Assembly (NCBI RefSeq): GCF_900109705.1
Contig: NZ_FOAI01000014.1
Location: 1 to 64,000, forward strand
Length of the DNA: 64,000 nucleotides
Source: Roseivivax marinus
Lineage (GTDB): Bacteria; Pseudomonadota; Alphaproteobacteria; Rhodobacterales; Rhodobacteraceae
Direction of reading: 5' to 3'
Part shown: positions 1-64,000 of the stretch, one piece after another
How the letters are laid out: each line of letters begins with the position of its first letter
How positions within the stretch are numbered: position 1 is the first letter of the stretch
Notes under the pieces: model-generated
The model's input: the letters and a program-made list of their open reading frames with translations, nothing else
Database searches by the model: none
Told to the model about the DNA's origin: nothing
Program-made: the position numbers and the translations under genes

Positions 1-175
1 CGGACCGGATATTCCTTGTTTTGCTGACCAAAACGGCTTTGGCGGTGCCTGTAACAGGAACAAGCTCGCGAAGCGCGTCCTATCACCGGCACCACTTCCA
101 ACATGGATGGTTTCTCGACCAGGTCCGGCTGGCTTCAGCCGTTTGGATCGGTGCGGGGTGTGCACGTTTGAGAGG

Positions 176-628
176 TCACGCGCGGTCGGCCGAATGTGCA
201 TCGGCGAGACCTGATGCCCACTCGACGATGGCGTCCTGCGGCAGGGCGCCAACCTGTCGGCGAACCTCGCCGCCGTTGCGAAAGGCGATCATGAGCGGGA
301 TCCCACGGATGCCGTAGATCGCGCCCGCCTCCGGGTGGGCCTGCGTGTCGAGCTTGGCAAAGCGGGCGCGGGAGCCGAGTGTCTTGGCGGCACCGGCGAA
401 GGCAGGTGCCATCATCCGGCAGGGGCCGCACCATTCGGCCCAAAAATCCACGACCAGTGGCAGCGTGTCGATGCGGATCGCCTTTTGCAGGATTGGAAGC
501 GTCACCTCGACCGGCGCTGCGGACAAAAGCGGTGTGCCGCATGACCCACATTTCGGGCCGGCCTCGCGCCGCGTCTCGGGGACACGGTTGCCCTGGCCGC
601 AGGACAGGCAGACGAGTTTCAGTGTCAT
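176..628 (-). CDS. trxC: Thioredoxin 2 (zinc-finger thioredoxin)
   Basis: Protein-disulfide reductase of the cytoplasm, 150 residues, the usual TrxC size. The N-terminus carries two Cys pairs, CLSC at 7-10 and CGSC at 27-30, which form the zinc-binding domain that separates TrxC from TrxA. The thioredoxin fold follows, with the catalytic WCGPC at 66-70 and the cis-proline segment GIRGIPL further on. I chose the ATG at 628 because a GGAGA ribosome site lies just upstream and the family starts with this M-x-L-x-L-V-C pattern; an in-frame ATG at 673 would add 15 unrelated residues. It is a single-gene transcript with a Crp/Fnr-like inverted repeat about 60 bases before the start, so it probably belongs to the regulon of the neighbouring genes. 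Confidence 0.93.
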   Translation of the reverse strand: MTLKLVCLSCGQGNRVPETRREAGPKCGSCGTPLLSAAPVEVTLPILQKAIRIDTLPLVVDFWAEWCGPCRMMAPAFAGAAKTLGSRARFAKLDTQAHPEAGAIYGIRGIPLMIAFRNGGEVRRQVGALPQDAIVEWASGLADAHSADRA

Positions 629-689
629 GAGTGTCTCCGGACCGCTCGCGTGTGCACTTTCATCGTAAGCCACCGGCCCGACTCACGTC

Positions 690-703
690 TTGCGCTGCAT
701 CAA
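690..703. promoter_or_regulatory. Crp/Fnr-type box before trxC
   Basis: TTGCGCTGCATCAA matches the Fnr/Dnr-type pattern TTGNN-N4-NNCAA, with a perfect right half (ATCAA). It lies 61 bases upstream of the trxC start and is one of eight such sites in the first 10 kb. Binding is inferred from the pattern and the position only. Confidence 0.5.
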
Positions 704-723
704 TCGTGAATGGCTTTCGCGTG

Positions 724-1473
724 TCACCCCGGGGGTGCCGCAAAACCGCTCAGGAGCGTGCCAACCGCGTAGGCGACCGCTGCCGCGGTGCCGCCGATGG
801 CGAGTGTCTCGGCGCCCGCACGCCACCACGAGCGCAACGACCATCGGCTTTTGAGTGCGCCGATCGTGAAGAAGGTGGCGGCAGTGGCGATCGCCGAAGC
901 GGCGAAGGGCGCCTCGAGTGGCAGGACGAACGGCAACAGCGGCACCGCCCCGGCGGCGAGAAAAGCCACGAAGGTTACGCCCGCCGACATCCCGGCCCGC
1001 GGCGGCGACAGGCTGCGACCGTATTCGTCGGTGACCATGAGGTCGATCCAGCTTTCGCGCCGGCGCGAGATCGCCGTCACCGCATCTGCCAGCACCTGGC
1101 CCTCGAGCCCCTTTGCCGCGAGAATCTGACGCAGCTCCTCGCGCTCGCCCTCCGGCACACGCTCGATGTGGCGGGCCTCGATAGTGCGAATGCGGGCGAC
1201 CTCGTCCGCCTCGGTGCGCGTGGCCGTGAAGTTGCCCAGCGCCATGGACACGCCGTCGGCAAGCACGTTGGCGAGGCCGAGGATGACGATGACCGAAGTC
1301 GGCAGCCCGGCACCCTGGACGCCCGCCACGATGGCGAAGGTGGTCACGGCGCCGTCGATGGCACCGTAGACAGCGTCACCGAGGTGCCCCGGGCTGCGGG
1401 CCGCCGACAGCCGCGCGGCGATCTCGTCTCGTCCATGCCCGTGCTCGAGCGCGGGCTTTGCATCGCGATTCAT
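724..1473 (-). CDS. VIT1/CCC1-family transporter
   Basis: A 249-residue inner-membrane protein of the VIT1/CCC1 family (vacuolar iron/manganese transporter type). Residues 32-51 contain the family pattern [20 protein letters not shown], which begins transmembrane segment 1. About five hydrophobic segments are visible (near 42-58, 60-82, 163-182, 188-207 and 222-245). Between segments 2 and 3 lies a Glu-rich cytoplasmic stretch (about 88-150) of the kind that binds metal in this family. The start overlaps the stop of the upstream cytochrome gene by four bases (ATGA), so it is translationally coupled and the last gene of the usp-hypothetical-cytochrome-transporter operon. The transported ion (Fe2+ or Mn2+) cannot be told from sequence. 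Confidence 0.85.
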
Positions 1474-1886
1474 TCGGTGCGCTGGATGGTTTCGATAAAC
1501 GCGACAAGGTCGGCGACCGAGCCCTTGTTCACCACGGGCGCCCCGGTCCCGATCGGCCGACGTGCGGGTCCTCGGTCGAAGAGCGGTCCGAACACCGGCA
1601 TGATCACCCCATGGCCGCGCACCTCGGCGCGACCGTCGATGGTCTGTTGCACGGCCTCGGCCGGAAACGCACCGCCATTCCTTTCCGCGATCGTGGTCAG
1701 GTCGGCGGGCTGGACCGACAGGAGGTCGGCAAAGTCGCCGTCACCCCGCGCCGCGGTGCCGTGGCAGCTTTGGCAGAAAACGTCGTAGACGGATCGGCCG
1801 CGCTCGGGCGACGGCGCATCGTCCTCTTGCGCGATGGCAAGACCGGGGAGGGACAGGAACACGATCGCGAGGCGTAGCAGGGTCAT
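1470..1886 (-). CDS. Small monohaem cytochrome c (paralogue 1)
   Basis: Exported c-type cytochrome of 138 residues. A signal peptide (about 1-19, ending LAIA-Q) precedes one haem site, CQSCH at 38-42, followed by G-T-A-A-R-G-D-G and P-A-D-L-T-T-I-A. A later [10 protein letters not shown] segment offers the probable axial Met. It shares a colinear pattern with the cytochromes at 5454 and 7901: CxxCHG, GxG, DLTxIAxR, FP or WP, IDG or VDG, MP, and ExIQ near the end. The ATG at 1886 has an AAAGG ribosome site; the open frame runs further upstream to 1940 without a signal peptide start. It overlaps the VIT-type transporter gene by four bases and sits in the Crp/Fnr-box operon that starts at 3094. 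The electron partner is unknown. Confidence 0.88.
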
Positions 1887-1929
1887 GGACGAACCTTTCG
1901 TGGGAAACCGGTGGGCGGGCGGGCGACAA

Positions 1930-2223
1930 TCAGCCCGCATCCGGCATGCGCAGCAGGAAAAGGGTGCGCGCCCGGCCGCCGCGCGCGTGCCGCTCGCTTG
2001 CCAGGTAGATCAGCCGGGCACGGTGCAGCACGTCGATTGCACGCGCGCGCCGCTCGTAGGCGCCGCGCACACGCGATCCGCCATGACCCAGCGGCCATGC
2101 GTGTCGCGTGGCGATCCCGGGCACGAGACGCTCGGCCTCGGTCAACGCATGCTGCCAAGCTGCGTCGGCGTCAAGCCAGCGGCGGTAGGCTTGCAGATAA
2201 AGGCGTCGTGCGGTGTCGGTCAT
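1930..2223 (-). CDS. Hypothetical protein, 97 residues
   Basis: I do not recognise a family. It is a basic, largely helical, soluble-looking protein rich in Arg, Ala and Leu, with several Trp and Tyr near the N-terminus (RRLYLQAYRRWLDADAAW). There is no signal peptide, membrane segment or Cys. It lies 37 bases after the upstream universal stress protein gene and 43 bases before the cytochrome c gene on the same strand, so it is most likely co-transcribed with them from the Crp/Fnr box at 3152. The start ATG at 2223 is the first in the frame. Confidence 0.7.
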   Translation of the reverse strand: MTDTARRLYLQAYRRWLDADAAWQHALTEAERLVPGIATRHAWPLGHGGSRVRGAYERRARAIDVLHRARLIYLASERHARGGRARTLFLLRMPDAG

Positions 2224-2260
2224 GCCTGTCCTCCTTGGGCGTTTCCCCTCGGGCGCCCCC

Positions 2261-3094
2261 TCACTTGGAGAACATCACCGGCAGCGCGCTGTCGGTGAGA
2301 AGCTCGCGGGTGACGGCCCCGATGACGAAGTCGTAGGCCCGGGAGTGACCGAAGGCGCCGGTGGCGATGAAACCCGCGCCGACCTCGCGCGCCTCGTCGA
2401 GGATCACCTGCCCGATGTGCCGGGCACCCGGCTCGCGGTGGACGACATTCACGGACACGCCGTGCCGGGTGAGCCCGACGGCAAGATCGTTCATCGGCCC
2501 GTCGGCAAGGTCGTGCGCGCTGGTCGCGCCCACGTTCAGAAGCGTCATCTCGGCGCCCGGTTCCAGCAGCATCAACGCGTCGAAGGCGGCGCGCGCGGCC
2601 TCGCGTGTCGGACTCCAGCCGATCATGGCCCGCTTGCACACATTCTCGAGCGTGGCGCCGTGCGGCAGCATAAGGACCGGCCGGCCCAGCCCCCGGATCA
2701 CCTGCTCCTGGATGTCGTCGAGCTGATGCACGTAGCTCTCGGGCCGGGTCATCACCAACATGTCGGAACCGCGACCCGATTCGAGGATGCGCTCGGCCAC
2801 GGTCTGCATCCCTGCACGCCCCACGCGCCATTCGCCCCTGACGTCCTCGGCCTTCACGGCGGCGTCGAAGACCTCTAGAATCGTCTCGGCCTTGCGCTCC
2901 TGTCGCCTGTCGATCTCGGCCAGGACCTCGGTAGCCATGTAGCCGTCGAGCGTCGGGTAATAGCGCGGATCCGAGGTCACCGTGATCCCGAGGAGATGCG
3001 CGTCGAGCCGCCGCGCCAGCGCCGCGGCCTCCCGCGCGAGGCGATCCGGGGTTTCCACCGTGGTAAAGACGGCGGCGAGGGTTCTGAGCGTCAT
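2261..3094 (-). CDS. Universal stress protein, tandem UspA domains (copy 1)
   Basis: Cytoplasmic 277-residue protein with two UspA-like halves. The second half ends with GAFGHSRAYDFVIGA, which is the G-2x-G-9x-G nucleotide-binding pattern with Ala where Ser/Thr is usual. The start ATG at 3094 is preceded by a strong GGAGG; the open frame extends upstream to 3307 but with non-family sequence. It is the first gene of an operon (usp, hypothetical, cytochrome c, VIT1-type transporter) and has a near-ideal Crp/Fnr box 57 bases ahead. The next gene upstream, at 3189, is a paralogue of identical length. Such Usp proteins are usually induced by oxygen limitation or energy stress; the role here is inferred from context. 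Confidence 0.88.
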   Translation of the reverse strand: MTLRTLAAVFTTVETPDRLAREAAALARRLDAHLLGITVTSDPRYYPTLDGYMATEVLAEIDRRQERKAETILEVFDAAVKAEDVRGEWRVGRAGMQTVAERILESGRGSDMLVMTRPESYVHQLDDIQEQVIRGLGRPVLMLPHGATLENVCKRAMIGWSPTREAARAAFDALMLLEPGAEMTLLNVGATSAHDLADGPMNDLAVGLTRHGVSVNVVHREPGARHIGQVILDEAREVGAGFIATGAFGHSRAYDFVIGAVTRELLTDSALPVMFSK

Positions 3095-3151
3095 GTCGGG
3101 CACCTCCGTTCCTGTCTTCGCCCAGTCTGGACCGCGCCAACCCCGTCCGCC

Positions 3152-3165
3152 TTGATCCCTGTCAA
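3152..3165. promoter_or_regulatory. Crp/Fnr-type box before usp copy 1 operon
   Basis: TTGATCCCTGTCAA is a near-perfect TTGAT-N4-GTCAA element, 57 bases upstream of the usp start at 3094, in the short gap between the two usp genes. Its location fits an activator site near -41.5 of a promoter with a short leader. Confidence 0.6.
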
Positions 3166-3188
3166 AACGGGGTCGGGGCGACGCGGGC

Positions 3189-4022
3189 TCACTTCGACAG
3201 CAAGACCGGACGTTTCGGCGCGTCGAGCAGGTCGCTCGTGACCGCGCCGATGACGAAGTCGTAGACCGCGGAATGGCCGAACGCCCCGGTGACGACAAGC
3301 TCGGCATCGCGCTCGGTCGCGACCTCCATCAGCGTGCGCGAAATCTCTCCGGCCGGGCCGTCGCGGTCGATCAGTTCGGCGCTGTAGCCCAGGCGGTCGA
3401 GGGCGGCTGCAAAGTCCTGACGCGCGTCCATTGCGTGGACCTCGGCGCGGCCACTGCGGACCGCCAGCAGATCGATCCGGGCCCCCGGCGCGGCGAGCGT
3501 CAGGGCGTCGTGCGCGGCGCGGGTGGCCTCGCGCGTGTCGCTCCAGCCGATCAGCAGACGGGACGGCGCGGCGGTCAGCGCGGCATCGCGCGGCATGATC
3601 AACACCGGGCGTCCCGAGAGCCGGATGATCGGAGCGCGCAAGCGGTCGGTCGGCTCGGACGAGCCTCCGTCCCCTTTCGGCGCCATGACGATGACGTCCG
3701 CGGCACGCGTGGCGGCCAATGCGAATTCCTCTGTCGGGGCGGCAACGCGCTCCTGCGCCCGGAACTCGCCGCGCACATCCGCGCGTCGTACGGCCTCCTC
3801 GAACAGGGCGCGGATCGCGTCTGTTTCCTCTGTCTGCCATTTGGCGATGGTCGGGATGACCACCGGGTCGAATCCTGCCGCGTCGTGGACGAAGAACGGC
3901 AGCACGGGCACCACTCCGATCAGGTGGGCATCGAGCCCGCGGGCTAGCTCGCACGCGGCGGGTGCCAGCCACTCGGCCTCGGCGCGGGTGAACAGGATGA
4001 CGGCAAGGGTCTTGGTGGTCAT
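3189..4022 (-). CDS. Universal stress protein, tandem UspA domains (copy 2)
   Basis: A 277-residue paralogue of the protein encoded at 2261-3094, with the same two-domain layout and the same C-terminal GAFGHSAVYDFVIGAVTSDLL signature (G-2x-G-9x-G). The copies are clearly diverged, so this is not a recent duplication. It has its own Crp/Fnr-like box 81 bases upstream, and a second box stands between it and copy 1, so the two copies may be separate transcripts. It is probably a cytoplasmic nucleotide-binding stress protein; no enzymatic activity is evident. Confidence 0.87.
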   Translation of the reverse strand: MTTKTLAVILFTRAEAEWLAPAACELARGLDAHLIGVVPVLPFFVHDAAGFDPVVIPTIAKWQTEETDAIRALFEEAVRRADVRGEFRAQERVAAPTEEFALAATRAADVIVMAPKGDGGSSEPTDRLRAPIIRLSGRPVLIMPRDAALTAAPSRLLIGWSDTREATRAAHDALTLAAPGARIDLLAVRSGRAEVHAMDARQDFAAALDRLGYSAELIDRDGPAGEISRTLMEVATERDAELVVTGAFGHSAVYDFVIGAVTSDLLDAPKRPVLLSK

Positions 4023-4103
4023 TCCGGGTCTCCAGGATGTGGGGCGCGGATCCTCTGCCGCGTCCGGTCTCCCCGAAGATACGCCCGCGGCGCGGGTCGC
4101 TCC

Positions 4104-4117
4104 TTGCGCTCGATCAA
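4104..4117. promoter_or_regulatory. Crp/Fnr-type box before usp copy 2
   Basis: TTGCGCTCGATCAA has a perfect right half (ATCAA) and a TTG left half. It lies 81 bases before the usp start at 4022 and just after the stop of the upstream flavodoxin-fold gene. Confidence 0.48.
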
Positions 4118-4130
4118 TCGCGCACGACCT

Positions 4131-4706
4131 TCAGCGGCCGGCCCGACCCAGCCGCATCACCCGGTCGAGCGCCCGCGCGCGGCGCGCCTCAGATGCCTCG
4201 ACCCCGCCGATCAGCGTCCAGCGGACAGGCGCGATGCCGACGAACCGCAGCACGTTGCGGTCGAAGCTGCGCAACGAGAACGCCCCGAACCAGAAGCGGT
4301 AGGCCGGGGCGGGCATTGCCATGGTCACGATAACCCGCGCCGACCGGCCCCGCAGCAGCCGGCGAAAGCGCCCGTCGGCCTCCAGCCCGACGAAACGCGG
4401 TCGCATTACATGCTCGAGCCATGCCTTCAGCTTCGCCGGCATGGAACCGAGCCAGAGCGGATAGACGAAGACGATGTGTTCGGCGGAACGGATCGCGGCC
4501 TGTGCGGCCGGCACGAAGTCCGGCGGGTCGCCCCCGGTCCACTCCGCGCGCGAATGCAGGAACGACACCGCCTCTGCGCCGATGTCGATGACCTCGACCT
4601 GGTGGCCGCCTGCCCGCGCGCCCGCTGCATAGGCCTGCACCAGGCCGTCGCAGTAATGGCGGCCCGCGCCGTCAGGATGGCCGAGGACGACAAGGATGGA
4701 TGCCAT
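4131..4706 (-). CDS. NAD(P)H quinone reductase, flavodoxin-2 fold
   Basis: A 191-residue cytoplasmic flavoprotein of the NAD(P)H dehydrogenase (quinone)/KefF/MdaB group. The N-terminal ILVVLGHPDGAG is the flavin phosphate-binding loop, and YPLWLGSMPAKLKAWLEHV (about residues 86-104) is the family's second FMN/FAD-contact segment. Two-electron reduction of quinones is the usual reaction. The ATG at 4706 has GGGAGG upstream; the frame is open to 4751 without a better site. A Crp/Fnr-like box lies 69 bases ahead of the start. Its presence beside cytochromes and stress proteins suggests a redox-protective role; the exact substrate is unknown. Confidence 0.82.
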   Translation of the reverse strand: MASILVVLGHPDGAGRHYCDGLVQAYAAGARAGGHQVEVIDIGAEAVSFLHSRAEWTGGDPPDFVPAAQAAIRSAEHIVFVYPLWLGSMPAKLKAWLEHVMRPRFVGLEADGRFRRLLRGRSARVIVTMAMPAPAYRFWFGAFSLRSFDRNVLRFVGIAPVRWTLIGGVEASEARRARALDRVMRLGRAGR

Positions 4707-4775
4707 AAGCGCCTCCCGGGCCGCACAGACGCATTTTGTCTCCGGGAACACTGCCGACCGCTCGCGGCGCCCGCA

Positions 4776-4789
4776 TTGATCCAGCGCAA
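4776..4789. promoter_or_regulatory. Crp/Fnr-type box before the quinone reductase gene
   Basis: TTGATCCAGCGCAA has a perfect TTGAT left half and a CAA right end. It lies 69 bases upstream of the start at 4706, in the gap that separates this gene from the phasin-like gene. Confidence 0.5.
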
Positions 4790-4929
4790 TCGTGCCTCCG
4801 CCTCGACCCGCATAAAGGCGCGATCCCCGTGGTGTTCCGGGGACTGAAGTATCGCACCGGTAGGGGCAGTAAGGGGCGACTCCGTTGGCGTAGCCTGTCC
4901 AGAGATTCGACCCTGTATAAGGCTAATTT

Positions 4930-4961
4930 GGCTCCGGGCCGCAGTTGCGACGGCCGGAGCC
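4930..4961. terminator. GC-rich hairpin after the phasin-like gene
   Basis: GGCTCCGG (4930-4937) pairs with CCGGAGCC (4954-4961), and CCG/CGG extends the stem inside a one-base bulge, with a 9-base loop. It begins about 35 bases beyond the stop of the leftward gene that ends at 4996. There is no T-run, so a Rho-independent terminator is only possible; it may serve as a 3' stability hairpin. The rest of the 289-base gap (4707-4995) shows no gene. Confidence 0.3.
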
Positions 4962-4995
4962 GTCAGGCCCGGCGGAGCGTCGCCATGGTCCCGTG

Positions 4996-5322
4996 CTACT
5001 CGTCCATCACCGCGGCCGCGCCCGGCACCGTGTGCAGCATCTGGACCAGTCGCCCGGCCTCTCGGTGATAGTCCTCCATCATCTTGTGCACATGCCGCAT
5101 CAGCACCACCTGCGCGTCGATCGGGTTGGTGCAGTGGACCAGCTCGCGCTCGGTTTGCACGTCGGCGCGAATACGGTCGGCCCAGAAGGTCCACGCCTCG
5201 CTGCCGATCTGCATCCACGCCTCGGCCGCGCGCAGGCCGGGCCAATCCTCCGGGGATATGGCCCAGGGCATTGTCGCCGCGGTCCCGGCTTCCGTTTTCG
5301 GTGTCGCACTCATCTCGTTCAT
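4996..5322 (-). CDS. Phasin-like small protein
   Basis: A 108-residue, Ala- and Glu-rich, probably helical protein. The pattern (WPGLRAAEAWMQIGSEAWTFWADRIRADVQTERELV, then a helix with MRHVHKMMEDYHREAGRLV) resembles phasin-family proteins that coat polyhydroxyalkanoate granules or act as chaperone-like factors. I chose the ATG at 5322 because AGGAGG lies six bases upstream; an in-frame ATG at 5352 has no such site. The Crp/Fnr box at 5379-5392 stands 56 bases before this start and is shared with the divergent cytochrome gene at 5454. Family assignment is tentative. Confidence 0.68.
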   Translation of the reverse strand: MNEMSATPKTEAGTAATMPWAISPEDWPGLRAAEAWMQIGSEAWTFWADRIRADVQTERELVHCTNPIDAQVVLMRHVHKMMEDYHREAGRLVQMLHTVPGAAAVMDE

Positions 5323-5378
5323 CCAGACCTCCTGCCGCTTGTTCGGGGTCATTCTATTGTCGGCGCGACGCCACCGCC

Positions 5379-5392
5379 TTGATCCGGATCAA
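5379..5392. promoter_or_regulatory. Perfect Fnr-type palindrome in a divergent promoter
   Basis: TTGATCCGGATCAA is an exact TTGAT-N4-ATCAA palindrome. It is placed 56 bases before the leftward phasin-like gene and 61 bases before the rightward cytochrome gene, so one site could serve both directions. It is the best match in the window and the reference for the other, weaker boxes. Confidence 0.68.
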
Positions 5393-5453
5393 GGCCACCG
5401 GACCTTGGTCGGGCTAGAGCGGTAATACGACCGCCGCGACACGGAGCCGGACC

Positions 5454-5885
5454 ATGCGCATCCAAACGATCCTGCTGCCTCTTGTGGTGGCCGTTGCCGC
5501 CTGCGTGGCAGAGGAGCCCGTGATCGACACCTCTCTTGGGCAGGCCACGTTCCAAGACAATTGCGCAGCCTGCCACGGGGCGGGCGGCCGAGGCGACGGC
5601 CCTGCCGCCGATGGAACCGGCACACCGCCTGCGGACCTCACCCGGATCGCCGCGCGAAGGGGTGGCGTCTGGCCGATGCTCGAGGTCATGTCGATCGTCG
5701 ACGGCTACACGAAAACGACCGAGCCACGCCCCGGGATGCCGGTGATCCCCGCGCTGACCGAGGGGCCTCGCGTCATCTTCGACACCGGAAACGGGCAGAC
5801 GACAACGGTCCCGGAATCCCTCCTCGCGGTAACGCGATACCTCGAAACGATCCAGGACCCCCCGCCCCTGCGGCAGGTGCCGTGA
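5454..5885 (+). CDS. Small monohaem cytochrome c, possible lipoprotein (paralogue 2)
   Basis: Exported c-type cytochrome of 143 residues with one haem site, CAACH at 37-41. The signal sequence ends VAVAAC at 12-17, which reads as a lipobox with Cys17 as a possible lipidation site, so it may be membrane-anchored while its paralogues are soluble. The same motif order as in the cytochromes at 1470 and 7901 follows: GxGDG, ADLTRIAARRGG, WP, IVDG, GMPVIP and YLETIQ. It has an insertion of about 20 residues before the C-terminal helix. It is transcribed from the divergent promoter with the perfect Fnr-type palindrome. Partner oxidase or reductase unknown. Confidence 0.87.
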   Translation: MRIQTILLPLVVAVAACVAEEPVIDTSLGQATFQDNCAACHGAGGRGDGPAADGTGTPPADLTRIAARRGGVWPMLEVMSIVDGYTKTTEPRPGMPVIPALTEGPRVIFDTGNGQTTTVPESLLAVTRYLETIQDPPPLRQVP

Positions 5886-5946
5886 CAGCCGTCACGCGTG
5901 ATTTGCGCCCTCATCAGAGACTGATCCGCCGCACGTCGCACTTAGG

Positions 5947-5962
5947 TGTGTCACGTGAAACA
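5947..5962. other. parS-like site (15/16)
   Basis: TGTGTCACGTGAAACA differs from the canonical ParB-binding parS TGTTTCACGTGAAACA at one position. It is intergenic, about 29 kb from the presumed origin and 22 kb from parB, within the distance over which origin-proximal parS sites are usually found. Confidence 0.6.
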
Positions 5963-6023
5963 CGCGCGGTATGCCCGGCTTCGCACGCATGGAGGAACGC
6001 CGCCCTTCGGCTGACCGGCCGCC

Positions 6024-6037
6024 TTGACCGCCGTCAA
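6024..6037. promoter_or_regulatory. Crp/Fnr-type box before the bactofilin-like gene
   Basis: TTGACCGCCGTCAA is a symmetric TTGAC-N4-GTCAA element 53 bases upstream of the start at 6091. The TTGAC half differs from the Fnr TTGAT half by one base and is shared with the site at 7824. Confidence 0.52.
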
Positions 6038-6090
6038 TGTCTCGCAGGTCTCGATCGGCGAAGCTGTCCCGACCATACAGGACAGCCGCC

Positions 6091-7236
6091 ATGCGTCATC
6101 TCCTACTTCTCTTCTGCCTTCTCGGCCTTTCCGCCCCGCGCCCTGCACAGGCGGACACCATGCTGGCCGGGGGTGATCTCTACGTCGCCGGCGCGTCCGA
6201 GGACGCCATTCCCGCAGCGGGCCGAGACCTGATCGCCACCGGGTTCCGGTTGCGTGTAACTGCCCCGGTCGCCGACGACGCCATGCTCTCTGGCGCGGCG
6301 GTCACTGTCAGCCAGTCCGTGGGCGGAGATCTCTCGGCCTTCGGTGGGCGGGTCGCGATCGAGGCCGAGGTCGGCGGAGACCTCTCGGTCAGCGGCTTTT
6401 CGGTCGAAACCGGCCCGGCAGCAGCCGTCGCCGGCAACGTGCGGCTCTCTGGCGGGTCCGTCGAGATTCGCGGGCCGGTGTCGGGTGCGCTGGTGGTGGC
6501 CGGTGGCGAGGTGACGCTTGACGCGCCGGTGGAGGGCGACGTCCGCCTGAGCAGCGGCGCGCTGAGCTTCGGCGAGGCGGCCCGCATCGGAGGGCAGCTG
6601 ACCTACAGCGCGCCGGAACCCATCGATATCCCCGCTTCTGTGGTCCCGGGCGAGCGGGTCACCTTCAATCCGTTCGACGCGAGACATGACGGCGTACGCG
6701 GCGACCGGCACCCCGACTGGTCAATGCCGGGACGTGGCGCGATGATCGGCAGCGCCCTGATAGGCTATGTGTTCTTTCTCGTGGCGGGGGCGCTATTTTT
6801 GACCTTCGTTCCGGACACAGTCGGATCCCTTGACGCCCGGATCGCCACCCGGCCCGCGCTGACGTTCATGATCGGTCTCGCCGGGCTCGGGACCGCGTTC
6901 GGTCTCGTGCCGATCCTCGCGCTATCGGTGATCGGTATTCCGCTGATCCCGGTGATGCTGATGGCCATCGTGTTGCTGTGGATGGCGGGCTACCTGATGG
7001 GCGTCTACGCCATCTCTATGCGAATGCTCTCGGCAATGGCCGGTGACAGCGCGACGCCTGGCACCGCGATGCGCACTGGCGCCCTGGCGGCGGGACTGGC
7101 GGTCGCCATGCTGCTGAACTTCATCCCCGTGCTCGGCTGGGTGCTGAATTTCGCCGCCCTGCTTCTGGGCGTCGGCGCTATCGTGGCCCTTCCATTCGAC
7201 ACGCCTCAGGAGGCGGAAGAGAGCGGAACGTCATGA
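6091..7236 (+). CDS. Bactofilin-like/polymer-forming membrane protein
   Basis: A 381-residue exported or membrane protein of unknown function. A signal peptide (about 1-21, ending AQA) is followed by about 170 residues with regularly spaced V-x-G-D-x-x and G-G-x-V-x-I/L repeats (for example SVGGDLSAFGGRVAIEAEVG), a right-handed beta-helix pattern like bactofilins and other polymer-forming proteins. The C-terminal 170 residues carry about four hydrophobic segments (near 225-245, 265-290, 292-315 and 340-375). The beta-helix is therefore predicted outside and the C-terminus in the membrane. It is controlled by the Crp/Fnr-like box at 6024 and probably co-transcribed with the DUF3775 gene that follows. 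Function unknown; scaffolding is a guess. Confidence 0.72.
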   Translation: MRHLLLLFCLLGLSAPRPAQADTMLAGGDLYVAGASEDAIPAAGRDLIATGFRLRVTAPVADDAMLSGAAVTVSQSVGGDLSAFGGRVAIEAEVGGDLSVSGFSVETGPAAAVAGNVRLSGGSVEIRGPVSGALVVAGGEVTLDAPVEGDVRLSSGALSFGEAARIGGQLTYSAPEPIDIPASVVPGERVTFNPFDARHDGVRGDRHPDWSMPGRGAMIGSALIGYVFFLVAGALFLTFVPDTVGSLDARIATRPALTFMIGLAGLGTAFGLVPILALSVIGIPLIPVMLMAIVLLWMAGYLMGVYAISMRMLSAMAGDSATPGTAMRTGALAAGLAVAMLLNFIPVLGWVLNFAALLLGVGAIVALPFDTPQEAEESGTS

Positions 7237-7332
7237 GCTGTTCCGATGACGGATATCAATGCGCCGGACTGGCGTGCCGTCCACCCTGACGGAACTCCGG
7301 CCCCAGGTACATCACGCAAGGAGCGGACGGTC

Positions 7333-7803
7333 ATGACATCCGATAGCCCGCGACATCCCGCTCTCACCACCACTGAGGACCCGCTGGCCAAAATCGACGC
7401 GCCCGAAGCCACAGACGTCAGCGAGATCGAACTGTCCATCCCCCTCGACACCGTGTGCGCGATCATCGACCTTGCGCACGACCTTATGGGCAAGACCGCG
7501 AGCAGCGGTGACGACGACGAGCCCGACGAGGAAGATGTCCGCCTCTCGGTGCTCGAAGATCGCGGCGACGACCCGGCCGATCTGGAACTGCGCTCGGTCA
7601 TCCATGACCTCGGAATCGAAGCCCGCGTCGATCTCGTCGCGCTCATGTGGCTTGGCCGGGACGGAGGCGACTGGGCAGAGCTACGCCAGATCGCGGAGGA
7701 CGAGCGCAACGGACGGACGGCGGATTACCTCTGCGGCACGCCGCACCTTGCCGATCACCTGGCCTCGGGGCTCGATCTTCTGGGGCGCGGCTGTCCGGCC
7801 TGA
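7333..7803 (+). CDS. DUF3775-family protein
   Basis: A 156-residue acidic cytoplasmic protein that I match, from its C-terminal part, to DUF3775 (ELRSVIHDLGIEARVDLVALMWLGRDGGDW, then LAD.LA.GLDLLG). A very acidic linker (SSGDDDEPDEEDV) lies in the middle. The ATG at 7333 has AAGGAG nine bases before it; an in-frame ATG at 7246 would add 29 residues and starts ten bases after the preceding stop, so that longer form is possible. It lies downstream of the bactofilin-like gene and before the cytochrome/HELVH pair. No function is established for this family. Confidence 0.75.
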   Translation: MTSDSPRHPALTTTEDPLAKIDAPEATDVSEIELSIPLDTVCAIIDLAHDLMGKTASSGDDDEPDEEDVRLSVLEDRGDDPADLELRSVIHDLGIEARVDLVALMWLGRDGGDWAELRQIAEDERNGRTADYLCGTPHLADHLASGLDLLGRGCPA

Positions 7804-7823
7804 AACCCGTTCAGCCTAAACCG

Positions 7824-7837
7824 TTGACCGCGGTCAA
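7824..7837. promoter_or_regulatory. Crp/Fnr-type box before the cytochrome/HELVH operon
   Basis: TTGACCGCGGTCAA is a perfect 14-base palindrome of the TTGAC-N4-GTCAA form, 63 bases before the cytochrome start at 7901. Confidence 0.55.
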
Positions 7838-7900
7838 TGATCGCACCGCCCGACGGGCGCACGGTGGTTCCACACCCCTGCAACCGAAAGGATCGATCCG

Positions 7901-8296
7901 ATGAGACCCGTCTTCGCGCTGACCTCGCTCCTTGTCGGCTGTCTCGCCATCCCGGCAGGCGCCGACGAGGCCGGACATGCCGAGTTCATGGCCAATTGCG
8001 CCGTCTGTCACGGCGAATACGGCAAGGGACAGGGCGAGCTGGCCGACCTCCTGACCATCGAGATGCCCGACCTTACCGGGATCGCCGCACGCCATGACGG
8101 ATCCTTCCCGATGCTTGATGTCATTCACATCATTGACGGACGCAGCGGGATGCGCGCTCACGGAACGAACATGCCGCTTTGGGGAGAAAGGTTCACTGAG
8201 CCCGTCGCCGAAGCGTCAGGTCCATACGCTGCCGAGATCGCCGCGCGCGGACGGATCCTGTCGATCGCCTACTACCTCGAATCGATCCAGGAATGA
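7901..8296 (+). CDS. Small monohaem cytochrome c (paralogue 3)
   Basis: Exported 131-residue c-type cytochrome. Signal peptide about 1-21 (ending AGA-D), haem site CAVCH at 33-37, then GEYGKGQGELADLL, DLTGIAARHDGSFP, IIDGRSGMRAHGTNMPLWG (likely axial Met) and YYLESIQE at the end. It is the closest of the three island cytochromes to paralogue 1, sharing ADLL, the IDGR block and RxHGxxMP. Its stop overlaps the start of the next gene by four bases (ATGA), coupling it to the HELVH-motif protein. A Crp/Fnr-like palindrome lies 63 bases upstream. Confidence 0.88.
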   Translation: MRPVFALTSLLVGCLAIPAGADEAGHAEFMANCAVCHGEYGKGQGELADLLTIEMPDLTGIAARHDGSFPMLDVIHIIDGRSGMRAHGTNMPLWGERFTEPVAEASGPYAAEIAARGRILSIAYYLESIQE

Positions 8297-8967
8297 TCCG
8301 CCGTGGCCTTCTGGCCGCCGCGCCCGTCTTTCTCTTCTCCGGCGGCGCGGCGGTGCCCGACACGGTGCCCTGCGAAACGCCCGGGCTGTCGGTCGAGGGA
8401 GCCACGCCCGAACTGTCGGACCGGATCTGCGGCGCGGCCGACGCAGCGGCGATACAGCTGGCCGCCTGCGCGCTGCCGCTGTCAGGGACGGTGACGATCT
8501 CGACCGCTGCGGCGCTCGAAAACGCCTGCTACGGTCTCTATCACGTCGATGGACGTTGCATCGAGGTTCTCGACCCCGCCTCAATGGCTGTGCATCAGGC
8601 GACCTCGCCCCTCTTCGCGCCCGTCTCGGCAGAGGCGTTCTTCGACAGCATCATCCTGCACGAACTGGTCCACGCGGCCTATGCCGACCGACCGTGCCCG
8701 ATGGAAAGCTGCGTCGTCACCGCGGAATACCTGGCGTTCGGGTTGCAGATCATGTTCCTTCCCGAGGCCGAGCGCGCGCGGCTGGACACCTCTGCCCTGC
8801 CCGACCGGAAGATCGTGTTCGACGAGATCAACGCCCCCTACCTGTTCATGGCGCCCCACCGATTCGCGCTGAAAGCCTGGCGTCATCTGACCCAGCACGA
8901 CGACGTGTGCGCCTTCGTGGACCTCGTGGCGCGAGGGAACATGGTGTTCGACCGGCCCCATCCCTGA
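8293..8967 (+). CDS. Exported HELVH-motif protein (DUF6639-like)
   Basis: A 224-residue protein with an N-terminal signal sequence (RR followed by a hydrophobic stretch, about 3-20) and no other membrane segment. The motif HELVH at 123-127, followed by a Tyr-x-Asp/Glu-rich segment and YLAFGLQIMF, is the HExxH arrangement of zinc metallopeptidases. Eight Cys residues suggest disulfides in the periplasm. It resembles the family annotated DUF6639, a recollection I cannot confirm here. It is translationally coupled to the upstream cytochrome, which suggests a shared role such as maturation or turnover of periplasmic redox proteins. Catalysis is unproven; the third zinc ligand is not obvious. Confidence 0.72.
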   Translation: MIRRGLLAAAPVFLFSGGAAVPDTVPCETPGLSVEGATPELSDRICGAADAAAIQLAACALPLSGTVTISTAAALENACYGLYHVDGRCIEVLDPASMAVHQATSPLFAPVSAEAFFDSIILHELVHAAYADRPCPMESCVVTAEYLAFGLQIMFLPEAERARLDTSALPDRKIVFDEINAPYLFMAPHRFALKAWRHLTQHDDVCAFVDLVARGNMVFDRPHP

Positions 8968-8994
8968 CCCTGTGCCGCGGTTGCGCGCGGGCGG

Positions 8995-9771
8995 TCAGCT
9001 CCGCGGGGGCCGGAGTTGCAGGGTCTCTTTCAGGTTCGGCGTCCCGCCAAGATCCTCGTCCCCGGCCTCGGCGACCAACGCCTCCATATCGAGGATGCGG
9101 ATCAGGTCCGGCTTCAGCAGCGCGATCACACCGTCGCGGGCCAGCGCGTGAAATGCACGGGACACGGATTCGGGGCGCGTCCCCAGCAGGTGCGCAAGGT
9201 CGCCTCGGCCGATGGGCACATGCACCACGGGGCCGGACTCGCTGTTGCGGACAAGGTGATCGACCCGCGCGAACTGGGAACACATCACCACCAGGAACCC
9301 GGCGATGCGCGTGGTGATCTTCTGGCTCGACAGGATGATGAGCCAGTCGCGGGCACGGTCGAGTTCGTTGAGAATGTTGAGCATCACCACCCGCTCGAGG
9401 TCCGGCGAACGAGTCAGCAGCTTTTCGAAGGGAGCGCGGGGATAGGCACAGATCTCGGCGTCGGTGGCCGCCTCCACCGAGAAATGCAGTGCGCCATTGA
9501 ACACCCGGCCGAACATGTCGCCCTCGACCAGAAGGCCGACGATATGCTGGCGGCCGTCGGCGAGGGTCTTCTGCATTCGCAAGACACCCGAGATCACGTT
9601 GCCCACGAGGTCGCTGTCGTCGCCATCGAACAGCACCGTCTGGCCGGAATGATAGCGGCGCACATGCGCCATGGCCGACAGAGCGCGGCGCGTGTCCTCG
9701 GTCAGGTCGGCCCGTTGCCGGAGGTCGACGAAGCGGTTCCGGCACGTGGCGGTGTCGTTCTCTACTGTCAT
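8995..9771 (-). CDS. Crp/Fnr-family transcriptional regulator without Fe-S cysteines
   Basis: A 258-residue cyclic-nucleotide-binding-fold regulator. The N-terminal beta-roll includes SGQTVLFDGDD and EGDMFGRVFNG, a long dimerisation helix follows, and the C-terminal helix-turn-helix reads GRGDLAHLLGTRPESVSRAFHALARDGVI, with E-S-V-S-R as recognition helix. That helix matches regulators that bind TTGAT-N4-ATCAA-like sites. Fnr/FnrL proteins have a four-Cys Fe-S cluster; here there is only one Cys in the first 20 residues, so the protein more likely belongs to a Dnr/NnrR-like or other group that senses something else. The ATG at 9771 begins the family homology; the frame extends to 9960. It is the obvious candidate regulator of the eight boxes in this island. 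Confidence 0.85.
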   Translation of the reverse strand: MTVENDTATCRNRFVDLRQRADLTEDTRRALSAMAHVRRYHSGQTVLFDGDDSDLVGNVISGVLRMQKTLADGRQHIVGLLVEGDMFGRVFNGALHFSVEAATDAEICAYPRAPFEKLLTRSPDLERVVMLNILNELDRARDWLIILSSQKITTRIAGFLVVMCSQFARVDHLVRNSESGPVVHVPIGRGDLAHLLGTRPESVSRAFHALARDGVIALLKPDLIRILDMEALVAEAGDEDLGGTPNLKETLQLRPPRS

Positions 9772-9916
9772 CTCGTGCCGCACCTCGGCTGAGCCCGGCG
9801 ACCGCGTCTGGCATCTGGCACGCCGCACCCGGTTCCCCGTCCGTTCAGATGGTTGCGATGGTAACAGGTTTGGGTGCTCGCGGAACTCTCTAACGCGGGC
9901 TGTCCAGCGCGGCGCA

Positions 9917-9930
9917 TTGTGCGACGTCAA
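9917..9930. promoter_or_regulatory. Crp/Fnr-type box in the regulator/host-attachment gene promoter
   Basis: TTGTGCGACGTCAA has a perfect GTCAA right half. It lies 65 bases before the rightward gene at 9996 and 145 bases before the divergent Crp/Fnr regulator gene, so autoregulation is possible. It is the weakest left half of the set. Confidence 0.42.
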
Positions 9931-9995
9931 TGCGCGGCAGGCAGGGACGGCGTATGGCACAGAGGCTGCGCTGCGCGCCCGAGTGGGAAATCACC

Positions 9996-10451
9996 ATGTC
10001 CGTGACCTGGGTCCTTGTCTGTAACGGAAACCGCGCCCGTGTGCTGTGCGGCCTCGACGGCGCTTCGGCTTCGGCCCCGCTAGAGATCATCTGCCGCGCG
10101 CCCGCCCGTCATCTTCGTGCAGCGTTGTCCGAGCTGGACGCCCCGGCTCCGGAATGCACACCGCCGCGGCTCGAACCCGAAACCGACCTGGACCCGATCC
10201 GCAAGGACATGCACGAGTTCGCCCGCGAGACGCTGGAGATGCTGGCCCGTCGCTTCGTGGCGGGCGACTTCTCGCGGCTGATCGTCCTGGCGACACCGAA
10301 AATGCTGCGCGTTCTGCGACGCGAGATGCCGGCCGCGCTGGATGGCGCGGCAATCTCGGCGCGCTCGTCCAACCTGATCTGCGCGCCGGAGCACGATCTG
10401 CGCCGCGCCGTGATCCGGATGTTACAGCGAGAGGGGCTCACGCCCTCCTGA
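9996..10451 (+). CDS. Host-attachment-family (eRF1-like/baeRF) protein
   Basis: A 151-residue soluble protein of the family named 'protein required for attachment to host cells'. The N-terminal TWVLVCNGNRARVL (a beta-strand with the N-G-x-x-A-R motif), the central D-x-x-x-x-D..FA-x-x-L segment and the C-terminal RLIVLATPKMLRVLRREM match the family, which has an archaeal-release-factor-like fold. Its name comes from Agrobacterium; its biochemical role is unknown. The ATG at 9996 begins the conserved strand. It has a Crp/Fnr-like box 65 bases upstream, so it is the last member of the island's apparent regulon. Confidence 0.8.
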   Translation: MSVTWVLVCNGNRARVLCGLDGASASAPLEIICRAPARHLRAALSELDAPAPECTPPRLEPETDLDPIRKDMHEFARETLEMLARRFVAGDFSRLIVLATPKMLRVLRREMPAALDGAAISARSSNLICAPEHDLRRAVIRMLQREGLTPS

Positions 10452-10481
10452 TCGCATCCGGCCCGGTCGGGTGGGCGATGG

Positions 10482-10634
10482 TCAGTCCACCTCCCACGAG
10501 GTCGGGTGATCGAGCAGCACCACCGAACCGTCCTCGTAACGTTGCGCCGTGCTTTGGTCGAAGGTCACGAGGCCCACGTAGGTCAGCACCGCGCTGAAAC
10601 CCACGACCGCTACTGCTGTCACGAAGGCCTTCAT
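10482..10634 (-). CDS. 50-residue single-span membrane peptide after fdh gamma
   Basis: A 50-residue peptide with one membrane segment (about 3-23, AFVTAVAVVGFSAVLTYVGL) and a short acidic tail. Its ATG at 10634 overlaps the stop of the formate dehydrogenase gamma gene by four bases, so it is translationally coupled to the fdh operon. It could be a small structural or assembly subunit of the membrane formate dehydrogenase. I do not recognise a named family. Confidence 0.65.
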   Translation of the reverse strand: MKAFVTAVAVVGFSAVLTYVGLVTFDQSTAQRYEDGSVVLLDHPTSWEVD

Positions 10635-11851
10635 GGGGTGCGCTCCTTCTTCGGGTCGACCTCGCGCAGCCAGAGGCTGTGGTGCTCTTCCGCCCAGTTG
10701 CGGTCCACCTTGCCCGACCACATGGCATCGATGGCACCGTGCATCCCGACCGAGCCGATGTAGATGTGCGCGAGGAACACGGCGATCAGCAGAACCGCGA
10801 TGGCCGCGTGGATCAACATGGCCCAGCTCATGCCCGCGAGGTCGAGCCAGTAATAGGGAAACATCAGCGTGACGCCGGTGGCCACCATGATGAGGCCGCC
10901 CAGGATCGCGGACCAGAACACCATCTTCTGGCCGGCATTGAACTTGCGCGCGGGCGGATGGTCACCGGAGTCCGAGAAGAAACCGCCACCCTTCGCGATC
11001 CACTGGATGTCGAGCTTCGAGGGCAGGTTCTTGGCGGTCCACATGACCGCCATCACGATCAGGCCGAGGAAAAAGGTAGGCGCGAACAGGACATGCCCCC
11101 AGGTCGACCACCAACCGAGCGTGCCCATTGCCCGCTCGCCGAGCGGAACGAACAGGGTCTCGCCGTAGGCGATGGCGATACCGGTGAAGGACAGGCCAAG
11201 GAAGCTGAGCGCGGTCATCCAGTGCGTTCCCCGCTCGACGAAGCCGAACCGGTGCACGCGGCGGCCGCTCTTGCCCTGACGGATCGGCACGCGACCTCGC
11301 AGGGCAAGGACCGCCGACAGCAGGAACGCCATGCCGAGGATCGCCAGCGCGCCCATGTGGGTGATGATGTCGGACATGCCGATCCGCCAGTCGCGCCCGA
11401 AAGGACGTTCGAAAAGCGCTGCGTTGGAATAGGGCAGCGACGAGATGCCCTCGATACGGTCCGGCTGATGCATCATCGCGGCCTCGTCCTCGGTCGGCAC
11501 GGACCAGGCGCGGGTGTAGGCCGAGCCGTCCGTCATCGACTCGGAATCTAGGTTCGCGCGACCTTCGGCCAGCGCGGGCACCTCGGCCTCCGGTGACGGG
11601 CCGGTGCGGAAACGTTCGTCGAGGAGCCTGGTGCGCGCGGCCAGCGTCTCGGCGGCGATCATGCCGCTGTGCATCCCGGGACTGTCGCCCGCCGCACGGA
11701 TCGCGACTTCGGGCCGGACGGTGGAGTCGGCCGCGAACAGGAGCACGACCTGCCAGGCGAGCAGAAACAGGAAGATCAGCGCGGCGATGGCGCCGGCGAT
11801 GCGATACCCGGTGAAATCGCGGCCCCGGACGCCGCCCGCGCTGTCGCTCAT
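10631..11851 (-). CDS. Formate dehydrogenase gamma subunit (cytochrome b556 type)
   Basis: A 406-residue integral membrane subunit that anchors the periplasmic formate dehydrogenase and passes electrons to quinone through b haems. A first membrane segment (about 17-40) is followed by about 110 periplasmic residues, an N-terminal extension seen in Rhodobacteraceae but absent from E. coli FdnI. The cytochrome b domain with four further segments starts near residue 170, and histidines such as those in HRFGFVERGTHW and WGHVLFAPTF are candidate haem ligands. The ATG at 11851 overlaps the beta-subunit stop (ATGA). It is part of the order Tat peptide-alpha-beta-gamma-50-residue peptide. Confidence 0.9.
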   Translation of the reverse strand: MSDSAGGVRGRDFTGYRIAGAIAALIFLFLLAWQVVLLFAADSTVRPEVAIRAAGDSPGMHSGMIAAETLAARTRLLDERFRTGPSPEAEVPALAEGRANLDSESMTDGSAYTRAWSVPTEDEAAMMHQPDRIEGISSLPYSNAALFERPFGRDWRIGMSDIITHMGALAILGMAFLLSAVLALRGRVPIRQGKSGRRVHRFGFVERGTHWMTALSFLGLSFTGIAIAYGETLFVPLGERAMGTLGWWSTWGHVLFAPTFFLGLIVMAVMWTAKNLPSKLDIQWIAKGGGFFSDSGDHPPARKFNAGQKMVFWSAILGGLIMVATGVTLMFPYYWLDLAGMSWAMLIHAAIAVLLIAVFLAHIYIGSVGMHGAIDAMWSGKVDRNWAEEHHSLWLREVDPKKERTP

Positions 11852-12447
11852 GCTCCGTCCTCCTCGGGATAATAGGCCGTGTTCCAGCCCCACGCGCCCG
11901 ACCCATAGCCCCGGTGGATCACGCGCTCGCGGTAGATTTCACCGATCATCTCGCCGTCACCGGCCAGAAGCGCCCGGGTCGAGCAGACCTCGGCGCAGAT
12001 TGGCAGCTTGCCCTCTGCGATGCGGTTGGCCCCGTACTTGCGGTACTCCGCCTCGGAGTGATCCTCTTCGGGACCGCCGGCGCAGTAGGTGCACTTGTCC
12101 ATCTTGCCGCGGCTGCCGAACATCGTGGCCTTGGGGAACTGCGGTGCGCCGAACGGGCACGCGTAGAAGCAGTAACCGCAGCCGATGCAGGTGTCCTTGT
12201 CATGCAGGACCACGCCGATATCGGTCTGGTACAGGGTCGAAACCGGGCAAACCGACACGCAGGGCGCATCGGTGCAGTGCATGCACGAGGTGGCGATGGA
12301 CTTCTCGTCGGGCTCGCCGTCGTTGATCGTCACCACCCGGCGCCGGACGATCCCCCAGGGCACCTCGTGCTCGTTCTTGCAGGCGGTCGCACAGGCGTTG
12401 CACTCGATACAGCGCTCGGCGTCGCACAGAAACTTCGCTCGGGCCAT
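11848..12447 (-). CDS. Formate dehydrogenase beta subunit, four [4Fe-4S] clusters
   Basis: A 199-residue ferredoxin-like subunit that carries electrons from the catalytic subunit to the membrane subunit. The Cys groups CIECNACATACK (13-24), CMHCTDAPCVSVCP (near 55-68), CIGCGYCFYACPFG (near 87-100) and a CTYC plus later Cys (IC..VC) account for four cubane clusters. It is shorter than E. coli FdnH and lacks its C-terminal membrane helix, as is common in alphaproteobacteria. It lies 14 bases after the alpha gene and overlaps the gamma gene by four bases. Confidence 0.92.
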   Translation of the reverse strand: MARAKFLCDAERCIECNACATACKNEHEVPWGIVRRRVVTINDGEPDEKSIATSCMHCTDAPCVSVCPVSTLYQTDIGVVLHDKDTCIGCGYCFYACPFGAPQFPKATMFGSRGKMDKCTYCAGGPEEDHSEAEYRKYGANRIAEGKLPICAEVCSTRALLAGDGEMIGEIYRERVIHRGYGSGAWGWNTAYYPEEDGA

Positions 12448-12461
12448 GCGGCCTCCTTACT

Positions 12462-15400
12462 TCAGGCTTTCTCGACGCGGCACAGGGTCGCCTTCGTTTC
12501 CTGCATCTGGGTCACCACGTCGTATCCGTAGGTCTGGGCGGTGTTCGCGGCTTCGCCGTGGACGTATGGCATCGCGCCCTCGGGGTAGCGGTCGTAGTGG
12601 ACCTCGCCCATCCACATGCCGGCGAAATGGAACGGGACGAACACCGTGCCGGGACCGACCCGGTTGGTGACCATCGCCGACACCTTGATCCGGCCCACCG
12701 GCGTCGCGACCCAGACCCAGCCGCCATCCTCGATACCGGCGTCGGCCGCGTCCTTCGGATTGATCTCGGCGAACATCTGTTGCTGGAACTCGGCCAGCCA
12801 CGGATTCGACCGGGTCTCGTCGCCGCCGCCCTCGAATTCGACAAGGCGGCCAGAGGTCAGCGCGAGCGGGAACTCTTGGCTGTGGTCCACCTCCTGCACC
12901 GACCGATAAAGCGACGGCAGGCGCCACACACGGCGATCCTCGAACGTCTGGTACTCCGGCAGCAGATCCCGGCGGTTGGTGTAGAGCGGCTCCCGGTGGA
13001 GCGGCACCTCGTCGGGGAAGGTCCAGACGACGGCCCGCGCCTTGCCGTTCCCGAAGGGCGCAAGGCCGTGGGCGATGGCCACCCGCTGCACGCCGCCCGA
13101 CAGGTCGGTCTTCCAGTTCACTCGCGCGATCTTCTCGGACAACGACATGCCGTCCGTCGGCTCGTTCTGGATGTTGGCCTGAAGGTAGGCCTCGATCGCC
13201 GTCAACGCGTTGTCGGGGTAGTTCGGAAAGAACGACCGTGCCTCGTCGGGCGGCATCCGGTCGCCTCCGTCGGGCGAAGAGTTCTGCCACGACCCATCGA
13301 CCTGCGCCGGTGCGCCGTCGCCGGATTGTTCGTTGCGGACGGCCTCCTCGAGCGCCCGCATGGCGCCCGAGACGTCATCGTCGGACATCTCGAACATGTC
13401 CCAGCGGAACCGGTCGGCTGCGACCGCGACGATCATCAGCTTCTCGCGGTCGGTCAGCTCGTTCGCCCATCCGAGCGCTTCGAGCATGTTGACCGTGATC
13501 TCGGGATAGCCGTCTTCGATCTCGGAGCCCTTGGTCCAGCTGTCCTCGGCCAGGAGGTTCTGACCCTCGTGCTCCACGCCCCAGCGGGCGCGGAACGGCA
13601 GGCCGCCTTCAGAGACGGGTTTAGACACGTCATAGAGAAGCGGCGTGCCCGGATGGCCCTGTGCGGGTGTGCCCCAGGACGGCCAGGGCAGGCAGTAATA
13701 GTCACCGTCGATGCTGCCGCCCTTGGCCTGCAACGTGATCGAGTCGAACCGGTCCTGCTGCTCCATATGAGCCTTGAGGCGTTCCGGGCTCGCGCCGGTA
13801 TAGCCGATGGTCCAGGTGCCGCGATTGATCTCGCGCAGCGTGTCCTCGGGGCTCGGCACTCCGTCATCCACGGCGATGTGCTTGAACATCTCGGATGCGA
13901 AGCCCAGCCGATCGGCAAAACGGTATATGATCTCGGTGTCGGCCTTGGCCTCGAAAACGGGGTTGATGACCTTTTCGCGCCACTGGATCGACCGGTTGGA
14001 GTTCGTGACCGACCCGGCCATCTCCAGCGTCGTGCCGGACGGCAGCAGGTACATCCCGTCCTCGAGATCGGCGTCCACCGCCGTCTGCGTCGGGTAGGGA
14101 TCGACGACGACGATCAGGTCAGAGGCCTTCCACGCCGCCTTGCGATCGGGTCCACGCGTCTGGCTGTTCGAGGCATGGCCCCAGAATACCACCGCCTTCA
14201 ACGGGGCCGGTTGATCGAGGGCCTCGCCCTCTTCCAACACACCGTCCATCCAGCGGCTGACCGGGATGCCCGGCGCCTCCATCAGGTCCTTCGATGCAAA
14301 GCGGCCCTTGAGCCAGTCGTAGTCGAGATCCCACACTCGGCCCCAGTGCTTCCAGGCGCCTTCGTTCAAGCCGTAATAAGCCGGTAGAGTGTCGCATGAG
14401 ACGCCGAGGTCCGTCGCGCCCTGCACGTTGTCATGACCGCGGAAGATGTTGGTGCCACCGCCCGAAACCCCGATATTGCCGAGGATCAACTGCAGGACCG
14501 ATGCCGCCCGGGTCTTGTTGTTGCCGATGGTCGACTGGGTCAGGCCCATGCACCACACCAGCGTTCCGGGCCGGTTCTCGGCCAGCGTCCGCGCGATGCG
14601 GTGAAGCTGCTCGGGCGGGATACCCGACACGCGCTCGACCTCTTCCTCGGTCCAGTGCGACGCTTCCTCGCGGATCTTTTCGATGCCGAACACGCGCTGA
14701 CGGAGGAAGCCCTCGTCCTCCCAGCCGTTGTCGAAGATGATCTTGGCGAGGCCCCACATGAAGCCCACGTCGGCGCCGGGACGGATCCGCACGAACTCGT
14801 CGGCATGGGCAGCGGTGCGGGTGAAGCGCGGATCGACGACGATCAGCTTGGCGCCGTTCTCCTTGCCGTTCAGCACGTGCAGCATCGAAACCGGGTGCGC
14901 CTCGGCCGGGTTGCCGCCGATGATGATGATCGACTTCGACTTGCGGATGTCGTTGAACGAGTTGGTCATCGCGCCGTAGCCGAAGGTGTTGGCCACACCT
15001 GCGACTGTGGTCGAATGGCAGATCCGCGCCTGGTGATCGACGTTGTTGGTGCCCCAGAGCGCCGCGAACTTGCGGAAGAGGTAGGACATCTCGTTCGAGA
15101 ACTTGGCCGAGCCGAGCCATTCAACCGCGTCGGGCCCATGCTCTTCGCGGATCCGCATGAGCTCGCTGCCGATCTCGTCCAGCGCCTGCTCCCACGACAG
15201 CCGGACCCACTCTCCGTTCTGACGCTTGAGGGGGTATTTCAGCCGGCGCTCGCCCAGTGCGACTTCGCGGGTCGCGGCGCCCTTGGCGCAGTGCGTGCCC
15301 TGGTTTATCGGGCTCTCGAAGGCCGGTTCCTGCCCGACCCATACGCCGTCACGCACCTCGGCCCAGATCGAGCAGCCGACGGAGCAGAATGGGCAGATCG

Positions 15401-15614
15401 TCTTGTGGCGCGAGGCTTCGGGAACGTTGGCGTGGCTCGGCTCATCCTGCTCCTGCGCGCGCGCAACCAGCCCGCCGCTGGCGCCGATGGCACTGAGACC
15501 GCCGATGGTGAGACCGGAGCGCTTGAGGAAACTGCGCCGATCGAACCCGGCGCGGTCAGGTCCGGCGGAAAAGGCGGGGCGGGCGGCGCGCGGTCCGGTA
15601 CGACGTTTGAGCAA
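12462..15614 (-). CDS. fdhA: Formate dehydrogenase alpha subunit (Tat-exported molybdopterin enzyme)
   Basis: A 1050-residue catalytic subunit that oxidises formate to CO2 in the periplasm. The N-terminus has a Tat signal, RRSFLKR at 26-32, then a hydrophobic stretch ending ARA-Q near 53. The [4Fe-4S] ligands are C74, C77, C81 and C109. The Mo/W ligand is Cys199 in ARICHSTTVAG, with His200 beside it, so this is the cysteine and not the selenocysteine form; the gene has no in-frame TGA. The bis-molybdopterin domains fill the rest. It stands in an operon with the Tat-leader peptide upstream and beta and gamma downstream. No Crp/Fnr box was seen before the operon. A formate dehydrogenase fits the one-carbon genes at the other end of the window. 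Confidence 0.94.
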   Translation of the reverse strand: MLKRRTGPRAARPAFSAGPDRAGFDRRSFLKRSGLTIGGLSAIGASGGLVARAQEQDEPSHANVPEASRHKTICPFCSVGCSIWAEVRDGVWVGQEPAFESPINQGTHCAKGAATREVALGERRLKYPLKRQNGEWVRLSWEQALDEIGSELMRIREEHGPDAVEWLGSAKFSNEMSYLFRKFAALWGTNNVDHQARICHSTTVAGVANTFGYGAMTNSFNDIRKSKSIIIIGGNPAEAHPVSMLHVLNGKENGAKLIVVDPRFTRTAAHADEFVRIRPGADVGFMWGLAKIIFDNGWEDEGFLRQRVFGIEKIREEASHWTEEEVERVSGIPPEQLHRIARTLAENRPGTLVWCMGLTQSTIGNNKTRAASVLQLILGNIGVSGGGTNIFRGHDNVQGATDLGVSCDTLPAYYGLNEGAWKHWGRVWDLDYDWLKGRFASKDLMEAPGIPVSRWMDGVLEEGEALDQPAPLKAVVFWGHASNSQTRGPDRKAAWKASDLIVVVDPYPTQTAVDADLEDGMYLLPSGTTLEMAGSVTNSNRSIQWREKVINPVFEAKADTEIIYRFADRLGFASEMFKHIAVDDGVPSPEDTLREINRGTWTIGYTGASPERLKAHMEQQDRFDSITLQAKGGSIDGDYYCLPWPSWGTPAQGHPGTPLLYDVSKPVSEGGLPFRARWGVEHEGQNLLAEDSWTKGSEIEDGYPEITVNMLEALGWANELTDREKLMIVAVAADRFRWDMFEMSDDDVSGAMRALEEAVRNEQSGDGAPAQVDGSWQNSSPDGGDRMPPDEARSFFPNYPDNALTAIEAYLQANIQNEPTDGMSLSEKIARVNWKTDLSGGVQRVAIAHGLAPFGNGKARAVVWTFPDEVPLHREPLYTNRRDLLPEYQTFEDRRVWRLPSLYRSVQEVDHSQEFPLALTSGRLVEFEGGGDETRSNPWLAEFQQQMFAEINPKDAADAGIEDGGWVWVATPVGRIKVSAMVTNRVGPGTVFVPFHFAGMWMGEVHYDRYPEGAMPYVHGEAANTAQTYGYDVVTQMQETKATLCRVEKA

Positions 15615-15634
15615 GCTGGCCTCCTGGTTCGAAC

Positions 15635-15829
15635 TCAGCTGCGGGCGAGCTGGTAATAGGTCCGGACGTGATCGGTGTCGGACAGGACCGGGTCGTGGCG
15701 CGGCTTGCCATCGGGACGGGCGGCCTTCGGCGCGGGAATGGCCTCGGCGGCGGCTGCGGGCGCGATGGTCGCGGGCAGCACGGCGAGGCCGGTCAACACC
15801 GAACGGCGGGACGGGACATCTGAGGACAT
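15635..15829 (-). CDS. 64-residue Tat-leader protein of the fdh operon
   Basis: A small protein with a twin-arginine leader (SRRSVLTGLAVLPATIAPAAAA, residues 7-28) and a polar tail of about 35 residues ending YYQLARS. It lies 20 bases before fdhA. Such short Tat proteins are found at the head of Rhodobacterales and Burkholderiales formate dehydrogenase operons; the role is unknown, perhaps a piece of the exported complex. The ATG at 15829 gives the shortest complete Tat peptide; the frame stays open to 15967. Confidence 0.72.
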   Translation of the reverse strand: MSSDVPSRRSVLTGLAVLPATIAPAAAAEAIPAPKAARPDGKPRHDPVLSDTDHVRTYYQLARS

Positions 15830-15968
15830 GGGACTTCTCGGGATCTGTCTTCCAACACTGTCGGAAGAGATGCCCGGCGGATTAGGTTCCGAAAAAATCC
15901 CGGGGCAGCACGGCTGCGTGAGGGACGCGCGCCCTCTCGGGATCGGGTCGTCACCGTGCCGCGACATC

Positions 15969-15996
15969 GATGCGCGCCGCCGAAACGGCGCGCATC
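15969..15996. other. Perfect 11-bp inverted repeat between fdh and BKACE genes
   Basis: GATGCGCGCCG and CGGCGCGCATC are exact complements around a six-base loop. On the minus strand the T-run comes before the hairpin, not after it, so it is not a standard Rho-independent terminator for the gene that ends at 16016. It may still stop or stabilise that transcript. Confidence 0.5.
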
Positions 15997-16015
15997 AAAA
16001 GGGTTTGGGCAGGGC

Positions 16016-16849
16016 TCAGGCGGCCGACAGCCCCAGCATGTCGCGCGCGTCCTGCGGCGTTGCGACGCGGCGGCCGTGGCGGGCGACGGCCTCGGCTGCG
16101 CGCTCGACAAGTGCGGCGTTGGACGGCGCCAGCGTGTTGCGGTCGAGCCGGATGTTGTCCTCGAGCCCGGTCCGCAGATGTCCGCCCAGCTCAGCGGCCC
16201 AGTCGTTCAGCTCGGCCTGGTGCCGCCCTATCCCGGCCGCGCACCATGGCGTGTCGGCGCCAAAGAGGGTCTTCACCGTATCAACGTAGAACTCGAACAC
16301 GCGCCGGTCCGCGGGCATGGCGTTCTTCACGCCCATGACGAACTGGACGTAAGGCCTGTCCGTGATCTCGCCCCGGTCGTGCATCAGCTTGGCCTGGTAG
16401 ATATGCGACAGGTCGAACGCCTCGATCTCGGGCTTCACCCCGTAGGTCCGCATCTCGGAGGCGAGCCACTCCACAAGGTCCGGCGGATTCTCGTAAACCC
16501 GGGTGGGGAAGTTGTTCGATCCCACCGACAGCGACGCCATGTCGGGCGCCAACGGCAGCATCCCGCCCCGCGCCTGGCCCGCGCCCGACCGGCCGCCGGT
16601 CGAAAGCTGGACGATCATGCCGGGGCACGCGGCCTCGATGCCCTCCTTCAGACGGCCGAAGCGCTCGGGGTCGGAGGTCGGTTTGCCCTCGTCGTCGCGC
16701 ACGTGACAGTGCGCGATCGAGGCGCCCGCCTCGAAGGCCGCGCGCGTGCTCTCGACCTGCTCCTCCACGGTGATCGGCACGGCGGGATTGTCGGCCTTCG
16801 TCGGCAGCGACCCGGTGATCGCAACGCAGATGATGGCGGGATGGCTCAT
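16016..16849 (-). CDS. BKACE-family enzyme (3-keto-5-aminohexanoate cleavage type)
   Basis: A 277-residue TIM-barrel, zinc-dependent beta-keto acid cleavage enzyme (DUF849/BKACE family). The founding enzyme, Kce, joins acetyl-CoA to 3-keto-5-aminohexanoate in lysine fermentation; other members cleave dehydrocarnitine and similar beta-keto acids. The metal-binding HCHVRDDEGKPTSD (about 47-60), the catalytic barrel strands with IVQLSTGGRSG, and EIEAFDLSHIYQAKLM are all present. The ATG at 16849 starts the conserved IICVAITGS strand. No pathway partner is nearby, so the substrate cannot be assigned. It is divergent from msrA. Confidence 0.86.
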   Translation of the reverse strand: MSHPAIICVAITGSLPTKADNPAVPITVEEQVESTRAAFEAGASIAHCHVRDDEGKPTSDPERFGRLKEGIEAACPGMIVQLSTGGRSGAGQARGGMLPLAPDMASLSVGSNNFPTRVYENPPDLVEWLASEMRTYGVKPEIEAFDLSHIYQAKLMHDRGEITDRPYVQFVMGVKNAMPADRRVFEFYVDTVKTLFGADTPWCAAGIGRHQAELNDWAAELGGHLRTGLEDNIRLDRNTLAPSNAALVERAAEAVARHGRRVATPQDARDMLGLSAA

Positions 16850-17065
16850 GGTCGGTCCTTCTCGGCTGTGTCTCCTCGTGCCCCGGTATGCACCCGGACG
16901 GCGGAAACCGGAAGCACCGGACCAAAGGGGCTCGGCTGCGCAAAGCGGGACCGCGACCGACACACTCATGACGAACGCTCATATTGGCGTGACATTCCGC
17001 GACACATGTTGCCCGCTCGCCAGCCACGCGCCACCTTTTGCACACCCCCAGAGAGGAGCGCAGAC

Positions 17066-17695
17066 ATGAGACAGACCGCATTCGCACTTGCCATCGCCGC
17101 CGGAGCCGTCGGGATCGGGTCGGCCGCCTCCGCGGACGAGATCACCGTCGCAGGGGGGTGCTTCTGGTGCGTGGAAGCCGACTTCGAAAAGGTCGAGGGC
17201 GTGGGCGACGTCGTCTCGGGATATACCGGCGGCACCGTCGAGAACCCGAGCTACAAGCAGGTGACCGCGGGCGGCACCGGGCACTACGAGGCCGCCGAGA
17301 TCGAATACGATCCGAACACCGTCTCGCGCCGGCAACTCTACGACCTGTTCTTCCGCTCGATCGACCCGTTCGACGACGGCGGCCAGTTCTGCGACCGGGG
17401 CAACAGCTACCGCACCGCGATCTTCGTCGACAGCGCCGAGGCCCGTGCCGATGCGGAGGCCGCAAAGCAGGCGGCAGAGCAGGAACTTGGCCGCGAGGTC
17501 GTCACGCCGATCATCGACGCGACCCCGTTCTACGAGGCCGAGGACTACCATCAGGGCTACTACAAGAGCACCGAGCGCACGCTGACGCGCTTCGGCTGGA
17601 TCGACCGAGCGGACGCCTACGAGCAGTACCGCAATGCCTGCCGCCGCGACGAAAGGGTGCAGGAAATCTGGGGCGCGGACGCGCCGTTCGTGTGA
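17066..17695 (+). CDS. msrA: Peptide methionine sulfoxide reductase A, exported form
   Basis: A 209-residue MsrA with a cleavable signal peptide (about 1-23, ending ASA-D), so it repairs methionine-S-sulfoxides in periplasmic proteins. The catalytic motif GCFWC is at 31-35 with Cys32 as the nucleophile. The family blocks GYTGG, YEAAEIEYDP, FFRSIDPFD and DYHQGYYK are all present, and Cys near 111 (QFCDRG) and the C-terminal ACRRDE may supply resolving cysteines. The start ATG at 17066 has GAGAGGAG upstream. A strong hairpin follows the stop. It is one gene per transcript. Confidence 0.93.
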   Translation: MRQTAFALAIAAGAVGIGSAASADEITVAGGCFWCVEADFEKVEGVGDVVSGYTGGTVENPSYKQVTAGGTGHYEAAEIEYDPNTVSRRQLYDLFFRSIDPFDDGGQFCDRGNSYRTAIFVDSAEARADAEAAKQAAEQELGREVVTPIIDATPFYEAEDYHQGYYKSTERTLTRFGWIDRADAYEQYRNACRRDERVQEIWGADAPFV

Positions 17696-17702
17696 TGGAT
17701 GA

Positions 17703-17730
17703 CGCGGCGCGGGTCCGACCCCGCGCCGCG
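17703..17730. terminator. Convergent terminator hairpin between msrA and maeB
   Basis: CGCGGCGCGGG (17703-17713) and CCCGCGCCGCG (17720-17730) form a perfect 11-bp GC stem with a six-base loop, immediately between the stops of the convergent msrA and maeB genes. There is no T-run on either side, so it is strong as a hairpin and moderate as a terminator. Confidence 0.55.
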
Positions 17731-17735
17731 ACCGC

Positions 17736-19991
17736 TCAGCCGACCTTGCAGGCGGCGAGCACGGCCATGTTGAGGATGTCGTTCGCCGTCGAATTGGTCG
17801 AGCAGATCTGGATCGACTGGTCGATGCCCGACAGGATCGGGCCGATGACGGTGGCGCCGCCCATCTCCTGCAAGAGCTTCACCGAAATCGACGACGAGTG
17901 CCGCGCCGGCACCACGAGGATATTGGCCGAACCGGTCAGCCTCTGGAACGGGTAGGCCTCGCGGGCGCGGGCATTTAGGGCCACGTCCACGGTCATCTCG
18001 CCTTCGTATTCGAAGTCCACGCCGCGGGCGTCGAGCACGTCGGGGGCGCGGTGCATCTTGTCCGCACGCTCGGACACCGGGTAGCCGAAGGTCGAGAACG
18101 ACACGAAGGCCACGCGCGGCTCCAGCCCGAGGTGACGCGCCACGCCCGCCGCACGCTCGGCGATGTTGGCGAGGTCGTTCTCGTCGGGCCATTCATGCAC
18201 CAGAGTGTCCGCGATCAGGACGATCCGTCCGTTCAGCACCACCGCCGTGACACCGGCCGCGCCATGGGCGGCGTCGGCATCGAACACGTGGTTCACGAGC
18301 CTCAGGACATGGGCAGACTTGCGCGTGGCGCCCGTCACCAGGCCGTCACCATGGCCATGCGCCAGCATCAGAGCGCCGAAGACATGCCTGTCGCGGGCCG
18401 CGAGGCGATGGACGTCCTGACGGTCCATGCCGGTCCGCTGGTTCCGGGTGTAGAGAAGCTCCTTGTAGGTCTCGAGGTAACGCGAGTTGCGCGCGTTCAC
18501 GACCTCGATCTCGCGGATCGCGTCGCCGAGGCCAGCCGCCTCCAGCTTGTCGGCCACGTCCTGCTCGCGTCCGACCACGAGGGCCTGGCCGAACCCGCCA
18601 CGCTGGTACATCACGGCGGCGCGCAGAACGCGCGGGTCGTCGCCCTCGGCGAAGATCATGCGCGCCTGCGCCTGCCGGGCCCGGGACGTGATGCCCTGAA
18701 GGATCGAGGCGGTCGGATCGAGGCGCTGCTTCAGGCTCTGGTCATAGCCGTCCATGTCGACGATGGGCCGCCGCGCCGCGCCGGTGTCCATGCCGGCCTT
18801 CGCGACGGCGGGCGGGATGGTGTAGATCAGCCGCGGGTCGAACGGTGTCGGGATGATGTAGTCCCGCCCGAAGGTCAGGGCCTTGCCATAGGCCACCGCC
18901 ACCTCGTCCGGGACATCCTCGCGCGCCAGTGCTGCCAGCGCCTCGGCACAGGCAATCTTCATCTCGTCGTTGATCGCACGGGCATGGATGTCGAGCGCCC
19001 CGCGAAAGAGGTAGGGAAAGCCCAGGACGTTGTTCACCTGGTTGGGGTAGTCGGAGCGGCCGGTCGCCACGATCGCGTCGGGCCGGACCTCCTGCGCCTC
19101 TTCCGGCGTGATCTCGGGGTCGGGGTTGGCCATGGCAAAGATCACGGGCTTGTCGGCCATGGACTTGACCATGTCCTGGGTCACGGCGCCCTTGACCGAC
19201 ACGCCCAGGAACACGTCCGCGTCCACCATCGCCTCTTCGAGGGTGCGCAGCTCGGTCTTGACCGCGTGGGCCGACTTCCACTGGTTCATGCCCTCGGTGC
19301 GGCCCTGGTAGATCACGCCCTTGGTGTCGCAGCAGATGCAGTTCTCGTGTCGGGCGCCCATGCTCTTGAGCAGCTCGATGCAGGCGATGCCCGCGGCCCC
19401 TGCCCCGTTGAGGACGATTTTCACGTCCTCGATCTTCTTGCTGCTCAGGTGCAGCGCATTGATGAGGCCCGCCGCGCAGATCACGGCGGTGCCGTGCTGG
19501 TCGTCATGGAAGACCGGGATGTCCATCTCTTCCTTGAGACGCTGCTCGATGATGAAGCACTCGGGGGCCTTGATGTCCTCGAGGTTGATGCCCCCGAACG
19601 TCGGCCCCATCAGCTTGACGGCCTGGCAGAACGCGTCCGGATCCTCGGTGTCGAGCTCGATATCGATGGAGTTCACGTCGGCGAAACGCTTGAAGAGCAC
19701 CGACTTGCCCTCCATCACCGGCTTGCCCCCCAACGCGCCGAGATTGCCGAGGCCGAGCACCGCGGTGCCGTTCGAGATCACCGCAACGAGGTTGCCCTTG
19801 TTGGTGTAGTCGTAGGCCAGTTCGGGATCGCGGGCGATCTCCTCGCAGGGGACGGCCACACCGGGGGAATAGGCCAGCGACAGGTCGCGCTGCGTCGCCA
19901 TCGGAACGGTGGCCTGAACCTCCCACTTTCCGGGCGTCGGCTCCAGGTGGAAGGCCAGCGCCTCTTCGCGGGTGAACTTCTGTCGGGCCAT
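17736..19991 (-). CDS. maeB: NADP-dependent malic enzyme with phosphotransacetylase-like domain
   Basis: Cytoplasmic malate decarboxylase to pyruvate and CO2, 751 residues, the size of MaeB fusions. The N-terminal malic enzyme half (about 1-430) has SLAYSPGVAVPC near 30-41, the catalytic Lys-rich NKGNLVAVISNGTAVLGLG, and the GAGAAGIACIELLK dinucleotide loop. The C-terminal half (about 440-751) is the phosphotransacetylase-like regulatory domain, which binds acetyl-CoA but does not transfer acetyl groups. The start is ATG 19991 (MARQKFTREEALAFH). It feeds pyruvate and NADPH from C4 acids; the transcript is probably monocistronic. Confidence 0.94.
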   Translation of the reverse strand: MARQKFTREEALAFHLEPTPGKWEVQATVPMATQRDLSLAYSPGVAVPCEEIARDPELAYDYTNKGNLVAVISNGTAVLGLGNLGALGGKPVMEGKSVLFKRFADVNSIDIELDTEDPDAFCQAVKLMGPTFGGINLEDIKAPECFIIEQRLKEEMDIPVFHDDQHGTAVICAAGLINALHLSSKKIEDVKIVLNGAGAAGIACIELLKSMGARHENCICCDTKGVIYQGRTEGMNQWKSAHAVKTELRTLEEAMVDADVFLGVSVKGAVTQDMVKSMADKPVIFAMANPDPEITPEEAQEVRPDAIVATGRSDYPNQVNNVLGFPYLFRGALDIHARAINDEMKIACAEALAALAREDVPDEVAVAYGKALTFGRDYIIPTPFDPRLIYTIPPAVAKAGMDTGAARRPIVDMDGYDQSLKQRLDPTASILQGITSRARQAQARMIFAEGDDPRVLRAAVMYQRGGFGQALVVGREQDVADKLEAAGLGDAIREIEVVNARNSRYLETYKELLYTRNQRTGMDRQDVHRLAARDRHVFGALMLAHGHGDGLVTGATRKSAHVLRLVNHVFDADAAHGAAGVTAVVLNGRIVLIADTLVHEWPDENDLANIAERAAGVARHLGLEPRVAFVSFSTFGYPVSERADKMHRAPDVLDARGVDFEYEGEMTVDVALNARAREAYPFQRLTGSANILVVPARHSSSISVKLLQEMGGATVIGPILSGIDQSIQICSTNSTANDILNMAVLAACKVG

Positions 19992-20049
19992 GCGCGTCTC
20001 CTCCGTTCCGGCGGGCCCTGCTTATCGCGCCGGTGCACCTGGGGCCAGA

Positions 20050-20065
20050 CGTTCCACGTGAAACC
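20050..20065. other. Degenerate parS-like site (13/16)
   Basis: CGTTCCACGTGAAACC keeps the central CCACGTGAAAC of parS but differs at three positions. It is in the gap between maeB and the pyrophosphatase gene. Binding strength would be low; it is listed because four better sites lie in the same 31 kb. Confidence 0.35.
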
Positions 20066-20128
20066 AGGCCTATGGGCGCTAGGTGGGTGGCGCAGCGCGA
20101 AATCCCTTTCCCGGCCCGGACGCCCCTC

Positions 20129-20662
20129 ATGTTCTCGACCGCCATCGAAAGCGTCCCGTCCCGCACCGAGGACGGCGCCGTCAACGTCTTCATCGAGACG
20201 CCCAAGGGCAGCCGTCACAAGTACGACCTCGATTCCAGCGGCCTGTTCCGCATCGGACTCGAACTGCCAGAGGGCGTGACCTTCCCGTTTTCCTTCGGAT
20301 TCGTGCCTAATACGCTGGCCGAAGACGGCGATGCGCTCGACATCATGCTGGTCACGGCGGGAAGCGTGCCCTCGGGCGCCCTGATCGAAAGCCGGCTGAT
20401 CGGCGTGCTGAAGATGGAGAACGACGAGGACGGCAAGATGGCGCGCAACGACCGCGTGGTCGCGGTGGCCAACATGTCCCGGATCTTCGGCGGAACGACG
20501 ACCCTGTCCGAGATGCGGGACGGTTTCGCGTGGGATCTCGAAGAGTTCTTCGACACCTACAACCGGATGATCGAACGTCCCTTCCGCATCATCGGCCGCG
20601 GCGAAAAGGACGAGGCGATGGACATGCTCGAAAAGGCCGAGGCGCGCAAGCGCGAGGCCTGA
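20129..20662 (+). CDS. ppa: Inorganic pyrophosphatase
   Basis: A 177-residue soluble family I inorganic diphosphatase that hydrolyses PPi. The active-site pattern [32 protein letters not shown], then [10 protein letters not shown] and the metal-binding [12 protein letters not shown], is present. This is the alphaproteobacterial subgroup that looks less like E. coli Ppa. The ATG at 20129 is used; other in-frame ATGs upstream (20072, 20033) would add non-conserved residues. It lies about 85 bases before mutS and may be co-transcribed. Family certain; the exact start less so. Confidence 0.83.
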
Positions 20663-20748
20663 CCGGCGCGCCGCCGGCTTCCGGAAAACCCGCTTTCACG
20701 CCCTGCGCGCGCGTTCTACTGTCCGCCTTCGAAACAGCGGAGGCAGGC

Positions 20749-23406
20749 ATGACCGCGGTGACGCCGATGATGGCGCAATACCTGGAGATCAAGGCGCAGA
20801 ATCCCGAGGCGCTGCTGTTCTACCGGATGGGCGACTTCTACGAGCTGTTTTTCGACGACGCCGCGGCGGCGGCCGAGGCGCTCGACATCGCGCTGACCAA
20901 GCGCGGCAAGCACGAAGGCGGCGACATTCCCATGTGCGGCGTGCCCGTCCACGCTGCCGAGGGCTACCTGCTGACACTGATCCGCAAGGGCTTTCGCGTG
21001 GCGGTCTGCGAGCAGATGGAAAGCCCCGCCGAGGCCAAGAAACGTGGGTCGAAATCGGTAGTCCGGCGTGAAGTCGTGCGGCTCGTGACGCCCGGCACGC
21101 TGACCGAGGACACGCTGCTCGAGGCGCGGCGGCACAACTACCTTGCCGCCGTGGCCGAAGTGCGTGGGGACTGGGCCATTGCCTGGACCGACATCTCGAC
21201 CGGCGCTCTGCACGCCATGCCGCTCGCCCAGCCGCGCATCGGCGCCGAGCTTGCGCGGCTCGCGCCGTCAGAAGTTCTGATGACCGACGCCGCCGCAGAG
21301 GCGCTGCGGCCCGTGACCGACGATCTGGGGATCTGGCCGACGATACTGGGGCGGGCCTCCTTCGACAGTCAGTCGGCAACGACGCGGCTCACCGAACTTT
21401 TTGGCGTGAAAAGCCTCGAACCGTTCGGGGATTTCTCGCGCGAGGAACTTTCGGCGCTCGGCGCGCTGGTCGACTATCTCGACATCACCCAGAAGGGGAA
21501 GCTCCCCCGTCTCGGCACGCCACGGCGCGACAGCACCTCCCGGCTGTTGCAGATCGACGCGGCAACGCGGCGGAACCTCGAACTGACGCACGGCGCCGGC
21601 GGCGGTCGGGCCGGGTCGCTTCTGTCAGTGATCGACCGCACGGTGACGGCCGGCGGCGCACGCCTGCTGGAAAGGCGTCTGTCCGCACCGTCGGCGCATC
21701 TCGACACGATCCGTGCGCGGCAGACGGCGGTGGCGTGGGCGGCCGAAAATGCGACCCTGACAACCGAGCTGCGCGACGCCCTGCGCCGGGTACCGGACGT
21801 GGAGCGGGCCCTCTCGCGGCTGTCGCTGGACCGGGGCGGACCGCGCGACCTCACCGGCGTTCGGGCGGCGCTGACGCAAGCCGCCGCGCTTTCGGAACAG
21901 CTTGCCGACGCTGACCTGCCGGAGCATCTGGCAGAGGAACGCGACGCGCTCACCGGCCACGAAGCGCTTCTGGATATGCTCGACGCAGCGCTGGTGGCCG
22001 AACCACCGCTGTTGGCCCGCGACGGCGGTTTCGTTGCGCCCGAATTCGACGCCGATCTGGACGCCGCGCGCGAATTGCGAGACGAGGGCCGCGGCGTGAT
22101 CGCGCGGATGCAGGCGGACTACGCCCGCGATACGGGGATTACCTCTCTGAAGATCAAGCACAACAACGTGCTGGGCTACTTCATCGAGACCACGGCCACC
22201 CACGCCGCGAAAATGCAGTCGCCGCCGCTGTCCGAAACCTTCATCCACCGCCAGACCACCGCCAACCAGGTCCGCTTCACCACCGTGGAACTGTCCGAGC
22301 TCGAGACGCGCATCCTGAACGCGGGTGGGCAGGCGCTGGAGATCGAACGGCGCATCTTCGACACGCTGCGGACCGCGATCCTCGACGCCGCCGCCGAACT
22401 GGGCCTGCTGGCCGCCGCGCTGGCCGAGTTCGACCTTGCCACCGCGCTGGCCGAACTCGCGCGGTCGGAGGACTGGGCCCGTCCCAAGATAGACGACACC
22501 CGCGCCTTTGCCATCGAGGGCGGCCGGCACCCGGTCGTGGAGCGCGCGCTGCGCCAGCAGGGCGGTCAGCCCTTCATCGCCAACGGCTGCACCCTGTCGC
22601 CCGACGGCGACGGGGCCGCGCTGGAGCTGCTGACCGGACCGAACATGGCCGGTAAATCGACCTACCTGCGCCAGAACGCACTGATCGCGATCCTTGCGCA
22701 GATGGGGGCCTTCGTGCCCGCGCGATCGGCGCATCTGGGGGTGGTCAGTCAGATCTTCAGCCGTGTCGGCGCCTCGGACGACCTGGCCCGCGGCCGCTCC
22801 ACCTTCATGGTCGAGATGGTCGAAACCGCGGCGATCCTGAACCAGGCCGACGCCCGCGCGCTGGTCATCCTCGACGAGATCGGGCGCGGCACCGCAACCT
22901 ATGACGGCCTGTCGATCGCCTGGGCGACACTGGAACACCTGCACGACGTGAACCGGGTGCGAGGGCTTTTCGCCACGCACTATCACGAACTGACGGCGCT
23001 CGCGGGCAAGCTGGGCGGCGTCACGAACGCCACAGTCGCGGTCAAGGAATGGGAGGGCGAGGTGATCTTCCTGCACGAGGTCCGCACCGGCGCTGCAGAC
23101 CGCTCCTACGGCGTTCAGGTGGCGCAGCTGGCCGGCCTGCCGCGCGCGGTGGTGTCGCGGGCCAAGTCCGTTCTGGAAGCACTGGAAGCCGGGGAGCGGG
23201 GTCGGACATCACCCAAGGCGCTGATCGACGACCTGCCACTCTTCGCCGCGGTGGCGGCCGAGCCCGTGCAGGCCCCGGCTGCGCCGTCCGGTCCGTCGGA
23301 GCTGGAGGAACGGCTTGCCGCCCTCCATCCCGACGACATGAGCCCGCGCGAGGCGTTGCAGGCTCTCTACGACCTCAAGGCTGCGGCCAGCCCGAAGGAC
23401 GCGTAG
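20749..23406 (+). CDS. mutS: DNA mismatch repair ATPase MutS
   Basis: An 885-residue MutS, close to the usual 850-880. The mismatch-contact motif G-D-F-Y-E-L-F-F is at 26-33, and GPNMAGKST (about 630-638) is the Walker A of the ATPase. Walker B ([16 protein letters not shown]) and the later THYHEL follow. The N-terminal domain, connector, lever and clamp are all of normal length. The start is the ATG at 20749, after the ribosome site CGGAGG; the open frame extends back to 20530 through the ppa gene and was rejected. There is no mutL in the window. Confidence 0.96.
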
Positions 23407-23442
23407 CGGCGGCGCAAGTTCGGTCCCTGCCCCGCCGGACTC

Positions 23443-24015
23443 TCAGGACGCCGGAGTCGAGCTGACACCGACCTGCGCCGGACGGAGCAGGCGGTCATGC
23501 AGCATGAAGCCAACCTGCGAGACCTGGATGATGTCACCAGCCTTGGTGCCGGGCACCGGGGCCTCGAACATCGCCTCGTGTTCCTTGGGATCGAAGCGGT
23601 CGCCCACGGCCGGTGCGATCTCGGTGATGCCGTGCTTGTGGAACACGTTCACCAGCTCTTTGAGCGTCAGCTCCACGCCCTCGATCAGCGCGGCGTTGCC
23701 CTCGCCTTCGGCCTCACCCGCCGCGGCCAGCGCGCGATTGAGGTTGTCATAGACGGGAAGAAGGTCACGCGAGAGCCGGGTGCCGCCATAGGCTTCGGCA
23801 TCGCGCCGTTCCTTGTCGGCCCGTTTGCGCGCGTTCTCGGCGTCGGCCAGGGCGCGCATGAAGCGGTCGCGCATGTCGTCACGCTCGGCGCGCAGGCTTT
23901 CGACCTCGTCGGCCTCCATCGCGGCGGCGTCAGGTTCCTCTGTCTCGGCCGCGTAGGCTTCGGCCTCGGCCTCTTCCACGTCGTCGAGAAAGTCGTCGTT
24001 CTTCGGATCTGCCAT
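23443..24015 (-). CDS. grpE: GrpE nucleotide exchange factor
   Basis: A 190-residue co-chaperone that releases ADP from DnaK. The acidic N-terminal tail (DDFLDDVEEAEAEAYAAETEEPDAAA) leads into the long dimer coiled coil (RAERDDMRDRFMRALADAENARKRADKER), then the C-terminal beta domain with HKHGITEIAPAVGDRFDPKEHEAMF. It lies eight bases downstream of hrcA on the same strand, the standard alphaproteobacterial hrcA-grpE heat-shock pair. No CIRCE operator was seen in front of hrcA. Confidence 0.95.
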   Translation of the reverse strand: MADPKNDDFLDDVEEAEAEAYAAETEEPDAAAMEADEVESLRAERDDMRDRFMRALADAENARKRADKERRDAEAYGGTRLSRDLLPVYDNLNRALAAAGEAEGEGNAALIEGVELTLKELVNVFHKHGITEIAPAVGDRFDPKEHEAMFEAPVPGTKAGDIIQVSQVGFMLHDRLLRPAQVGVSSTPAS

Positions 24016-24023
24016 CGTCGTCC

Positions 24024-25091
24024 CTAACTGCGGTCGGAAATCAGTCGTCCGACCAACTGTGCCGTGTAATCCACGATCGGCACGATGCGCCCGTAGTTGA
24101 GCCGTGTGGGTCCGATGACCCCGACCGCGCCGATGATTTTACGATCCGCGTTCATATAAGGAGAGACCACCAGAGAGGAACCGGAAAGTGAGAAAAGTTT
24201 GTTCTCCGAGCCGATGAAAATGCGGACTCCGTCGCCTGTTTCGGTCAACTCGAGGAACTCGGCAATGTCCCGCTTGCGCTCAAGGTCGTCGAAGAGGGCG
24301 CGAATCAGGTCCAGCTCCTCTTCGCCGGCCCCATCCTGCCCCAACAGATTCGCGCGTCCCCGCACGATGAGCCGCTCGGGCACCTGCCCGTCGTCGGCCC
24401 AGGCCGCGACGCCTTCCTCGACCAGCTGACCGGCGAGGCTGTCGATCTCCTGTCGGCGGGCGGCGATGGCGGCGCGCACCTCTCGACGCATCTCCGACAG
24501 CGTCTTGCCCTCGACCAGGGCATTAAGAAAGTTTGCCGCCTCGCGCATGGACGACGGCGTCTGCCCCGGCGCGGGCGTGAACACGCGGTTCTCGACGTGG
24601 CCGTCTGAGAACACCAAGACGACCAGTGCGCGTTCGGGACCTAGGCTCACGAACTCGATATGCCGGATCGGCGCCTCGTGCTTGGGGCTGAGGACCAGCG
24701 ACGCGCCCTGCGTCACGCCGGACAGGGCAGAGCCCACGCGGTCGAGAAAGCCGCTCACGTCGTCGGTGTTGGAGCCAAGCGTGGCATCCAGCGCCTCCCG
24801 GTCACCTGGCCCGAGCTCTCGCACCTCCAAGAGACCGTCGACGAACATCCTCAAGCCAAGCTGCGTCGGCACCCGGCCCGCGCTGATATGCGGGCTGTCG
24901 AGCAGGCCAAGGTATTCCAGGTCCTGCATCACGTTGCGGATCGTCGCCGCGGACACCTTCTCGGACAGGGTCCGCGTCAGCGTGCGGGATCCCACGGGCT
25001 CCCCGGTTTCCAGATAGCCTTCGACAACGCGGCGAAAGACTTCGCGCGTGCGGTCGTTCATGTGGTCGAGTTTCGGCGCTGCGTCAGTCAT
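24024..25091 (-). CDS. hrcA: Heat-inducible transcription repressor HrcA
   Basis: A 355-residue CIRCE-binding repressor of chaperone genes. The N-terminal winged helix (NDRTREVFRRVVEGYLETGEPVGSRTLTR, then the recognition helix VSAATIRNVMQDLEYLGLLDSPHISAGRVPTQLGLRMFVDGLLEV) is highly conserved. The C-terminal dimerisation domain is complete and ends LVGRLISDRS. ATG 25091 gives an N-terminus of the same length as relatives (ten residues before MNDR); ATG 25118 would add nine residues and neither has a strong ribosome site. It shares a divergent promoter with rph. Confidence 0.92.
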   Translation of the reverse strand: MTDAAPKLDHMNDRTREVFRRVVEGYLETGEPVGSRTLTRTLSEKVSAATIRNVMQDLEYLGLLDSPHISAGRVPTQLGLRMFVDGLLEVRELGPGDREALDATLGSNTDDVSGFLDRVGSALSGVTQGASLVLSPKHEAPIRHIEFVSLGPERALVVLVFSDGHVENRVFTPAPGQTPSSMREAANFLNALVEGKTLSEMRREVRAAIAARRQEIDSLAGQLVEEGVAAWADDGQVPERLIVRGRANLLGQDGAGEEELDLIRALFDDLERKRDIAEFLELTETGDGVRIFIGSENKLFSLSGSSLVVSPYMNADRKIIGAVGVIGPTRLNYGRIVPIVDYTAQLVGRLISDRS

Positions 25092-25218
25092 CTCGTCGCG
25101 TTCAGTCCTGGCGCTCATGGAAAACCCGGTCAGGCACGCGGGTCAATCGCCCTTGGCAGCCTAGATGGGAACCGATACTCCCCCGGCCAATTGCCGGTGA
25201 ATTTTCGGAGGGATCCCC

Positions 25219-25935
25219 ATGCGGCCGTCGGGACGGAAGCTAGACGAAATGCGCGCGGTGTCCATCGACACCAACGTGACCAAGCACGCCGAGGGCTCGT
25301 GCCTGATCCGGATGGGCGACACGCACGTCCTGTGTGCCGCAACGGTCGAAGAGCGTGTGCCACCGTTCCTCAAGGGATCCGGCCTCGGTTGGGTCACCGC
25401 CGAATATGGAATGCTGCCCCGCGCCACCACCACGCGGATGCGCCGGGAGGCGACCGCGGGCAAACAGGGCGGCCGCACCGTCGAGATCCAGCGCCTTATC
25501 GGTCGGTCGCTGCGCGCCGGCGTCGATCGCGTGGCCATGGGCGAGCGCCAGATCACCGTGGACTGCGACGTGCTTCAGGCGGATGGCGGCACCCGTTGCG
25601 CCTCGATCACCGGCGGCTGGCTGGCGCTGCGCCTTGCGGTGAACAAGCTGATGAAGGCGGGCGACATCAAGACGGATCCGCTGATCGCGCCGGTGACGGC
25701 GGTAAGCTGCGGGCTCTATGCCGGGCAACCCGTGCTGGACCTCGACTATGCCGAGGACAGCGAAGCCGGCGTGGACGGCAACTTCATCCTGCGCGGCGAC
25801 GGCCGGATGATCGAGATCCAGATGTCCGCCGAGGGCGCGACCTTCTCGCGCGGCGAGATGGACCAGCTCGTGGGCCTTGCCGAGAAAGGCACCGGAGAGC
25901 TCGTGGACGCTGTTCAGGCGGCAGCGAAGGGGTAA
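25219..25935 (+). CDS. rph: Ribonuclease PH
   Basis: A 238-residue phosphate-dependent 3'-5' exoribonuclease that trims tRNA 3' ends. It begins [20 protein letters not shown] as in the family, and the phosphorolytic core is intact, with [34 protein letters not shown] (residues that bind phosphate and RNA) and the C-terminal [18 protein letters not shown] ribosome site precedes the ATG. rdgB follows after seven bases, and hemW follows rdgB, an order common in alphaproteobacteria. It is divergent from hrcA. Confidence 0.96.
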
Positions 25936-25942
25936 ACGACTG

Positions 25943-26554
25943 ATGACCCGGAAACTCGACACGGACCGGCTGCTGGTGGCCACGCACAACCGCGGCAAGC
26001 TCGAGGAGATGGCCGCGCTGCTGGAGCCGCGCGGCATAAAGGTCGTCGGCGCGGCGGAGACGGAGCTGCCCGAACCCGAGGAAACGGGCACCACCTTCGT
26101 CGAGAATGCCCGGATCAAGGCGCACGCGGCCGCGAAGGCCACCGGCCTCCCTGCCCTTTCCGACGATTCCGGCATCGAGATCGACGCGCTCGACGGTGCT
26201 CCTGGCGTCTATACCGCCGACTGGGCCGAGACCGCTGATGGCCGCGATTTCGTCATGGCGATGGAGCGGACACACGAGAAGCTGGTCGCATCGGGCCGCC
26301 CGGAGCCGTGGACCGCGCGCTTCTGCTGCACCCTCGTCCTTGCCTGGCCCGACGGCCACGACGAGGTGTTTCCCGGCGTGATGGAAGGCCGCGTGGTCTG
26401 GCCGATGCGCGGCGACCAGGGCCACGGCTATGATCCGATTTTCCAGCCTGACGGACACGACATAACGTTCGGCGAGATGGACCGCTGGGCCAAGAACGAG
26501 ATCAGCCACCGTGCCCGCGCCGTGGCGCAGTTCGTTGCAGGCGCGCTTGACTGA
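25943..26554 (+). CDS. rdgB: dITP/XTP pyrophosphatase (RdgB/HAM1)
   Basis: A 203-residue enzyme that removes non-canonical purine triphosphates (dITP, XTP) to prevent mutagenesis. The N-terminal ATHNRGKLEEM (substrate loop, about 13-23), the metal-binding ALSDDSGIEIDALDGAPGVY, and GHGYDPIFQPDGHDITFGEM match the family. It starts seven bases after rph. Its 3' end lies next to the hemW start region. Confidence 0.95.
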   Translation: MTRKLDTDRLLVATHNRGKLEEMAALLEPRGIKVVGAAETELPEPEETGTTFVENARIKAHAAAKATGLPALSDDSGIEIDALDGAPGVYTADWAETADGRDFVMAMERTHEKLVASGRPEPWTARFCCTLVLAWPDGHDEVFPGVMEGRVVWPMRGDQGHGYDPIFQPDGHDITFGEMDRWAKNEISHRARAVAQFVAGALD

Positions 26555-26561
26555 TCGCGTC

Positions 26562-27731
26562 ATGGAGGACTGGGAGCACGGGGGCTTCGGCCTCTATCTG
26601 CACTGGCCCTTCTGCGAGGCCAAGTGCCCCTACTGCGACTTCAATAGCCACGTCACCCGCGAGGTTGACGAAGACCGCTGGGGCCGCGCCTTCGAGGCCG
26701 AGATCGCCCGTGTCGCGGCCCGCACCGGGCCACGGCGCCTGACGTCGATCTTTTTCGGAGGCGGGACACCAAGCCTGATGTCGGCCGACCTCGTGAACCG
26801 CGTGCTGGAGGCCGCGCGGCGCGCGTGGGACCTGCCGAAGGACGCCGAGGTGACGCTTGAGGCCAATCCCCGATCCGCGGAGGCAAACAAGTTCCGTGGC
26901 TTTGCCGATGCGGGGGTGAACCGCCTCTCCATGGGGCTTCAGGCGCTGAACGACGCGGACCTGAGGCGCCTGGGACGTCTGCACAGTGTCGCCGAGGCGC
27001 GCGTGGCCTTCGACGCCGGCCGCGACGTGTTCGACCGCGTAAGCTTTGACCTGATCTACGCCCGGCAGGGACAGGACGAGGCCGCGTGGCGCGCGGAACT
27101 GACCGAGGCGCTCTCGATGGCCGTCGATCACCTGTCGCTCTACCAGCTGACCATCGAACCCGGCACGGCGTTCTTCGAACGCGCCCGGCGTGGTCAGCTC
27201 AAAGCCCTGCCCGACGAGGACCGCGCGGCCGATCTCTACGAGGTCACGCAGGAGATCTGCGACGCGGCGGGCCGCCCCGCCTACGAGGTCTCGAACCACG
27301 CGGTGCCGGGAGGTGAATCGCGTCACAACCTCGTCTATTGGCGCGGCGGCGACTATGCGGGGATCGGGCCCGGAGCGCACGGGCGGCTTACGGTGAACGG
27401 TCAGCGCCGCGCGATTTCGCAGTGGCGCAACCCGGGTGCCTGGCTGGACCACGCCGAGGCGGGAAATGCCGATCGCATAGACGAAGCGCTCTCTCCCCAA
27501 GATCATGTTGGAGAATACCTGATGATGGGGTTGCGCGTTCTGGATGGCGTCGATCTTGCGCGCATTGAGACTATTTGCCCGGGCGCCATCACGGCGGAGG
27601 CGATTCATCCGCTCGAAGAAATCGGAATGCTGGAGCGGTCGAACGGCCGGCTTCGCACCACGCGGGCCGGCCGTCTCGTCCTCAATTCGGTCGTGGCCGA
27701 GCTTCTGCCGGAGCTCGACACGGCGTCCTGA
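26562..27731 (+). CDS. hemW: Radical SAM haem chaperone HemW
   Basis: A 389-residue radical SAM protein formerly annotated as oxygen-independent coproporphyrinogen III oxidase; HemW relatives bind and deliver haem. The Cys motif C18-x3-C22-x2-C25 (CEAKCPYC), followed by the DFNSH of HemW, is present. GGGTP (about 64-68) is the SAM contact. The start is uncertain: ATG 26562 has no ribosome site, and an in-frame TTG at 26547, overlapping the rdgB stop, would add five residues. Haem delivery would suit the c- and b-type cytochromes in this window, but that is inference. It is convergent with parB, three bases between stops. Confidence 0.9.
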   Translation: MEDWEHGGFGLYLHWPFCEAKCPYCDFNSHVTREVDEDRWGRAFEAEIARVAARTGPRRLTSIFFGGGTPSLMSADLVNRVLEAARRAWDLPKDAEVTLEANPRSAEANKFRGFADAGVNRLSMGLQALNDADLRRLGRLHSVAEARVAFDAGRDVFDRVSFDLIYARQGQDEAAWRAELTEALSMAVDHLSLYQLTIEPGTAFFERARRGQLKALPDEDRAADLYEVTQEICDAAGRPAYEVSNHAVPGGESRHNLVYWRGGDYAGIGPGAHGRLTVNGQRRAISQWRNPGAWLDHAEAGNADRIDEALSPQDHVGEYLMMGLRVLDGVDLARIETICPGAITAEAIHPLEEIGMLERSNGRLRTTRAGRLVLNSVVAELLPELDTAS

Positions 27732-27734
27732 GCG

Positions 27735-28670
27735 TCAGTCGCCGCCGCCGGTCCCCAGCATCCCGCACAGCGCATCCAACTGCTCCAGCGTTTCGTAGGT
27801 CACGGTAAGGCGGCCGCCTTCCGCGCCAGGCGCATGATCCACTGTTACCTTCATCCCCAGCGCCGCCGACAGATCACCCTCCAGCGCCCTAGTATCCGCA
27901 TCCTTCTCGCCCTCGCCGCGCGTCCGACCGCCGGACTTGCGCGGTTTGTTCGCTTCCTCACCGCCCATCTTGGCCAGCTTCTCGGTATCGCGCACCGACA
28001 GCTTCCGCGCGACCACCTGCCGCGCCAGCGCCGAGGGATCCTGCGCCGTCACCAACGCCCGCGCGTGCCCGGCCGACAGCGCACCGTCTGCCACCAGCGT
28101 CTGCACATCGTCCGGAAGGTTCAGCAGGCGAAGAAGGTTGGCAATATGGCTGCGGCTTTTGCCGAGAGCTTCGGCCAGTTTCTCCTGCGTGTGGCCGAAC
28201 TTGAACATCAGCTGCTTATAGCCCGACGCCTCATCGATGGCATTCAGGTCAGCGCGTTGGATGTTCTCGATGATTGCGACCTCGAGAACCTCGGTATCGG
28301 TGAACTCACGAACCAGGACCGGCATTTCGTGGAGGTTTGCGAGCTGCGCGGCCCGCCAGCGACGTTCGCCGGCGACGATCTCGTAGGTGCCTTCGTCTCC
28401 TGGACGCGCCCGGACGATGATCGGCTGGATGATGCCCTTCGCACGGATCGAGGCAGCAAGCTCTTCCAGCTGATCCTGGGTGAAGGTCCGCCGCGGCTGG
28501 TCCGGGTTCGGAACGATATGTTCGATCGGAACGAATCGGTCCGCCCGGCGCGGCTCGGCCGATGACGGAGCTGCCGTCGCATCCGCGGGCGCAGGTGCCG
28601 CCTCAACATCCGCCATCAGCGCCGAAAGGCCGCGGCCGAGGCCGCGGCGGGGTTCACGTTTTTCTGCCAT
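27735..28670 (-). CDS. parB: Chromosome-partitioning protein ParB
   Basis: A 311-residue CTP-dependent DNA clamp that loads at parS. The N-terminal CTPase part has IVPNPDQPRR and the GERRWRAAQLANL box (about 101-113). The central helix-turn-helix (HTQEKLAEALGKSRSHIANLLRLLNLP) binds parS, and a charged linker precedes the C-terminal dimerisation domain. It is 14 bases downstream of parA. At least two exact and three near-match parS 16-mers occur in the window. Confidence 0.96.
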   Translation of the reverse strand: MAEKREPRRGLGRGLSALMADVEAAPAPADATAAPSSAEPRRADRFVPIEHIVPNPDQPRRTFTQDQLEELAASIRAKGIIQPIIVRARPGDEGTYEIVAGERRWRAAQLANLHEMPVLVREFTDTEVLEVAIIENIQRADLNAIDEASGYKQLMFKFGHTQEKLAEALGKSRSHIANLLRLLNLPDDVQTLVADGALSAGHARALVTAQDPSALARQVVARKLSVRDTEKLAKMGGEEANKPRKSGGRTRGEGEKDADTRALEGDLSAALGMKVTVDHAPGAEGGRLTVTYETLEQLDALCGMLGTGGGD

Positions 28671-28684
28671 CTGTTCTTCTCCGC

Positions 28685-29494
28685 TCAGGCCGCGAGGCTT
28701 GTGTTCTTGCGCAGTAATTCAGCCGCCAGCGCGCGATATGCCGCTGCGCCCTTGGAGGCGCTATCATAGGACAGAACCGGCATCGCGTAGGATGGCGCCT
28801 CGCTCACGCGCACATTCCGCGGGATCACACATTCGAAGACGAGATCGCCAAGGTTCGCGCGCGCGTCCGCCTCCACCTGCTGCGACAGGTTGTTGCGCGC
28901 ATCGTACATGGTCAGGACAACGCCCTCGATCCGCAGGCCTGGATTTGCCGATTGCCTGACCTCCCGCACTGTCAGCATCAGTTGCGACAAACCCTCCAGC
29001 GCGAAGAACTCGGATTGCAGCGGAACGAGTACGGAATGCGCCGCCACCATCGCGTTGACCGTCAGGAGGTTCAGCGACGGAGGGCAGTCGATCAGGATGT
29101 AATCATAGCCATACCGGTCGATGGCTGTCTGGCGCAGCGCGTCGTGCAACAGGAAGCTGCGCTTCTCGTTCGAGTAGAGCTCGATATCCGCCGAACTCAG
29201 ATCCACGGTCGCCGGGATCAGCGACAACCGCTCGATTTCGGTCTTCTGGATAACGTCGGCGAGGTCGATGTCTTCCAACAGAAGCTCGTAAGTCGTGAAC
29301 TGCCGGTCGTCCGGTTCGATCCCCAGGCCCGTCGAAGCGTTCCCCTGCGGATCGAGATCGACGATGAGCACCTTCATCCCCTGCTCGGTCAGCGCTGCGC
29401 CCAGATTGATCGTCGTCGTGGTCTTGCCGACACCGCCCTTCTGGTTGGCGATCGCGATGATCTTGGGCCCCACGGGACGCGACGGATCAGACAT
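28685..29494 (-). CDS. parA: Chromosome-partitioning ATPase ParA (Soj)
   Basis: A 269-residue Walker-type ATPase that moves ParB-parS complexes after replication. The deviant Walker A is KGGVGKTTT at 19-27 (IIAIANQKGGVGKTTTTINL). The motifs VLIVDLDPQGNASTGLG and the DYILIDCPPSLNLLTVNAM Walker B are complete. It overlaps the rsmG 3' end by eight bases (29487-29494). With parB and the nearby parS sites it forms the segregation system next to the presumed origin. Confidence 0.96.
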   Translation of the reverse strand: MSDPSRPVGPKIIAIANQKGGVGKTTTTINLGAALTEQGMKVLIVDLDPQGNASTGLGIEPDDRQFTTYELLLEDIDLADVIQKTEIERLSLIPATVDLSSADIELYSNEKRSFLLHDALRQTAIDRYGYDYILIDCPPSLNLLTVNAMVAAHSVLVPLQSEFFALEGLSQLMLTVREVRQSANPGLRIEGVVLTMYDARNNLSQQVEADARANLGDLVFECVIPRNVRVSEAPSYAMPVLSYDSASKGAAAYRALAAELLRKNTSLAA

Positions 29495-30101
29495 GGGTGA
29501 CCTCTCCTATCTTCAGAATGACGGCTTCCGGGTGTGTCCTACTGCTATAGTGATCAAGCCGGAAAGACCACCTTTGGCGGGCCGCATCGACCTCATCCTT
29601 CCATCGCGCTCCCTTCGGAAAAAGCGCAACTCCGGATGGTTTCAGGTGCGGCTTCGCGTAACCCAATAGCGCGTCCAGATCAGCCAAGGCACGCGCACTG
29701 AGGACATCAGCACCGAGCGGTTGCACAGATTCAACACGGTCGGAAACGATTTTCGTCGTTGTTAGCCCCAGCTCCCGGGCAGCCGTGCGGAGAAACGTGG
29801 CCTTGCGGCGATCGGACTCGACGAGAGTGAACCTGGTTCTCTCGCCTTGCCCATCGGCCAGTATCGCGCAGACCAAGCCTGGAAACCCGGCACCGGACCC
29901 TAGGTCGACCCAGTGCTCCGGCTTCGGGGCCAACCCATAAAGCTGTGCGGAATCCGCGATATGGCGGACGTGAATCTCGTCTAGCGTGGACTTCGCGACG
30001 AGGTTTATCCGCGGGTTCCACTTCTGCACAAGGTTCGCAAAATGCTTGAACTTCTCCGATGTTTCACGTGAAACATCATTCGCGCCGCCTTGGGCATCCA
30101 T
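29487..30101 (-). CDS. rsmG: 16S rRNA (guanine527-N7)-methyltransferase RsmG
   Basis: A 204-residue SAM-dependent methyltransferase (formerly GidB). The glycine-rich WVDLGSGAGFPGLV motif (about 65-78) and TLVESDRRKATFLRTAA follow the family pattern. The start ATG at 30101 shares a base with the mnmG stop (TGATG); an in-frame GTG three bases earlier is possible. An exact parS sequence is embedded near its 5' end and encodes D-V-S-R-E-T. Order mnmE-mnmG-rsmG-parA-parB is one minus-strand run. Confidence 0.93.
   Translation of the reverse strand: MDAQGGANDVSRETSEKFKHFANLVQKWNPRINLVAKSTLDEIHVRHIADSAQLYGLAPKPEHWVDLGSGAGFPGLVCAILADGQGERTRFTLVESDRRKATFLRTAARELGLTTTKIVSDRVESVQPLGADVLSARALADLDALLGYAKPHLKPSGVALFPKGARWKDEVDAARQRWSFRLDHYSSRTHPEAVILKIGEVTHV
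30060..30075. other. parS site, exact 16/16
   Basis: TGTTTCACGTGAAACA is the canonical parS palindrome, within the rsmG coding sequence, 1.4 kb from parB's start. It is read there as the codons for V-S-R-E-T. Direct ParB loading site by sequence identity. Confidence 0.92.
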
Positions 30102-31978
30102 CACGCAGAGCGCTTCCGTGAGTCCTGACGAAGGCGCGACAAAATCAACGTCAACGCCGCAGGCGTCATTCCGTCGACCCGTCCGGCTTGCGCGAGGTTT
30201 TCAGGTCGGGCCGCCCGCAGCTTGCCCTTCAGTTCGTTCGAAAGCCCCTGCAGCTGATCGAAATCGAAATCTGACGGGATGCCTGTCCCTTCCTCCCGAC
30301 GGAGCGCTTCCACGTCACGCATCTGCCGCGCGATATAGTTCGCGTAGATCGCATCATTCTTTACCTGCCGAGCGATCTCGGGTTCCGTCCCCGACAGGCC
30401 CGGTTCAAGCAACACGACGTCTGAAAACCGGACATCTTGAAACGCGAGAAGATCCAAGCCGGACCGCCGGGACCCGTCCTGCGCCACCTCAATCCCGGCG
30501 GCCCGGACTTCTTTGGGCGTCAAAGACAACGCTCCCAGACTCTCCCGCACGCTACCGATCTTGGCAATCTTGTCCTCGAAAACGATCCGACGCTCTTCTC
30601 CGATACAGCCGGTCTCGATGGCCTTCGGGGTCAATCGCTGGTCGGCATTGTCAGCCCGAAGAGACAGACGGAACTCGGCGCGCGATGTAAACATGCGGTA
30701 AGGCTCTGCCACGCCCCTAGTAGTCAGATCGTCAATCATCACGCCAATATAGCTGTCGGTCCGGCTGAAGATCACGGGATCCCTGTCGAGCGCAACCGCT
30801 GCGGCATTCAAGCCGGCCACGAGTCCTTGCGCAGCGGCCTCTTCGTAACCGGTCGTGCCGTTGATCTGGCCGGCGAAAAAGAGGTTTTCGCAACTCGACA
30901 CGGCCAACCGCAAGTCCAGCGCGCGAGGATCAACGTAGTCGTACTCGATTGCGTAGCCGGGCTGCACAATCTCGGCGGTCTCCAGTCCACGGATCGAATG
31001 GATGTAAGCCGCTTGCACATCCGCGGGCAGAGAGGTCGAAATACCGTTCGGATAAACCGTATCCGTTGTCAGGCCTTCCGGCTCCAGGAAGACCTGGTGG
31101 GAGTCCTTGTCGGCAAAGCGCACCACCTTGTCCTCGATCGACGGGCAATAGCGCGGTCCCACCCCGTCGATATGCCCCCCGTACATGGCAGACCGGCTGA
31201 GGTTCTCGCGAATGATCTCATGCGTCGTGGCATTCGTGTGGGTGATCCCGCAGGCAATCTGTCGTGCCTCTGCCTTTTCCGACAGGAACGAGAACAGCTC
31301 CGGTTCGGGATCCCCGGGCTGGCTTTCCAACACCGACCAGTCAATGGTCCGCCCGTTCAGACGCGGGGGCGTTCCGGTTTTCAGTCGCCCCAGCGGCAGG
31401 TTCAGCCCGTCGATCCGCTCCGCCAATCGGACAGAAGCCTTGTCGCCCATCCGACCGCCCACCTCGCGGCTATCGCCAATATGAATGACGCCGCGAAGGA
31501 AGGTGCCGGTCGTAAGGACAACGGTGTGCGCGCGGACCTCGCCTCCATCCGCCAAGGCGACACCAAAAGCGCGCTGTCCGGCGAAGAGGAAATCCACGAC
31601 TTCGCCTTCGATTACGTCGAGGTTCTGTCGCGCATCCGTTTCCTCAAGCATCGCTGCCTTGTAAAGCGCGCGATCCGCCTGAGCGCGCGGTCCTTGAACC
31701 GCAGGACCTTTCCGGCGATTGAGCAGTCGGAACTGGATCCCGGCTCGGTCCGCGACGCGCCCCATCACGCCGTCCATCGCATCAATCTCGCGAACGAGGT
31801 GGCCTTTTCCGAGTCCGCCAATGGCCGGGTTGCAAGACATGACGCCGATGCCATCACGAGACATCGTGACAAGGGCGGTTCTCGCGCCCATGCGCGCGGC
31901 GGCGTGGGCGGCTTCGGATCCGGCGTGGCCGCCGCCGACCACGATCACGTCGTAATGTGCGTGTTTCACGTGAAACAT
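30101..31978 (-). CDS. mnmG: tRNA uridine-5-carboxymethylaminomethyl enzyme MnmG
   Basis: A 625-residue FAD enzyme that works with MnmE to modify wobble uridine 34. The N-terminal FAD loop [19 protein letters not shown] is at about 13-31, and the Ser/Asn-rich [20 protein letters not shown] follows. The C-terminal helical region ends [11 protein letters not shown]. Its ATG at 31978 lies two bases after the mnmE stop, and the first six codons (MFHVKH) are a parS site, so the start of this gene is conserved for two functions. Also known as GidA. Confidence 0.96.
31962..31977. other. parS site, exact 16/16, covering the mnmG start
   Basis: TGTTTCACGTGAAACA on both strands (palindrome). It overlaps the ATG of mnmG, encoding MFHVK at the protein's N-terminus, 1.9 kb from the other exact site. 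Confidence 0.93.
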
Positions 31979-31980
31979 CC

Positions 31981-33258
31981 TTACTTGCCGAGGCAGAAGT
32001 TCGAGAAGACGTCGTCGAGGATAGCTTCCACATCGACCCGGCCGACCACCGATTCAAGACGCCGAATCGCAACCCTTAACTCTTCCGCCGCCACATCATA
32101 CAGATCAGGACCGTGAGCCACCACGGCAGACGCTTCGCTGAGCGCGGATCTGCCTCCGACAAGCGCGAGCCGGTGGCGTTCGCGTGTCACAAGGCCGGCC
32201 CCTGCAGCCCGATCCTCAAGCGCGCGGCGCAACTCGTCGATCACCCGATCAATACCCTGTCCGGTCACCGCAGAGATCGCCGCAGGATCCCCCGTCAGAT
32301 CAGCCTTCGTACGGTACGACAAATCGCCGTCGCGCGCCGGCACGCCCTCCGCATCGTCCCCCAGGAAAATTCGAAGATCGGCGCCAATCGCGCGTTCGCG
32401 CGCAAGCGACACACCCATCGCTTCCACCTGGTCATCGGTCTCTCGCAAGCCGGCGGTGTCCAGAACGGTCACCGCAAGCCCGCCAAGGTCCAGCCGAACC
32501 TCGATCACGTCGCGTGTGGTGCCAGCGATTTCGGACGTCAGCGCAGCCTGTCTTCCGGCGAGGGCGTTCAGCAGGGTGGATTTGCCAACATTCGGAGCGC
32601 CGACGATGGCAACCTCGAAGCCGGTCCGCACCCGCTCCGCAGCGCCGAAACCAGCGAGTTCCGCATCAAGTCCCGCGGCGACCTTGTCGATCAGCGCGAC
32701 CACCTCGACCGAGACATCCTCCGGCACCTCTTCATCCGCGAAGTCGATGACCGCTTCCAGAAGCGCGGCCGCCCGCACGAGATCCGCTCGCCACAACTCC
32801 ACGCGCGCGCCGAGCGCACCGTCGAGCATCCGCTGTGCCTGGCGCCGCTGCGTTTCGGTTTCCGCTTCGATCAGGTCTGCCAGCGCCTCGACCTGCGCGA
32901 GGTCCAGCCGGCCGTTTTCCATCGCGCGTCTGGTGAACTCTCCCGGATCCGCCTGCCGCAGGCCTGGCAGATCGCCAAGTCGTGCAAGAACTGCCCGGAC
33001 GGTCGCCATGGATCCGTGCACCTGCAATTCCGCCGCCCGTTCGCCGGTGAAGCTCGCGCCGTCGTCGAAAGTCAGGACGAGGCCATCGTCCAGAACCGTT
33101 CCGTCACCGTCGCGCAGTCGCAGAAGCGACGCGCGCCGAGCGTTGGGTACGCGCCCGCACAAAGTCGCGACGGCATCGTGCGCTTCTGGACCGGACAGAC
33201 GGATGACGGCCACGCCTGCCTTTCCCGGCGCGGACGCCAAGGCAAAGATCGTGTCCAT
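31981..33258 (-). CDS. mnmE: tRNA modification GTPase MnmE
   Basis: A 425-residue GTPase (TrmE). The N-terminal formyl-THF domain includes [11 protein letters not shown] and [16 protein letters not shown]. The G domain, inserted in a helical domain, has G1 [13 protein letters not shown] (218-230), and the C-terminus ends CLGK, the Cys-x-Gly-Lys signature essential for the modification. It is ten bases after rho and two bases before mnmG, all on the minus strand. Confidence 0.96.
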
Positions 33259-33268
33259 GGCTCGGAAC

Positions 33269-34540
33269 TCAGGTGTTCATGGAGTCGAAGAACTCGGCGT
33301 TGCTCTTCGTCTGCTTCAGCTTCGAGATCAGGAACTCGATGCCATCGGTGGTGCCCATCGGGTTCAGGATCCGGCGGAGCACGAAGGTCTTTTGCAAGTC
33401 GCCCTTGTCGACGAGCAGTTCTTCCTTCCGGGTGCCGGACTTGAGGATGTCCATCGCGGGGAAGACGCGCTTGTCCGCTACCTTGCGGTCCAGCACGATC
33501 TCGGAGTTACCGGTGCCCTTGAACTCTTCGAAGATCACCTCGTCCATGCGGCTGCCGGTGTCGATCAGCGCAGTCGAGATAATTGTGAGCGAGCCGCCCT
33601 CCTCGATGTTCCGTGCCGCCCCGAAGAACCGCTTCGGGCGCTGAAGGGCGTTGGCATCCACACCACCGGTCAGGACTTTACCCGAGGACGGCACCACGGT
33701 GTTGAAGGCACGACCAAGTCTTGTGATCGAGTCAAGAAGGATCACAACATCTCGTTTATGCTCGACAAGACGTTTGGCCTTCTCGATCACCATCTCGGAG
33801 ACCGCGACGTGGCGCGACGCGGGCTCGTCGAAGGTCGAGGAGATCACCTCGCCGCTGACGGACCGCTGCATGTCGGTCACCTCTTCCGGGCGCTCGTCGA
33901 TCAGCAGAACGATCAGGTAGCACTCCGGGTGGTTCTTCTCGATCGAGCTGGCGATATTCTGCAGCAGCACAGTCTTGCCCGTCCGAGGCGGAGCCACGAT
34001 GAGCGAGCGCTGCCCTTTGCCAATGGGTGCGACCAGGTCGATGATCCGCGCCGAACGGTCCTTCACAGTGGGGTCGTCCACCTCCATCTTGAGGCGCTCG
34101 TCAGGATAGAGCGGCGTCAGGTTGTCGAACGCGATCTTGTGACGCGCCTTCTCGGGCGCCTCGAAGTTGATCTGCGTGACGTCCATCAGCGCGAAGTAAC
34201 GCTCGTTCTCCTCGGGGGCCTTGATCTGACCTTCGATGGAATCGCCCGTCCGCAGCGAGAACTTCCGGATCATCTCGGGGCTGACATAGATGTCGTCCGG
34301 ACCCGGGAGGTAGTTCGCCTCGGGCGAGCGCAGGAAGCCGAAACCGTCCTGAAGCACCTCGAGCACACCGTCACCGTAAATGTCCCACCCCTCGTCCGCG
34401 CGTTCGCGGAGGATCTGGAACATCATCTCGCCCTTGCGCATGGTCGAGGCGTTCTCGATCTCCAGCTCTTCGGCCAGGGCGAGCAGCGCCTTGGGGCTCT
34501 GCGCCTTGAGATCGGACAAGTTCAGCTTTTCGAGGTTCAT
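33269..34540 (-). CDS. rho: Transcription termination factor Rho
   Basis: A 423-residue hexameric RNA helicase. The RNA-binding RNP1-like DGFGFLR is at 65-71, Walker A APPRTGKT at 183-190, and [13 protein letters not shown] and the Q- and R-loops follow. The start is ATG 34540 ([16 protein letters not shown]), which matches family N-termini; the frame stays open upstream to 34603. It is the first gene leftward of the presumed origin. In Caulobacter and many relatives hemE/hemH stand between rho and the origin; they are absent here. Confidence 0.96.
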
Positions 34541-34721
34541 GCAGGTCTCCGATGCCACGAACGGTGTCGGGCGCTTGCCGGATAGCCGTGCCGGGAGGGG
34601 CACGTCGGGGTCGGGATGTCATCAGGATGGAACGCCACCGGACGGCAGCGAACCCGGAGGTAAGGCCGGCAGGGGAAAAAGTCAATCGTGCGGGATCCGG
34701 TGCTCCGGACGGCTCCGCCTC

Positions 34722-34736
34722 TTAAATAAGAATTAA
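34722..34736. promoter_or_regulatory. CtrA-type motif TTAA-N7-TTAA
   Basis: TTAA at 34722-34725 and TTAA at 34733-34736 are separated by seven bases (TTAAATAAGAATTAA), the full CtrA consensus spacing, and a third TTAA follows at 34739-34742. It lies in the AT-rich block of the presumed origin. CtrA binding here is a prediction. Confidence 0.5.
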
Positions 34737-34776
34737 AATTAAAGAGATGATGAAAGAAGTAGGAGAGCAGGATCCT

Positions 34777-34785
34777 TGTGGATTA
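34777..34785 (-). other. DnaA box-like nonamer
   Basis: Minus-strand TAATCCACA, one mismatch to TTATCCACA, immediately beside the AT-rich block. Confidence 0.55.
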
Positions 34786-34834
34786 TGGTCCTGTCCCGGT
34801 CTTTTCCACGGATCCCAAAGCCTGTGCGGGCACG

Positions 34835-34843
34835 TGTGGACAA
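34835..34843 (-). other. DnaA box-like nonamer
   Basis: Minus-strand TTGTCCACA, one mismatch to TTATCCACA. Same orientation as the box at 34777. Confidence 0.55.
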
Positions 34844-34920
34844 ATCTCCGCTGTTCCTGACTTTCACAGCTTCAGTGGAGATTTTTCTGAGGTTTTTCGC
34901 ATCTCACCGCAAGATAGACC

Positions 34921-34929
34921 GGTGTATAA
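34921..34929 (-). other. DnaA box-like nonamer
   Basis: Minus-strand TTATACACC, one mismatch (last base) to TTATNCACA. Confidence 0.5.
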
Positions 34930-35094
34930 GGTTGGGGATCGTCGGATGAGGGATCCGGCCATCCACATCCACCGACTTGTCCCGTTCACATCGGGAGGAT
35001 CCGTCCTGAACGGGTGCAGAACCCGGGGAGTCATCCACCGGGTTGCAGCAAAGCCCGAGTTTCCCCAGAAGCATCGCAAGACCTGTCCGCCCGC

Positions 35095-35103
35095 TTATCC
35101 ACG
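35095..35103 (+). other. DnaA box-like nonamer
   Basis: Plus-strand TTATCCACG, one mismatch (last base) to TTATCCACA, followed at once by GATCC. It ends 12 bases before the maf start codon, so it may also affect maf expression. Confidence 0.58.
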
Positions 35104-35115
35104 GATCCGTCCCCC

Positions 35116-35715
35116 ATGAATCAGGACCTCGTCCTCGCATCAGCCTCCGCCATTCGCGCCGAGATGCTTCGAAACGCAGCCGTGCCGCACCGAATCGTTC
35201 CGGCACGAATCGACGAGGACGCCGTTCAGGCCGCCCTCGCAGCCGAGAATGCCTCCCCCCGAGACACCGCCGACGCCCTTGCGGAGACGAAGGCGCGAAA
35301 GGCGGCGCACAAGGAGCCGGGGGCGCTGGTCCTCGGCTGTGACCAAATCCTTGCCTGCGACCGTGAAGTCTTTGTTAAGCCGGACAGCCGCGACGCGGCA
35401 GCGGAACAAATCCGCGCGCTGTCGGGGAGGACGCACCATCTTCTTTCGGCGGCGGTGCTCTACGAGGACGGGGAACCGGTCTGGCGCCACGTCGGCGTCG
35501 CGCGGCTGACCATGCGCGACGTCGGCGAGGCCTACCTGTCGGAGTATCTCGACCGGAACTGGCCGGATGTCGCCACCTCGGTCGGCGGCTACAAGCTGGA
35601 GCGCGAAGGCGTGAGGCTGTTCACCCGGATCGAGGGTGACCACTTCACCATCCTCGGCCTGCCCCTTCTGGAACTCTTGAACCATCTGACACTTCGGGGC
35701 TTTCTTCCGTCATGA
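35116..35715 (+). CDS. maf: Maf-family nucleotide pyrophosphatase
   Basis: A 199-residue Maf/YhdE-like pyrophosphatase that hydrolyses non-canonical or modified nucleoside triphosphates. The N-terminal LVLASASAIRAEMLRNA is the family's S-x-S-x-x-R-x-x-L loop with Ala/Ile variation; the lid VLGCDQIL and the catalytic Asp/Glu of KAAHKEPGALVLGCDQ and GYKLEREGVRLF are present. The ATG at 35116 follows the presumed origin, and aroE overlaps the end by four bases. It is the first gene of a maf-aroE-coaE-dnaQ run. Confidence 0.88.
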   Translation: MNQDLVLASASAIRAEMLRNAAVPHRIVPARIDEDAVQAALAAENASPRDTADALAETKARKAAHKEPGALVLGCDQILACDREVFVKPDSRDAAAEQIRALSGRTHHLLSAAVLYEDGEPVWRHVGVARLTMRDVGEAYLSEYLDRNWPDVATSVGGYKLEREGVRLFTRIEGDHFTILGLPLLELLNHLTLRGFLPS

Positions 35716-36557
35716 GTAGCGACAGCCCCCTGCCCCGGATCCCGCTGGCCGGCGTGATCGGCCACCCGATCGCGCATTCGCGGTCGCCACGCCTGCATGG
35801 CCACTGGTTGCGCAAATACGGGCTGCCCGGGCATTACGTGCCGCTCGACGTGGCGCCGGGGCGGCTGGAGGACGTGATCCGGCTGATGCCGGAAATGGGG
35901 TTCGTCGGCGCCAACGTGACCATCCCGCACAAGGAGCGCGCTCTCGAGATCGTTGACCTTGTTACGGACCGTGCGACGCTGATCGGGGCGGTGAACACGC
36001 TGATCTTCCGCAAGGACGGAAAGATCCACGGCGACAACACGGACGGCTACGGATTTCTCGCCAACCTTCGGCAGCAGGTGCCGGACTGGCAACCGGATGC
36101 AGGTCCGGCGGCAATCCTCGGTGCGGGCGGTGCGGCCCGGGCGGTTCTGGCGTCTCTGCTCGAAGCTGGTGTCCCGGAGATCCTGCTGACCAATCGCACT
36201 CGCCTTCGCGCCGACGCGCTGCGTGAGGATTTCGGCCACCGCGTCCGCGTCGTGGACTGGGTCCAGGCCGGAAATATGCTCGACGACGCGGCCCTCGTGG
36301 TGAATACGACCTCGCTCGGGATGGTCGGCAAGGCCGAGCTTCGCGTGCCGCTCGACGGCCTGCGGCGCGGCACGGTGGTGTGCGATCTGGTGTATGCGCC
36401 GCTCGAAACGCGGCTGTTGCGGGTGGCGGCGGAACAGGGTGCGACGCCGGTGGACGGGCTGGGCATGTTGCTGCATCAGGCCGTGCCGGGCTTCGAACGC
36501 TGGTTCGGGATGCGTCCCGAAGTGGACGAGACGGTGCGCGCGGCGGTTCTGCGATGA
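35712..36557 (+). CDS. aroE: Shikimate dehydrogenase
   Basis: A 281-residue NADP-dependent reductase of the aromatic amino acid pathway (3-dehydroshikimate to shikimate). The substrate site GVIGHPIAHSRSPRLHG (about 14-30), NVTIPHKERAL with the catalytic Lys, the dinucleotide loop ILGAGGAARAVLASL and the NRT motif are all present. It overlaps maf and coaE by four bases each, so the three are translationally coupled. Confidence 0.96.
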   Translation: MSSDSPLPRIPLAGVIGHPIAHSRSPRLHGHWLRKYGLPGHYVPLDVAPGRLEDVIRLMPEMGFVGANVTIPHKERALEIVDLVTDRATLIGAVNTLIFRKDGKIHGDNTDGYGFLANLRQQVPDWQPDAGPAAILGAGGAARAVLASLLEAGVPEILLTNRTRLRADALREDFGHRVRVVDWVQAGNMLDDAALVVNTTSLGMVGKAELRVPLDGLRRGTVVCDLVYAPLETRLLRVAAEQGATPVDGLGMLLHQAVPGFERWFGMRPEVDETVRAAVLR

Positions 36558-37138
36558 CGTTCCGTCTCGGCCTGACCGGATCGATCGGCATGGGCAAGTC
36601 GAGCACGGCGTCCATGTTCGCCGACGCCGGCTGCGCGATCTGGGATGCGGATGCGGCGGTGCACCGCCTTTACGGCGAAGGTGGCGCGGCGGTCGAACCG
36701 CTGCGCGCTCTGTTTCCGGAGGCGATCATCGACAATGCCGTCTCGCGCGCGGCGCTAAAGACAGAGATCGCCGCGGACCCCTCCGCGCTCAAGCGGATTG
36801 AGGAAGTGGTCCATCCCCTTGTTAGGGCGGACCGCGCGGCTTTCGCGGAGCAGACAAGAGCGGACATCGCCGTGTTCGACATCCCGCTTCTTTTCGAGAC
36901 CGGGAGCGAGGAAGAGATGGATGCCGTCGCCGTCGTGAAGGTTTCACGTGAAACGCAAGCCGAGCGCGTGCTCGCCCGCGGCACCATGTCCGAAACGGAG
37001 TTCGAGGCGATCCGCGCCAAGCAGATGCCCAGCGACGAAAAGTGCGCCCGCGCACATTTCGTCATCGACACCACGACTCTTGAGACCGCCCGGCGGGACG
37101 TGGCACATGTTCTGAAGAGCATCCGACGCGAGGCCTGA
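36554..37138 (+). CDS. coaE: Dephospho-CoA kinase
   Basis: A 194-residue kinase of the last CoA step. The P-loop is GLTGSIGMGKSSTASMF (about 6-22), and the DADAAVH and HPLVRADRA segments, followed by VFDIPLLFETG, complete the family pattern. It starts inside the aroE stop (ATGA) and ends three bases before dnaQ. A parS-like 16-mer lies in the gene and encodes V-S-R-E-T, as in rsmG. Confidence 0.95.
   Translation: MTFRLGLTGSIGMGKSSTASMFADAGCAIWDADAAVHRLYGEGGAAVEPLRALFPEAIIDNAVSRAALKTEIAADPSALKRIEEVVHPLVRADRAAFAEQTRADIAVFDIPLLFETGSEEEMDAVAVVKVSRETQAERVLARGTMSETEFEAIRAKQMPSDEKCARAHFVIDTTTLETARRDVAHVLKSIRREA
36940..36955. other. parS-like site (14/16, perfect core)
   Basis: GGTTTCACGTGAAACG keeps the full inner 14-base palindrome of parS and differs only at the two outer bases. 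It lies within coaE, about 2 kb to the right of the presumed origin, on the opposite side from the other sites. Confidence 0.72.
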
Positions 37139-37141
37139 GAT

Positions 37142-37831
37142 ATGCGAGAGATCGTTCTCGATACCGAGACCACGGGCTTCGACCCCGAAACCGGCGACCG
37201 GATCGTCGAGATCGGCGCGGTCGAGCTGTGGAACCACGTGGCCACCGGGCGGACCTACCACCAGTATATCAACCCCGAGCGGGGTATGCCGCAGGAGGCC
37301 TTCGAGGTTCACGGCCTCGGCGACGACTTCCTGCGCGACAAGCCCGTGTTCGCCAAGATCGCGGACGAGTTCCTGGCGTTCGTGGGTGACGCGACGCTGG
37401 TGATCCACAATGCGCCGTTCGACATGAAATTCCTCAATGCCGAGCTGCGCTGGTGCAAGCGGAAGCTCCTGCCGATAGAGCAAGCGCTGGATACCGTGGC
37501 GATGGCGCGGAAGAAGTTTCCCGGAAGCCCGGCGTCGCTCGATGCGCTGTGCCGTCGTTTCGCCATCGACAACTCGTCGCGGACGTTGCACGGCGCGCTT
37601 CTGGACTCCGAGATTCTGGCCGAGGTCTACCTCGAACTGATCGGCGGCAAGCAGCCCGATTTCGGGTTGTCGCAAAGCCAGTCGTCCGGGGCTGCCGCGG
37701 CGGCCGATGCCGACTGGCGCCCGCGTCCGCGGCCCGAGCCTCTGCCGTCCCGGATCACGGACGAAGAAAAGGCGGCTCACGCCGCCTTTGTCGAGAAGCT
37801 CGGGGACAAGGCCCTCTGGGCCCGGACCTGA
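37142..37831 (+). CDS. dnaQ: DNA polymerase III epsilon subunit
   Basis: A 229-residue proofreading 3'-5' exonuclease. Exo[25 protein letters not shown] (with the D-x-E), Exo[16 protein letters not shown] and Exo[18 protein letters not shown] are all intact. A C-terminal tail of about 55 residues follows for contact with the polymerase subunit. It is three bases after coaE and seven bases from the convergent secB stop; a CCTGATCC/GGATCAGG inverted repeat spans the dnaQ stop. Confidence 0.95.
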
Positions 37832-37838
37832 TCCCGGA

Positions 37839-38357
37839 TCAGGCCTGGCCGGAGGATTCGCCCGATGCCGCCTGCGCCTGCTGGCGGCGCTGGATCTCGG
37901 AGCGGTAGAGCTGCACGAAATCGATGGTCTCGAGGTTCAGCGGCGGGAAGCCACCGTCACGCGAGATGTCGGACACGATGCGGCGGACGAACGGGAACAG
38001 CATCCGCGGGCACTCGATCAGAAGGAAGGGATGCAGCTGGTTCTCGGGCACGTTCTCGATATGGAAGATGCCGGCGTATTCCAGTTCCATCAGGAACAGC
38101 TGGTCGCCCGAGCCCTTCGCCTTGCTGTCGATCTTGAGCTTCATGACCACTTCGTACTGGTGGTCGGGCTGGCGCTTTTTCGCGTCCAGGTTCACCTGCA
38201 CCTGCACGTCGGGCTGCGCTTCGCCCTTGGTGCCCTTCTGGGCAAGGATGTTCTCGAACGACAGGTCGCGGATGTATTGCGCCAGCACGTTCATCTTGAT
38301 CTGCGGGGCCTGCTCGGCGGCCCCGTTCTCGGTCGGATTGGTGGTCGTGTCGCTCAT
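37839..38357 (-). CDS. secB: Protein-export chaperone SecB
   Basis: A 172-residue tetrameric export chaperone that delivers precursors to SecA. The NVLAQYIRDLSFENI segment (about 24-38), the QVQVNLDAKKR block, ENVPENQLHPFLLIECPRMLFPFVRRIV and GGFPPLNLETIDFVQLY are typical. The C-terminal tail is polar. It is convergent with dnaQ and leads fxsA on the same strand by about 55 bases, possibly as separate transcripts. Confidence 0.95.
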   Translation of the reverse strand: MSDTTTNPTENGAAEQAPQIKMNVLAQYIRDLSFENILAQKGTKGEAQPDVQVQVNLDAKKRQPDHQYEVVMKLKIDSKAKGSGDQLFLMELEYAGIFHIENVPENQLHPFLLIECPRMLFPFVRRIVSDISRDGGFPPLNLETIDFVQLYRSEIQRRQQAQAASGESSGQA

Positions 38358-38412
38358 GTCGAGGTTCCCTGAAATTCGGTCCCGACTGGCTTAGCAACAC
38401 TCCCGCGTCGGC

Positions 38413-38946
38413 TCAATGCTTGGTCCAGCCCGAGCCCTGATGTGTCGGCCGCTTGGACTGTGGCGTCACCTCTTCATATTCGGCGTCGATGACGTCGGGC
38501 CGACCACGCGATCCGTCGCGGCGCGGACCGTGCGGACCGCCCTGCCCCGGCCGCGCGCCGAACGGGTCGCCCGGGCCAGGCCCCATGCCGGCCCGCGACA
38601 CCTTCACGTGTTTCTTGGCGCACCGCATCGCCGCCAGCCGGACCGGAGGCGTCAGGAGCGCAAAGCCCACGATGTCGGTGAAGAAACCTGGCGTCAGCAG
38701 CAGTGCACCGGCGAACAGGATCATGGCGCCGTGGGCGATCGGCTCGGTCGGGTCAGACAGGTCGTTGAACGACCGCTTGATGTCCCGCATCGCGAGCGCA
38801 CCCTGCGATCGGACCAGCGCGGTGCCGAGCAACGCGGTCAGCACCACGATGCCGAGCGTCGGCCACAGGCCGATCAGCCCGCCGACCTGAATGAACAGCG
38901 CGATTTCCACCAGCGGAACCGCGAGAAACGCTACGAATAGCCACAT
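38413..38946 (-). CDS. FxsA-family membrane protein
   Basis: A 177-residue inner-membrane protein. Three or four hydrophobic segments in the first 110 residues (VEIALFIQVGGLIG near 12-26, TLGIVVLTALLGTALVRSQG near 30-49, and FAGALLLTPGFFTDIVGFALLTPPVRL near 80-106) match FxsA (suppressor of F exclusion), including the TALLGTALVRSQG signature. A Gly/Pro-rich tail of about 60 residues follows. The ATG at 38946 has AGGAGG eight bases before it. Function is unknown. Confidence 0.85.
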   Translation of the reverse strand: MWLFVAFLAVPLVEIALFIQVGGLIGLWPTLGIVVLTALLGTALVRSQGALAMRDIKRSFNDLSDPTEPIAHGAMILFAGALLLTPGFFTDIVGFALLTPPVRLAAMRCAKKHVKVSRAGMGPGPGDPFGARPGQGGPHGPRRDGSRGRPDVIDAEYEEVTPQSKRPTHQGSGWTKH

Positions 38947-39058
38947 GCCGAACGGCCTCCTATCCACGGCGGCGCCGGTAGACTTGGCACCGCCCAGCCC
39001 CTACATAGGAGCGCGACCCATTGCTTTCCATGCACCCCGATCCCGACACGAGGCGCTA

Positions 39059-39718
39059 ATGAACTCCCCCATTCTACAGCTTCTGGTACTTGCCGGGATC
39101 GCCGTGTTCCTCATCCTGCGGCTGAAGAACGTCCTCGGCACCCGTGAAGGGTACGAGAAGCCGCCCGCCCCGCCCACCAGTGCGCCGCGCAGCGACCGGC
39201 GCGATTTCGAGGTGATCGAGGGCGGACCGGACCGGGACATCGTCGATCACGTCCCCGAAGGAAGCGAGACCGCGAAGGCGCTTGCCCAGATGAAGAAGGC
39301 CGAGCCCTCCTTCGGCGTCGCCGACTTCCTCTCCGGCGCACGCGGCGCCTACGAGATGATCCTGATGGCGTTCGAGCGGGGCAAGATCGACGAGATCGAG
39401 CCGTTCCTGTCCCAAGACGTCTACGACAGCTTTGCCGAGGTGGTCGCCGCACGCGAGGCACAGGGCCTGACCATCGAGGCCGAGTTCGTCGGCGTCCGCG
39501 AGACGAAGCTGGTCGAAGCGACCTACGAGGACGATATGGGGCACGCCGAGATCACCGTGCGCTTCACCGGCGAACTCACGCAGGTCGTGAAGGATGCCGA
39601 GGGACAGGTGGTCGAAGGCAGCGCGACGCAGGTTAAGCGCCAGCGTGACGTGTGGACCTTCGCCCGTCGCGTGGGCTCGGACGATCCGAACTGGCAACTC
39701 GTCGCCACGGGCGAATGA
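39059..39718 (+). CDS. Tim44-domain membrane protein
   Basis: A 219-residue protein with an N-terminal membrane anchor (about 4-20, ILQLLVLAGIAVFLILR) and a C-terminal Tim44-like domain (about 85-219: FGVADFLSGARGAYEMILMAFERGKIDEIEPFLSQDVYDSFAEV). This is the bacterial TimA/Tim44 relative, thought to help membrane protein biogenesis. It is divergent from fxsA and overlaps mltA by four bases, as in other Rhodobacterales. Confidence 0.86.
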   Translation: MNSPILQLLVLAGIAVFLILRLKNVLGTREGYEKPPAPPTSAPRSDRRDFEVIEGGPDRDIVDHVPEGSETAKALAQMKKAEPSFGVADFLSGARGAYEMILMAFERGKIDEIEPFLSQDVYDSFAEVVAAREAQGLTIEAEFVGVRETKLVEATYEDDMGHAEITVRFTGELTQVVKDAEGQVVEGSATQVKRQRDVWTFARRVGSDDPNWQLVATGE

Positions 39719-40800
39719 CGACACGGTTCGGCGCGGTCCTCGCAGCTTGGGTCGGCGTGCTGTCCGTGGACAGCGTGTCGGCCGACGATGCCGAGGAGCT
39801 TCCCGCGCCGCCGCATCATGCCATCCTCGATTTCGATGATCTCGATGGCTGGGCCGAAGACGACCACGCCGCGGCGCTGGAGGCCTTTCTCGTCACGTGT
39901 GGCGACCTGAGGGATCCCGATTGGCGCGCATTGTGCGGCCTCGCCGAGGATCACCGTGACGACGCCCGCCTGTTCTTCGAGCTGTTTTTCCGTCCGGTGA
40001 TGATCACCGATGGCGCCCGCGACAATCCCGAAGGCCCCGCCCTGTTCACCGGCTATTTCGAACCCGAGCTGACCGGATCTCCGGAAGAGACGGAGCGCTT
40101 TCGCTATCCGCTTTATCAGATGCCGGACGAAGCCCGCGACGCCCAGCCCTGGCTGTCGCGCCGTGATATCCTGACGACGGATGCGCTTGCCGACCGAAAT
40201 CTCGAGATCGCCTGGGTTGATGATCCGGTCGAGCTGTTTTTCCTGCAAATCCAGGGGTCCGGGCGCATCCGCTTTCCCGACGGCCGCGTGATCCGCGTGG
40301 GTTATGGCGGCGCGAACGGTCACGAATACAAGTCGATCGGTCAGGAACTCGTCCGCCGCGGCACCTACGAGGCGCATGAGGTCTCGGCCGAAACGATCAA
40401 GAACTGGGTGCGCGAGAATCCCGAGGACGGCGAGGAGCTTCTGTTCCACAATCCATCCTACGTCTTCTTCCGCGAGGTCAGCGAGGTGCCTGCGGATCGC
40501 GGTCCGCTGGGGGCCATGAACCGCTCGGTCACGCCCATGCGCACGATCGCCGTCGATTCCGAGTACACCCCGCTCGGCGCACCGGTCTGGATCGAGAAAT
40601 CCGGCCGCACGGAGCTGAATCGCTTGATGGTCGCGCAGGACACCGGGTCCGCGATCAAGGGTGCACAGCGTGCGGACGTGTTTGTCGGCACCGGCGACGA
40701 GGCGGGACAGGAGGCTGGCACATTCCGCGATCCGGGTCGCATGGTGGTGCTGCTGCCGATCCAGCGCGCCTACGCCCTGCTGCCGGATCTCGTGCAATGA
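39715..40800 (+). CDS. mltA: Membrane-bound lytic murein transglycosylase A (MltA)
   Basis: A 361-residue exported peptidoglycan lytic transglycosylase. It starts MTTRFGAVLAAWVGVLSVDSVSADD (signal peptide about 1-23; no lipobox, so it may not be a lipoprotein as E. coli MltA is). The catalytic 3D domain FTGYFEPELTGS ... QDTGSAIKGAQRADVFVGTG contains the essential Asp. It overlaps the Tim44-domain gene and the smr gene by four bases each. Confidence 0.92.
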   Translation: MTTRFGAVLAAWVGVLSVDSVSADDAEELPAPPHHAILDFDDLDGWAEDDHAAALEAFLVTCGDLRDPDWRALCGLAEDHRDDARLFFELFFRPVMITDGARDNPEGPALFTGYFEPELTGSPEETERFRYPLYQMPDEARDAQPWLSRRDILTTDALADRNLEIAWVDDPVELFFLQIQGSGRIRFPDGRVIRVGYGGANGHEYKSIGQELVRRGTYEAHEVSAETIKNWVRENPEDGEELLFHNPSYVFFREVSEVPADRGPLGAMNRSVTPMRTIAVDSEYTPLGAPVWIEKSGRTELNRLMVAQDTGSAIKGAQRADVFVGTGDEAGQEAGTFRDPGRMVVLLPIQRAYALLPDLVQ

Positions 40801-41402
40801 AGAAGGGCCGCCGTCCCCGCCGCGACGAGCTCGACCTCTGGAACCAGGTGGCGCGGACCGCGCACAAGATGCCCGGTCGGCCGGAGCCCGCGCCCAGCCG
40901 CAGCCCGACCCCGACTCGGCGCGGCGGCGCGTCCGAAGAGCCCGAGCGGACCCCCACCGATATCCCGTCCGCGTTCGGGGTGGGCGCCCGTGCACCGGCG
41001 CGCAACTCGGTGGCGCTGCCGCAATCGACCTCGGACCGGCTGGCTCGAAGCCGCGTGGACATGGACGCCAAGTCCTACGGCCGCATGAAACGCGGCAAGC
41101 TGGTGCCCGAAGCACGGATCGACCTCCACGGCATGACGCTGGACGAGGCGCATCCGGCCCTCGTCGGCTTCATTCTGTCGTCGCACACGCGCGGCCTGCG
41201 GCTGGTGCTGGTCATCACCGGCAAGGGCCAGCGCGAGGATCCCTACGATCCGATGCCGCGGCGGCGGGGTGTGCTGAAGTCGCAGGTGCCGCAATGGCTG
41301 AAAATGCCGCCGCTCGGCCCCGTCGTGCTTCAGGTGACCGAGGCGCATATCCGGCACGGCGGCCAGGGCGCGCTCTACGTGTACCTGCGCCGGCGGCGCT
41401 GA
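40797..41402 (+). CDS. Smr-domain protein
   Basis: A 201-residue protein. The first 90 residues are a basic, proline-rich region without a domain, then the Smr domain (about 103-200): DLHGMTLDEAHPALVGFIL, LVLVITGKGQRED, LKSQVPQWLKM and the terminal GALYVYLRRRR. Stand-alone Smr proteins are nucleases or RNA-binding proteins; the DLHG motif of the catalytic site is kept. It is the last gene of the tim44-mltA-smr operon and is convergent with bchO across 63 bases. Confidence 0.9.
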   Translation: MKKGRRPRRDELDLWNQVARTAHKMPGRPEPAPSRSPTPTRRGGASEEPERTPTDIPSAFGVGARAPARNSVALPQSTSDRLARSRVDMDAKSYGRMKRGKLVPEARIDLHGMTLDEAHPALVGFILSSHTRGLRLVLVITGKGQREDPYDPMPRRRGVLKSQVPQWLKMPPLGPVVLQVTEAHIRHGGQGALYVYLRRRR

Positions 41403-41465
41403 AGACCGAACGACGCTCGCCTGTAGTTCCCTGTTCAGGCTCTCGGCTTGGCCTGCCGCTTCGTC

Positions 41466-42338
41466 TCAGCCGCTCGGGATCAGCGTCGCGCTCAGATGGC
41501 GCGCGATCCGCTCGGCGGCGAGGTCAGGCGCCTCCTCGTGCGCGAGATGACCCAGCCAGGCCAGCCATGTGCACGCGGCGTCCGGCATCTTCGCGGCCGC
41601 GGTCTCGGTCGTTTCCGGCGGCACGGTCCTATCCTCGGCGCCGAGCAGGAACAGGCAGGGAGATCTGATCTTCGGGAGGTCCGGCAGAAGCCCCTGCAAC
41701 GACCACTGCGACATCATCAGCAATGCGCCCTCGACATGCGCCCGGTCCTGCAGCAGCCGCCGGTAGAGCGCCACGCCTTCGGGGGAGAGGTGCGAGCCCG
41801 TTCCGGCAAGAAGCGACTCGACCCGGGCGGGCGACACCACGGCCATGCGGATCAGGCTGGTCGCGAAGGGCGTCACGGCGATGGTCCGCGCGAGCATGGG
41901 GAACAGGACGCCGGCGATCCCACGGAACGGCTCGAGCGCCGGGTTGAAGCCCACGATCGGCACCCGCCAGCCCGCCCGGCGCACCAGTGCGAGCGCCACC
42001 GCCGCACCGGCGGAATGGCCGACGATGGCGCGCGGGTGCCAATCCTCGTGCCGGATCAACCGGTCGAGATCCTCTGCCATGAACGGCAGCGAGGACCGGA
42101 ACCGGGTCGAGAGCCGCGAGAAACCGTGCCCCGGCAGGTCCACGGCGATGCATCGGTAGCGGTCGGCGAGCAACGGCATGATATCCCGCCAGGAATGGGT
42201 CGCGCCGCCCGCGCCGTGCAGGAACAGCAGGTCCGGCCCCTCGCCCATGATCTGGACATGCCATCGGTGAGGACGCACGGCGATCTGGCGTGAGCACTCG
42301 GCATGGGGCCAGCCGGTGAGGTCCGCAGGATAGTCCAT
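41466..42338 (-). CDS. bchO: BchO alpha/beta hydrolase of bacteriochlorophyll synthesis
   Basis: A 290-residue alpha/beta hydrolase whose position beside bchID identifies it as BchO, a putative magnesium-chelatase accessory protein. The oxyanion segment LFLHGAGGATHSW (about 38-50) and nucleophile IVGHSAGAAVALALV (about 112-126) are present, with a late His (WLGHLAHEE). The start could be ATG 42338 or ATG 42362, which overlaps bchD; I took the shorter form. It is the last gene of the crtA-bchI-bchD-bchO run. Confidence 0.87.
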   Translation of the reverse strand: MDYPADLTGWPHAECSRQIAVRPHRWHVQIMGEGPDLLFLHGAGGATHSWRDIMPLLADRYRCIAVDLPGHGFSRLSTRFRSSLPFMAEDLDRLIRHEDWHPRAIVGHSAGAAVALALVRRAGWRVPIVGFNPALEPFRGIAGVLFPMLARTIAVTPFATSLIRMAVVSPARVESLLAGTGSHLSPEGVALYRRLLQDRAHVEGALLMMSQWSLQGLLPDLPKIRSPCLFLLGAEDRTVPPETTETAAAKMPDAACTWLAWLGHLAHEEAPDLAAERIARHLSATLIPSG

Positions 42339-42342
42339 TCGC

Positions 42343-44019
42343 TCAGGTCCCCAGGGCGGCATCGAGGCCGGATTTCAGCCGGTGGGCATCGGCGCGCGGC
42401 AGGGCGAGGCATGGCAGGCCCATCGCGGCTGCCAATTCAGCCAGTTCCGGCCGGGGGCGGGCGCCGGTGTCGATTACCGCGCCGTCGAGGCCAAGCGCGC
42501 GGATCCTCTGCGCCGCGGCGCGGGCATCGTCCATCGCGGCGGCCCGGTCCTGCGCCCCCGAGAGCGCGACGTTCGCGCGCCCGTCGGTCAGAAGGGCGAG
42601 CGCGGGCGCCTGCCCCGCGCGCCGGGCGCGGTCCGCGACGGCCCGTGCCGCATCCAGTCCTGCGGCCAACGGCGTGGCCCCCCCACCCGGCAGCGCCGCG
42701 AGACGGCGTTTCGCCTGCACGAGGGACCGCGTCGGCGGCAGAAGCAGATCGGCGCTGTCGCCGCGAAAGGCGATCAGGGCCACGCGGTCGCGCCGCGCGT
42801 AGGCATCGGCGAGCATCAGTTCGACCGCACCCTTGGCCTCGGCCATGCGGGCGAGTGCCGCCGAACCGGAGGCGTCCACGCAAAAGATGACCAGCCGCTC
42901 GGTACGTCGCTCGAACCGGCGAAGATGGATATCCGAGGCGCGGACAATCACCCCGGTGCGGTCGGGTGCTTCCTGCCGGCGCAGCGCCTGCCAGGGCACC
43001 GCGGCGCGGAGTGTCGCCACGAGGTCGATCCGCGCGCCGCCGTGGCGCCGTCCGGGCCGCGACGGCAACGGCCGGCCTCGTTGCGTTCCCTTGGCACGGG
43101 CGCCCTGCCCGGTCCCGGCGGCCCTGCGGGCGGCCCGTGATGCGCGGCTTTCCAGAACACCCGGCGGCAAGAGAGCGCGGACCGCGTCCAGCACGACCTC
43201 GGGCGGCGGCGCGTCCATCGGGTCTTCGTCTGCGGCATTCTCGGTCGGCTCGGTATCCGCCGGGTCGGGGCTCTCGTCGGGGGCCTCTTCGTGCTCTGGC
43301 GGCAGTTGCGTGGCGCGCGAGGCGTAGACCAGCGCGGCGGCGATCTGAAGGTCCTCTGCCGCGACGGCGTCGCGCTGGCACAGGGCCGCATGCGCGCGCG
43401 CGGCGGCCACCGCCAGAAGGACGGCGCGCAGCCCCGGAATACCCAGTTGAATTGCCGCGCCGGTCAACTCGCGAAGCCCGGCGTCGGGCACCGCGATGTC
43501 GGGCAGGCGGAGGCGCGCCCTGTCGATCTCGTCCTCGCCGAGGGCCACGTCGGCCATGTCGGCCGCCCGCACCTGCTCGAGGTCGAGGTGAAAGGCCAGC
43601 CGGTCGCACAGGCCCTCGGGCGCCGCCTCGTCCGGCTCCGCGCCTTCATCGAGCAACACCAGCGGACCCGCGCCGCGGTCGAGCGCCTGGCCGAGCCGCG
43701 CCGAAAGATCCGGCGGACAGCGTTCCGCCATTGACAGGATCACGGCACCCGCCCGATCCAGCACACCGGCGGTCTCGATCCGACGGCCCGCCGCGAGGCT
43801 CGCCCCGACGTCGACGCCGCCGAGAAGTTGCGCATCGTCGATGCCGGGCGTGATCCGATGCCAGGGCGTCAGCACCGACGGCAACCCCGCAAGAAATGCG
43901 TCCCGAACCGGGCCCGCCCGCGCGCGCAGATGTATCCCGCCAAGACCGGCGGGATCGACCGCGAGCATCGTCGCGGCCAGTTGGCCGGCGACCCACGGCT
44001 CGCGCGTATCCTGCCTCAT
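42343..44019 (-). CDS. bchD: Magnesium chelatase subunit D
   Basis: A 558-residue subunit of the ATP-dependent Mg-chelatase (Mg insertion into protoporphyrin IX). An AAA+-like N-terminal half lacks an intact Walker A, as expected for BchD, a very acidic Pro-rich linker (about 243-275) follows, and the C-terminal von Willebrand A domain has the MIDAS start DASGSAA. The start ATG 44019 overlaps the bchI stop by four bases. Confidence 0.94.
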   Translation of the reverse strand: MRQDTREPWVAGQLAATMLAVDPAGLGGIHLRARAGPVRDAFLAGLPSVLTPWHRITPGIDDAQLLGGVDVGASLAAGRRIETAGVLDRAGAVILSMAERCPPDLSARLGQALDRGAGPLVLLDEGAEPDEAAPEGLCDRLAFHLDLEQVRAADMADVALGEDEIDRARLRLPDIAVPDAGLRELTGAAIQLGIPGLRAVLLAVAAARAHAALCQRDAVAAEDLQIAAALVYASRATQLPPEHEEAPDESPDPADTEPTENAADEDPMDAPPPEVVLDAVRALLPPGVLESRASRAARRAAGTGQGARAKGTQRGRPLPSRPGRRHGGARIDLVATLRAAVPWQALRRQEAPDRTGVIVRASDIHLRRFERRTERLVIFCVDASGSAALARMAEAKGAVELMLADAYARRDRVALIAFRGDSADLLLPPTRSLVQAKRRLAALPGGGATPLAAGLDAARAVADRARRAGQAPALALLTDGRANVALSGAQDRAAAMDDARAAAQRIRALGLDGAVIDTGARPRPELAELAAAMGLPCLALPRADAHRLKSGLDAALGT

Positions 44020-45017
44020 GCCAATACGTCGTCCACCGCGCGGCCGACGCGGGCCTGCGATCCCGCCTCGTCCAGAGGATCCCGCCGCAGCCGGTGCCCG
44101 AGCGCCATCGGCGCGACGGCGCGCAGATGCTCGCGTTCGATCCGGTCAGCCCCGGAATAGGCCGCAAGCGCGCGGGCCGTGCGCGCAAGGGTCAGCTCTC
44201 CGCGGAGTCCGTCGGACCCGAGCGCGAGGCACAGTTCGGCGCAATCGCGCAACGCGACGTCCGGCATGTCGACCCCGGCGAGCGCGCGACGCCCGGCAAG
44301 GATCCCGTCACGGATAGCGGCGTCCTCCGGTGCCCATTTCGAGACGAAAGCCGCCGGATCGGCTTCGAAGGCCACGCGGCGGCGGATCACCTCGATGCGT
44401 TCCTCCACGTCGGTGGGCGATCCGACCTCGACCGAGAGACCGAACCTGTCGAGCAACTGCGGCCTCAGCTCGCCCTCTTCCGGGTTGCCGGATCCGACCA
44501 GAACGAAGCGTGCATCGTGCCGGACCGAAAGACCCTCGCGTTCGATGACGTTCTCGCCAGACTGGGCCACGTCCAGCAGCAGATCGACGACGTGATCCTC
44601 CAGAAGGTTCACCTCGTCGATGTAGAGATACCCGCGGTTGGCGCGCGCCAGCAGACCGGGCTCGAAGGCCTTCTCGCCACGCGATAGGGCGCGTTCGATG
44701 TCGAGTGCGCCGACTACCCTGTCCTCGGTCGCGCCGAGCGGAAGGTCGACCACGGGCGTCGGTACCTCGTGCAGAGCCTCGCCGGGCGCCTCCCAGTCCG
44801 CCTGCATCTCCGGCGCTGCGGCGTTGGTGGGCGATCCCGCGACGACTTCGATCGGCGGCAGCAGCGCGGCAAGCGCGCGAACGGCGGTGGATTTGCCGGT
44901 GCCTCGGTCGCCCAGCACCAGCACACCGCCGATGCCGGGATCGACCGCGGTGAGGATCATCGCGCGTTTCATGGCGTCCTGCCCGACGAGGGCCGAGAAC
45001 GGATAGGCGTGTCTCAT
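44016..45017 (-). CDS. bchI: Magnesium chelatase subunit I
   Basis: A 333-residue AAA+ ATPase of the Mg-chelatase. Walker A is LGDRGTGKST at 35-44, Walker B GYLYIDEVNLLEDHVVDLLLD, and the sensor VLVGSGNPEEGELRPQLLDRFG matches the family. The ATG at 45017 overlaps the crtA stop by four bases. Co-expression with crtA ties carotenoid and bacteriochlorophyll synthesis. Confidence 0.96.
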   Translation of the reverse strand: MRHAYPFSALVGQDAMKRAMILTAVDPGIGGVLVLGDRGTGKSTAVRALAALLPPIEVVAGSPTNAAAPEMQADWEAPGEALHEVPTPVVDLPLGATEDRVVGALDIERALSRGEKAFEPGLLARANRGYLYIDEVNLLEDHVVDLLLDVAQSGENVIEREGLSVRHDARFVLVGSGNPEEGELRPQLLDRFGLSVEVGSPTDVEERIEVIRRRVAFEADPAAFVSKWAPEDAAIRDGILAGRRALAGVDMPDVALRDCAELCLALGSDGLRGELTLARTARALAAYSGADRIEREHLRAVAPMALGHRLRRDPLDEAGSQARVGRAVDDVLA

Positions 45018-45724
45018 GGAGTCACCTCTTGGGGGATGCGAGGGCTTTGGCCCTCCCACGTGCCGGCCTCTCCGACGACTCGGAAGCGGGCGTAAAGCTC
45101 TTCGCGGAACCAGTCGCCGTCGCGCACGGCGCGGATGGCGCGGGCATGGGGGCCGTCCGTCCGGGCGAACCGCGCCATGGCCGCGGCGTCGGGCCAGACC
45201 GAGACAGTGATCTGCCGCATCAACGGCACCTCCCCGATCCCGGCCTTGAAGATCACGGAGGGATCCTCGCCGATGGCGCGGCCGATGTCCGGTTGCGCCT
45301 TCCAGAACTGCAGCAGCGCCCGGGGCCGCAAGGTGGCGCGGGTGAGCGCCGCCAGCGGACCTGTCCCGGACTGGGTCGCCCGCGGCTCGAACGGGGCCTG
45401 CCCGCTCCAGGCGCCGCGGCTGGAAACAGGCGAAAGGAAAAGGGTCCACGCTTCGACCGCGCGGGCCTGGTATCGCTGCCAGAGCGGTGCATCGGCAACC
45501 GCCATGCGCGCAGTCTCGAGGTCTGGCCAGGTGGCGAGGATGGCATAGACGCCGGTGTTCGGGATCGGGGTGAAACCCTCTCCGGTGCCGGAGCCGCAGA
45601 GCTTCCAGAAACCGATTCCCGGTGTGCGGGCCAGCGCGCGGCGCCCCAGCCCCATCATGGCAAAGGCCCAGAGCCGCCCCGGCAGGTCCGCGAAGCGAAA
45701 GAAGCTCAGGCTGACCGTCTGCAT
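45014..45724 (-). CDS. crtA: Spheroidene monooxygenase
   Basis: A 236-residue oxygen-dependent carotenoid ketolase that turns spheroidene into spheroidenone in aerobic phototrophs. The MQTVSLSFFRFADLPGRLWAFAMMGLGRR N-terminus and FWKLCGSGTGEGFTPIPNTGVYAILATWP segment are characteristic. The ATG at 45724 is the start of the family homology. It is the first gene of the leftward run, with a PpsR-type box 21 bases upstream of the start. Confidence 0.93.
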   Translation of the reverse strand: MQTVSLSFFRFADLPGRLWAFAMMGLGRRALARTPGIGFWKLCGSGTGEGFTPIPNTGVYAILATWPDLETARMAVADAPLWQRYQARAVEAWTLFLSPVSSRGAWSGQAPFEPRATQSGTGPLAALTRATLRPRALLQFWKAQPDIGRAIGEDPSVIFKAGIGEVPLMRQITVSVWPDAAAMARFARTDGPHARAIRAVRDGDWFREELYARFRVVGEAGTWEGQSPRIPQEVTP

Positions 45725-45745
45725 CGCTGTCCCGTTCAGGTCTCG

Positions 45746-45763
45746 TGTCAACCAAGGCTGACA
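45746..45763. promoter_or_regulatory. PpsR/CrtJ-type box (TGT-N12-ACA), crtA side
   Basis: TGTCAACCAAGGCTGACA is a TGT-N12-ACA element whose ends extend to TGTCA/TGACA. It is placed 21 bases before crtA and 64 bases from an equal site on the crtI side. Confidence 0.72.
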
Positions 45764-45809
45764 CAATGACGCGCGTGTGAAAAGCCTCGTGGCGCATTGT
45801 CGCGGTGAT

Positions 45810-45827
45810 TGTCAGGTTGACTGGACA
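45810..45827. promoter_or_regulatory. PpsR/CrtJ-type box (TGT-N12-ACA), crtI side
   Basis: TGTCAGGTTGACTGGACA keeps the TGT-N12-ACA spacing of PpsR sites. It is 17 bases before crtI. The pair is the arrangement known in crtA-crtI promoters of Rhodobacter. Confidence 0.7.
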
Positions 45828-45844
45828 CCGCTACGCTTCATGCC

Positions 45845-47389
45845 ATGACCGAGTTCGACCCCAGCCTCGCGCGCACGGAGCGAACCACGCGGCCCCATGC
45901 CGTCGTGATCGGCGCCGGGCTGGGCGGGCTTGCGTCCGCCATGCGGCTGGGCGCTTTGGGCTACCGGGTCACCGTGCTTGACCGGCTCGACGTCCCGGGC
46001 GGTCGCGGCTCGGCACTCTGGCGGGACGGGCACAGGTTCGACCTGGGGCCGACCATCGTCACCGTGCCGCAGGTGTTCAAGGAACTCTGGGCCGCCACGG
46101 GCCGGCGCTTTCACGACGATATCGATCTGCGCGCCCTCGATCCGTTCTACGAGATTCGCTGGCCGGACGGGTCGCGCTACGCCGCGCGGCAGGATCCCGA
46201 CGCCATGCGCAACGAGGTGTCTCGTCTCTCGCCCGGTGATCTGCCGGGATACGAAAAATTCCTGAAGGACGCCGAAGCGCGCTACTGGTTCGGGTTCGAG
46301 GACCTCGGTCGCCGTTCGATGCACAAGCTGCGGGACCTGTTTGCCGTCCTGCCCACCTTCGCGCGGATGCGGGCGGATCGCTCCGTCCATGCCCACGTGG
46401 CGCGTCGGGTGAAGGATCCGCGGCTTCGGATGGCGCTGTCGTTCCACCCTCTCTTCATCGGCGGCGATCCGTTCAATGTGACGTCGATGTATACGCTCGT
46501 CAGTCATCTGGAGAGCGCGTTCGGTGTGCACTACGCCATGGGCGGCGTGGCCGAGATCGCGCGCGTGATGGCCCGGATCGTCGGAGAACAGGGCGGTCTG
46601 GTGCGGCTCGGGGCCGAGGTCGACGAGATCGTCGTGCGGGGCGAACGCGCGACGGGTGTCCGTCTCGCCGGAGGAGAGGTGATCGACGCCGACATCGTGG
46701 TGTCGAACGCCGATGCCGGGCACACCTATCAGCATCTGCTGCGCCGCACTCACCGCTGGCGCTGGACCGACGACAAGCTCGACCGCTGCCGATGGTCCAT
46801 GGGCCTTTTCGTCTGGTACTTCGGCACCAGGGGCACACGCGAGCTGTGGCCTGATGTCGGTCACCACACGATCCTCAACGGCCCGCGGTACGAGGGACTT
46901 GTGCGCGACATCTTCGACCGGGGCGCCCTGCCCGAGGACATGTCGCTCTATGTCCACCGCCCCAGTGTGACCGATCCGAGCGTCGCGCCCGAAGGCGACG
47001 ACACCTTCTACGTCCTGTCGCCGGTTCCGCATCTCGGCCACGCCGATTCCGTCGACTGGGAAGTGGAGCGGGAAGGCTATCGCCGCCGCGTGCAGGAAAC
47101 GGTCGAGCGCCAGTTGCTGCCCGGTCTCGGCGAGCACCTCGGGGCGCAGGAGATTCTGACGCCCGCCGATTTCGGTACCCGATACCTGTCGCCGTTCGGG
47201 ACCGGGTTCTCCATCGAGCCGCGCATCCTGCAAAGCGCATGGTTCCGGCCGCACAATGTCAGCGAAGAGATCGAGGGCCTGTTCCTCGTCGGCGCGGGCA
47301 CGCATCCCGGCGCGGGCCTGCCCGGCGTGATCTCGTCGGCCGAGGTTCTGGCTCAACTGGTCCCCGATCCCGCAGAGGTGCGCGCATGA
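45845..47389 (+). CDS. crtI: Phytoene desaturase
   Basis: A 514-residue FAD-linked desaturase that makes neurosporene or lycopene from phytoene. The N-terminal FAD loop VVIGAGLGGLASAMRLGALGYRVTVLDR is at 19-46, followed by GRGSALWRDGHRFDLGPTIVTVPQV. The C-terminal LFLVGAGTHPGAGLPGVISSAEV is the typical CrtI tail. Its stop overlaps crtB by four bases. The product cannot be decided from sequence, but crtA alongside points to the spheroidene pathway, so a three-step (neurosporene) CrtI is likely. Confidence 0.95.
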   Translation: MTEFDPSLARTERTTRPHAVVIGAGLGGLASAMRLGALGYRVTVLDRLDVPGGRGSALWRDGHRFDLGPTIVTVPQVFKELWAATGRRFHDDIDLRALDPFYEIRWPDGSRYAARQDPDAMRNEVSRLSPGDLPGYEKFLKDAEARYWFGFEDLGRRSMHKLRDLFAVLPTFARMRADRSVHAHVARRVKDPRLRMALSFHPLFIGGDPFNVTSMYTLVSHLESAFGVHYAMGGVAEIARVMARIVGEQGGLVRLGAEVDEIVVRGERATGVRLAGGEVIDADIVVSNADAGHTYQHLLRRTHRWRWTDDKLDRCRWSMGLFVWYFGTRGTRELWPDVGHHTILNGPRYEGLVRDIFDRGALPEDMSLYVHRPSVTDPSVAPEGDDTFYVLSPVPHLGHADSVDWEVEREGYRRRVQETVERQLLPGLGEHLGAQEILTPADFGTRYLSPFGTGFSIEPRILQSAWFRPHNVSEEIEGLFLVGAGTHPGAGLPGVISSAEVLAQLVPDPAEVRA

Positions 47390-48423
47390 TTCGTCCCGAC
47401 GATCTGGAGGCCTGCCGAGAGGCGATCCGCCACGGCTCCCTGTCCTTCCACGCGGCCTCGCGCCTCTTGCCGGCGCGGGTCCGGGATCCGGCGCTGGCGC
47501 TCTATGCGTTCTGCCGCCTGGCCGACGACGCGGTGGATTTGCGCGCCGACAAGGCCGCGGCGGTGGATCGGCTGCGCGACCGCCTCGACCGGGTCTATGC
47601 CGGACGCCCCGAGGACGCTGCCCCCGACCGGGCCTTCACCGCGGTGGTCGAGTCCTTCGAGATGCCGCGCGCCCTGCCCGAGGCCTTGCTCGAGGGGCTC
47701 GCCTGGGATGCGGAAGGTCGCCGCTATGCGACGCTGTCCGATGTCCACGCCTACTCGGCCCGTGTCGCGGCGGCGGTGGGTGCGATGATGTGCGTTCTGA
47801 TGCGGGTGCGCGATCCGGACACCCTCGCGCGGGCCTGTGATCTGGGCGTGGCGATGCAGCTGACCAACATCGCCCGGGACGTCGGAGAGGATGCGACCGA
47901 AGGGCGGATCTATCTTCCGACGGACTGGCTTCATGACGCGGGCATAGATCCCGATGCCTTCATCGCCGATCCGAAGCCCGGTCGCGCGGTGCGCAAGATC
48001 GTCCGCGACCTCGTGGTGCAGGCGAACCGGCTCTACTGGCGGGCCGAGGCCGGGATCGGCGCCCTGCCCGTCTCGTGCCGCCCGGGGATCTACGCCGCCC
48101 GGCACATCTATGCCGGGATCGGCGCAGCCGTTCTGGATCGCGGATGCGACAGCATCGGCGGTCGCGCCCGGACCACCCGCGCGCAAAAGCTCGGCTGGCT
48201 CGCGCTGTCCTCGGGCCGTGCGACGGCTTCGCTGGTGATGCCGCGCTCGGCGGTCCTATTCGCGCGGCCCCTGCCCGAATGTGCGTTTTTGATCGACGCC
48301 GCGGCGGCTCGGCCGGCCCAGCGGGAACGTCCCGATACGCTGATGGATGCGCTGGCCAACGCCACGCGCACCCGCCGCGCGGCGCGATCCGCCTTGATCC
48401 GCGCCTCGGCGCGCTCTAGCTGA
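47386..48423 (+). CDS. crtB: Phytoene synthase
   Basis: A 345-residue prenyltransferase that condenses two geranylgeranyl diphosphates into phytoene. The first Asp-rich motif is in FCRLADDAVD (about 43-52), the second in MQLTNIARDVGEDATEGRIYLP (about 161-182). It starts at ATG 47386 inside the crtI stop. tspO follows after five bases on the same strand. Confidence 0.95.
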   Translation: MIRPDDLEACREAIRHGSLSFHAASRLLPARVRDPALALYAFCRLADDAVDLRADKAAAVDRLRDRLDRVYAGRPEDAAPDRAFTAVVESFEMPRALPEALLEGLAWDAEGRRYATLSDVHAYSARVAAAVGAMMCVLMRVRDPDTLARACDLGVAMQLTNIARDVGEDATEGRIYLPTDWLHDAGIDPDAFIADPKPGRAVRKIVRDLVVQANRLYWRAEAGIGALPVSCRPGIYAARHIYAGIGAAVLDRGCDSIGGRARTTRAQKLGWLALSSGRATASLVMPRSAVLFARPLPECAFLIDAAAARPAQRERPDTLMDALANATRTRRAARSALIRASARSS

Positions 48424-48428
48424 CGCTC

Positions 48429-48989
48429 ATGGTCTGGGTCCTTTTCGTGATCTTTCTCGCCGCGTGCTTCGCGGCCGGCACGACCGGGGCGATGTTTCCC
48501 CCGGGAGAGTGGTATCGCACCCTGAACAAGCCCTCCTGGACGCCGCCTGACTGGCTGTTCCCGGTGGCATGGACCACGCTCTATCTCTGCATGGCGACCG
48601 CCGGCGCCCGCGCCGCGCTGGCCGAGGACAACGCGCTGGCCATGGCGCTGTGGTCCTTGCAGATCGCGCTCAACACGCTGTGGACGCCGGTGTTCTTCGG
48701 GCTGCGCAATATCCGCGCCGGAATGGCCGTGCTCGCGGCGCTCTGGCTCGCCGTCGCGGCCAGCTGCGTGGCGCTGTGGGACGTGGACTGGATCGCGGGC
48801 CTGCTGTTCCTGCCTTACCTCGCCTGGGTCACGGTCGCCGGTGCGCTTAACGCGGCCGTCTGGCGGCTGAACCCGGACGTCGCGCGCGGTGGCGGGCCGC
48901 CACCGCCTGAAGATCAGCCCGAGCGGACCATGCTGCACACGCCGTCCATGAAGGACGACAGGGCCGATGGCAGGCTGTCCGACAGGTAA
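48429..48989 (+). CDS. tspO: TspO/CrtK tryptophan-rich sensory protein
   Basis: A 186-residue five-helix membrane protein that binds tetrapyrroles and tunes pigment gene expression with oxygen in Rhodobacter. The helix patterns GTTGAMFPPGEWYRTLNKPSWTPPDWLFPVAWTTLYLCMA and WSLQIALNTLWTPVFFGL are typical of TspO. It is about 25-30 residues longer than usual, with a polar tail (PPPPEDQPERTMLHTPSMKDD) that overlaps the convergent deacetylase gene by 76 bases. It ends the crtI-crtB-tspO run; crtC, which often follows, is absent. Confidence 0.9.
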   Translation: MVWVLFVIFLAACFAAGTTGAMFPPGEWYRTLNKPSWTPPDWLFPVAWTTLYLCMATAGARAALAEDNALAMALWSLQIALNTLWTPVFFGLRNIRAGMAVLAALWLAVAASCVALWDVDWIAGLLFLPYLAWVTVAGALNAAVWRLNPDVARGGGPPPPEDQPERTMLHTPSMKDDRADGRLSDR

Positions 48990-49948
48990 CCACCCTCTTG
49001 CACGAACACCGTCGGGAGCCCCGCGTCGGCGATCAGAGCGCCCGCCCGCGTGAAGCCCGAGTCGTCCACCCGCATCCCCTTGAGCGGATCGTCCGTGTGC
49101 GCGTCGAGGCCGAGACTCACGACCAGCGCCCCGGGGTCGAACGCGATGATCCGCTCGAGCGCATCATGGATCGAGGCGCACCAGCTGATGCCCCCGGTGG
49201 TTCGGGGCAGCGGCAGGTTCAGCGTCGCGCCCACGCCGTCACCCGCACCGGTCTCGTCCGCGAAGCCGGTGAAGAAGGGGTAGTAGTCCGACGGGTCCGT
49301 GTGCACCGAGGCGAAGAACACGTCTCCCCGCTCCCAGAAGATATCTTGTGTACCGTTGCCGTGATGGGTGTCGATGTCGAGGATCGCCACCCGCTCGTGC
49401 GTTTCTCGCAGATGGGCGGCGGCGATGGCCGACACGTTCAACAGGCAATGACCGCCCGCGACTTCGGCGCTGGTGTGATGTCCGGGCGGACGGCAAAGCG
49501 CATAGGCCGTCCGCGCGCCACCGAGAACCGCGTCTGCCGCGGCCAGCGCGCAGTCGGCCGAACGCCGGGTCGCGGTCCAGCTGTGCGGCCCGATCGGGGC
49601 GCTGACGTCCGCCGCGTGCCATCCCGCACGCGCCACTAGCCCGGTCGGATACCGCGCGGCGGCATTGCGCGGGAACGCGTTGCCGATCACCTCCGGCCCC
49701 GCATCCGGCAGCGCCTGCCATTCGTCCCAGCACGTCTCGAGATAGTCGAGAAAGCGCGGCGTATGCACCCGCTCGAGCGCGCTGCGGGGATTGGTTCCGG
49801 GTTCCTCGGTTGTCAGACGGACCTCGGCCAGGCCCTTTTGCAGCAGCCGCGCGCGTTCGGGTCGCTCGGCGTTCTGCACAACCCGGCCATGGGTGATGCG
49901 AAAGGAGGGATCGTGCCCCTCGGTCTCGGGGGCGTAGAAACAGCGCAT
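48914..49948 (-). CDS. Histone deacetylase/AcuC-family hydrolase
   Basis: A 344-residue zinc-dependent amidohydrolase of the HDAC superfamily (acetylpolyamine amidohydrolase or AcuC-like). RPPGHHTSAEVAGGHCLLN carries the catalytic His pair, AILDIDTHHGNGTQDIF the zinc Asp-x-His, and SLGLDAHTDDPLKGM the second zinc Asp. The ATG at 49948 has GGAGG before it; the frame is open to 49975. Substrate unknown; acetylpolyamines or lysine-acetylated proteins are usual for the family. Its 3' end overlaps tspO. Confidence 0.87.
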   Translation of the reverse strand: MRCFYAPETEGHDPSFRITHGRVVQNAERPERARLLQKGLAEVRLTTEEPGTNPRSALERVHTPRFLDYLETCWDEWQALPDAGPEVIGNAFPRNAAARYPTGLVARAGWHAADVSAPIGPHSWTATRRSADCALAAADAVLGGARTAYALCRPPGHHTSAEVAGGHCLLNVSAIAAAHLRETHERVAILDIDTHHGNGTQDIFWERGDVFFASVHTDPSDYYPFFTGFADETGAGDGVGATLNLPLPRTTGGISWCASIHDALERIIAFDPGALVVSLGLDAHTDDPLKGMRVDDSGFTRAGALIADAGLPTVFVQEGGYLSDSLPSALSSFMDGVCSMVRSG

Positions 49949-50032
49949 GAGGTCCTCCGGTTTCCATACAGGCAACGCCCGTGACAGCGCCGGGTCAACC
50001 GGGGGGACATGCAGACCCGCCGTCCGGGCAAG

Positions 50033-50052
50033 AAAAAAGGGCCCTCGGGCCC
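50033..50052 (-). terminator. Rho-independent terminator after the 67-residue gene
   Basis: On the minus strand GGGCCCGAGGGCCC (stem GGGCC/GGCCC, four-base loop) is followed by six T. It lies 66 bases beyond the stop of the leftward gene that ends at 50118. Confidence 0.72.
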
Positions 50053-50117
50053 ATCCTGTCCGCTTCGGATCGGGTGTACGCGGCCACAGCCTCCCCTATT
50101 CGGGGCCGCGCACGGGA

Positions 50118-50321
50118 TCAGGTCTTCTGTTCGGCCACATTGGCCCACTGGCAGCGCCATTCGGAGATGCGGTAGCCGGGGTGGGTCAACGCCCACTTGG
50201 CCAGCTCGGGCTGAGCGCCCATCATGCAGGTCATCGGCGTCACGTCGGTGTAGAGCAGGCTGCGTTCCTGGCATTGCTCGGGGGCCGTGCTGAGACAGGC
50301 CACGAAGAGGAGTTCTATCAT
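50118..50321 (-). CDS. Small Cys-containing exported protein
   Basis: A 67-residue protein with a short hydrophobic N-terminus (MIELLFVACL) and four Cys (about residues 9, 17, 32 and 57). I recall related small proteins of Rhodobacteraceae with the same DVTPMTCMMGAQPELAKW core, but have no function for them. It could be a periplasmic or membrane-anchored disulfide-containing peptide. It ends at its own terminator, so it is monocistronic, and is divergent from the histidine kinase gene. Confidence 0.68.
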   Translation of the reverse strand: MIELLFVACLSTAPEQCQERSLLYTDVTPMTCMMGAQPELAKWALTHPGYRISEWRCQWANVAEQKT

Positions 50322-50494
50322 GTGTCACCTCGGTCGGGTTGCGGTATGCAAGCGCGACAAAGGTAGCGCGAAGACCTTAACGAACGAGGTTTCGGTCCGT
50401 CCGGTTATGCTGCACTGCAGCAAGATGCCCGCAAAATGAGCACCCGACGACCAGACGCCCACGAATTCGGCAGGCGCTTAACGCAGGGTCAGCC

Positions 50495-52072
50495 ATGCGA
50501 CTGAAGGTCCGGCTCGGGATCGGTGCCGCGCTTCTCGGGCTCGCGACGCTGGCGACGGCCGCGCTGCTGGTGGTCGGCATGGCGCGGATCGGCGACCGGC
50601 TGGACGCGGCGCTTGCCGCCGAACGCCGGGTCGAAAGGTACTCTGCGCTGTCCACGCAGGTCTCGACCTTCCTGATCGTGGCGACCGAGTCGATCCAGAC
50701 CCAGCTCAGTCCCGCGCAGCGTGCCGACCGGCTGGAATTGCTGACCGAGGACATCCTGCGCACCTTCGACCGGCTGCAATCGGATCTTGCCACCGCGGTC
50801 GAGGAGGCCCGGCGTCTCGGGCTGGACGCGCAGTCGCAGCGGGCCACGCAGTCCATCGGCATCGCGCGGATGCAGGCGCTGTTTGTCGCGGCGCGCGACG
50901 GCTTCCTCTCCGAGACGCAGGACCGCGAGCGTCTGCAGGGTTTCATCGACATTTTCGCCACCGGAATCGATCCGCTCCTGAACGAGGCGGTGGTGACCGA
51001 GATGCGTTTTCGCGAAGCGATCCTGCGCGGAATCGCCGACCTGCGGCAGCGGCTGGTGCTGGCGGCCGGCGTGATCGCGGCGTTGACCGTGGCGCTGTTC
51101 GGACTTTTCTACCTCGGCCTGGTGCGCCCGCAGTTCAGGCGCCTCGACCTCTTGCGCGACGCGGCCCGACGGATCGGGCAGGCGGATTTCGCGGTAAGCC
51201 TGCCGGTGGACCGCCGGGACGAGATCGGTCACCTCTTCGCCGAGACCAATCGAATGGCCGACGCGCTGGCCACCCGAGAGGCGAGCGTCGCCGACGACTG
51301 GGCGCGGCTGAACGACGTGGTGGCCGAGCGGACCGAAGCATTGCGGGCGGCGAACGACCGGCTGTCGCGGATCGATGGCGACCGCCGCCGATTCTTCGCC
51401 GATATCAGCCACGAGCTGCGCACCCCCCTGACCGTCATCCGCATGGAGGCCGAGCTGGGCCGTGCCGGGGCGCCCGAACCCGAACGGTCCTTCGCGGTGA
51501 TCGAGGCGCGCGCCGAGCGGCTCAATCGGCGGATCGACGACCTGCTGCGGGTGGCGCGGTCCGAAACCGGCCAGCTGAGCCTCGACAGCACCGAGTTCGA
51601 CCTTGCCGAGGTCGCACGTGCCGCGACGGAGGACCTGCGCGCCGAAGTCGAAAGCGCCGGCATGGTCCTGACCGTGGAGGCGGAAGGCAGCGCTCCGGTC
51701 ACCGGCGACCGAAACTGGACGCGGCAGGTGATTTCATCGCTCGTGCGAAACGCGGTCCGCCACGCGCGCGGCGGCGGGCAGGTGGCGGTCCGGGTGACGG
51801 ATACCGGCGGGGGCGATGGTCACACCGTTCACGTCGTCGACAACGGTCCGGGCATACCGCCCGAAGCCGCAGACACCTTGTTCGACCGCTTCGTGCAGGG
51901 GCGCAGCGACACGCGGGCCGAGGGCTTCGGCATCGGACTCGCCTTGGCCCGCTGGGTGGTCGAGGCGCAAGGCGGTGCGATCCGGCTGGTCAGCCCGGTT
52001 CCCCCGACCGAAGCGCTGGGCGAGGCACCCGGAACGAACGTCGCCGTTTTCCTCCCGGCGCGGGCGGCCTAG
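50495..52072 (+). CDS. Sensor histidine kinase (HAMP-HisKA-HATPase)
   Basis: A 525-residue membrane sensor. A first membrane segment (about 7-30) and a second (about 185-208) bound a periplasmic domain of 150 residues without recognisable PAS or Cache motifs. HAMP (about 209-260) leads to HisKA with the phospho-acceptor His306 in ADISHELRTPLTVIRMEAEL, then the ATPase with NAVRHARGGG (N box), VVDNGPGIPPEAAD (G1) and EGFGIGLALARWV (G2). The response regulator gene starts ten bases after the stop. Because pqqABCDE follows directly, it may control PQQ-linked alcohol oxidation, as FlhSR or MxbDM do in other methylotrophs; this is inference. Confidence 0.9.
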   Translation: MRLKVRLGIGAALLGLATLATAALLVVGMARIGDRLDAALAAERRVERYSALSTQVSTFLIVATESIQTQLSPAQRADRLELLTEDILRTFDRLQSDLATAVEEARRLGLDAQSQRATQSIGIARMQALFVAARDGFLSETQDRERLQGFIDIFATGIDPLLNEAVVTEMRFREAILRGIADLRQRLVLAAGVIAALTVALFGLFYLGLVRPQFRRLDLLRDAARRIGQADFAVSLPVDRRDEIGHLFAETNRMADALATREASVADDWARLNDVVAERTEALRAANDRLSRIDGDRRRFFADISHELRTPLTVIRMEAELGRAGAPEPERSFAVIEARAERLNRRIDDLLRVARSETGQLSLDSTEFDLAEVARAATEDLRAEVESAGMVLTVEAEGSAPVTGDRNWTRQVISSLVRNAVRHARGGGQVAVRVTDTGGGDGHTVHVVDNGPGIPPEAADTLFDRFVQGRSDTRAEGFGIGLALARWVVEAQGGAIRLVSPVPPTEALGEAPGTNVAVFLPARAA

Positions 52073-52082
52073 GGTCCGGCGC

Positions 52083-52766
52083 ATGACCGGACCGCGCATC
52101 CTGATCGTCGATGATGATCCCGAGATCACCTCGGCCCTCGAACGTGGGCTGGCGCTGCACGGCTACGACGCGGTGTCCGAGCACCGCACCGACCGTGCGC
52201 TGGCGCGGCTGCGCGACGGTGACCTGTGCGCGGCGATCGTGGACGTGATGCTGGGCGGCGAAAGCGGCCTGGACCTGGTGCGCGCGATCCGCACCGCGGG
52301 ACATCCCCTGCCGGTGGTGATGCTCTCGGCGCTGGCCGAGGTCGAGGACCGCGCGGCGGGATTGGAGGCCGGCGCGGACGATTACATCGTCAAACCGTTC
52401 TCGTTCGAGGAACTGGTCGCCCGCCTCAAGGTGCAGGAGCGCCGGGCCGAGGCCGCGCGGCCCCGTCCGGCCACCATCGACGCGCGCTCGCGGCAGGTCA
52501 TCGGGCCCACGCGCGACGTTACCTTGACCCAGCGGGAATTCGATCTGCTGGCCTTTCTTTGCACCACGCCCGGTGAGCCCTTGTCGCGTGGCGCGATCTT
52601 CGATGCGCTTTGGGGGGCGGACGGCTCCACGAACGAGAACGTGGTCGACGTCTACCTCGGATACCTGCGGCGCAAGCTGGATCCGTCCTCGGATTTCGGA
52701 TTTGAAATCAAGACGGTGCGCAACCGCGGCTTCCTGATCGAGGGGATCGTGCCGGTCCGGCCCTAA
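52083..52766 (+). CDS. OmpR-type response regulator
   Basis: A 227-residue two-component regulator. Receiver domain 1-115 with ILIVDDDPE (D10, D11), the phospho-acceptor D54 in AAIVDVMLGGESG and YIVKPF. The C-terminal winged helix (about 130-225) has LTQREFDLLAFLC and NENVVDVYLGYLRRKLD, the OmpR/PhoB pattern. It starts ten bases after the kinase gene and ends 98 bases before pqqA. Confidence 0.93.
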   Translation: MTGPRILIVDDDPEITSALERGLALHGYDAVSEHRTDRALARLRDGDLCAAIVDVMLGGESGLDLVRAIRTAGHPLPVVMLSALAEVEDRAAGLEAGADDYIVKPFSFEELVARLKVQERRAEAARPRPATIDARSRQVIGPTRDVTLTQREFDLLAFLCTTPGEPLSRGAIFDALWGADGSTNENVVDVYLGYLRRKLDPSSDFGFEIKTVRNRGFLIEGIVPVRP

Positions 52767-52864
52767 GACCATCGGAGGGGTGCCTCTTAGGATATAAGAC
52801 TCGCAAGATCACCCTCGGCTACGCACATTCTAGCCAGTCAAAGCCAAGACCGAAGGAGGAGATC

Positions 52865-52954
52865 ATGGCCTGGACGAAGCCCATCATCCGCGAAGTCGAG
52901 TGCGGCATGGAAATCAACATGTACGGTCCCGAAGAGGACGGCGTCCTCTTCTGA
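52865..52954 (+). CDS. pqqA: PQQ precursor peptide PqqA
   Basis: A 29-residue peptide whose conserved Glu16 and Tyr20 (in E-I-N-M-Y, residues 16-20) are joined by PqqE and then become PQQ. The leader AWTKPIIREVECGMEINMYG matches the family. Strong ribosome site AAGGAGGAG precedes the ATG. pqqB follows 26 bases later. Confidence 0.95.
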   Translation: MAWTKPIIREVECGMEINMYGPEEDGVLF

Positions 52955-52980
52955 TGACCCTGTGCGCGGGAGGTCTGTGA

Positions 52981-53877
52981 ATGGCGTTCCGCGCGCATAT
53001 CCTTGGGGCAGCTGCCGGTGGCGGTCTGCCCCAATGGAATTGCGGGTGCGAGAACTGCAATCTCGCCCGCGTCGGCACCATCCCCCCACAGACGCAGTCC
53101 TCGCTTGCCGTGACCGGAAACGGAACGGATTGGGCGATCCTGAACGCATCGCCGGATATCCGTCAGCAGATGGCCTCGGCCGCCCCGCTACATCCGACGG
53201 GGCTGCGCGATTTGCCGCTGTCCTCGGTTCTTCTGACCAACGGTGACATCGACCATGTCGCGGGGCTTCTGACCCTGCGAGAGGTTCAGCCGTTCGACCT
53301 GTTCGCGACCCGCGGGATCCACGAGGTCATCGCCGGGAACCCGATCTTCGGCGCCCTTCGGCCCGACGTGGTGACTCGCCGCGAGGTGGCGCTCGACACC
53401 CCGGCCGAGATCGCGCCGGGCCTGACCGCAACGCTCTTCGCCGTGCCCGGCAAGGTGCCGCTCTACCTCGAAGGCGAGACCGTCGAGACAGAGATGCTGG
53501 GCGAGCAGACCGTGGGTGTCGAGCTGCGGGCCGAGGGGCGCACCGCCTATTACATTCCCGGCTGCGCCACGTTGACCGATGACTTGCGCGCGCGGCTCGA
53601 CGGGGCGACCACGGTGTTTTTCGACGGCACCCTCTGGACCGACGACGAGATGGTACGCGCGGGCCTTGGCCAGAAGACCGGCAAGCGCATGGGCCACATG
53701 TCCATGAGCGGTTCGGACGGGTCCATCGCGGCCTTCGCCGACCTCGATGTGGCCACCCGCGTCTTCGTCCACATGAACAACACCAACCCCGTCCTGAGAC
53801 CGGATTCGGCGGAACGGGCCGAGGCAGAGGCCGCCGGCTGGATCATCGGGCAGGACGGTATGGAGATCGCGCTATGA
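52981..53877 (+). CDS. pqqB: PQQ biosynthesis hydroxylase PqqB
   Basis: A 298-residue metallo-beta-lactamase-fold protein that hydroxylates Tyr in the PQQ pathway. The N-terminal ILGAAAGGGLPQWNCGCENC has the PqqB Cys pattern, and LTNGDIDHVAGLLTLRE, MGHMSMSG and FVHMNNTNP supply metal ligands. The start is ATG 52981. Its stop overlaps pqqC by four bases. Confidence 0.95.
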   Translation: MAFRAHILGAAAGGGLPQWNCGCENCNLARVGTIPPQTQSSLAVTGNGTDWAILNASPDIRQQMASAAPLHPTGLRDLPLSSVLLTNGDIDHVAGLLTLREVQPFDLFATRGIHEVIAGNPIFGALRPDVVTRREVALDTPAEIAPGLTATLFAVPGKVPLYLEGETVETEMLGEQTVGVELRAEGRTAYYIPGCATLTDDLRARLDGATTVFFDGTLWTDDEMVRAGLGQKTGKRMGHMSMSGSDGSIAAFADLDVATRVFVHMNNTNPVLRPDSAERAEAEAAGWIIGQDGMEIAL

Positions 53878-54623
53878 CCCAGACGAGAGACGAGTTCGAG
53901 GCACGCCTGCGGCAGATCGGCGCCGAGCGGTATCACGACCTGCATCCGTTCCACGATCTGCTCCATGGCGGCGGCTGCACGCCCGACCAGGTGCGGGCAT
54001 GGGTCATCAACCGCTACTACTATCAGCACTCGATCCCGATGAAGGACGCGGCCTTCATGTCGCGCGTCGAGGACCCGGACCTGCGCCGCAAGTGGCGCTC
54101 GCGCATCGAGGATCACGACGGCACCGACACCAACGAGGGCGGGATCCGCCGCTGGCTGCGACTGGCCGAAGCAGTCGGCCTCGATCCCGACTACGTCGCC
54201 TCGACCGAGGGCGTGCTGCCCGCAACGAAGTTCGCCGTGGATGCCTACGTCCGTTTCGTGCGGGAAAAGAGCCTGCTGGAGGCGGTCGCGGCGTCCCTGA
54301 CCGAGCTGTTCGCTCCGAAGATCCACCAGAACCGTATCGAAGGGCTGCTGAAGAACTACGATTTCGCGGACGATTCCTCGCTCTCCTATTTCAAGAACCG
54401 GCTCAAGGAAGCGCCCAAGGACGTGGCGTTCGGCTTGGGCTGGGTGCTCGACCAAGCGGATACGCAGGAAAAGCAGGACGCCGCTGCAAAGGCGCTGATC
54501 TTCAAGACCGACGTGCTGTGGTCGCAGCTGGACGCGCTGCATTCGGCCTATGTCGAGCCGGGCCGGATCCCGCCGGGCGGCTGGCAGCCTGGGACCGGCC
54601 TTCTGGATGCGCGGGCCGCGTGA
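53874..54623 (+). CDS. pqqC: PQQ synthase PqqC
   Basis: A 249-residue cofactor-free oxidase that catalyses the last ring closure and eight-electron oxidation to PQQ. The YHDLHPFHDLLHGGGCTPDQVRAWVINRYYYQHSIPMKDAAFMSR segment (about 21-65) and the ELFAPKIHQNRIEGLLKNYDF block contain the active-site His, Tyr, Arg and Lys. It overlaps pqqB and pqqD. Confidence 0.97.
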   Translation: MTQTRDEFEARLRQIGAERYHDLHPFHDLLHGGGCTPDQVRAWVINRYYYQHSIPMKDAAFMSRVEDPDLRRKWRSRIEDHDGTDTNEGGIRRWLRLAEAVGLDPDYVASTEGVLPATKFAVDAYVRFVREKSLLEAVAASLTELFAPKIHQNRIEGLLKNYDFADDSSLSYFKNRLKEAPKDVAFGLGWVLDQADTQEKQDAAAKALIFKTDVLWSQLDALHSAYVEPGRIPPGGWQPGTGLLDARAA

Positions 54624-54898
54624 TGGACGGCGACGAGGTTCCCTACTTGCCGCGAGGCGTGCGCCTGCACCACGACAAGGTGCGCGAATCGTGGGTGTTG
54701 CTGGCGCCCGAACGCGCCATCATGCTCGACCAGATCGGGCACGCGGTCCTGACCGAACTCGACGGCACGCGCAGCTTTGCCGAGATCACCGCCGCGCTGG
54801 CCGAAAAATACGACGCGCCTCAGGAGGAGATCGCCAAGGACTCGGCCGGGTTCCTCCGCGCGCTGCGCGACCGCAGATTCCTGGAGGTCCGAGAATGA
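54623..54898 (+). CDS. pqqD: PQQ peptide chaperone PqqD
   Basis: A 91-residue RiPP recognition element that holds PqqA for PqqE. The PYLPRGVRLHHDKVRESWVLLAPERAIMLD beginning and helical C-terminus match the family. ATG 54623 shares one base with the pqqC stop, and pqqE starts inside the pqqD stop, so translation of C, D and E is coupled. Confidence 0.94.
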   Translation: MDGDEVPYLPRGVRLHHDKVRESWVLLAPERAIMLDQIGHAVLTELDGTRSFAEITAALAEKYDAPQEEIAKDSAGFLRALRDRRFLEVRE

Positions 54899-56016
54899 AC
54901 GCTCAGACGCCGACCGTCCGCCCGCCCATTGCCATGCTGGCGGAGCTGACCCACCGCTGCCCGCTGTCCTGCCCCTACTGCTCGAACCCTGTCGAGCTGG
55001 CGCGCATCGATCAGGAGATCGACACCGCCACCTGGAAAGACGTCTTCCGGCAGGCCGCCGACCTCGGCGTCCTGCAACTGCACCTGTCGGGCGGAGAGCC
55101 GGCGTCGCGCCGTGACCTCGAAGAGCTGGTGGCGACGGCGCGCGAGGCGGGCCTCTACACGAACCTCATTACCTCCGGCATCGGCCTGTCCGAACGGCGT
55201 CTGAAGGCGCTGGACGAGGCCGGCCTCGACCACATTCAGCTGTCGTTGCAAGGCACGACGCCCGAGATGGCCGACGAGATCGGTGGCTACAACGGCGGTT
55301 TCAAGCGCAAGATGCAGGTGGCCGAGTGGATCGGCGCCATCGGCTTTCCGCTGACGCTCAACGCGGTTCTGCACCGGCGCAACCTTCACCAACTGCCGCG
55401 TGCACTGGAGTTGGCTGTCGAGATGGGCGCGCGCCGGATCGAGGTCGCGACCGTGCAGTTCCACGGATGGGCGCTCAAGAACCGTGACACGCTCATGCCG
55501 ACGATGGAGCAGGCGCGCGAGGCCGACCGGATCGTCACCGAGGCGCGGGCCCGCCTGAGGGGAACTCTGGTGATCGACTACGTGCCCGCCGACTACCATT
55601 CGGACTATCCCAAGCGCTGCATGGGCGGTTGGGGCTCCACCGGGCTGAACGTGACGCCCGACGGAAAGGTGCTGCCGTGCCACGCCGCGGAGTCGATTCC
55701 GCACCTGTCCTTCGACCGGGTGACGGAGCGGCCGCTGCGCGACATCTGGTACAAGGGCGCGGCGTTCAACGCCTATCGCGGCACGGACTGGATGCAGGAA
55801 CCGTGCAAGTCATGCGAGCGAAAGACGGTCGATTTCGGCGGCTGCCGCTGCCAGGCGATGGCGATCGTCGGCGACCCGAACGCCACCGATCCGGTCTGCA
55901 TCAAGTCGCCGCATCACGGTGCGTTGCAGGCACAGGCGGCGGCGCATTCTTCGTCTGAAGGCGCGGACCTCGTCTATCGGGTGTCGCCGAAGAAGACTGC
56001 CGAAACCATCAACTGA
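54895..56016 (+). CDS. pqqE: Radical SAM PQQ synthase PqqE
   Basis: A 373-residue enzyme that crosslinks Glu and Tyr of PqqA. The radical SAM cluster is C22-x3-C26-x2-C29 (CPLSCPYC), the SAM contact HLSGGEPASR follows, and the C-terminal SPASM Cys groups (RCMGGWGSTGLNVTPDGKVLPC and CKSCERKTVDFGGCRC) hold two auxiliary Fe-S clusters. It is the last pqq gene; 87 bases follow before the next gene. Confidence 0.97.
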   Translation: MNAQTPTVRPPIAMLAELTHRCPLSCPYCSNPVELARIDQEIDTATWKDVFRQAADLGVLQLHLSGGEPASRRDLEELVATAREAGLYTNLITSGIGLSERRLKALDEAGLDHIQLSLQGTTPEMADEIGGYNGGFKRKMQVAEWIGAIGFPLTLNAVLHRRNLHQLPRALELAVEMGARRIEVATVQFHGWALKNRDTLMPTMEQAREADRIVTEARARLRGTLVIDYVPADYHSDYPKRCMGGWGSTGLNVTPDGKVLPCHAAESIPHLSFDRVTERPLRDIWYKGAAFNAYRGTDWMQEPCKSCERKTVDFGGCRCQAMAIVGDPNATDPVCIKSPHHGALQAQAAAHSSSEGADLVYRVSPKKTAETIN

Positions 56017-56103
56017 TCGCGCCTGCGCGCAAGCGGTCGTGACTGGCCGCGCGTCCACCTCCGACCTAGTCTTTGACCCAAGGGAAGGTGGAGGAGGACA
56101 GGG

Positions 56104-57054
56104 ATGTATCGGCTCTTGGTAGGCGCCGTGCTCGCGGCGCTGATGTCATGGCCCGCGGCGAGGGTCGCGGCGGACAGCAAGCAGGACGCGTTTCTCGATC
56201 TCGCCCGCCGCGGGTGGGTATATGAGCTGCGCACCACGATGGTCGGCCGCGATCTGTCCATCCCTGTGAGCATCAATGGCCGCGACCTTGCCGGGGCGTC
56301 GCTCTGCCTCGTGGGAGAGCGGCCGCGGGAGGCCACGCGCGAAGTTCTCACCGCGTTCCGCGCGCTGATGTACGAGGCGCACGGAAAGCCGGTGCCGATG
56401 CGCTTTGCCGGACCGACGGCGCGGCTGTGCGGGGCAGGGCGGGTCGTCGTGCTTCGACTCTTCTCGAACCGTCCGCCGAACGCTGCGCTGACCGACGACC
56501 TCACCTGGATGAACGCGGTGCATCAACTCGGCCTGCCGCAGGGCCGGGTCTACGCGGCGGCCTCCCCGGCGATGGCGCAGACATTCTTCGGTCGGCGCGG
56601 CTCCGGCACGCACATCATGGTCAAGCAGCCGGGATCGGACAGCCTCTCGCCGTTGGAGAGAGACTTTTACCGCTCGATCCTGATCGAGGAGCTTTACCAG
56701 TCGTTCACCTTCGGCATGGACATCCTGCATCTCGACCGCTCCGCGCCATACCTGTCGAAGCTCGAGGAGTTTCCCGTCGACCTGACGCGGATGCCGTGGG
56801 ACAGCCGGGCGTTCATGCGCGGGCTGCTCGGCTCGAACCCTCGCGGCCTGTGCGAGTTCGACGTCTTCATGCTGCATGCCGTGGCCACCTCGGACGTGGC
56901 GCAGACCACCGAGGCCGCGTTTCTCGATGACATCCGCAGGCGCTGGCCCGAGCTGATCGAGCGCACCGCCGCCAGCATGGCCGACGCGCGCTTTGCCCCC
57001 ATCCTCGACGCCGACTGCCGGGGAGAGACCCCGCCGGCGTCCGAAAAGGGATGA
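56104..57054 (+). CDS. Exported protein of unknown function after pqqE
   Basis: A 316-residue protein with a signal peptide (about 1-23, ending RVAA-D) and no further membrane segment. The core (SILIEELYQSFTFGMDILHLDRSAPYLSKLEEFPVDLTRM, with DFYRS before it) is reminiscent of DUF2927-type secreted proteins, in which a conserved E-E-L-x-Q segment occurs; this is a weak call. It lies between pqqE and the moxR operon on the same strand, 87 and 100 bases away, so it may be part of the alcohol dehydrogenase assembly set. Function unknown. Confidence 0.68.
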   Translation: MYRLLVGAVLAALMSWPAARVAADSKQDAFLDLARRGWVYELRTTMVGRDLSIPVSINGRDLAGASLCLVGERPREATREVLTAFRALMYEAHGKPVPMRFAGPTARLCGAGRVVVLRLFSNRPPNAALTDDLTWMNAVHQLGLPQGRVYAAASPAMAQTFFGRRGSGTHIMVKQPGSDSLSPLERDFYRSILIEELYQSFTFGMDILHLDRSAPYLSKLEEFPVDLTRMPWDSRAFMRGLLGSNPRGLCEFDVFMLHAVATSDVAQTTEAAFLDDIRRRWPELIERTAASMADARFAPILDADCRGETPPASEKG

Positions 57055-57154
57055 CCGACGCACCTAGACCTTGTGAGGTGTTCCGGCAGCCCCGCGCCGC
57101 GCGCTAGGCTCGGACAGAGGAGCGCGCCGGGGAGGGTGCGTCGGAGGATACAGC

Positions 57155-58111
57155 ATGAACGACGGAGCCCACGCGCCCCAGGGCGGCGTCGCGGACCTGG
57201 CCCGGCATCTGTCCCGGGGCCTTGTCGGGCACGAACGCCTGATCGACAGGCTGCTGATCGGGCTTCTGGCCGGGGGACATCTGCTGGTCGAAGGGGCGCC
57301 GGGCCTTGCCAAGACACGCGCGGTCAAGTGGCTCGCCGCCGCGGTCGCGGGCAGCTTCGCCCGCGTGCAGGCGACGCCCGACCTGATGCCCGCGGACCTG
57401 ACCGGCACGCCTGTGTGGCGCCCCGCCGAGGGTCGGTTCGAGTTCGTGCCCGGTCCGGTCTTTCACAACCTCGTCCTCGTGGACGAGATCAACCGCGCCC
57501 CGCCCAAGGTGCAATCCGCGCTGCTCGAGGCGATGGCCGAGCGGCAGGTCACGGCCGGCGAAGCCACGCACGCGCTGCCGGATCCGTTTCTCGTGGTCGC
57601 GACCCAGAACCCGATCGAGCACGACGGAACCTTCCCGTTGCCCGAGGCGCAGCTCGACCGTTTCCTGATGCACGTCCTGCTCGACCTGCCCGACGCCGAG
57701 ACTGAACGGCGCATCCTCGATCTCGTAGAGGCCGAAAGCCGCACGGCCGCGGTTCCCGTTCAGCCCCTGTCGCTGGAGGCGCTGGCGTCCGCGCGGGCCG
57801 AGGCGATGTCGGTGCACCTGTCGCCGCCGCTGCGGGACTACATCGTCCGTCTGGTGATGGCGACGCGCGTGCCGCCGACCGGCGACGAGGTGCAGCACGC
57901 CGTCAGCCCGCGCGGGTCGCTCGCGCTGGCCTCCGCCGCGAAGGCACGCGCCTACCTGCGAGGCCGTGACCACGCCCTGCCCGAGGACGTGGCGGAGGTG
58001 GCGCCCGACGCGCTCGCGCACCGGATCGTCCTGACATGGCGCGCGGTGTCCGAGGGACGCACCGCACGGGCGCTCATCGCGGACGTCCTCGACCGAGTCG
58101 AACCGTTGTGA
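57155..58111 (+). CDS. MoxR-type AAA+ ATPase
   Basis: A 318-residue AAA+ chaperone of the MoxR family, known from methanol dehydrogenase activation (MxaR). Walker A GAPGLAKTRAVK (about 48-59), Walker B LVLVDEINRAPPKVQSALLEAM and sensor FLVVATQNPIEHDGTFPLPEAQLDRF are complete. It overlaps the DUF58 gene by four bases (GTGA), so a GTG starts that gene. It begins the moxR-DUF58-DUF4381-VWA-VWA-TPR-like-BatD operon. Confidence 0.93.
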   Translation: MNDGAHAPQGGVADLARHLSRGLVGHERLIDRLLIGLLAGGHLLVEGAPGLAKTRAVKWLAAAVAGSFARVQATPDLMPADLTGTPVWRPAEGRFEFVPGPVFHNLVLVDEINRAPPKVQSALLEAMAERQVTAGEATHALPDPFLVVATQNPIEHDGTFPLPEAQLDRFLMHVLLDLPDAETERRILDLVEAESRTAAVPVQPLSLEALASARAEAMSVHLSPPLRDYIVRLVMATRVPPTGDEVQHAVSPRGSLALASAAKARAYLRGRDHALPEDVAEVAPDALAHRIVLTWRAVSEGRTARALIADVLDRVEPL

Positions 58112-59046
58112 GCGCGAGAGCCGCATCCCGGCCCGATGCGTCGGGCGGGCCGGCGGGTGCGCTCGCCGCGGCGGGCGTGGCCCTGCGTGCCGAGGACCTG
58201 ATCACCCTGCGCCGTCTCGCGCTCAGCGCCGAGGCCGACCCGATCCTGGCGGCGCTGCCGGGCGGGTTCGTCACCCGGCGGCGGGGCCATGGCCAGGAGG
58301 TCGCGGACGTGCGCGACTACGTGGCCGGAGACGACATCCGCCATCTCGACCGGGGCGCGACCGCTCGGCGCGGCTCGCTCCATGTCCGCCAGTTCCAGGA
58401 GGATCGCGATCGGGTCACGCTGCTGGTCGCCGACATGCGCCCGGCGATGCTGTGGGGCACGCGGCGCGCGTTTCGCTCCGTCGCAGTAGCCGAGGCTCTG
58501 GCGCTGATCGGCTGGCGCGCGGTGGAGGAGGGGGGCCGCGTGGGCCTTCTGGCGATCGGCAGCGGTGCGCCCGAGGCGGTACCGCCGCGCGGACGGACGC
58601 GCGGGATGCTGGAGGTGATTGGTGGCCTCGTTCGGGCGCACGCGGCGGCCTTGCAGCGGGCCGCGGGCGGTGCCGAGACTGAACCGGAGCTCTCTCGGTC
58701 CTTGTCACGGATCGAACGGTTGGCCCCGCGGGGCGCCGAGGTGGTGATCGCATCGGGGTTCGATACGCCCGGGCCGGACCTCGGCGAATGCCTGGGCGAC
58801 CTTGCACGGACCCGCGTGCCAAGGTTGGTGCGGATCGACGATGGCGGGCTCGCCGCCCTCCCGCGCGGGCGCTACCCGATCCGCCTTCCGGATGGCAGCC
58901 GGCGCGTGGTGACGGGCGGCGGCTCCACGACACCGGAGGCCGGGCCGATCGCTGGACGTCCCGTTCTGACCCTCGATGCGGGCGAGACGCCCGAGGCCAC
59001 CTCCCGCCGAATCGTGGCGGCCTTCCCCCGGGACCGGGAGCCCTGA
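58108..59046 (+). CDS. DUF58 (MxaS-like) protein
   Basis: A 312-residue DUF58 protein. The signature G-H-G-Q-E-V-A-D-V-R-D-Y-V-A-G-D-D-I-R-H-L-D (about 66-87) is clear, followed by a von Willebrand-like region with TLLVADMRPAM. It begins at a GTG (58108) overlapping the moxR stop; there is no in-frame ATG nearby. DUF58 proteins partner MoxR ATPases and are called MxaS in methylotrophs. Confidence 0.87.
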   Translation: MSARAASRPDASGGPAGALAAAGVALRAEDLITLRRLALSAEADPILAALPGGFVTRRRGHGQEVADVRDYVAGDDIRHLDRGATARRGSLHVRQFQEDRDRVTLLVADMRPAMLWGTRRAFRSVAVAEALALIGWRAVEEGGRVGLLAIGSGAPEAVPPRGRTRGMLEVIGGLVRAHAAALQRAAGGAETEPELSRSLSRIERLAPRGAEVVIASGFDTPGPDLGECLGDLARTRVPRLVRIDDGGLAALPRGRYPIRLPDGSRRVVTGGGSTTPEAGPIAGRPVLTLDAGETPEATSRRIVAAFPRDREP

Positions 59047-59050
59047 GCGC

Positions 59051-59419
59051 ATGGAGGAGGGCCGCGCCCTGTCCGAAGCGGCGCTGCAGGCGGGCCTGCG
59101 CGCGCTCCACCTTCCGGCCCGCACCGGGTGGGAGGTCGTCGCCGACCTGCTGGCCGCGCTGGCGGTCGGTCTGTTCCTGGCCCTGCTGATCGGGGGCGCG
59201 CTGCGTCTGTTCAGCAGGCCAGCCACGCGACAGCCGGACCTTACGGCCAACGTGCTGGCCTTGCGTGCGCTGCCGGAGGACGATCGCCGCGTTGCGCTGC
59301 TTCACCTCCTGAAGACGCGCGCGCCCGACCGCTACGCGCGTCTGTCCGGCGCGATTTACCGACCTGGAGGACTGCCCGAAGCGGACGCACTCGAACGCGA
59401 GGTGCTGGCCGATGCCTGA
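59051..59419 (+). CDS. DUF4381-type membrane protein
   Basis: A 122-residue protein with one membrane segment (about 31-56, VADLLAALAVGLFLALLIGGALRL) and a helical tail with LRALPEDDRRVALLHLLK. Small proteins of this type (DUF4381) sit between DUF58 and VWA genes in MoxR-associated operons. ATG 59051 is four bases after the DUF58 stop; the next VWA gene overlaps the 3' end by eight bases. Confidence 0.75.
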   Translation: MEEGRALSEAALQAGLRALHLPARTGWEVVADLLAALAVGLFLALLIGGALRLFSRPATRQPDLTANVLALRALPEDDRRVALLHLLKTRAPDRYARLSGAIYRPGGLPEADALEREVLADA

Positions 59420-60368
59420 CTTCGCCGACCCGCTGGTGCTGCTCCTCCTGCCGCTGCCCCTGCTGGCGCGCTGGCTGCTGCCGCCGCGCCGGGACGCCGG
59501 CGCGGCGCTGTCCGTGCCGGACGGTATCGGGCGTCGACTGGGGTTCGGAGCTACAGCGGGAAGCGGCACGGCCCGGGCGTGGTGCTGGGCCCCGTGGGCT
59601 TTGTGGGTTCTGCTCGTCGTCGCCTTGGCCGGGCCGCGCACGCTGGCAACGATCCCGGCCTTGCAGGTGTCGGGACGGGACCTTGCCATCGCGCTCGATT
59701 TGTCGGGCAGCATGGTGCGCGACGATTTCATCCTCGACGGCGCGCCGATCACCCGTCTGGACGCGGTGCGCCGTGTGGGCGCGGACTTTGCCCGGCGGCG
59801 CGGCGGGGACCGCGTGGCGCTGATCGTGTTCGGCTCGGACGCCTACTACGCGGCGCCGTTCACGTTCGACACCGAGGCCGTGGCCCGCCGGATCGAGACC
59901 GCCGAGATCGGCATCTCGGGCCGGGCGACGAACGTGTCGGATGCGCTGGGCCTCGCGCTCAAGCGGCTGGCCGAGTCCGAGGCGGAGAGCCGCGTGGTGA
60001 TCCTGCTGTCGGACGGCGTGAACAACGCTGGCGCGACGAACCCGCGTGGCGTGGCCGCGCTGGCCGCCGAGCAGGGGGTGCGCGTCCACACCATCGCCAT
60101 GGGGCCGCGCGACCTGGAAACTGCGGAAGAGGGCGAACGCGGCGTGGTCGATGCGGCCACCCTGCGCGCGATCTCGGAGATCTCCGGCGGTGAAAGCTTC
60201 CGCGTCCGGACGATGGATGACCTCGTGGCGGTGGGCGAGGCGCTCGACCGGTTGGAGGCCACCGACGCCGATGGCCTTGCCGCCGAGGTCTGGACAGCCC
60301 TCTGGCTCTGGCCCGCGGCGGCGGCGGCGATGCTGGCGCTGGCGCTGGCGTGGCGGGAGGCCGCGTGA
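59412..60368 (+). CDS. VWA-domain membrane protein (BatA/MxaC-like)
   Basis: A 318-residue protein with a von Willebrand A domain between two pairs of membrane segments (about 5-25, 55-75 and near 295-316). The metal-site motif DLSGSM (D-x-S-x-S, about 95-100) and the later Thr/Asp positions (GRATNVSDAL, LLSDGVNNAG) are intact, so Mg2+ binding is expected. It resembles BatA and MxaC. It overlaps the next VWA gene by one base (TGATG). Confidence 0.87.
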   Translation: MPDFADPLVLLLLPLPLLARWLLPPRRDAGAALSVPDGIGRRLGFGATAGSGTARAWCWAPWALWVLLVVALAGPRTLATIPALQVSGRDLAIALDLSGSMVRDDFILDGAPITRLDAVRRVGADFARRRGGDRVALIVFGSDAYYAAPFTFDTEAVARRIETAEIGISGRATNVSDALGLALKRLAESEAESRVVILLSDGVNNAGATNPRGVAALAAEQGVRVHTIAMGPRDLETAEEGERGVVDAATLRAISEISGGESFRVRTMDDLVAVGEALDRLEATDADGLAAEVWTALWLWPAAAAAMLALALAWREAA

Positions 60369-61261
60369 TGCCGGATCCGACCCTGCTCCGGCCCCTGTGG
60401 CTGCTGACGTTGCCGCTGGTGGTGCTGGCCGCATGGCTTCTATCCCGGCGCGGAGCCGCGCTGGGCGACTGGGGCAGGGCCGTGGACCCGGGCCTTCTGG
60501 AGGCGATGCGGGCGCTCGGACGGGTCGAAGGGGCCGGTCGCCGTGGCGCGGGGTTGGTCCCGCTGGCGGTGGCGGCGCTCGTCGTGCTGGCGCTGACGGG
60601 TCCGGCGCTGGAACGGCGCGATCGCGCGGCGTGGCGTAACCTCGACGGAGTGATCTACGTGCTCGACGCGTCGCCGTCGGTGGCGCAAAGCCCGCGCTGG
60701 CCGCAATTGCAGACCATGGGGCGCTTCGCGATCTCGGCGATGGGCAGTCGTCCGGGCGGAATGGTGGTCTACGCGGGCGATGCCTACGTTGCCACGGACA
60801 TGACCGCAGACCTGCGCGAACTGGGCCAGACCCTGTCGGTGATCGATGCCGAGACCGTTCCCGATCCCGGCTCGCGCCCCGAGCGCGGCCTGTCGCTGGC
60901 CCGGCGGATGCTGGAAGAGGCACGGGTGCTCTCCGCCGACGTGGTCCTGATGACGGACGGGGGCGGACTCGGCGCCGAGGCCCTGCGCGAGGCAGAGGCG
61001 TTGGCCTCCGGCGGCGCGCGCCTGTCGGTGGTGGGTCTGGACGGCACGACGCCCGAGATGGAGTCGATGGCCGGGGTCGGGGGCGGCCGTGTCTGGACGA
61101 CCGACCAGACCGACGCACTTGCCGCCTATATCCGGGATGCCGGTCGCGACGTGCTCGAACGGCAGGACTATCCGCTTCTGTTCCTCGCCGATTACGGGCG
61201 CCTGCTGCTGGCGCTGGCGCTACTACCCGCGCTGCTGCTGTTCCGGAGGGCCGCACGATGA
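60368..61261 (+). CDS. VWA-domain membrane protein (BatB/MxaL-like)
   Basis: A 297-residue paralogue of the preceding VWA protein, with the same layout of membrane segments and a VWA domain. The metal-site motif VLDASPSVAQ keeps D-x-S-x-S. It lacks the TPR tail of some BatB proteins, which here may be the separate gene that follows (four-base overlap at 61258). Confidence 0.86.
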   Translation: MPDPTLLRPLWLLTLPLVVLAAWLLSRRGAALGDWGRAVDPGLLEAMRALGRVEGAGRRGAGLVPLAVAALVVLALTGPALERRDRAAWRNLDGVIYVLDASPSVAQSPRWPQLQTMGRFAISAMGSRPGGMVVYAGDAYVATDMTADLRELGQTLSVIDAETVPDPGSRPERGLSLARRMLEEARVLSADVVLMTDGGGLGAEALREAEALASGGARLSVVGLDGTTPEMESMAGVGGGRVWTTDQTDALAAYIRDAGRDVLERQDYPLLFLADYGRLLLALALLPALLLFRRAAR

Positions 61262-61944
61262 GGGCCAGGGCGCTTGCAGCTGTTGGCGTGGTCGCTGGTC
61301 TGGCCGCCGTCGCGATGGCCGGGGCCGCCCCGTTCGGACGGCTTCTGATGGCCGCGGGTGTGCCGGGCATGGCGGCGCCGTTCCTGTCCGATCCAGCCTG
61401 GCACGGCGCGGCGCGTTACCGGGCCGGGGACTGGGACGCGGCGGCGGAGGCGTTCCGCGCCGCGGGATCCGATTACAATCTGGGCCTCGCCCGGGCCCGC
61501 GGGCAGGACTACGCCGCTGCGCTCGAGGCCTTCGACCTCGCGCGGCTGACAGGCGACGGCGACGCGCGGGCGAATTTCGACCTGGTGACGGCCTATTACG
61601 CCGGGCTGCGGCTGGATCCCGGCACCATCGTGTCGTGGGCAACCGAGCGCGAGGCGGTGGGACCGACCGAGGAGGCACCCATCGGACGCGGCTCGGGCCG
61701 CGCTGCGGGCACCGGGACCGAGTCGACCAATGCCGGTGCGCTACTCGGCCTGCCGGAACTGGAAAGCCGCGGCATCACCGGTGTGCGCGGTGTCTTCGAC
61801 GACCGCTTCATGATGGCCGATGACCGGTGGCTCGCGCAGCTCGAGGACGTGCCTGGCGCCTATCTCGACGAGCGCATCCGCTTCGAGGCCAAGCGCCGCG
61901 CCGATGCCGGTCTGACCCCGCCCGATCCGGAGGACCCGAGATGA
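61258..61944 (+). CDS. TPR-like protein of the MoxR operon
   Basis: A 228-residue protein with an N-terminal membrane segment (about 5-28) and a TPR-like helical region (about 52-110: ARYRAGDWDAAAEAFRAAGSDYNLGLARARGQDYAAALEAFDLAR, with repeats of about 27-34 residues). The tail is acidic and Pro-rich. It may be MxaK-like or the BatC equivalent; I cannot separate these. It overlaps both neighbours by four bases. Confidence 0.72.
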   Translation: MRARALAAVGVVAGLAAVAMAGAAPFGRLLMAAGVPGMAAPFLSDPAWHGAARYRAGDWDAAAEAFRAAGSDYNLGLARARGQDYAAALEAFDLARLTGDGDARANFDLVTAYYAGLRLDPGTIVSWATEREAVGPTEEAPIGRGSGRAAGTGTESTNAGALLGLPELESRGITGVRGVFDDRFMMADDRWLAQLEDVPGAYLDERIRFEAKRRADAGLTPPDPEDPR

Positions 61945-63170
61945 TCCGTCTCGTGCTGTTTTCGACCCTATTTCTGGCCTTCGCGGGAATTGCGGACGCG
62001 CAGACGCGCGAGGTCACGGACGGGCAACTCGACCTTGAGGTGTCGGTCGTGGGTGGCGCGACGGATGTCTACGCGCGCGAGATGGTGCTTATCACCATTC
62101 ACGGCACCTATCGCCGGCACATCACCCGCGAAAAGCTGGAGCAACCAGAGCTCGAGGGCTTCAACTGGAGCCAGCTGGGCACCGACCGCTGGTACGAGAC
62201 CATAGAGGCCGGCAAGCGGATCAAGAATTTCGAGCGGCGCATGGCGCTTTATCCGGATGGACCGGGTCGGCTGACGATTCCGCCCTTCGTGCATCACCTG
62301 ACGCTCACCGACGAGGGCGACGACTGGTTCCCCCATGACATCCGGTCCGAACCGATTACCGTGGACGTGCAGCCGGTTCCGGAAACCGGCGGAGGCTGGT
62401 GGTTCCCGGTGCGCGGCCTGCGGGTCTCGGACGAATGGTCGAACGCGCCCGACCAGTTGACCGAGGGCGAGGGCGTGCTTCGCGTCATCCGGATCGAGGC
62501 CACCGGCGCCACGCCCGAGATGATCCCGCCGATGCCCGACCTGACCTCGCCCTCGGCGATGATCTTCGCCCACCCCGAGCGCCGCTTCGTGGAGCTGTCG
62601 CCGGAGGGACCGGTCACCTACGCGTTCTGGCGCTGGACGGTGCGGCCGACCAACGGCACATCGGCGATCCTGGAACCTCTCGAGATCGAGTATTTCGATA
62701 CGAAGGCACGGGAACAGCGCCTGGTCGAGATCGGCGCGCAGCGGATCGCGTACGGCACGGTCACGGGCCTCGCGCGATCGGAGCAGCCAGCGGACAGGGC
62801 CACACCCACCCGCGGAAGCCTATCTCGGGCGCCGCTTCTCGGAATGACGGGATTGGGCGCGCTTCTGGGTCTGGGCGTGATGCTGGCAGGACGGCGGACC
62901 GGCGGGGCCGGCTGGAGGCGGCTTCCGGGCCTCGATCCGCGGCGCCGCGCGGTGGCAAGCGCGGCCCGTCGCGGCGATGCGGCCGGGCTGTGGCGCGCGG
63001 CGCGGGCGCTTATGGCGTCTGATCCCGGCGTCGCGGCGCGGCCCGAGGCACGCGGCGCGGTCGACATCCTGGGCCGGTCGATCTTCGGAGCCGGGACGGG
63101 ACCCGCGCCCGACCTGAAGGCGCTGGCGCGTCCCCTGTTGCGGCGCAAACGGTCGTCGGGCGATACTTAA
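61941..63170 (+). CDS. BatD-like protein
   Basis: A 409-residue protein with a signal peptide (about 1-20, ending ADA-Q), a beta-rich BatD (aerotolerance-related) exoplasmic region with [14 protein letters not shown] and [13 protein letters not shown], and a C-terminal membrane helix (about 315-335, [19 protein letters not shown]) followed by a cytoplasmic tail. It ends the MoxR operon. A role in folding or activating periplasmic dehydrogenases is inferred from the pqq neighbours. Confidence 0.83.
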
Positions 63171-63270
63171 AGGGGAATTGCGCGGGCCGCGGCGTTTGGT
63201 CACGCTTGATCCCACCCATGTCCGGCCGCCGGACGGCGCCGGACAAGCGACAAGCCACAGGGAGGGCGAG

Positions 63271-63918
63271 ATGGGACTTCTATCGAATCTGTTCGGCGGG
63301 GGGGACGGCAATGCGTCGTCGACCACCGGCGGCGGGGGAAATCAGCATTCGGACGTCAAGATCCACCCGCAGGTCGACAACGGCGTTAAGCCGGGCTCGT
63401 CCAACTTTCCGGGCGGCAAGCTGACCTGCCACTGCACCAGCGACCCGGTCGTGGTCGAGGTGTCGGCGCAGACCGCGCACAACCATGTCTGCGGCTGCAC
63501 CAAGTGCTGGAAGCCCGACGGCGCCGTCTTCAGCCAGATCGCGGTGGTCGGGCGCGACCACGTGAAGGTGCTCGAGCACGAGGAGAAGCTCGAGGTGGTG
63601 GACCCGTCCGCGGCGATCCAGCGCCATGCCTGCAAGGCATGCGGCGTGCACATGTTCGGCCGGATCGAGGACACCAACCACCCGTTCCACGGGCTTGATT
63701 TCGTGCACACCGAGCTGAGCGACCAGTCCGGATGGTCGGGCGCCGAGTTCGCGGCGTTCTGCTCGTCGATCATCGAATCGGGTGTCGATCCGTCCCGCAT
63801 GGACGGGATCCGGGCGCGCCTGAGCGAACTCGGGCTCACGCCCTACGATTGCCTGTCGCCGCCGCTCATGGACGCGATCGCGACCCATGTGGCCAAGCAG
63901 AAAGGCGTTTTGGCCTGA
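63271..63918 (+). CDS. gfa: S-(hydroxymethyl)glutathione synthase
   Basis: A 215-residue zinc enzyme (Gfa) that speeds addition of formaldehyde to glutathione, the first step of glutathione-dependent formaldehyde oxidation. The zinc Cys sets [23 protein letters not shown] and [16 protein letters not shown] are all present. The Gly-rich N-terminal segment ([16 protein letters not shown]) is longer than usual. A strong GGGAGG site precedes ATG 63271. It follows the BatD gene by 100 bases and is the last gene in the window; formaldehyde comes from methanol oxidation. Confidence 0.93.
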
Positions 63919-64000
63919 CTCTGCCGCCGCCCGCGCCCTTTTCCAATTCACGCGAGGGGCGAAGCGGGCGGCGGTATGCTGCACCGCCGCGAGCAGCGGC

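Follow-up and report, generated by a model that had tools for sequence, protein, structure and literature searches.

The first 10.5 kb of the window, by which we mean the whole 64-kb stretch of Roseivivax marinus DNA that was analysed, gathers within about 10 kb fifteen small genes of the stress and redox type, and the majority of them lie behind the same kind of Fnr box. We propose that these boxes belong to clustered Fnr-type class II promoters that are probably activated at low oxygen by FnrL, the most likely sensor. The original prediction of a single, physically clustered Crp/Fnr-type regulon with a probable low-oxygen response gained support from the match of the boxes to the published FnrL box (PMC4634722, PMC5398030 and PMC2908626, in their accessible text), from a class II geometry and from the recurrence of the box before homologous genes.

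Genes and boxes of the island

The features are given below by their coordinates in the window, with the hexamer found 22 nt past each box indicated as "+22"; CrpA is a name coined in this analysis for the local Crp/Fnr regulator.

176..628, minus strand: trxC, thioredoxin 2 (zinc ribbon and Trx; Pfam PF00085, PF21352), start at 628
690..703, minus strand: Fnr box TTGATGCAGCGCAA, read towards trxC; TACGAT at +22
724..1473, minus strand: vit, VIT-family membrane protein (Pfam VIT1, 4.9e-54), last gene of the presumed usp1 operon
1470..1886, minus strand: cytc1, small c-type cytochrome 1 (Pfam Cytochrom_C), presumed usp1 operon
1930..2223, minus strand: orf97, 97 aa, presumed usp1 operon; usp1 is also its neighbour in congeners L229 and L230
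2261..3094, minus strand: usp1, universal stress protein 1 (Pfam Usp), first gene of the presumed operon usp1-orf97-cytc1-vit
3152..3165, minus strand: strict Fnr box TTGACAGGGATCAA, before usp1; CAGACT at +22
3189..4022, minus strand: usp2, universal stress protein 2 (Pfam Usp)
4104..4117, minus strand: Fnr box TTGATCGAGCGCAA, before usp2; TATCTT at +22
4131..4706, minus strand: fld, flavodoxin-fold oxidoreductase (Pfam Flavodoxin_2, 1.1e-32)
4776..4789, minus strand: Fnr box TTGCGCTGGATCAA, before fld; CAGTGT at +22
4996..5322, minus strand: phasin-like small protein (label unconfirmed); boxed homologues in congeners L228, L231 and L233
5379..5392, no strand assigned: strict palindromic Fnr box TTGATCCGGATCAA, common to the divergent phasin-like gene (TAGAAT at +22) and cytc2 (TAGAGC at +22)
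5454..5885, plus strand: cytc2, small c-type cytochrome 2 (Pfam Cytochrome_CBB3)
6024..6037, plus strand: strict Fnr box TTGACCGCCGTCAA, before the bactofilin-like gene; GAAGCT at +22
6091..7236, plus strand: bactofilin-like membrane protein (Pfam Bactofilin, 22.1 against a cut-off of 27.9)
7246..7259, plus strand: ninth Fnr box ATGACGGATATCAA, before the DUF3775 gene; CACCCT at +22
7333..7803, plus strand: DUF3775 protein (Pfam DUF3775, 3.2e-21)
7824..7837, plus strand: strict Fnr box TTGACCGCGGTCAA, before cytc3; CACGGT at +22
7901..8296, plus strand: cytc3, small c-type cytochrome 3 (Pfam Cytochrom_C)
8293..8967, plus strand: HELVH-bearing DUF6639 protein (Pfam DUF6639, 27.8 bits against a cut-off of 27.0, marginal), presumed operon with cytc3
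8995..9771, minus strand: crpA, Crp/Fnr regulator (Pfam HTH_Crp_2, cNMP_binding)
9917..9930, plus strand: Fnr box TTGTGCGACGTCAA in the divergent crpA/baeRF12 gap, facing baeRF12; TATGGC at +22
9996..10451, plus strand: baeRF12/Host_attach family protein (Pfam PF18856, 1.5e-14)

The gene labels originally proposed were upheld by Pfam for thioredoxin 2, VIT1, the two Usp proteins, the three cytochromes c, the flavodoxin fold, baeRF12/Host_attach and Crp/Fnr, while the bactofilin label stayed under the Pfam cut-off, the phasin-like protein had no Pfam match even at E 5, and the HELVH protein was only marginally a DUF6639 protein. The orf97 product also had no Pfam match, and vit, cytc1 and orf97 are tied to a box solely through their presumed operon.

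According to our model, the island would comprise some eleven short transcription units. In ten of them, a predicted Fnr-type class II promoter would be directed towards the gene, each promoter being made of a TTGAY-N4-RTCAA-like box near -41.5 followed 22 bp further on by a weak -10 hexamer. When oxygen drops, dimeric FnrL carrying its Fe-S cluster and encoded outside of the island would bind these boxes and recruit RNA polymerase, leading to the joint induction of thioredoxin 2, the two Usp proteins, the three small cytochromes c, the VIT-type transporter, the flavodoxin-fold reductase and the bactofilin-like membrane, DUF3775, DUF6639 and baeRF12 proteins, a set that may serve low-oxygen survival and redox housekeeping. 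CrpA, which has the same recognition-helix signature, probably binds the same boxes and could modulate these promoters under another signal.

Clustering of the boxes and promoter geometry

All eight inverted repeats described initially were found in place, and a ninth box that had been overlooked lies at 7246, 73 bp before the likely start of the DUF3775 gene at 7333. Four boxes are strict, four have one full half-site and one is an ATGAC variant, so that a degenerate or variant position is found in five of the nine (690, 4104, 4776, 9917 and 7246). Measured from the box end to the start codon, the gaps are 61 bp for trxC, 57 for usp1, 81 for usp2, 69 for fld, 56 for the phasin-like gene, 61 for cytc2, 53 for the bactofilin-like gene, 63 for cytc3 and 65 for baeRF12; the proposed spacing of 53-81 bp is therefore right for all nine gene-ward gaps. 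On the crpA side of the box at 9917, the gap is 145 bp. That the repeats lie outside genes is also correct with the start codons chosen in this analysis; longer ORFs from 6037 and 9930 would touch two boxes.

The 64-kb window contains 13 TTG-N8-CAA matches against 4.73 expected, a number reached by none of 100 dinucleotide shuffles, and the first 10 kb accounts for nine of them, namely the eight repeats initially listed and a match at 1827 that lies inside a cytochrome gene and lacks either complete half-site. Across the genome, this pattern is found 219 times, compared with 405 times for the same pattern read backwards, and 65 sites carry at least one full half-site TTGAY/RTCAA (39+40 strand matches minus 14 symmetric ones). 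Eight of these 65 fall in the 9,254-bp island, where 0.15 would be expected (P=3.6e-12, or 1.6e-9 once corrected for the number of disjoint windows), and the island also holds four of the 14 strict TTGAY-N4-RTCAA sites of the genome (0.032 expected, P=2.8e-8), it being understood that the half-site and strict patterns were set only once the sites were known. The bare TTG-N8-CAA pattern is likewise in excess in the island (9/219, P=3.2e-9). An equal frequency of the motif genome-wide, which had been named as a finding that would speak against such a regulon, was tested for and does not hold.

The sequence xAxxxT was found exactly 22 nt past the box in seven of the nine gene-ward directions (P=3e-10, or 1.2e-8 when corrected for the 37 offsets), the two without a full match being those of cytc2 and baeRF12, and in none of the seven other directions. 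Such a spacing between box and -10-like hexamer is what a class II Fnr promoter has, and would place the box centre at -41.5. The same -10 was detected at 113 boxed starts outside of the window (A in 59% at +23, T in 52% at +27), and a 4-of-6 match to TATAAT was present at +21 or +22 in 20/107. Using a box matrix trained on 109 sites, all from loci outside of the window, the thirteen top matches in the 64 kb all fell on boxes of the island, of which eight were matched, some of them in both directions. Among the 28 matches listed, none was intergenic beyond 10.5 kb. The ninth box at 7246 scored 17.1; the box at 9917 scored 15.2, less than a site inside a formate dehydrogenase gene (16.2).

Conservation and candidate regulators

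In other genera, boxes were found upstream of 16/29 cytochrome c (cytc3), 18/26 bactofilin-like, 8/16 Usp (usp2) and 5/9 flavodoxin-fold homologues, compared with 1/29, 1/26, 0/16 and 0/9 for reversed-pattern controls; the remaining 13/29, 8/26, 8/16 and 4/9 had no box within 200 bp. The box started at -68 to -79 in 17 of the 18 boxed bactofilin-like homologues. Congeners retain boxes before trxC (TTGATTCAGCGCAA upstream of the L232 gene), usp1, the phasin-like gene and cytochromes c, L229 keeping the usp1 four-gene order together with its box and L228 the cytc2/box/phasin-like arrangement. Of the upstream regions tested in congeners, 4/15 for island genes and 7/13 for cytochrome c relatives had no box. 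These modules are scattered in the congeners examined and gathered in this genome.

The genome encodes a canonical, Cys-cluster FnrL with CAGCPIRHRAVCAYC (G000:C11:90480-91190; 326 bits against an NCBIfam cut-off of 300), located between hemN and ccoN, and strict boxes precede hemN, ccoN and ccoG, whose families were confirmed. CrpA reaches only 164.8 bits with the FnrL model (NF045989), under the cut-off of 300, and has no N-terminal CxxC...C motif, i.e., no Cys cluster for an Fe-S centre; judging from its sequence, CrpA is an FnrL-like paralogue without a Cys cluster, comparable to CrpK of Rhodobacter sphaeroides. A Cys is conserved in 14 of its 15 closest orthologues at a position where the window protein has Ala. 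Two further Crp/Fnr proteins, one of them without the E-x-x-S-R helix, are encoded at C16 and might use the same box.

The original prediction gave the local regulator the key role, and CrpA could indeed be a dedicated activator of the island that senses a non-oxygen signal (redox, NO, haem or a nucleotide), FnrL playing a minor part. Its gene is part of the island, the box suits its recognition helix, and 16/24 orthologue loci have a box upstream of crpA. In 25 loci (435 kb) chosen by regulator and not by boxes, 91 boxes were counted, 49 of them strict, compared with 7 and no strict one in the control. However, of 39 genomes in which homologues of island genes carry a box, 33 had no CrpA match at E<=1e-40 (counted by hand), showing that CrpA is not needed for the boxed genes, and congeners keep boxes although the best CrpA matches in the eight congeners are only 30-34% identical. 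Moreover, the island boxes have the same form as those of hemN, ccoN and ccoG, and the recognition helix does not single CrpA out, since the canonical FnrL has the same E-x-x-S-R type. Control primarily by CrpA is thus unlikely, and a regulator gene located in an island need not be its main switch. We favor FnrL: 30 of the CrpA-less genomes with boxed homologues were tested, and in 26 an FnrL scored above the cut-off; the model missed four of 31 genomes (G198, G216, G130 and G133), two of which are less than 90% complete.

Still less probable is that an NO regulator of the denitrification type (Dnr/NNR-like), encoded by another Crp/Fnr gene such as the one that adjoins a strict box at G000:C16:246 kb, acts through the boxes. 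This C16 candidate has an N-terminal Cys cluster, which Dnr proteins are not known to have, and the island genes that were scanned include no nitrite, NO or N2O reductase. In D. shibae, the regulons and boxes of Fnr and Dnr do overlap (PMC5398030), but Usp and cytochrome targets are typical of FnrL (PMC4634722, PMC2908626), as described in the accessible parts of these reports. We give almost no credence to the idea that the TTG...CAA excess reflects chance or composition without regulatory meaning: the pattern is short, degenerate and was picked after the fact, but its sites are rare genome-wide, the -10 spacing is fixed and the box is conserved before homologous genes in other genera.

Known systems and wider meaning

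The island resembles the FnrL regulon of Rhodobacterales in its box, promoter class and Usp and cytochrome-related targets, as well as in a genome that itself encodes FnrL in a hemN/cco neighbourhood. The accessible literature describes FnrL as an activator of Usp genes in three species, R. capsulatus, R. sphaeroides and D. shibae (PMC4634722, PMC5398030). Predicted alphaproteobacterial targets include Usp (FNR, DNR), Hsp20, CBS proteins and cytochrome c (FixK) (PMC2908626), and a core FNR regulon that contains Usp is known. FNR targets may also be co-located with the fnr gene, as in the hemN-fnrL-cco cluster (PMC2908626), which is present here at C11; that cluster holds core respiratory genes, whereas the island holds small stress/redox genes. 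Low-oxygen stress islands are known too: the Burkholderia lxa locus, of about 50 genes, is up at low oxygen and encodes six Usp, compared with two here, together with a small heat shock protein, a BON-domain protein, a cytochrome c and a protein of flavin/nitro-reduction (PMC6127331, PMC9104464, in their accessible text), the likeness being one of gene content. Hsp20, BON, CBS, Usp and cytochrome c genes are present in islands of relatives, while neither Hsp20 nor BON was found among the fifteen island genes scanned, the contig end cutting the left side of the island. Given the known Usp and cytochrome c targets and the lxa locus (PMC2908626, PMC4634722, PMC5398030, PMC6127331), the original statement that no named system has this composition was too strong.

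CrpA can be compared, by description, with two regulators in the accessible literature. CrpK (RSP_2572) of R. sphaeroides lacks the four Cys of FnrL, has the same DNA determinants and controls a regulon that overlaps that of FnrL and includes a Usp gene (PMC4263372); CrpA is similarly FnrL-like, with Crp/Fnr domains and no Cys cluster. RedB of R. capsulatus is Fnr-like, without an Fe-S motif and with one conserved Cys (PMC9603517), as in 14 of the 15 closest CrpA orthologues but not in the window protein, and only 4 genes are directly co-regulated by RedB and FnrL (PMC9603517).

The box type is thus well known, and what is new is its dense packing, with nine boxes in less than 10 kb, and several of the genes that it apparently controls. 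We consider somewhat doubtful, yet worth stating, that this is a Rhodobacterales-wide, unnamed kind of island: a self-contained low-oxygen survival kit with its own class II Fnr promoter for each small unit, often with a module made of CrpA, a divergent baeRF12 and a second, Cys-bearing Crp/Fnr protein, in which CrpA would hold promoters on when FnrL loses its Fe-S cluster, and with a regulon that is put together and transmitted in one physical piece, not as scattered genes. If true, one box would answer two signals. The island offers an unusually clear example of how a regulon can sit in one place with separate promoters rather than one operon, and since congeners keep several of its genes and boxes scattered, why regulons cluster becomes directly testable. 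The FNR/FixK/DNR target table of PMC2908626, in its accessible part, does not name thioredoxin 2, VIT, flavodoxin-fold, bactofilin-like, DUF3775, DUF6639 or baeRF12 proteins, and includes entries labelled merely "hypothetical protein"; FnrL-type control is predicted here for the bactofilin-like membrane protein, DUF3775, DUF6639, VIT and thioredoxin 2, which would make low oxygen the physiological setting in which to study these proteins.

Fnr-type boxes and promoters in the island

The window is the 64-kb start of contig C29 of a 4.01-Mb genome in 39 contigs, and its first 10.5 kb holds 15 genes.

Units in the first 10.5 kb, and the operon to the right of the island
trxC: single unit
usp1-orf97-cytc1-vit: probably an operon
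usp2
flavodoxin-fold reductase gene
phasin-like gene and cytc2: divergent pair
bactofilin-like gene
DUF3775 gene
cytc3-DUF6639
crpA (8995..9771, minus strand) and baeRF12: divergent pair
10631-15614, right of the island: formate dehydrogenase-like operon (large subunit judged by eye)

The eight inverted repeats of the original prediction are real and all present, and a genome-wide count confirmed that such sites are enriched in the island. TTG-N8-CAA occurs 219 times in the genome versus 405 times for the reversed pattern; 65 of these sites carry at least one complete half-site (TTGAY or RTCAA) and 14 are strict (TTGAY-N4-RTCAA), and the island, 9,254 bp long, accounts for 9 of the 219 (binomial P 3.2e-9), 8 of the 65 (P 3.6e-12) and 4 of the 14 (P 2.8e-8). 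Site 1827, which is intragenic and has no full half-site, was rejected as a box. The pattern has roughly half the count of its reversed control, which may mean that stray Fnr-like sites are avoided, or may be an effect of codon usage.

The ten strict sites outside the island include three before hemN/fnrL, ccoN and ccoG, one before an SPW gene adjoining a Cys-bearing Crp/Fnr gene and two before small genes (DUF465, DUF6455), together with two within called genes and two that are more than 300 bp from any called gene start. The SPW locus (G000:C16:246318-247465; L067:6319-7465) combines two Fnr boxes with a Crp/Fnr protein bearing an N-terminal Cys cluster, and lies near genes that resemble, by eye, trehalose-synthesis genes.

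Using a matrix trained on 109 sites, all outside the window, we found that the thirteen highest matches in the 64 kb all correspond to the eight island boxes, and the same matrix detected a ninth box, at 7246, before the DUF3775 gene. Among the matches listed, no intergenic site lies to the right of 10.5 kb, the formate dehydrogenase-like operon included; matches inside the formate dehydrogenase gene reach 16.2, above the box at 9917 (15.2), which is oriented towards baeRF12 (gap 65) and not crpA (gap 145).

The predicted spacing also held, with 53-81 bp between box end and start codon in nine gene-ward directions. A -10 element stands at a fixed place in the 113 boxed starts from outside the window (A in 59% at +23, T in 52% at +27), although only 20 of 107 agree with TATAAT in at least four positions at +21 or +22. 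In the window, xAxxxT lies exactly at +22 in 7/9 gene-ward versus 0/7 other directions (background 0.0265, P=3e-10; 1.2e-8 across 37 offsets). Given this fixed -10 place, the boxes would be centred near -41.5, as is established for FNR at class II promoters. Box positions of 39.5-41.5 are reported in D. shibae (PMC5398030).

Conservation of boxes and dispersal of modules

We then considered homologues of four island genes in samples of 189 family genomes, with the own genome left out.

Homologues with a box (one full half-site or more) within 200 bp upstream; every match was used for usp2, fld and the bactofilin-like gene, and the best 29 loci for cytc3, which has far more (99/189 genomes matched)
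cytc3 (best 29): 16 boxed, 13 strict, reversed pattern 1; 13/29 without box
bactofilin-like (26): 18 boxed, 11 strict, reversed pattern 1; 8/26 without box
usp2 (16): 8 boxed, 8 strict, reversed pattern 0; 8/16 without box
fld (9): 5 boxed, 2 strict, reversed pattern 0; 4/9 without box

The box starts between -68 and -79 in 17 of the 18 boxed bactofilin-like homologues. In 25 crpA orthologue loci (435 kb), which were chosen by regulator and not by boxes, there were 91 boxes versus 7 for the control (strict, 49 versus 0), two loci (L119, L132) having none; 16 further loci (311.5 kb), picked for island-gene homologues and in some cases already known to be boxed, gave 43 versus 7 (strict, 22 versus 0). 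A divergent Usp/bactofilin-like pair flanking a strict box recurs in loci L237-L241, with an Hsp20 gene between the two in L237 and L239. Altogether, genome rarity, clustering, conservation before homologues and fixed -10 spacing lead us to reject a chance origin of the boxes, and the original observation is confirmed and strengthened.

The family-wide comparison that had been proposed bears out the boxes, at least one boxed homologue being found in 39 genomes, but finds the modules scattered in congeners. Pieces of the island occur at 69-80% DNA identity (E below 1e-30) in 6/8 congeners, G003 and G005 showing short matches only, and these pieces are scattered: modules kept apart in the examined congeners lie together in the window's genome. 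Single loci keep usp1-orf97-cytc1-vit in order with a strict box (L229), the cytc2/box/phasin-like arrangement (L228), box-trxC adjoining vit (L232) or box-phasin-fld (L233); phasin identity itself was unsupported by Pfam search. Upstream regions of island-gene relatives in congeners were boxed in 11/15 cases (one variable end base allowed), and those of cytc3-level matches in 6/13.

At the DNA level congeners have counterparts of the left half (trxC to cytc2) but few of the right, and bactofilin-like homologues occur in only 2/8 congeners (33% identity), so the island may be of mixed ancestry. A recent foreign origin is unsupported by G+C (genes 0.63-0.71, window 0.675). Bases 1-95 of the contig recur at 100% at the start of contig C11, either as a repeat or as an assembly overlap, so the contig start need not be the island's left end.

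FnrL, CrpA and known regulons

The original prediction was right about a regulon and its probable response, but too narrow in assigning it to the local Crp/Fnr regulator, CrpA: 33 of the 39 boxed genomes have no CrpA match at E<=1e-40 (counted by hand), and in one of the other six (G114) the match, at 36%, is at FnrL level. CrpA as sole switch is thus unlikely. The canonical FnrL gene sits between hemN and ccoN in the own genome. Of 31 genomes tested, 27 have an FnrL that passes the cut-off: the own genome plus 26 out of 30 with boxed homologues. Since most boxed genomes have no such CrpA match and most of those tested have FnrL, the parsimonious reading is that FnrL would serve as the switch that responds to oxygen, with CrpA as an accessory regulator that may share its box, as CrpK does in R. 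sphaeroides (PMC4263372). CrpK and RedB (PMC9603517) are paralogues without the Cys cluster.

The claim that no named system of this kind is known goes too far, since precedent exists in the FnrL regulon with Usp (consensus and Usp activation: PMC4634722, PMC5398030) and in the lxa locus (PMC6127331, PMC9104464). The predicted core FNR regulon includes UspA, predicted FixK targets include Hsp20, CBS proteins and cytochrome c, and FNR is co-located with cco genes (PMC2908626). FnrN in Rhodobacterales was assigned 171 genes in 71 operons (PMC4999443, whose main text does not contain "universal stress"). Judged by titles and abstract starts, none of the openly licensed papers that our searches listed names such an island in Rhodobacterales. 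The island is a dense case of an already known type, with newly predicted targets.

Features of CrpA and its neighbourhood

CrpA has a cNMP-binding domain and a Crp helix-turn-helix but no Cys cluster, and its nearest NCBI model is FnrL, far under the cut-off (164.8 versus 300). Matches at E<=1e-40 occur in 41/394 family genomes (own included), and those at 35-39% identity include FnrL itself. Plasmid searches gave a single informative named relative, Rhodobacter sp. CZR27 (44%), and found little with two other genes. Codon 35 (window 9667-9669) encodes Cys in 14 of the 15 closest of 24 aligned CrpA-like proteins (Ser in L119) and in none of the 9 more distant ones; the window CrpA, though in the close group, has Ala, possibly a lost redox or metal ligand. 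An AlphaFold model from a four-sequence alignment (mean pLDDT 51) was set aside, and the nearest solved structures by profile (Crp/Fnr proteins 3fx3 and 3h3z, FixK2 4i2o, FNR) were uninformative on the signal.

Among 24 fetched orthologue loci, crpA is divergent from baeRF12 in 11, with a second Crp/Fnr gene beyond the pair in 10 of these (tblastn), and is preceded by a box in 16, 12 of them strict (by eye; the pattern allowed C first or G last). The Cys-cluster protein of the C16 SPW locus is 34% identical to this second Crp/Fnr protein. Neighbours of crpA orthologues include Hsp20, CBS, BON, DUF2267, SPW, phosphoribosyltransferase and AAA/APH proteins, and in one locus (L131:10726-11277) crpA adjoins a gene for a fusion of a ribosome-hibernation S30AE domain with a cold-shock domain.
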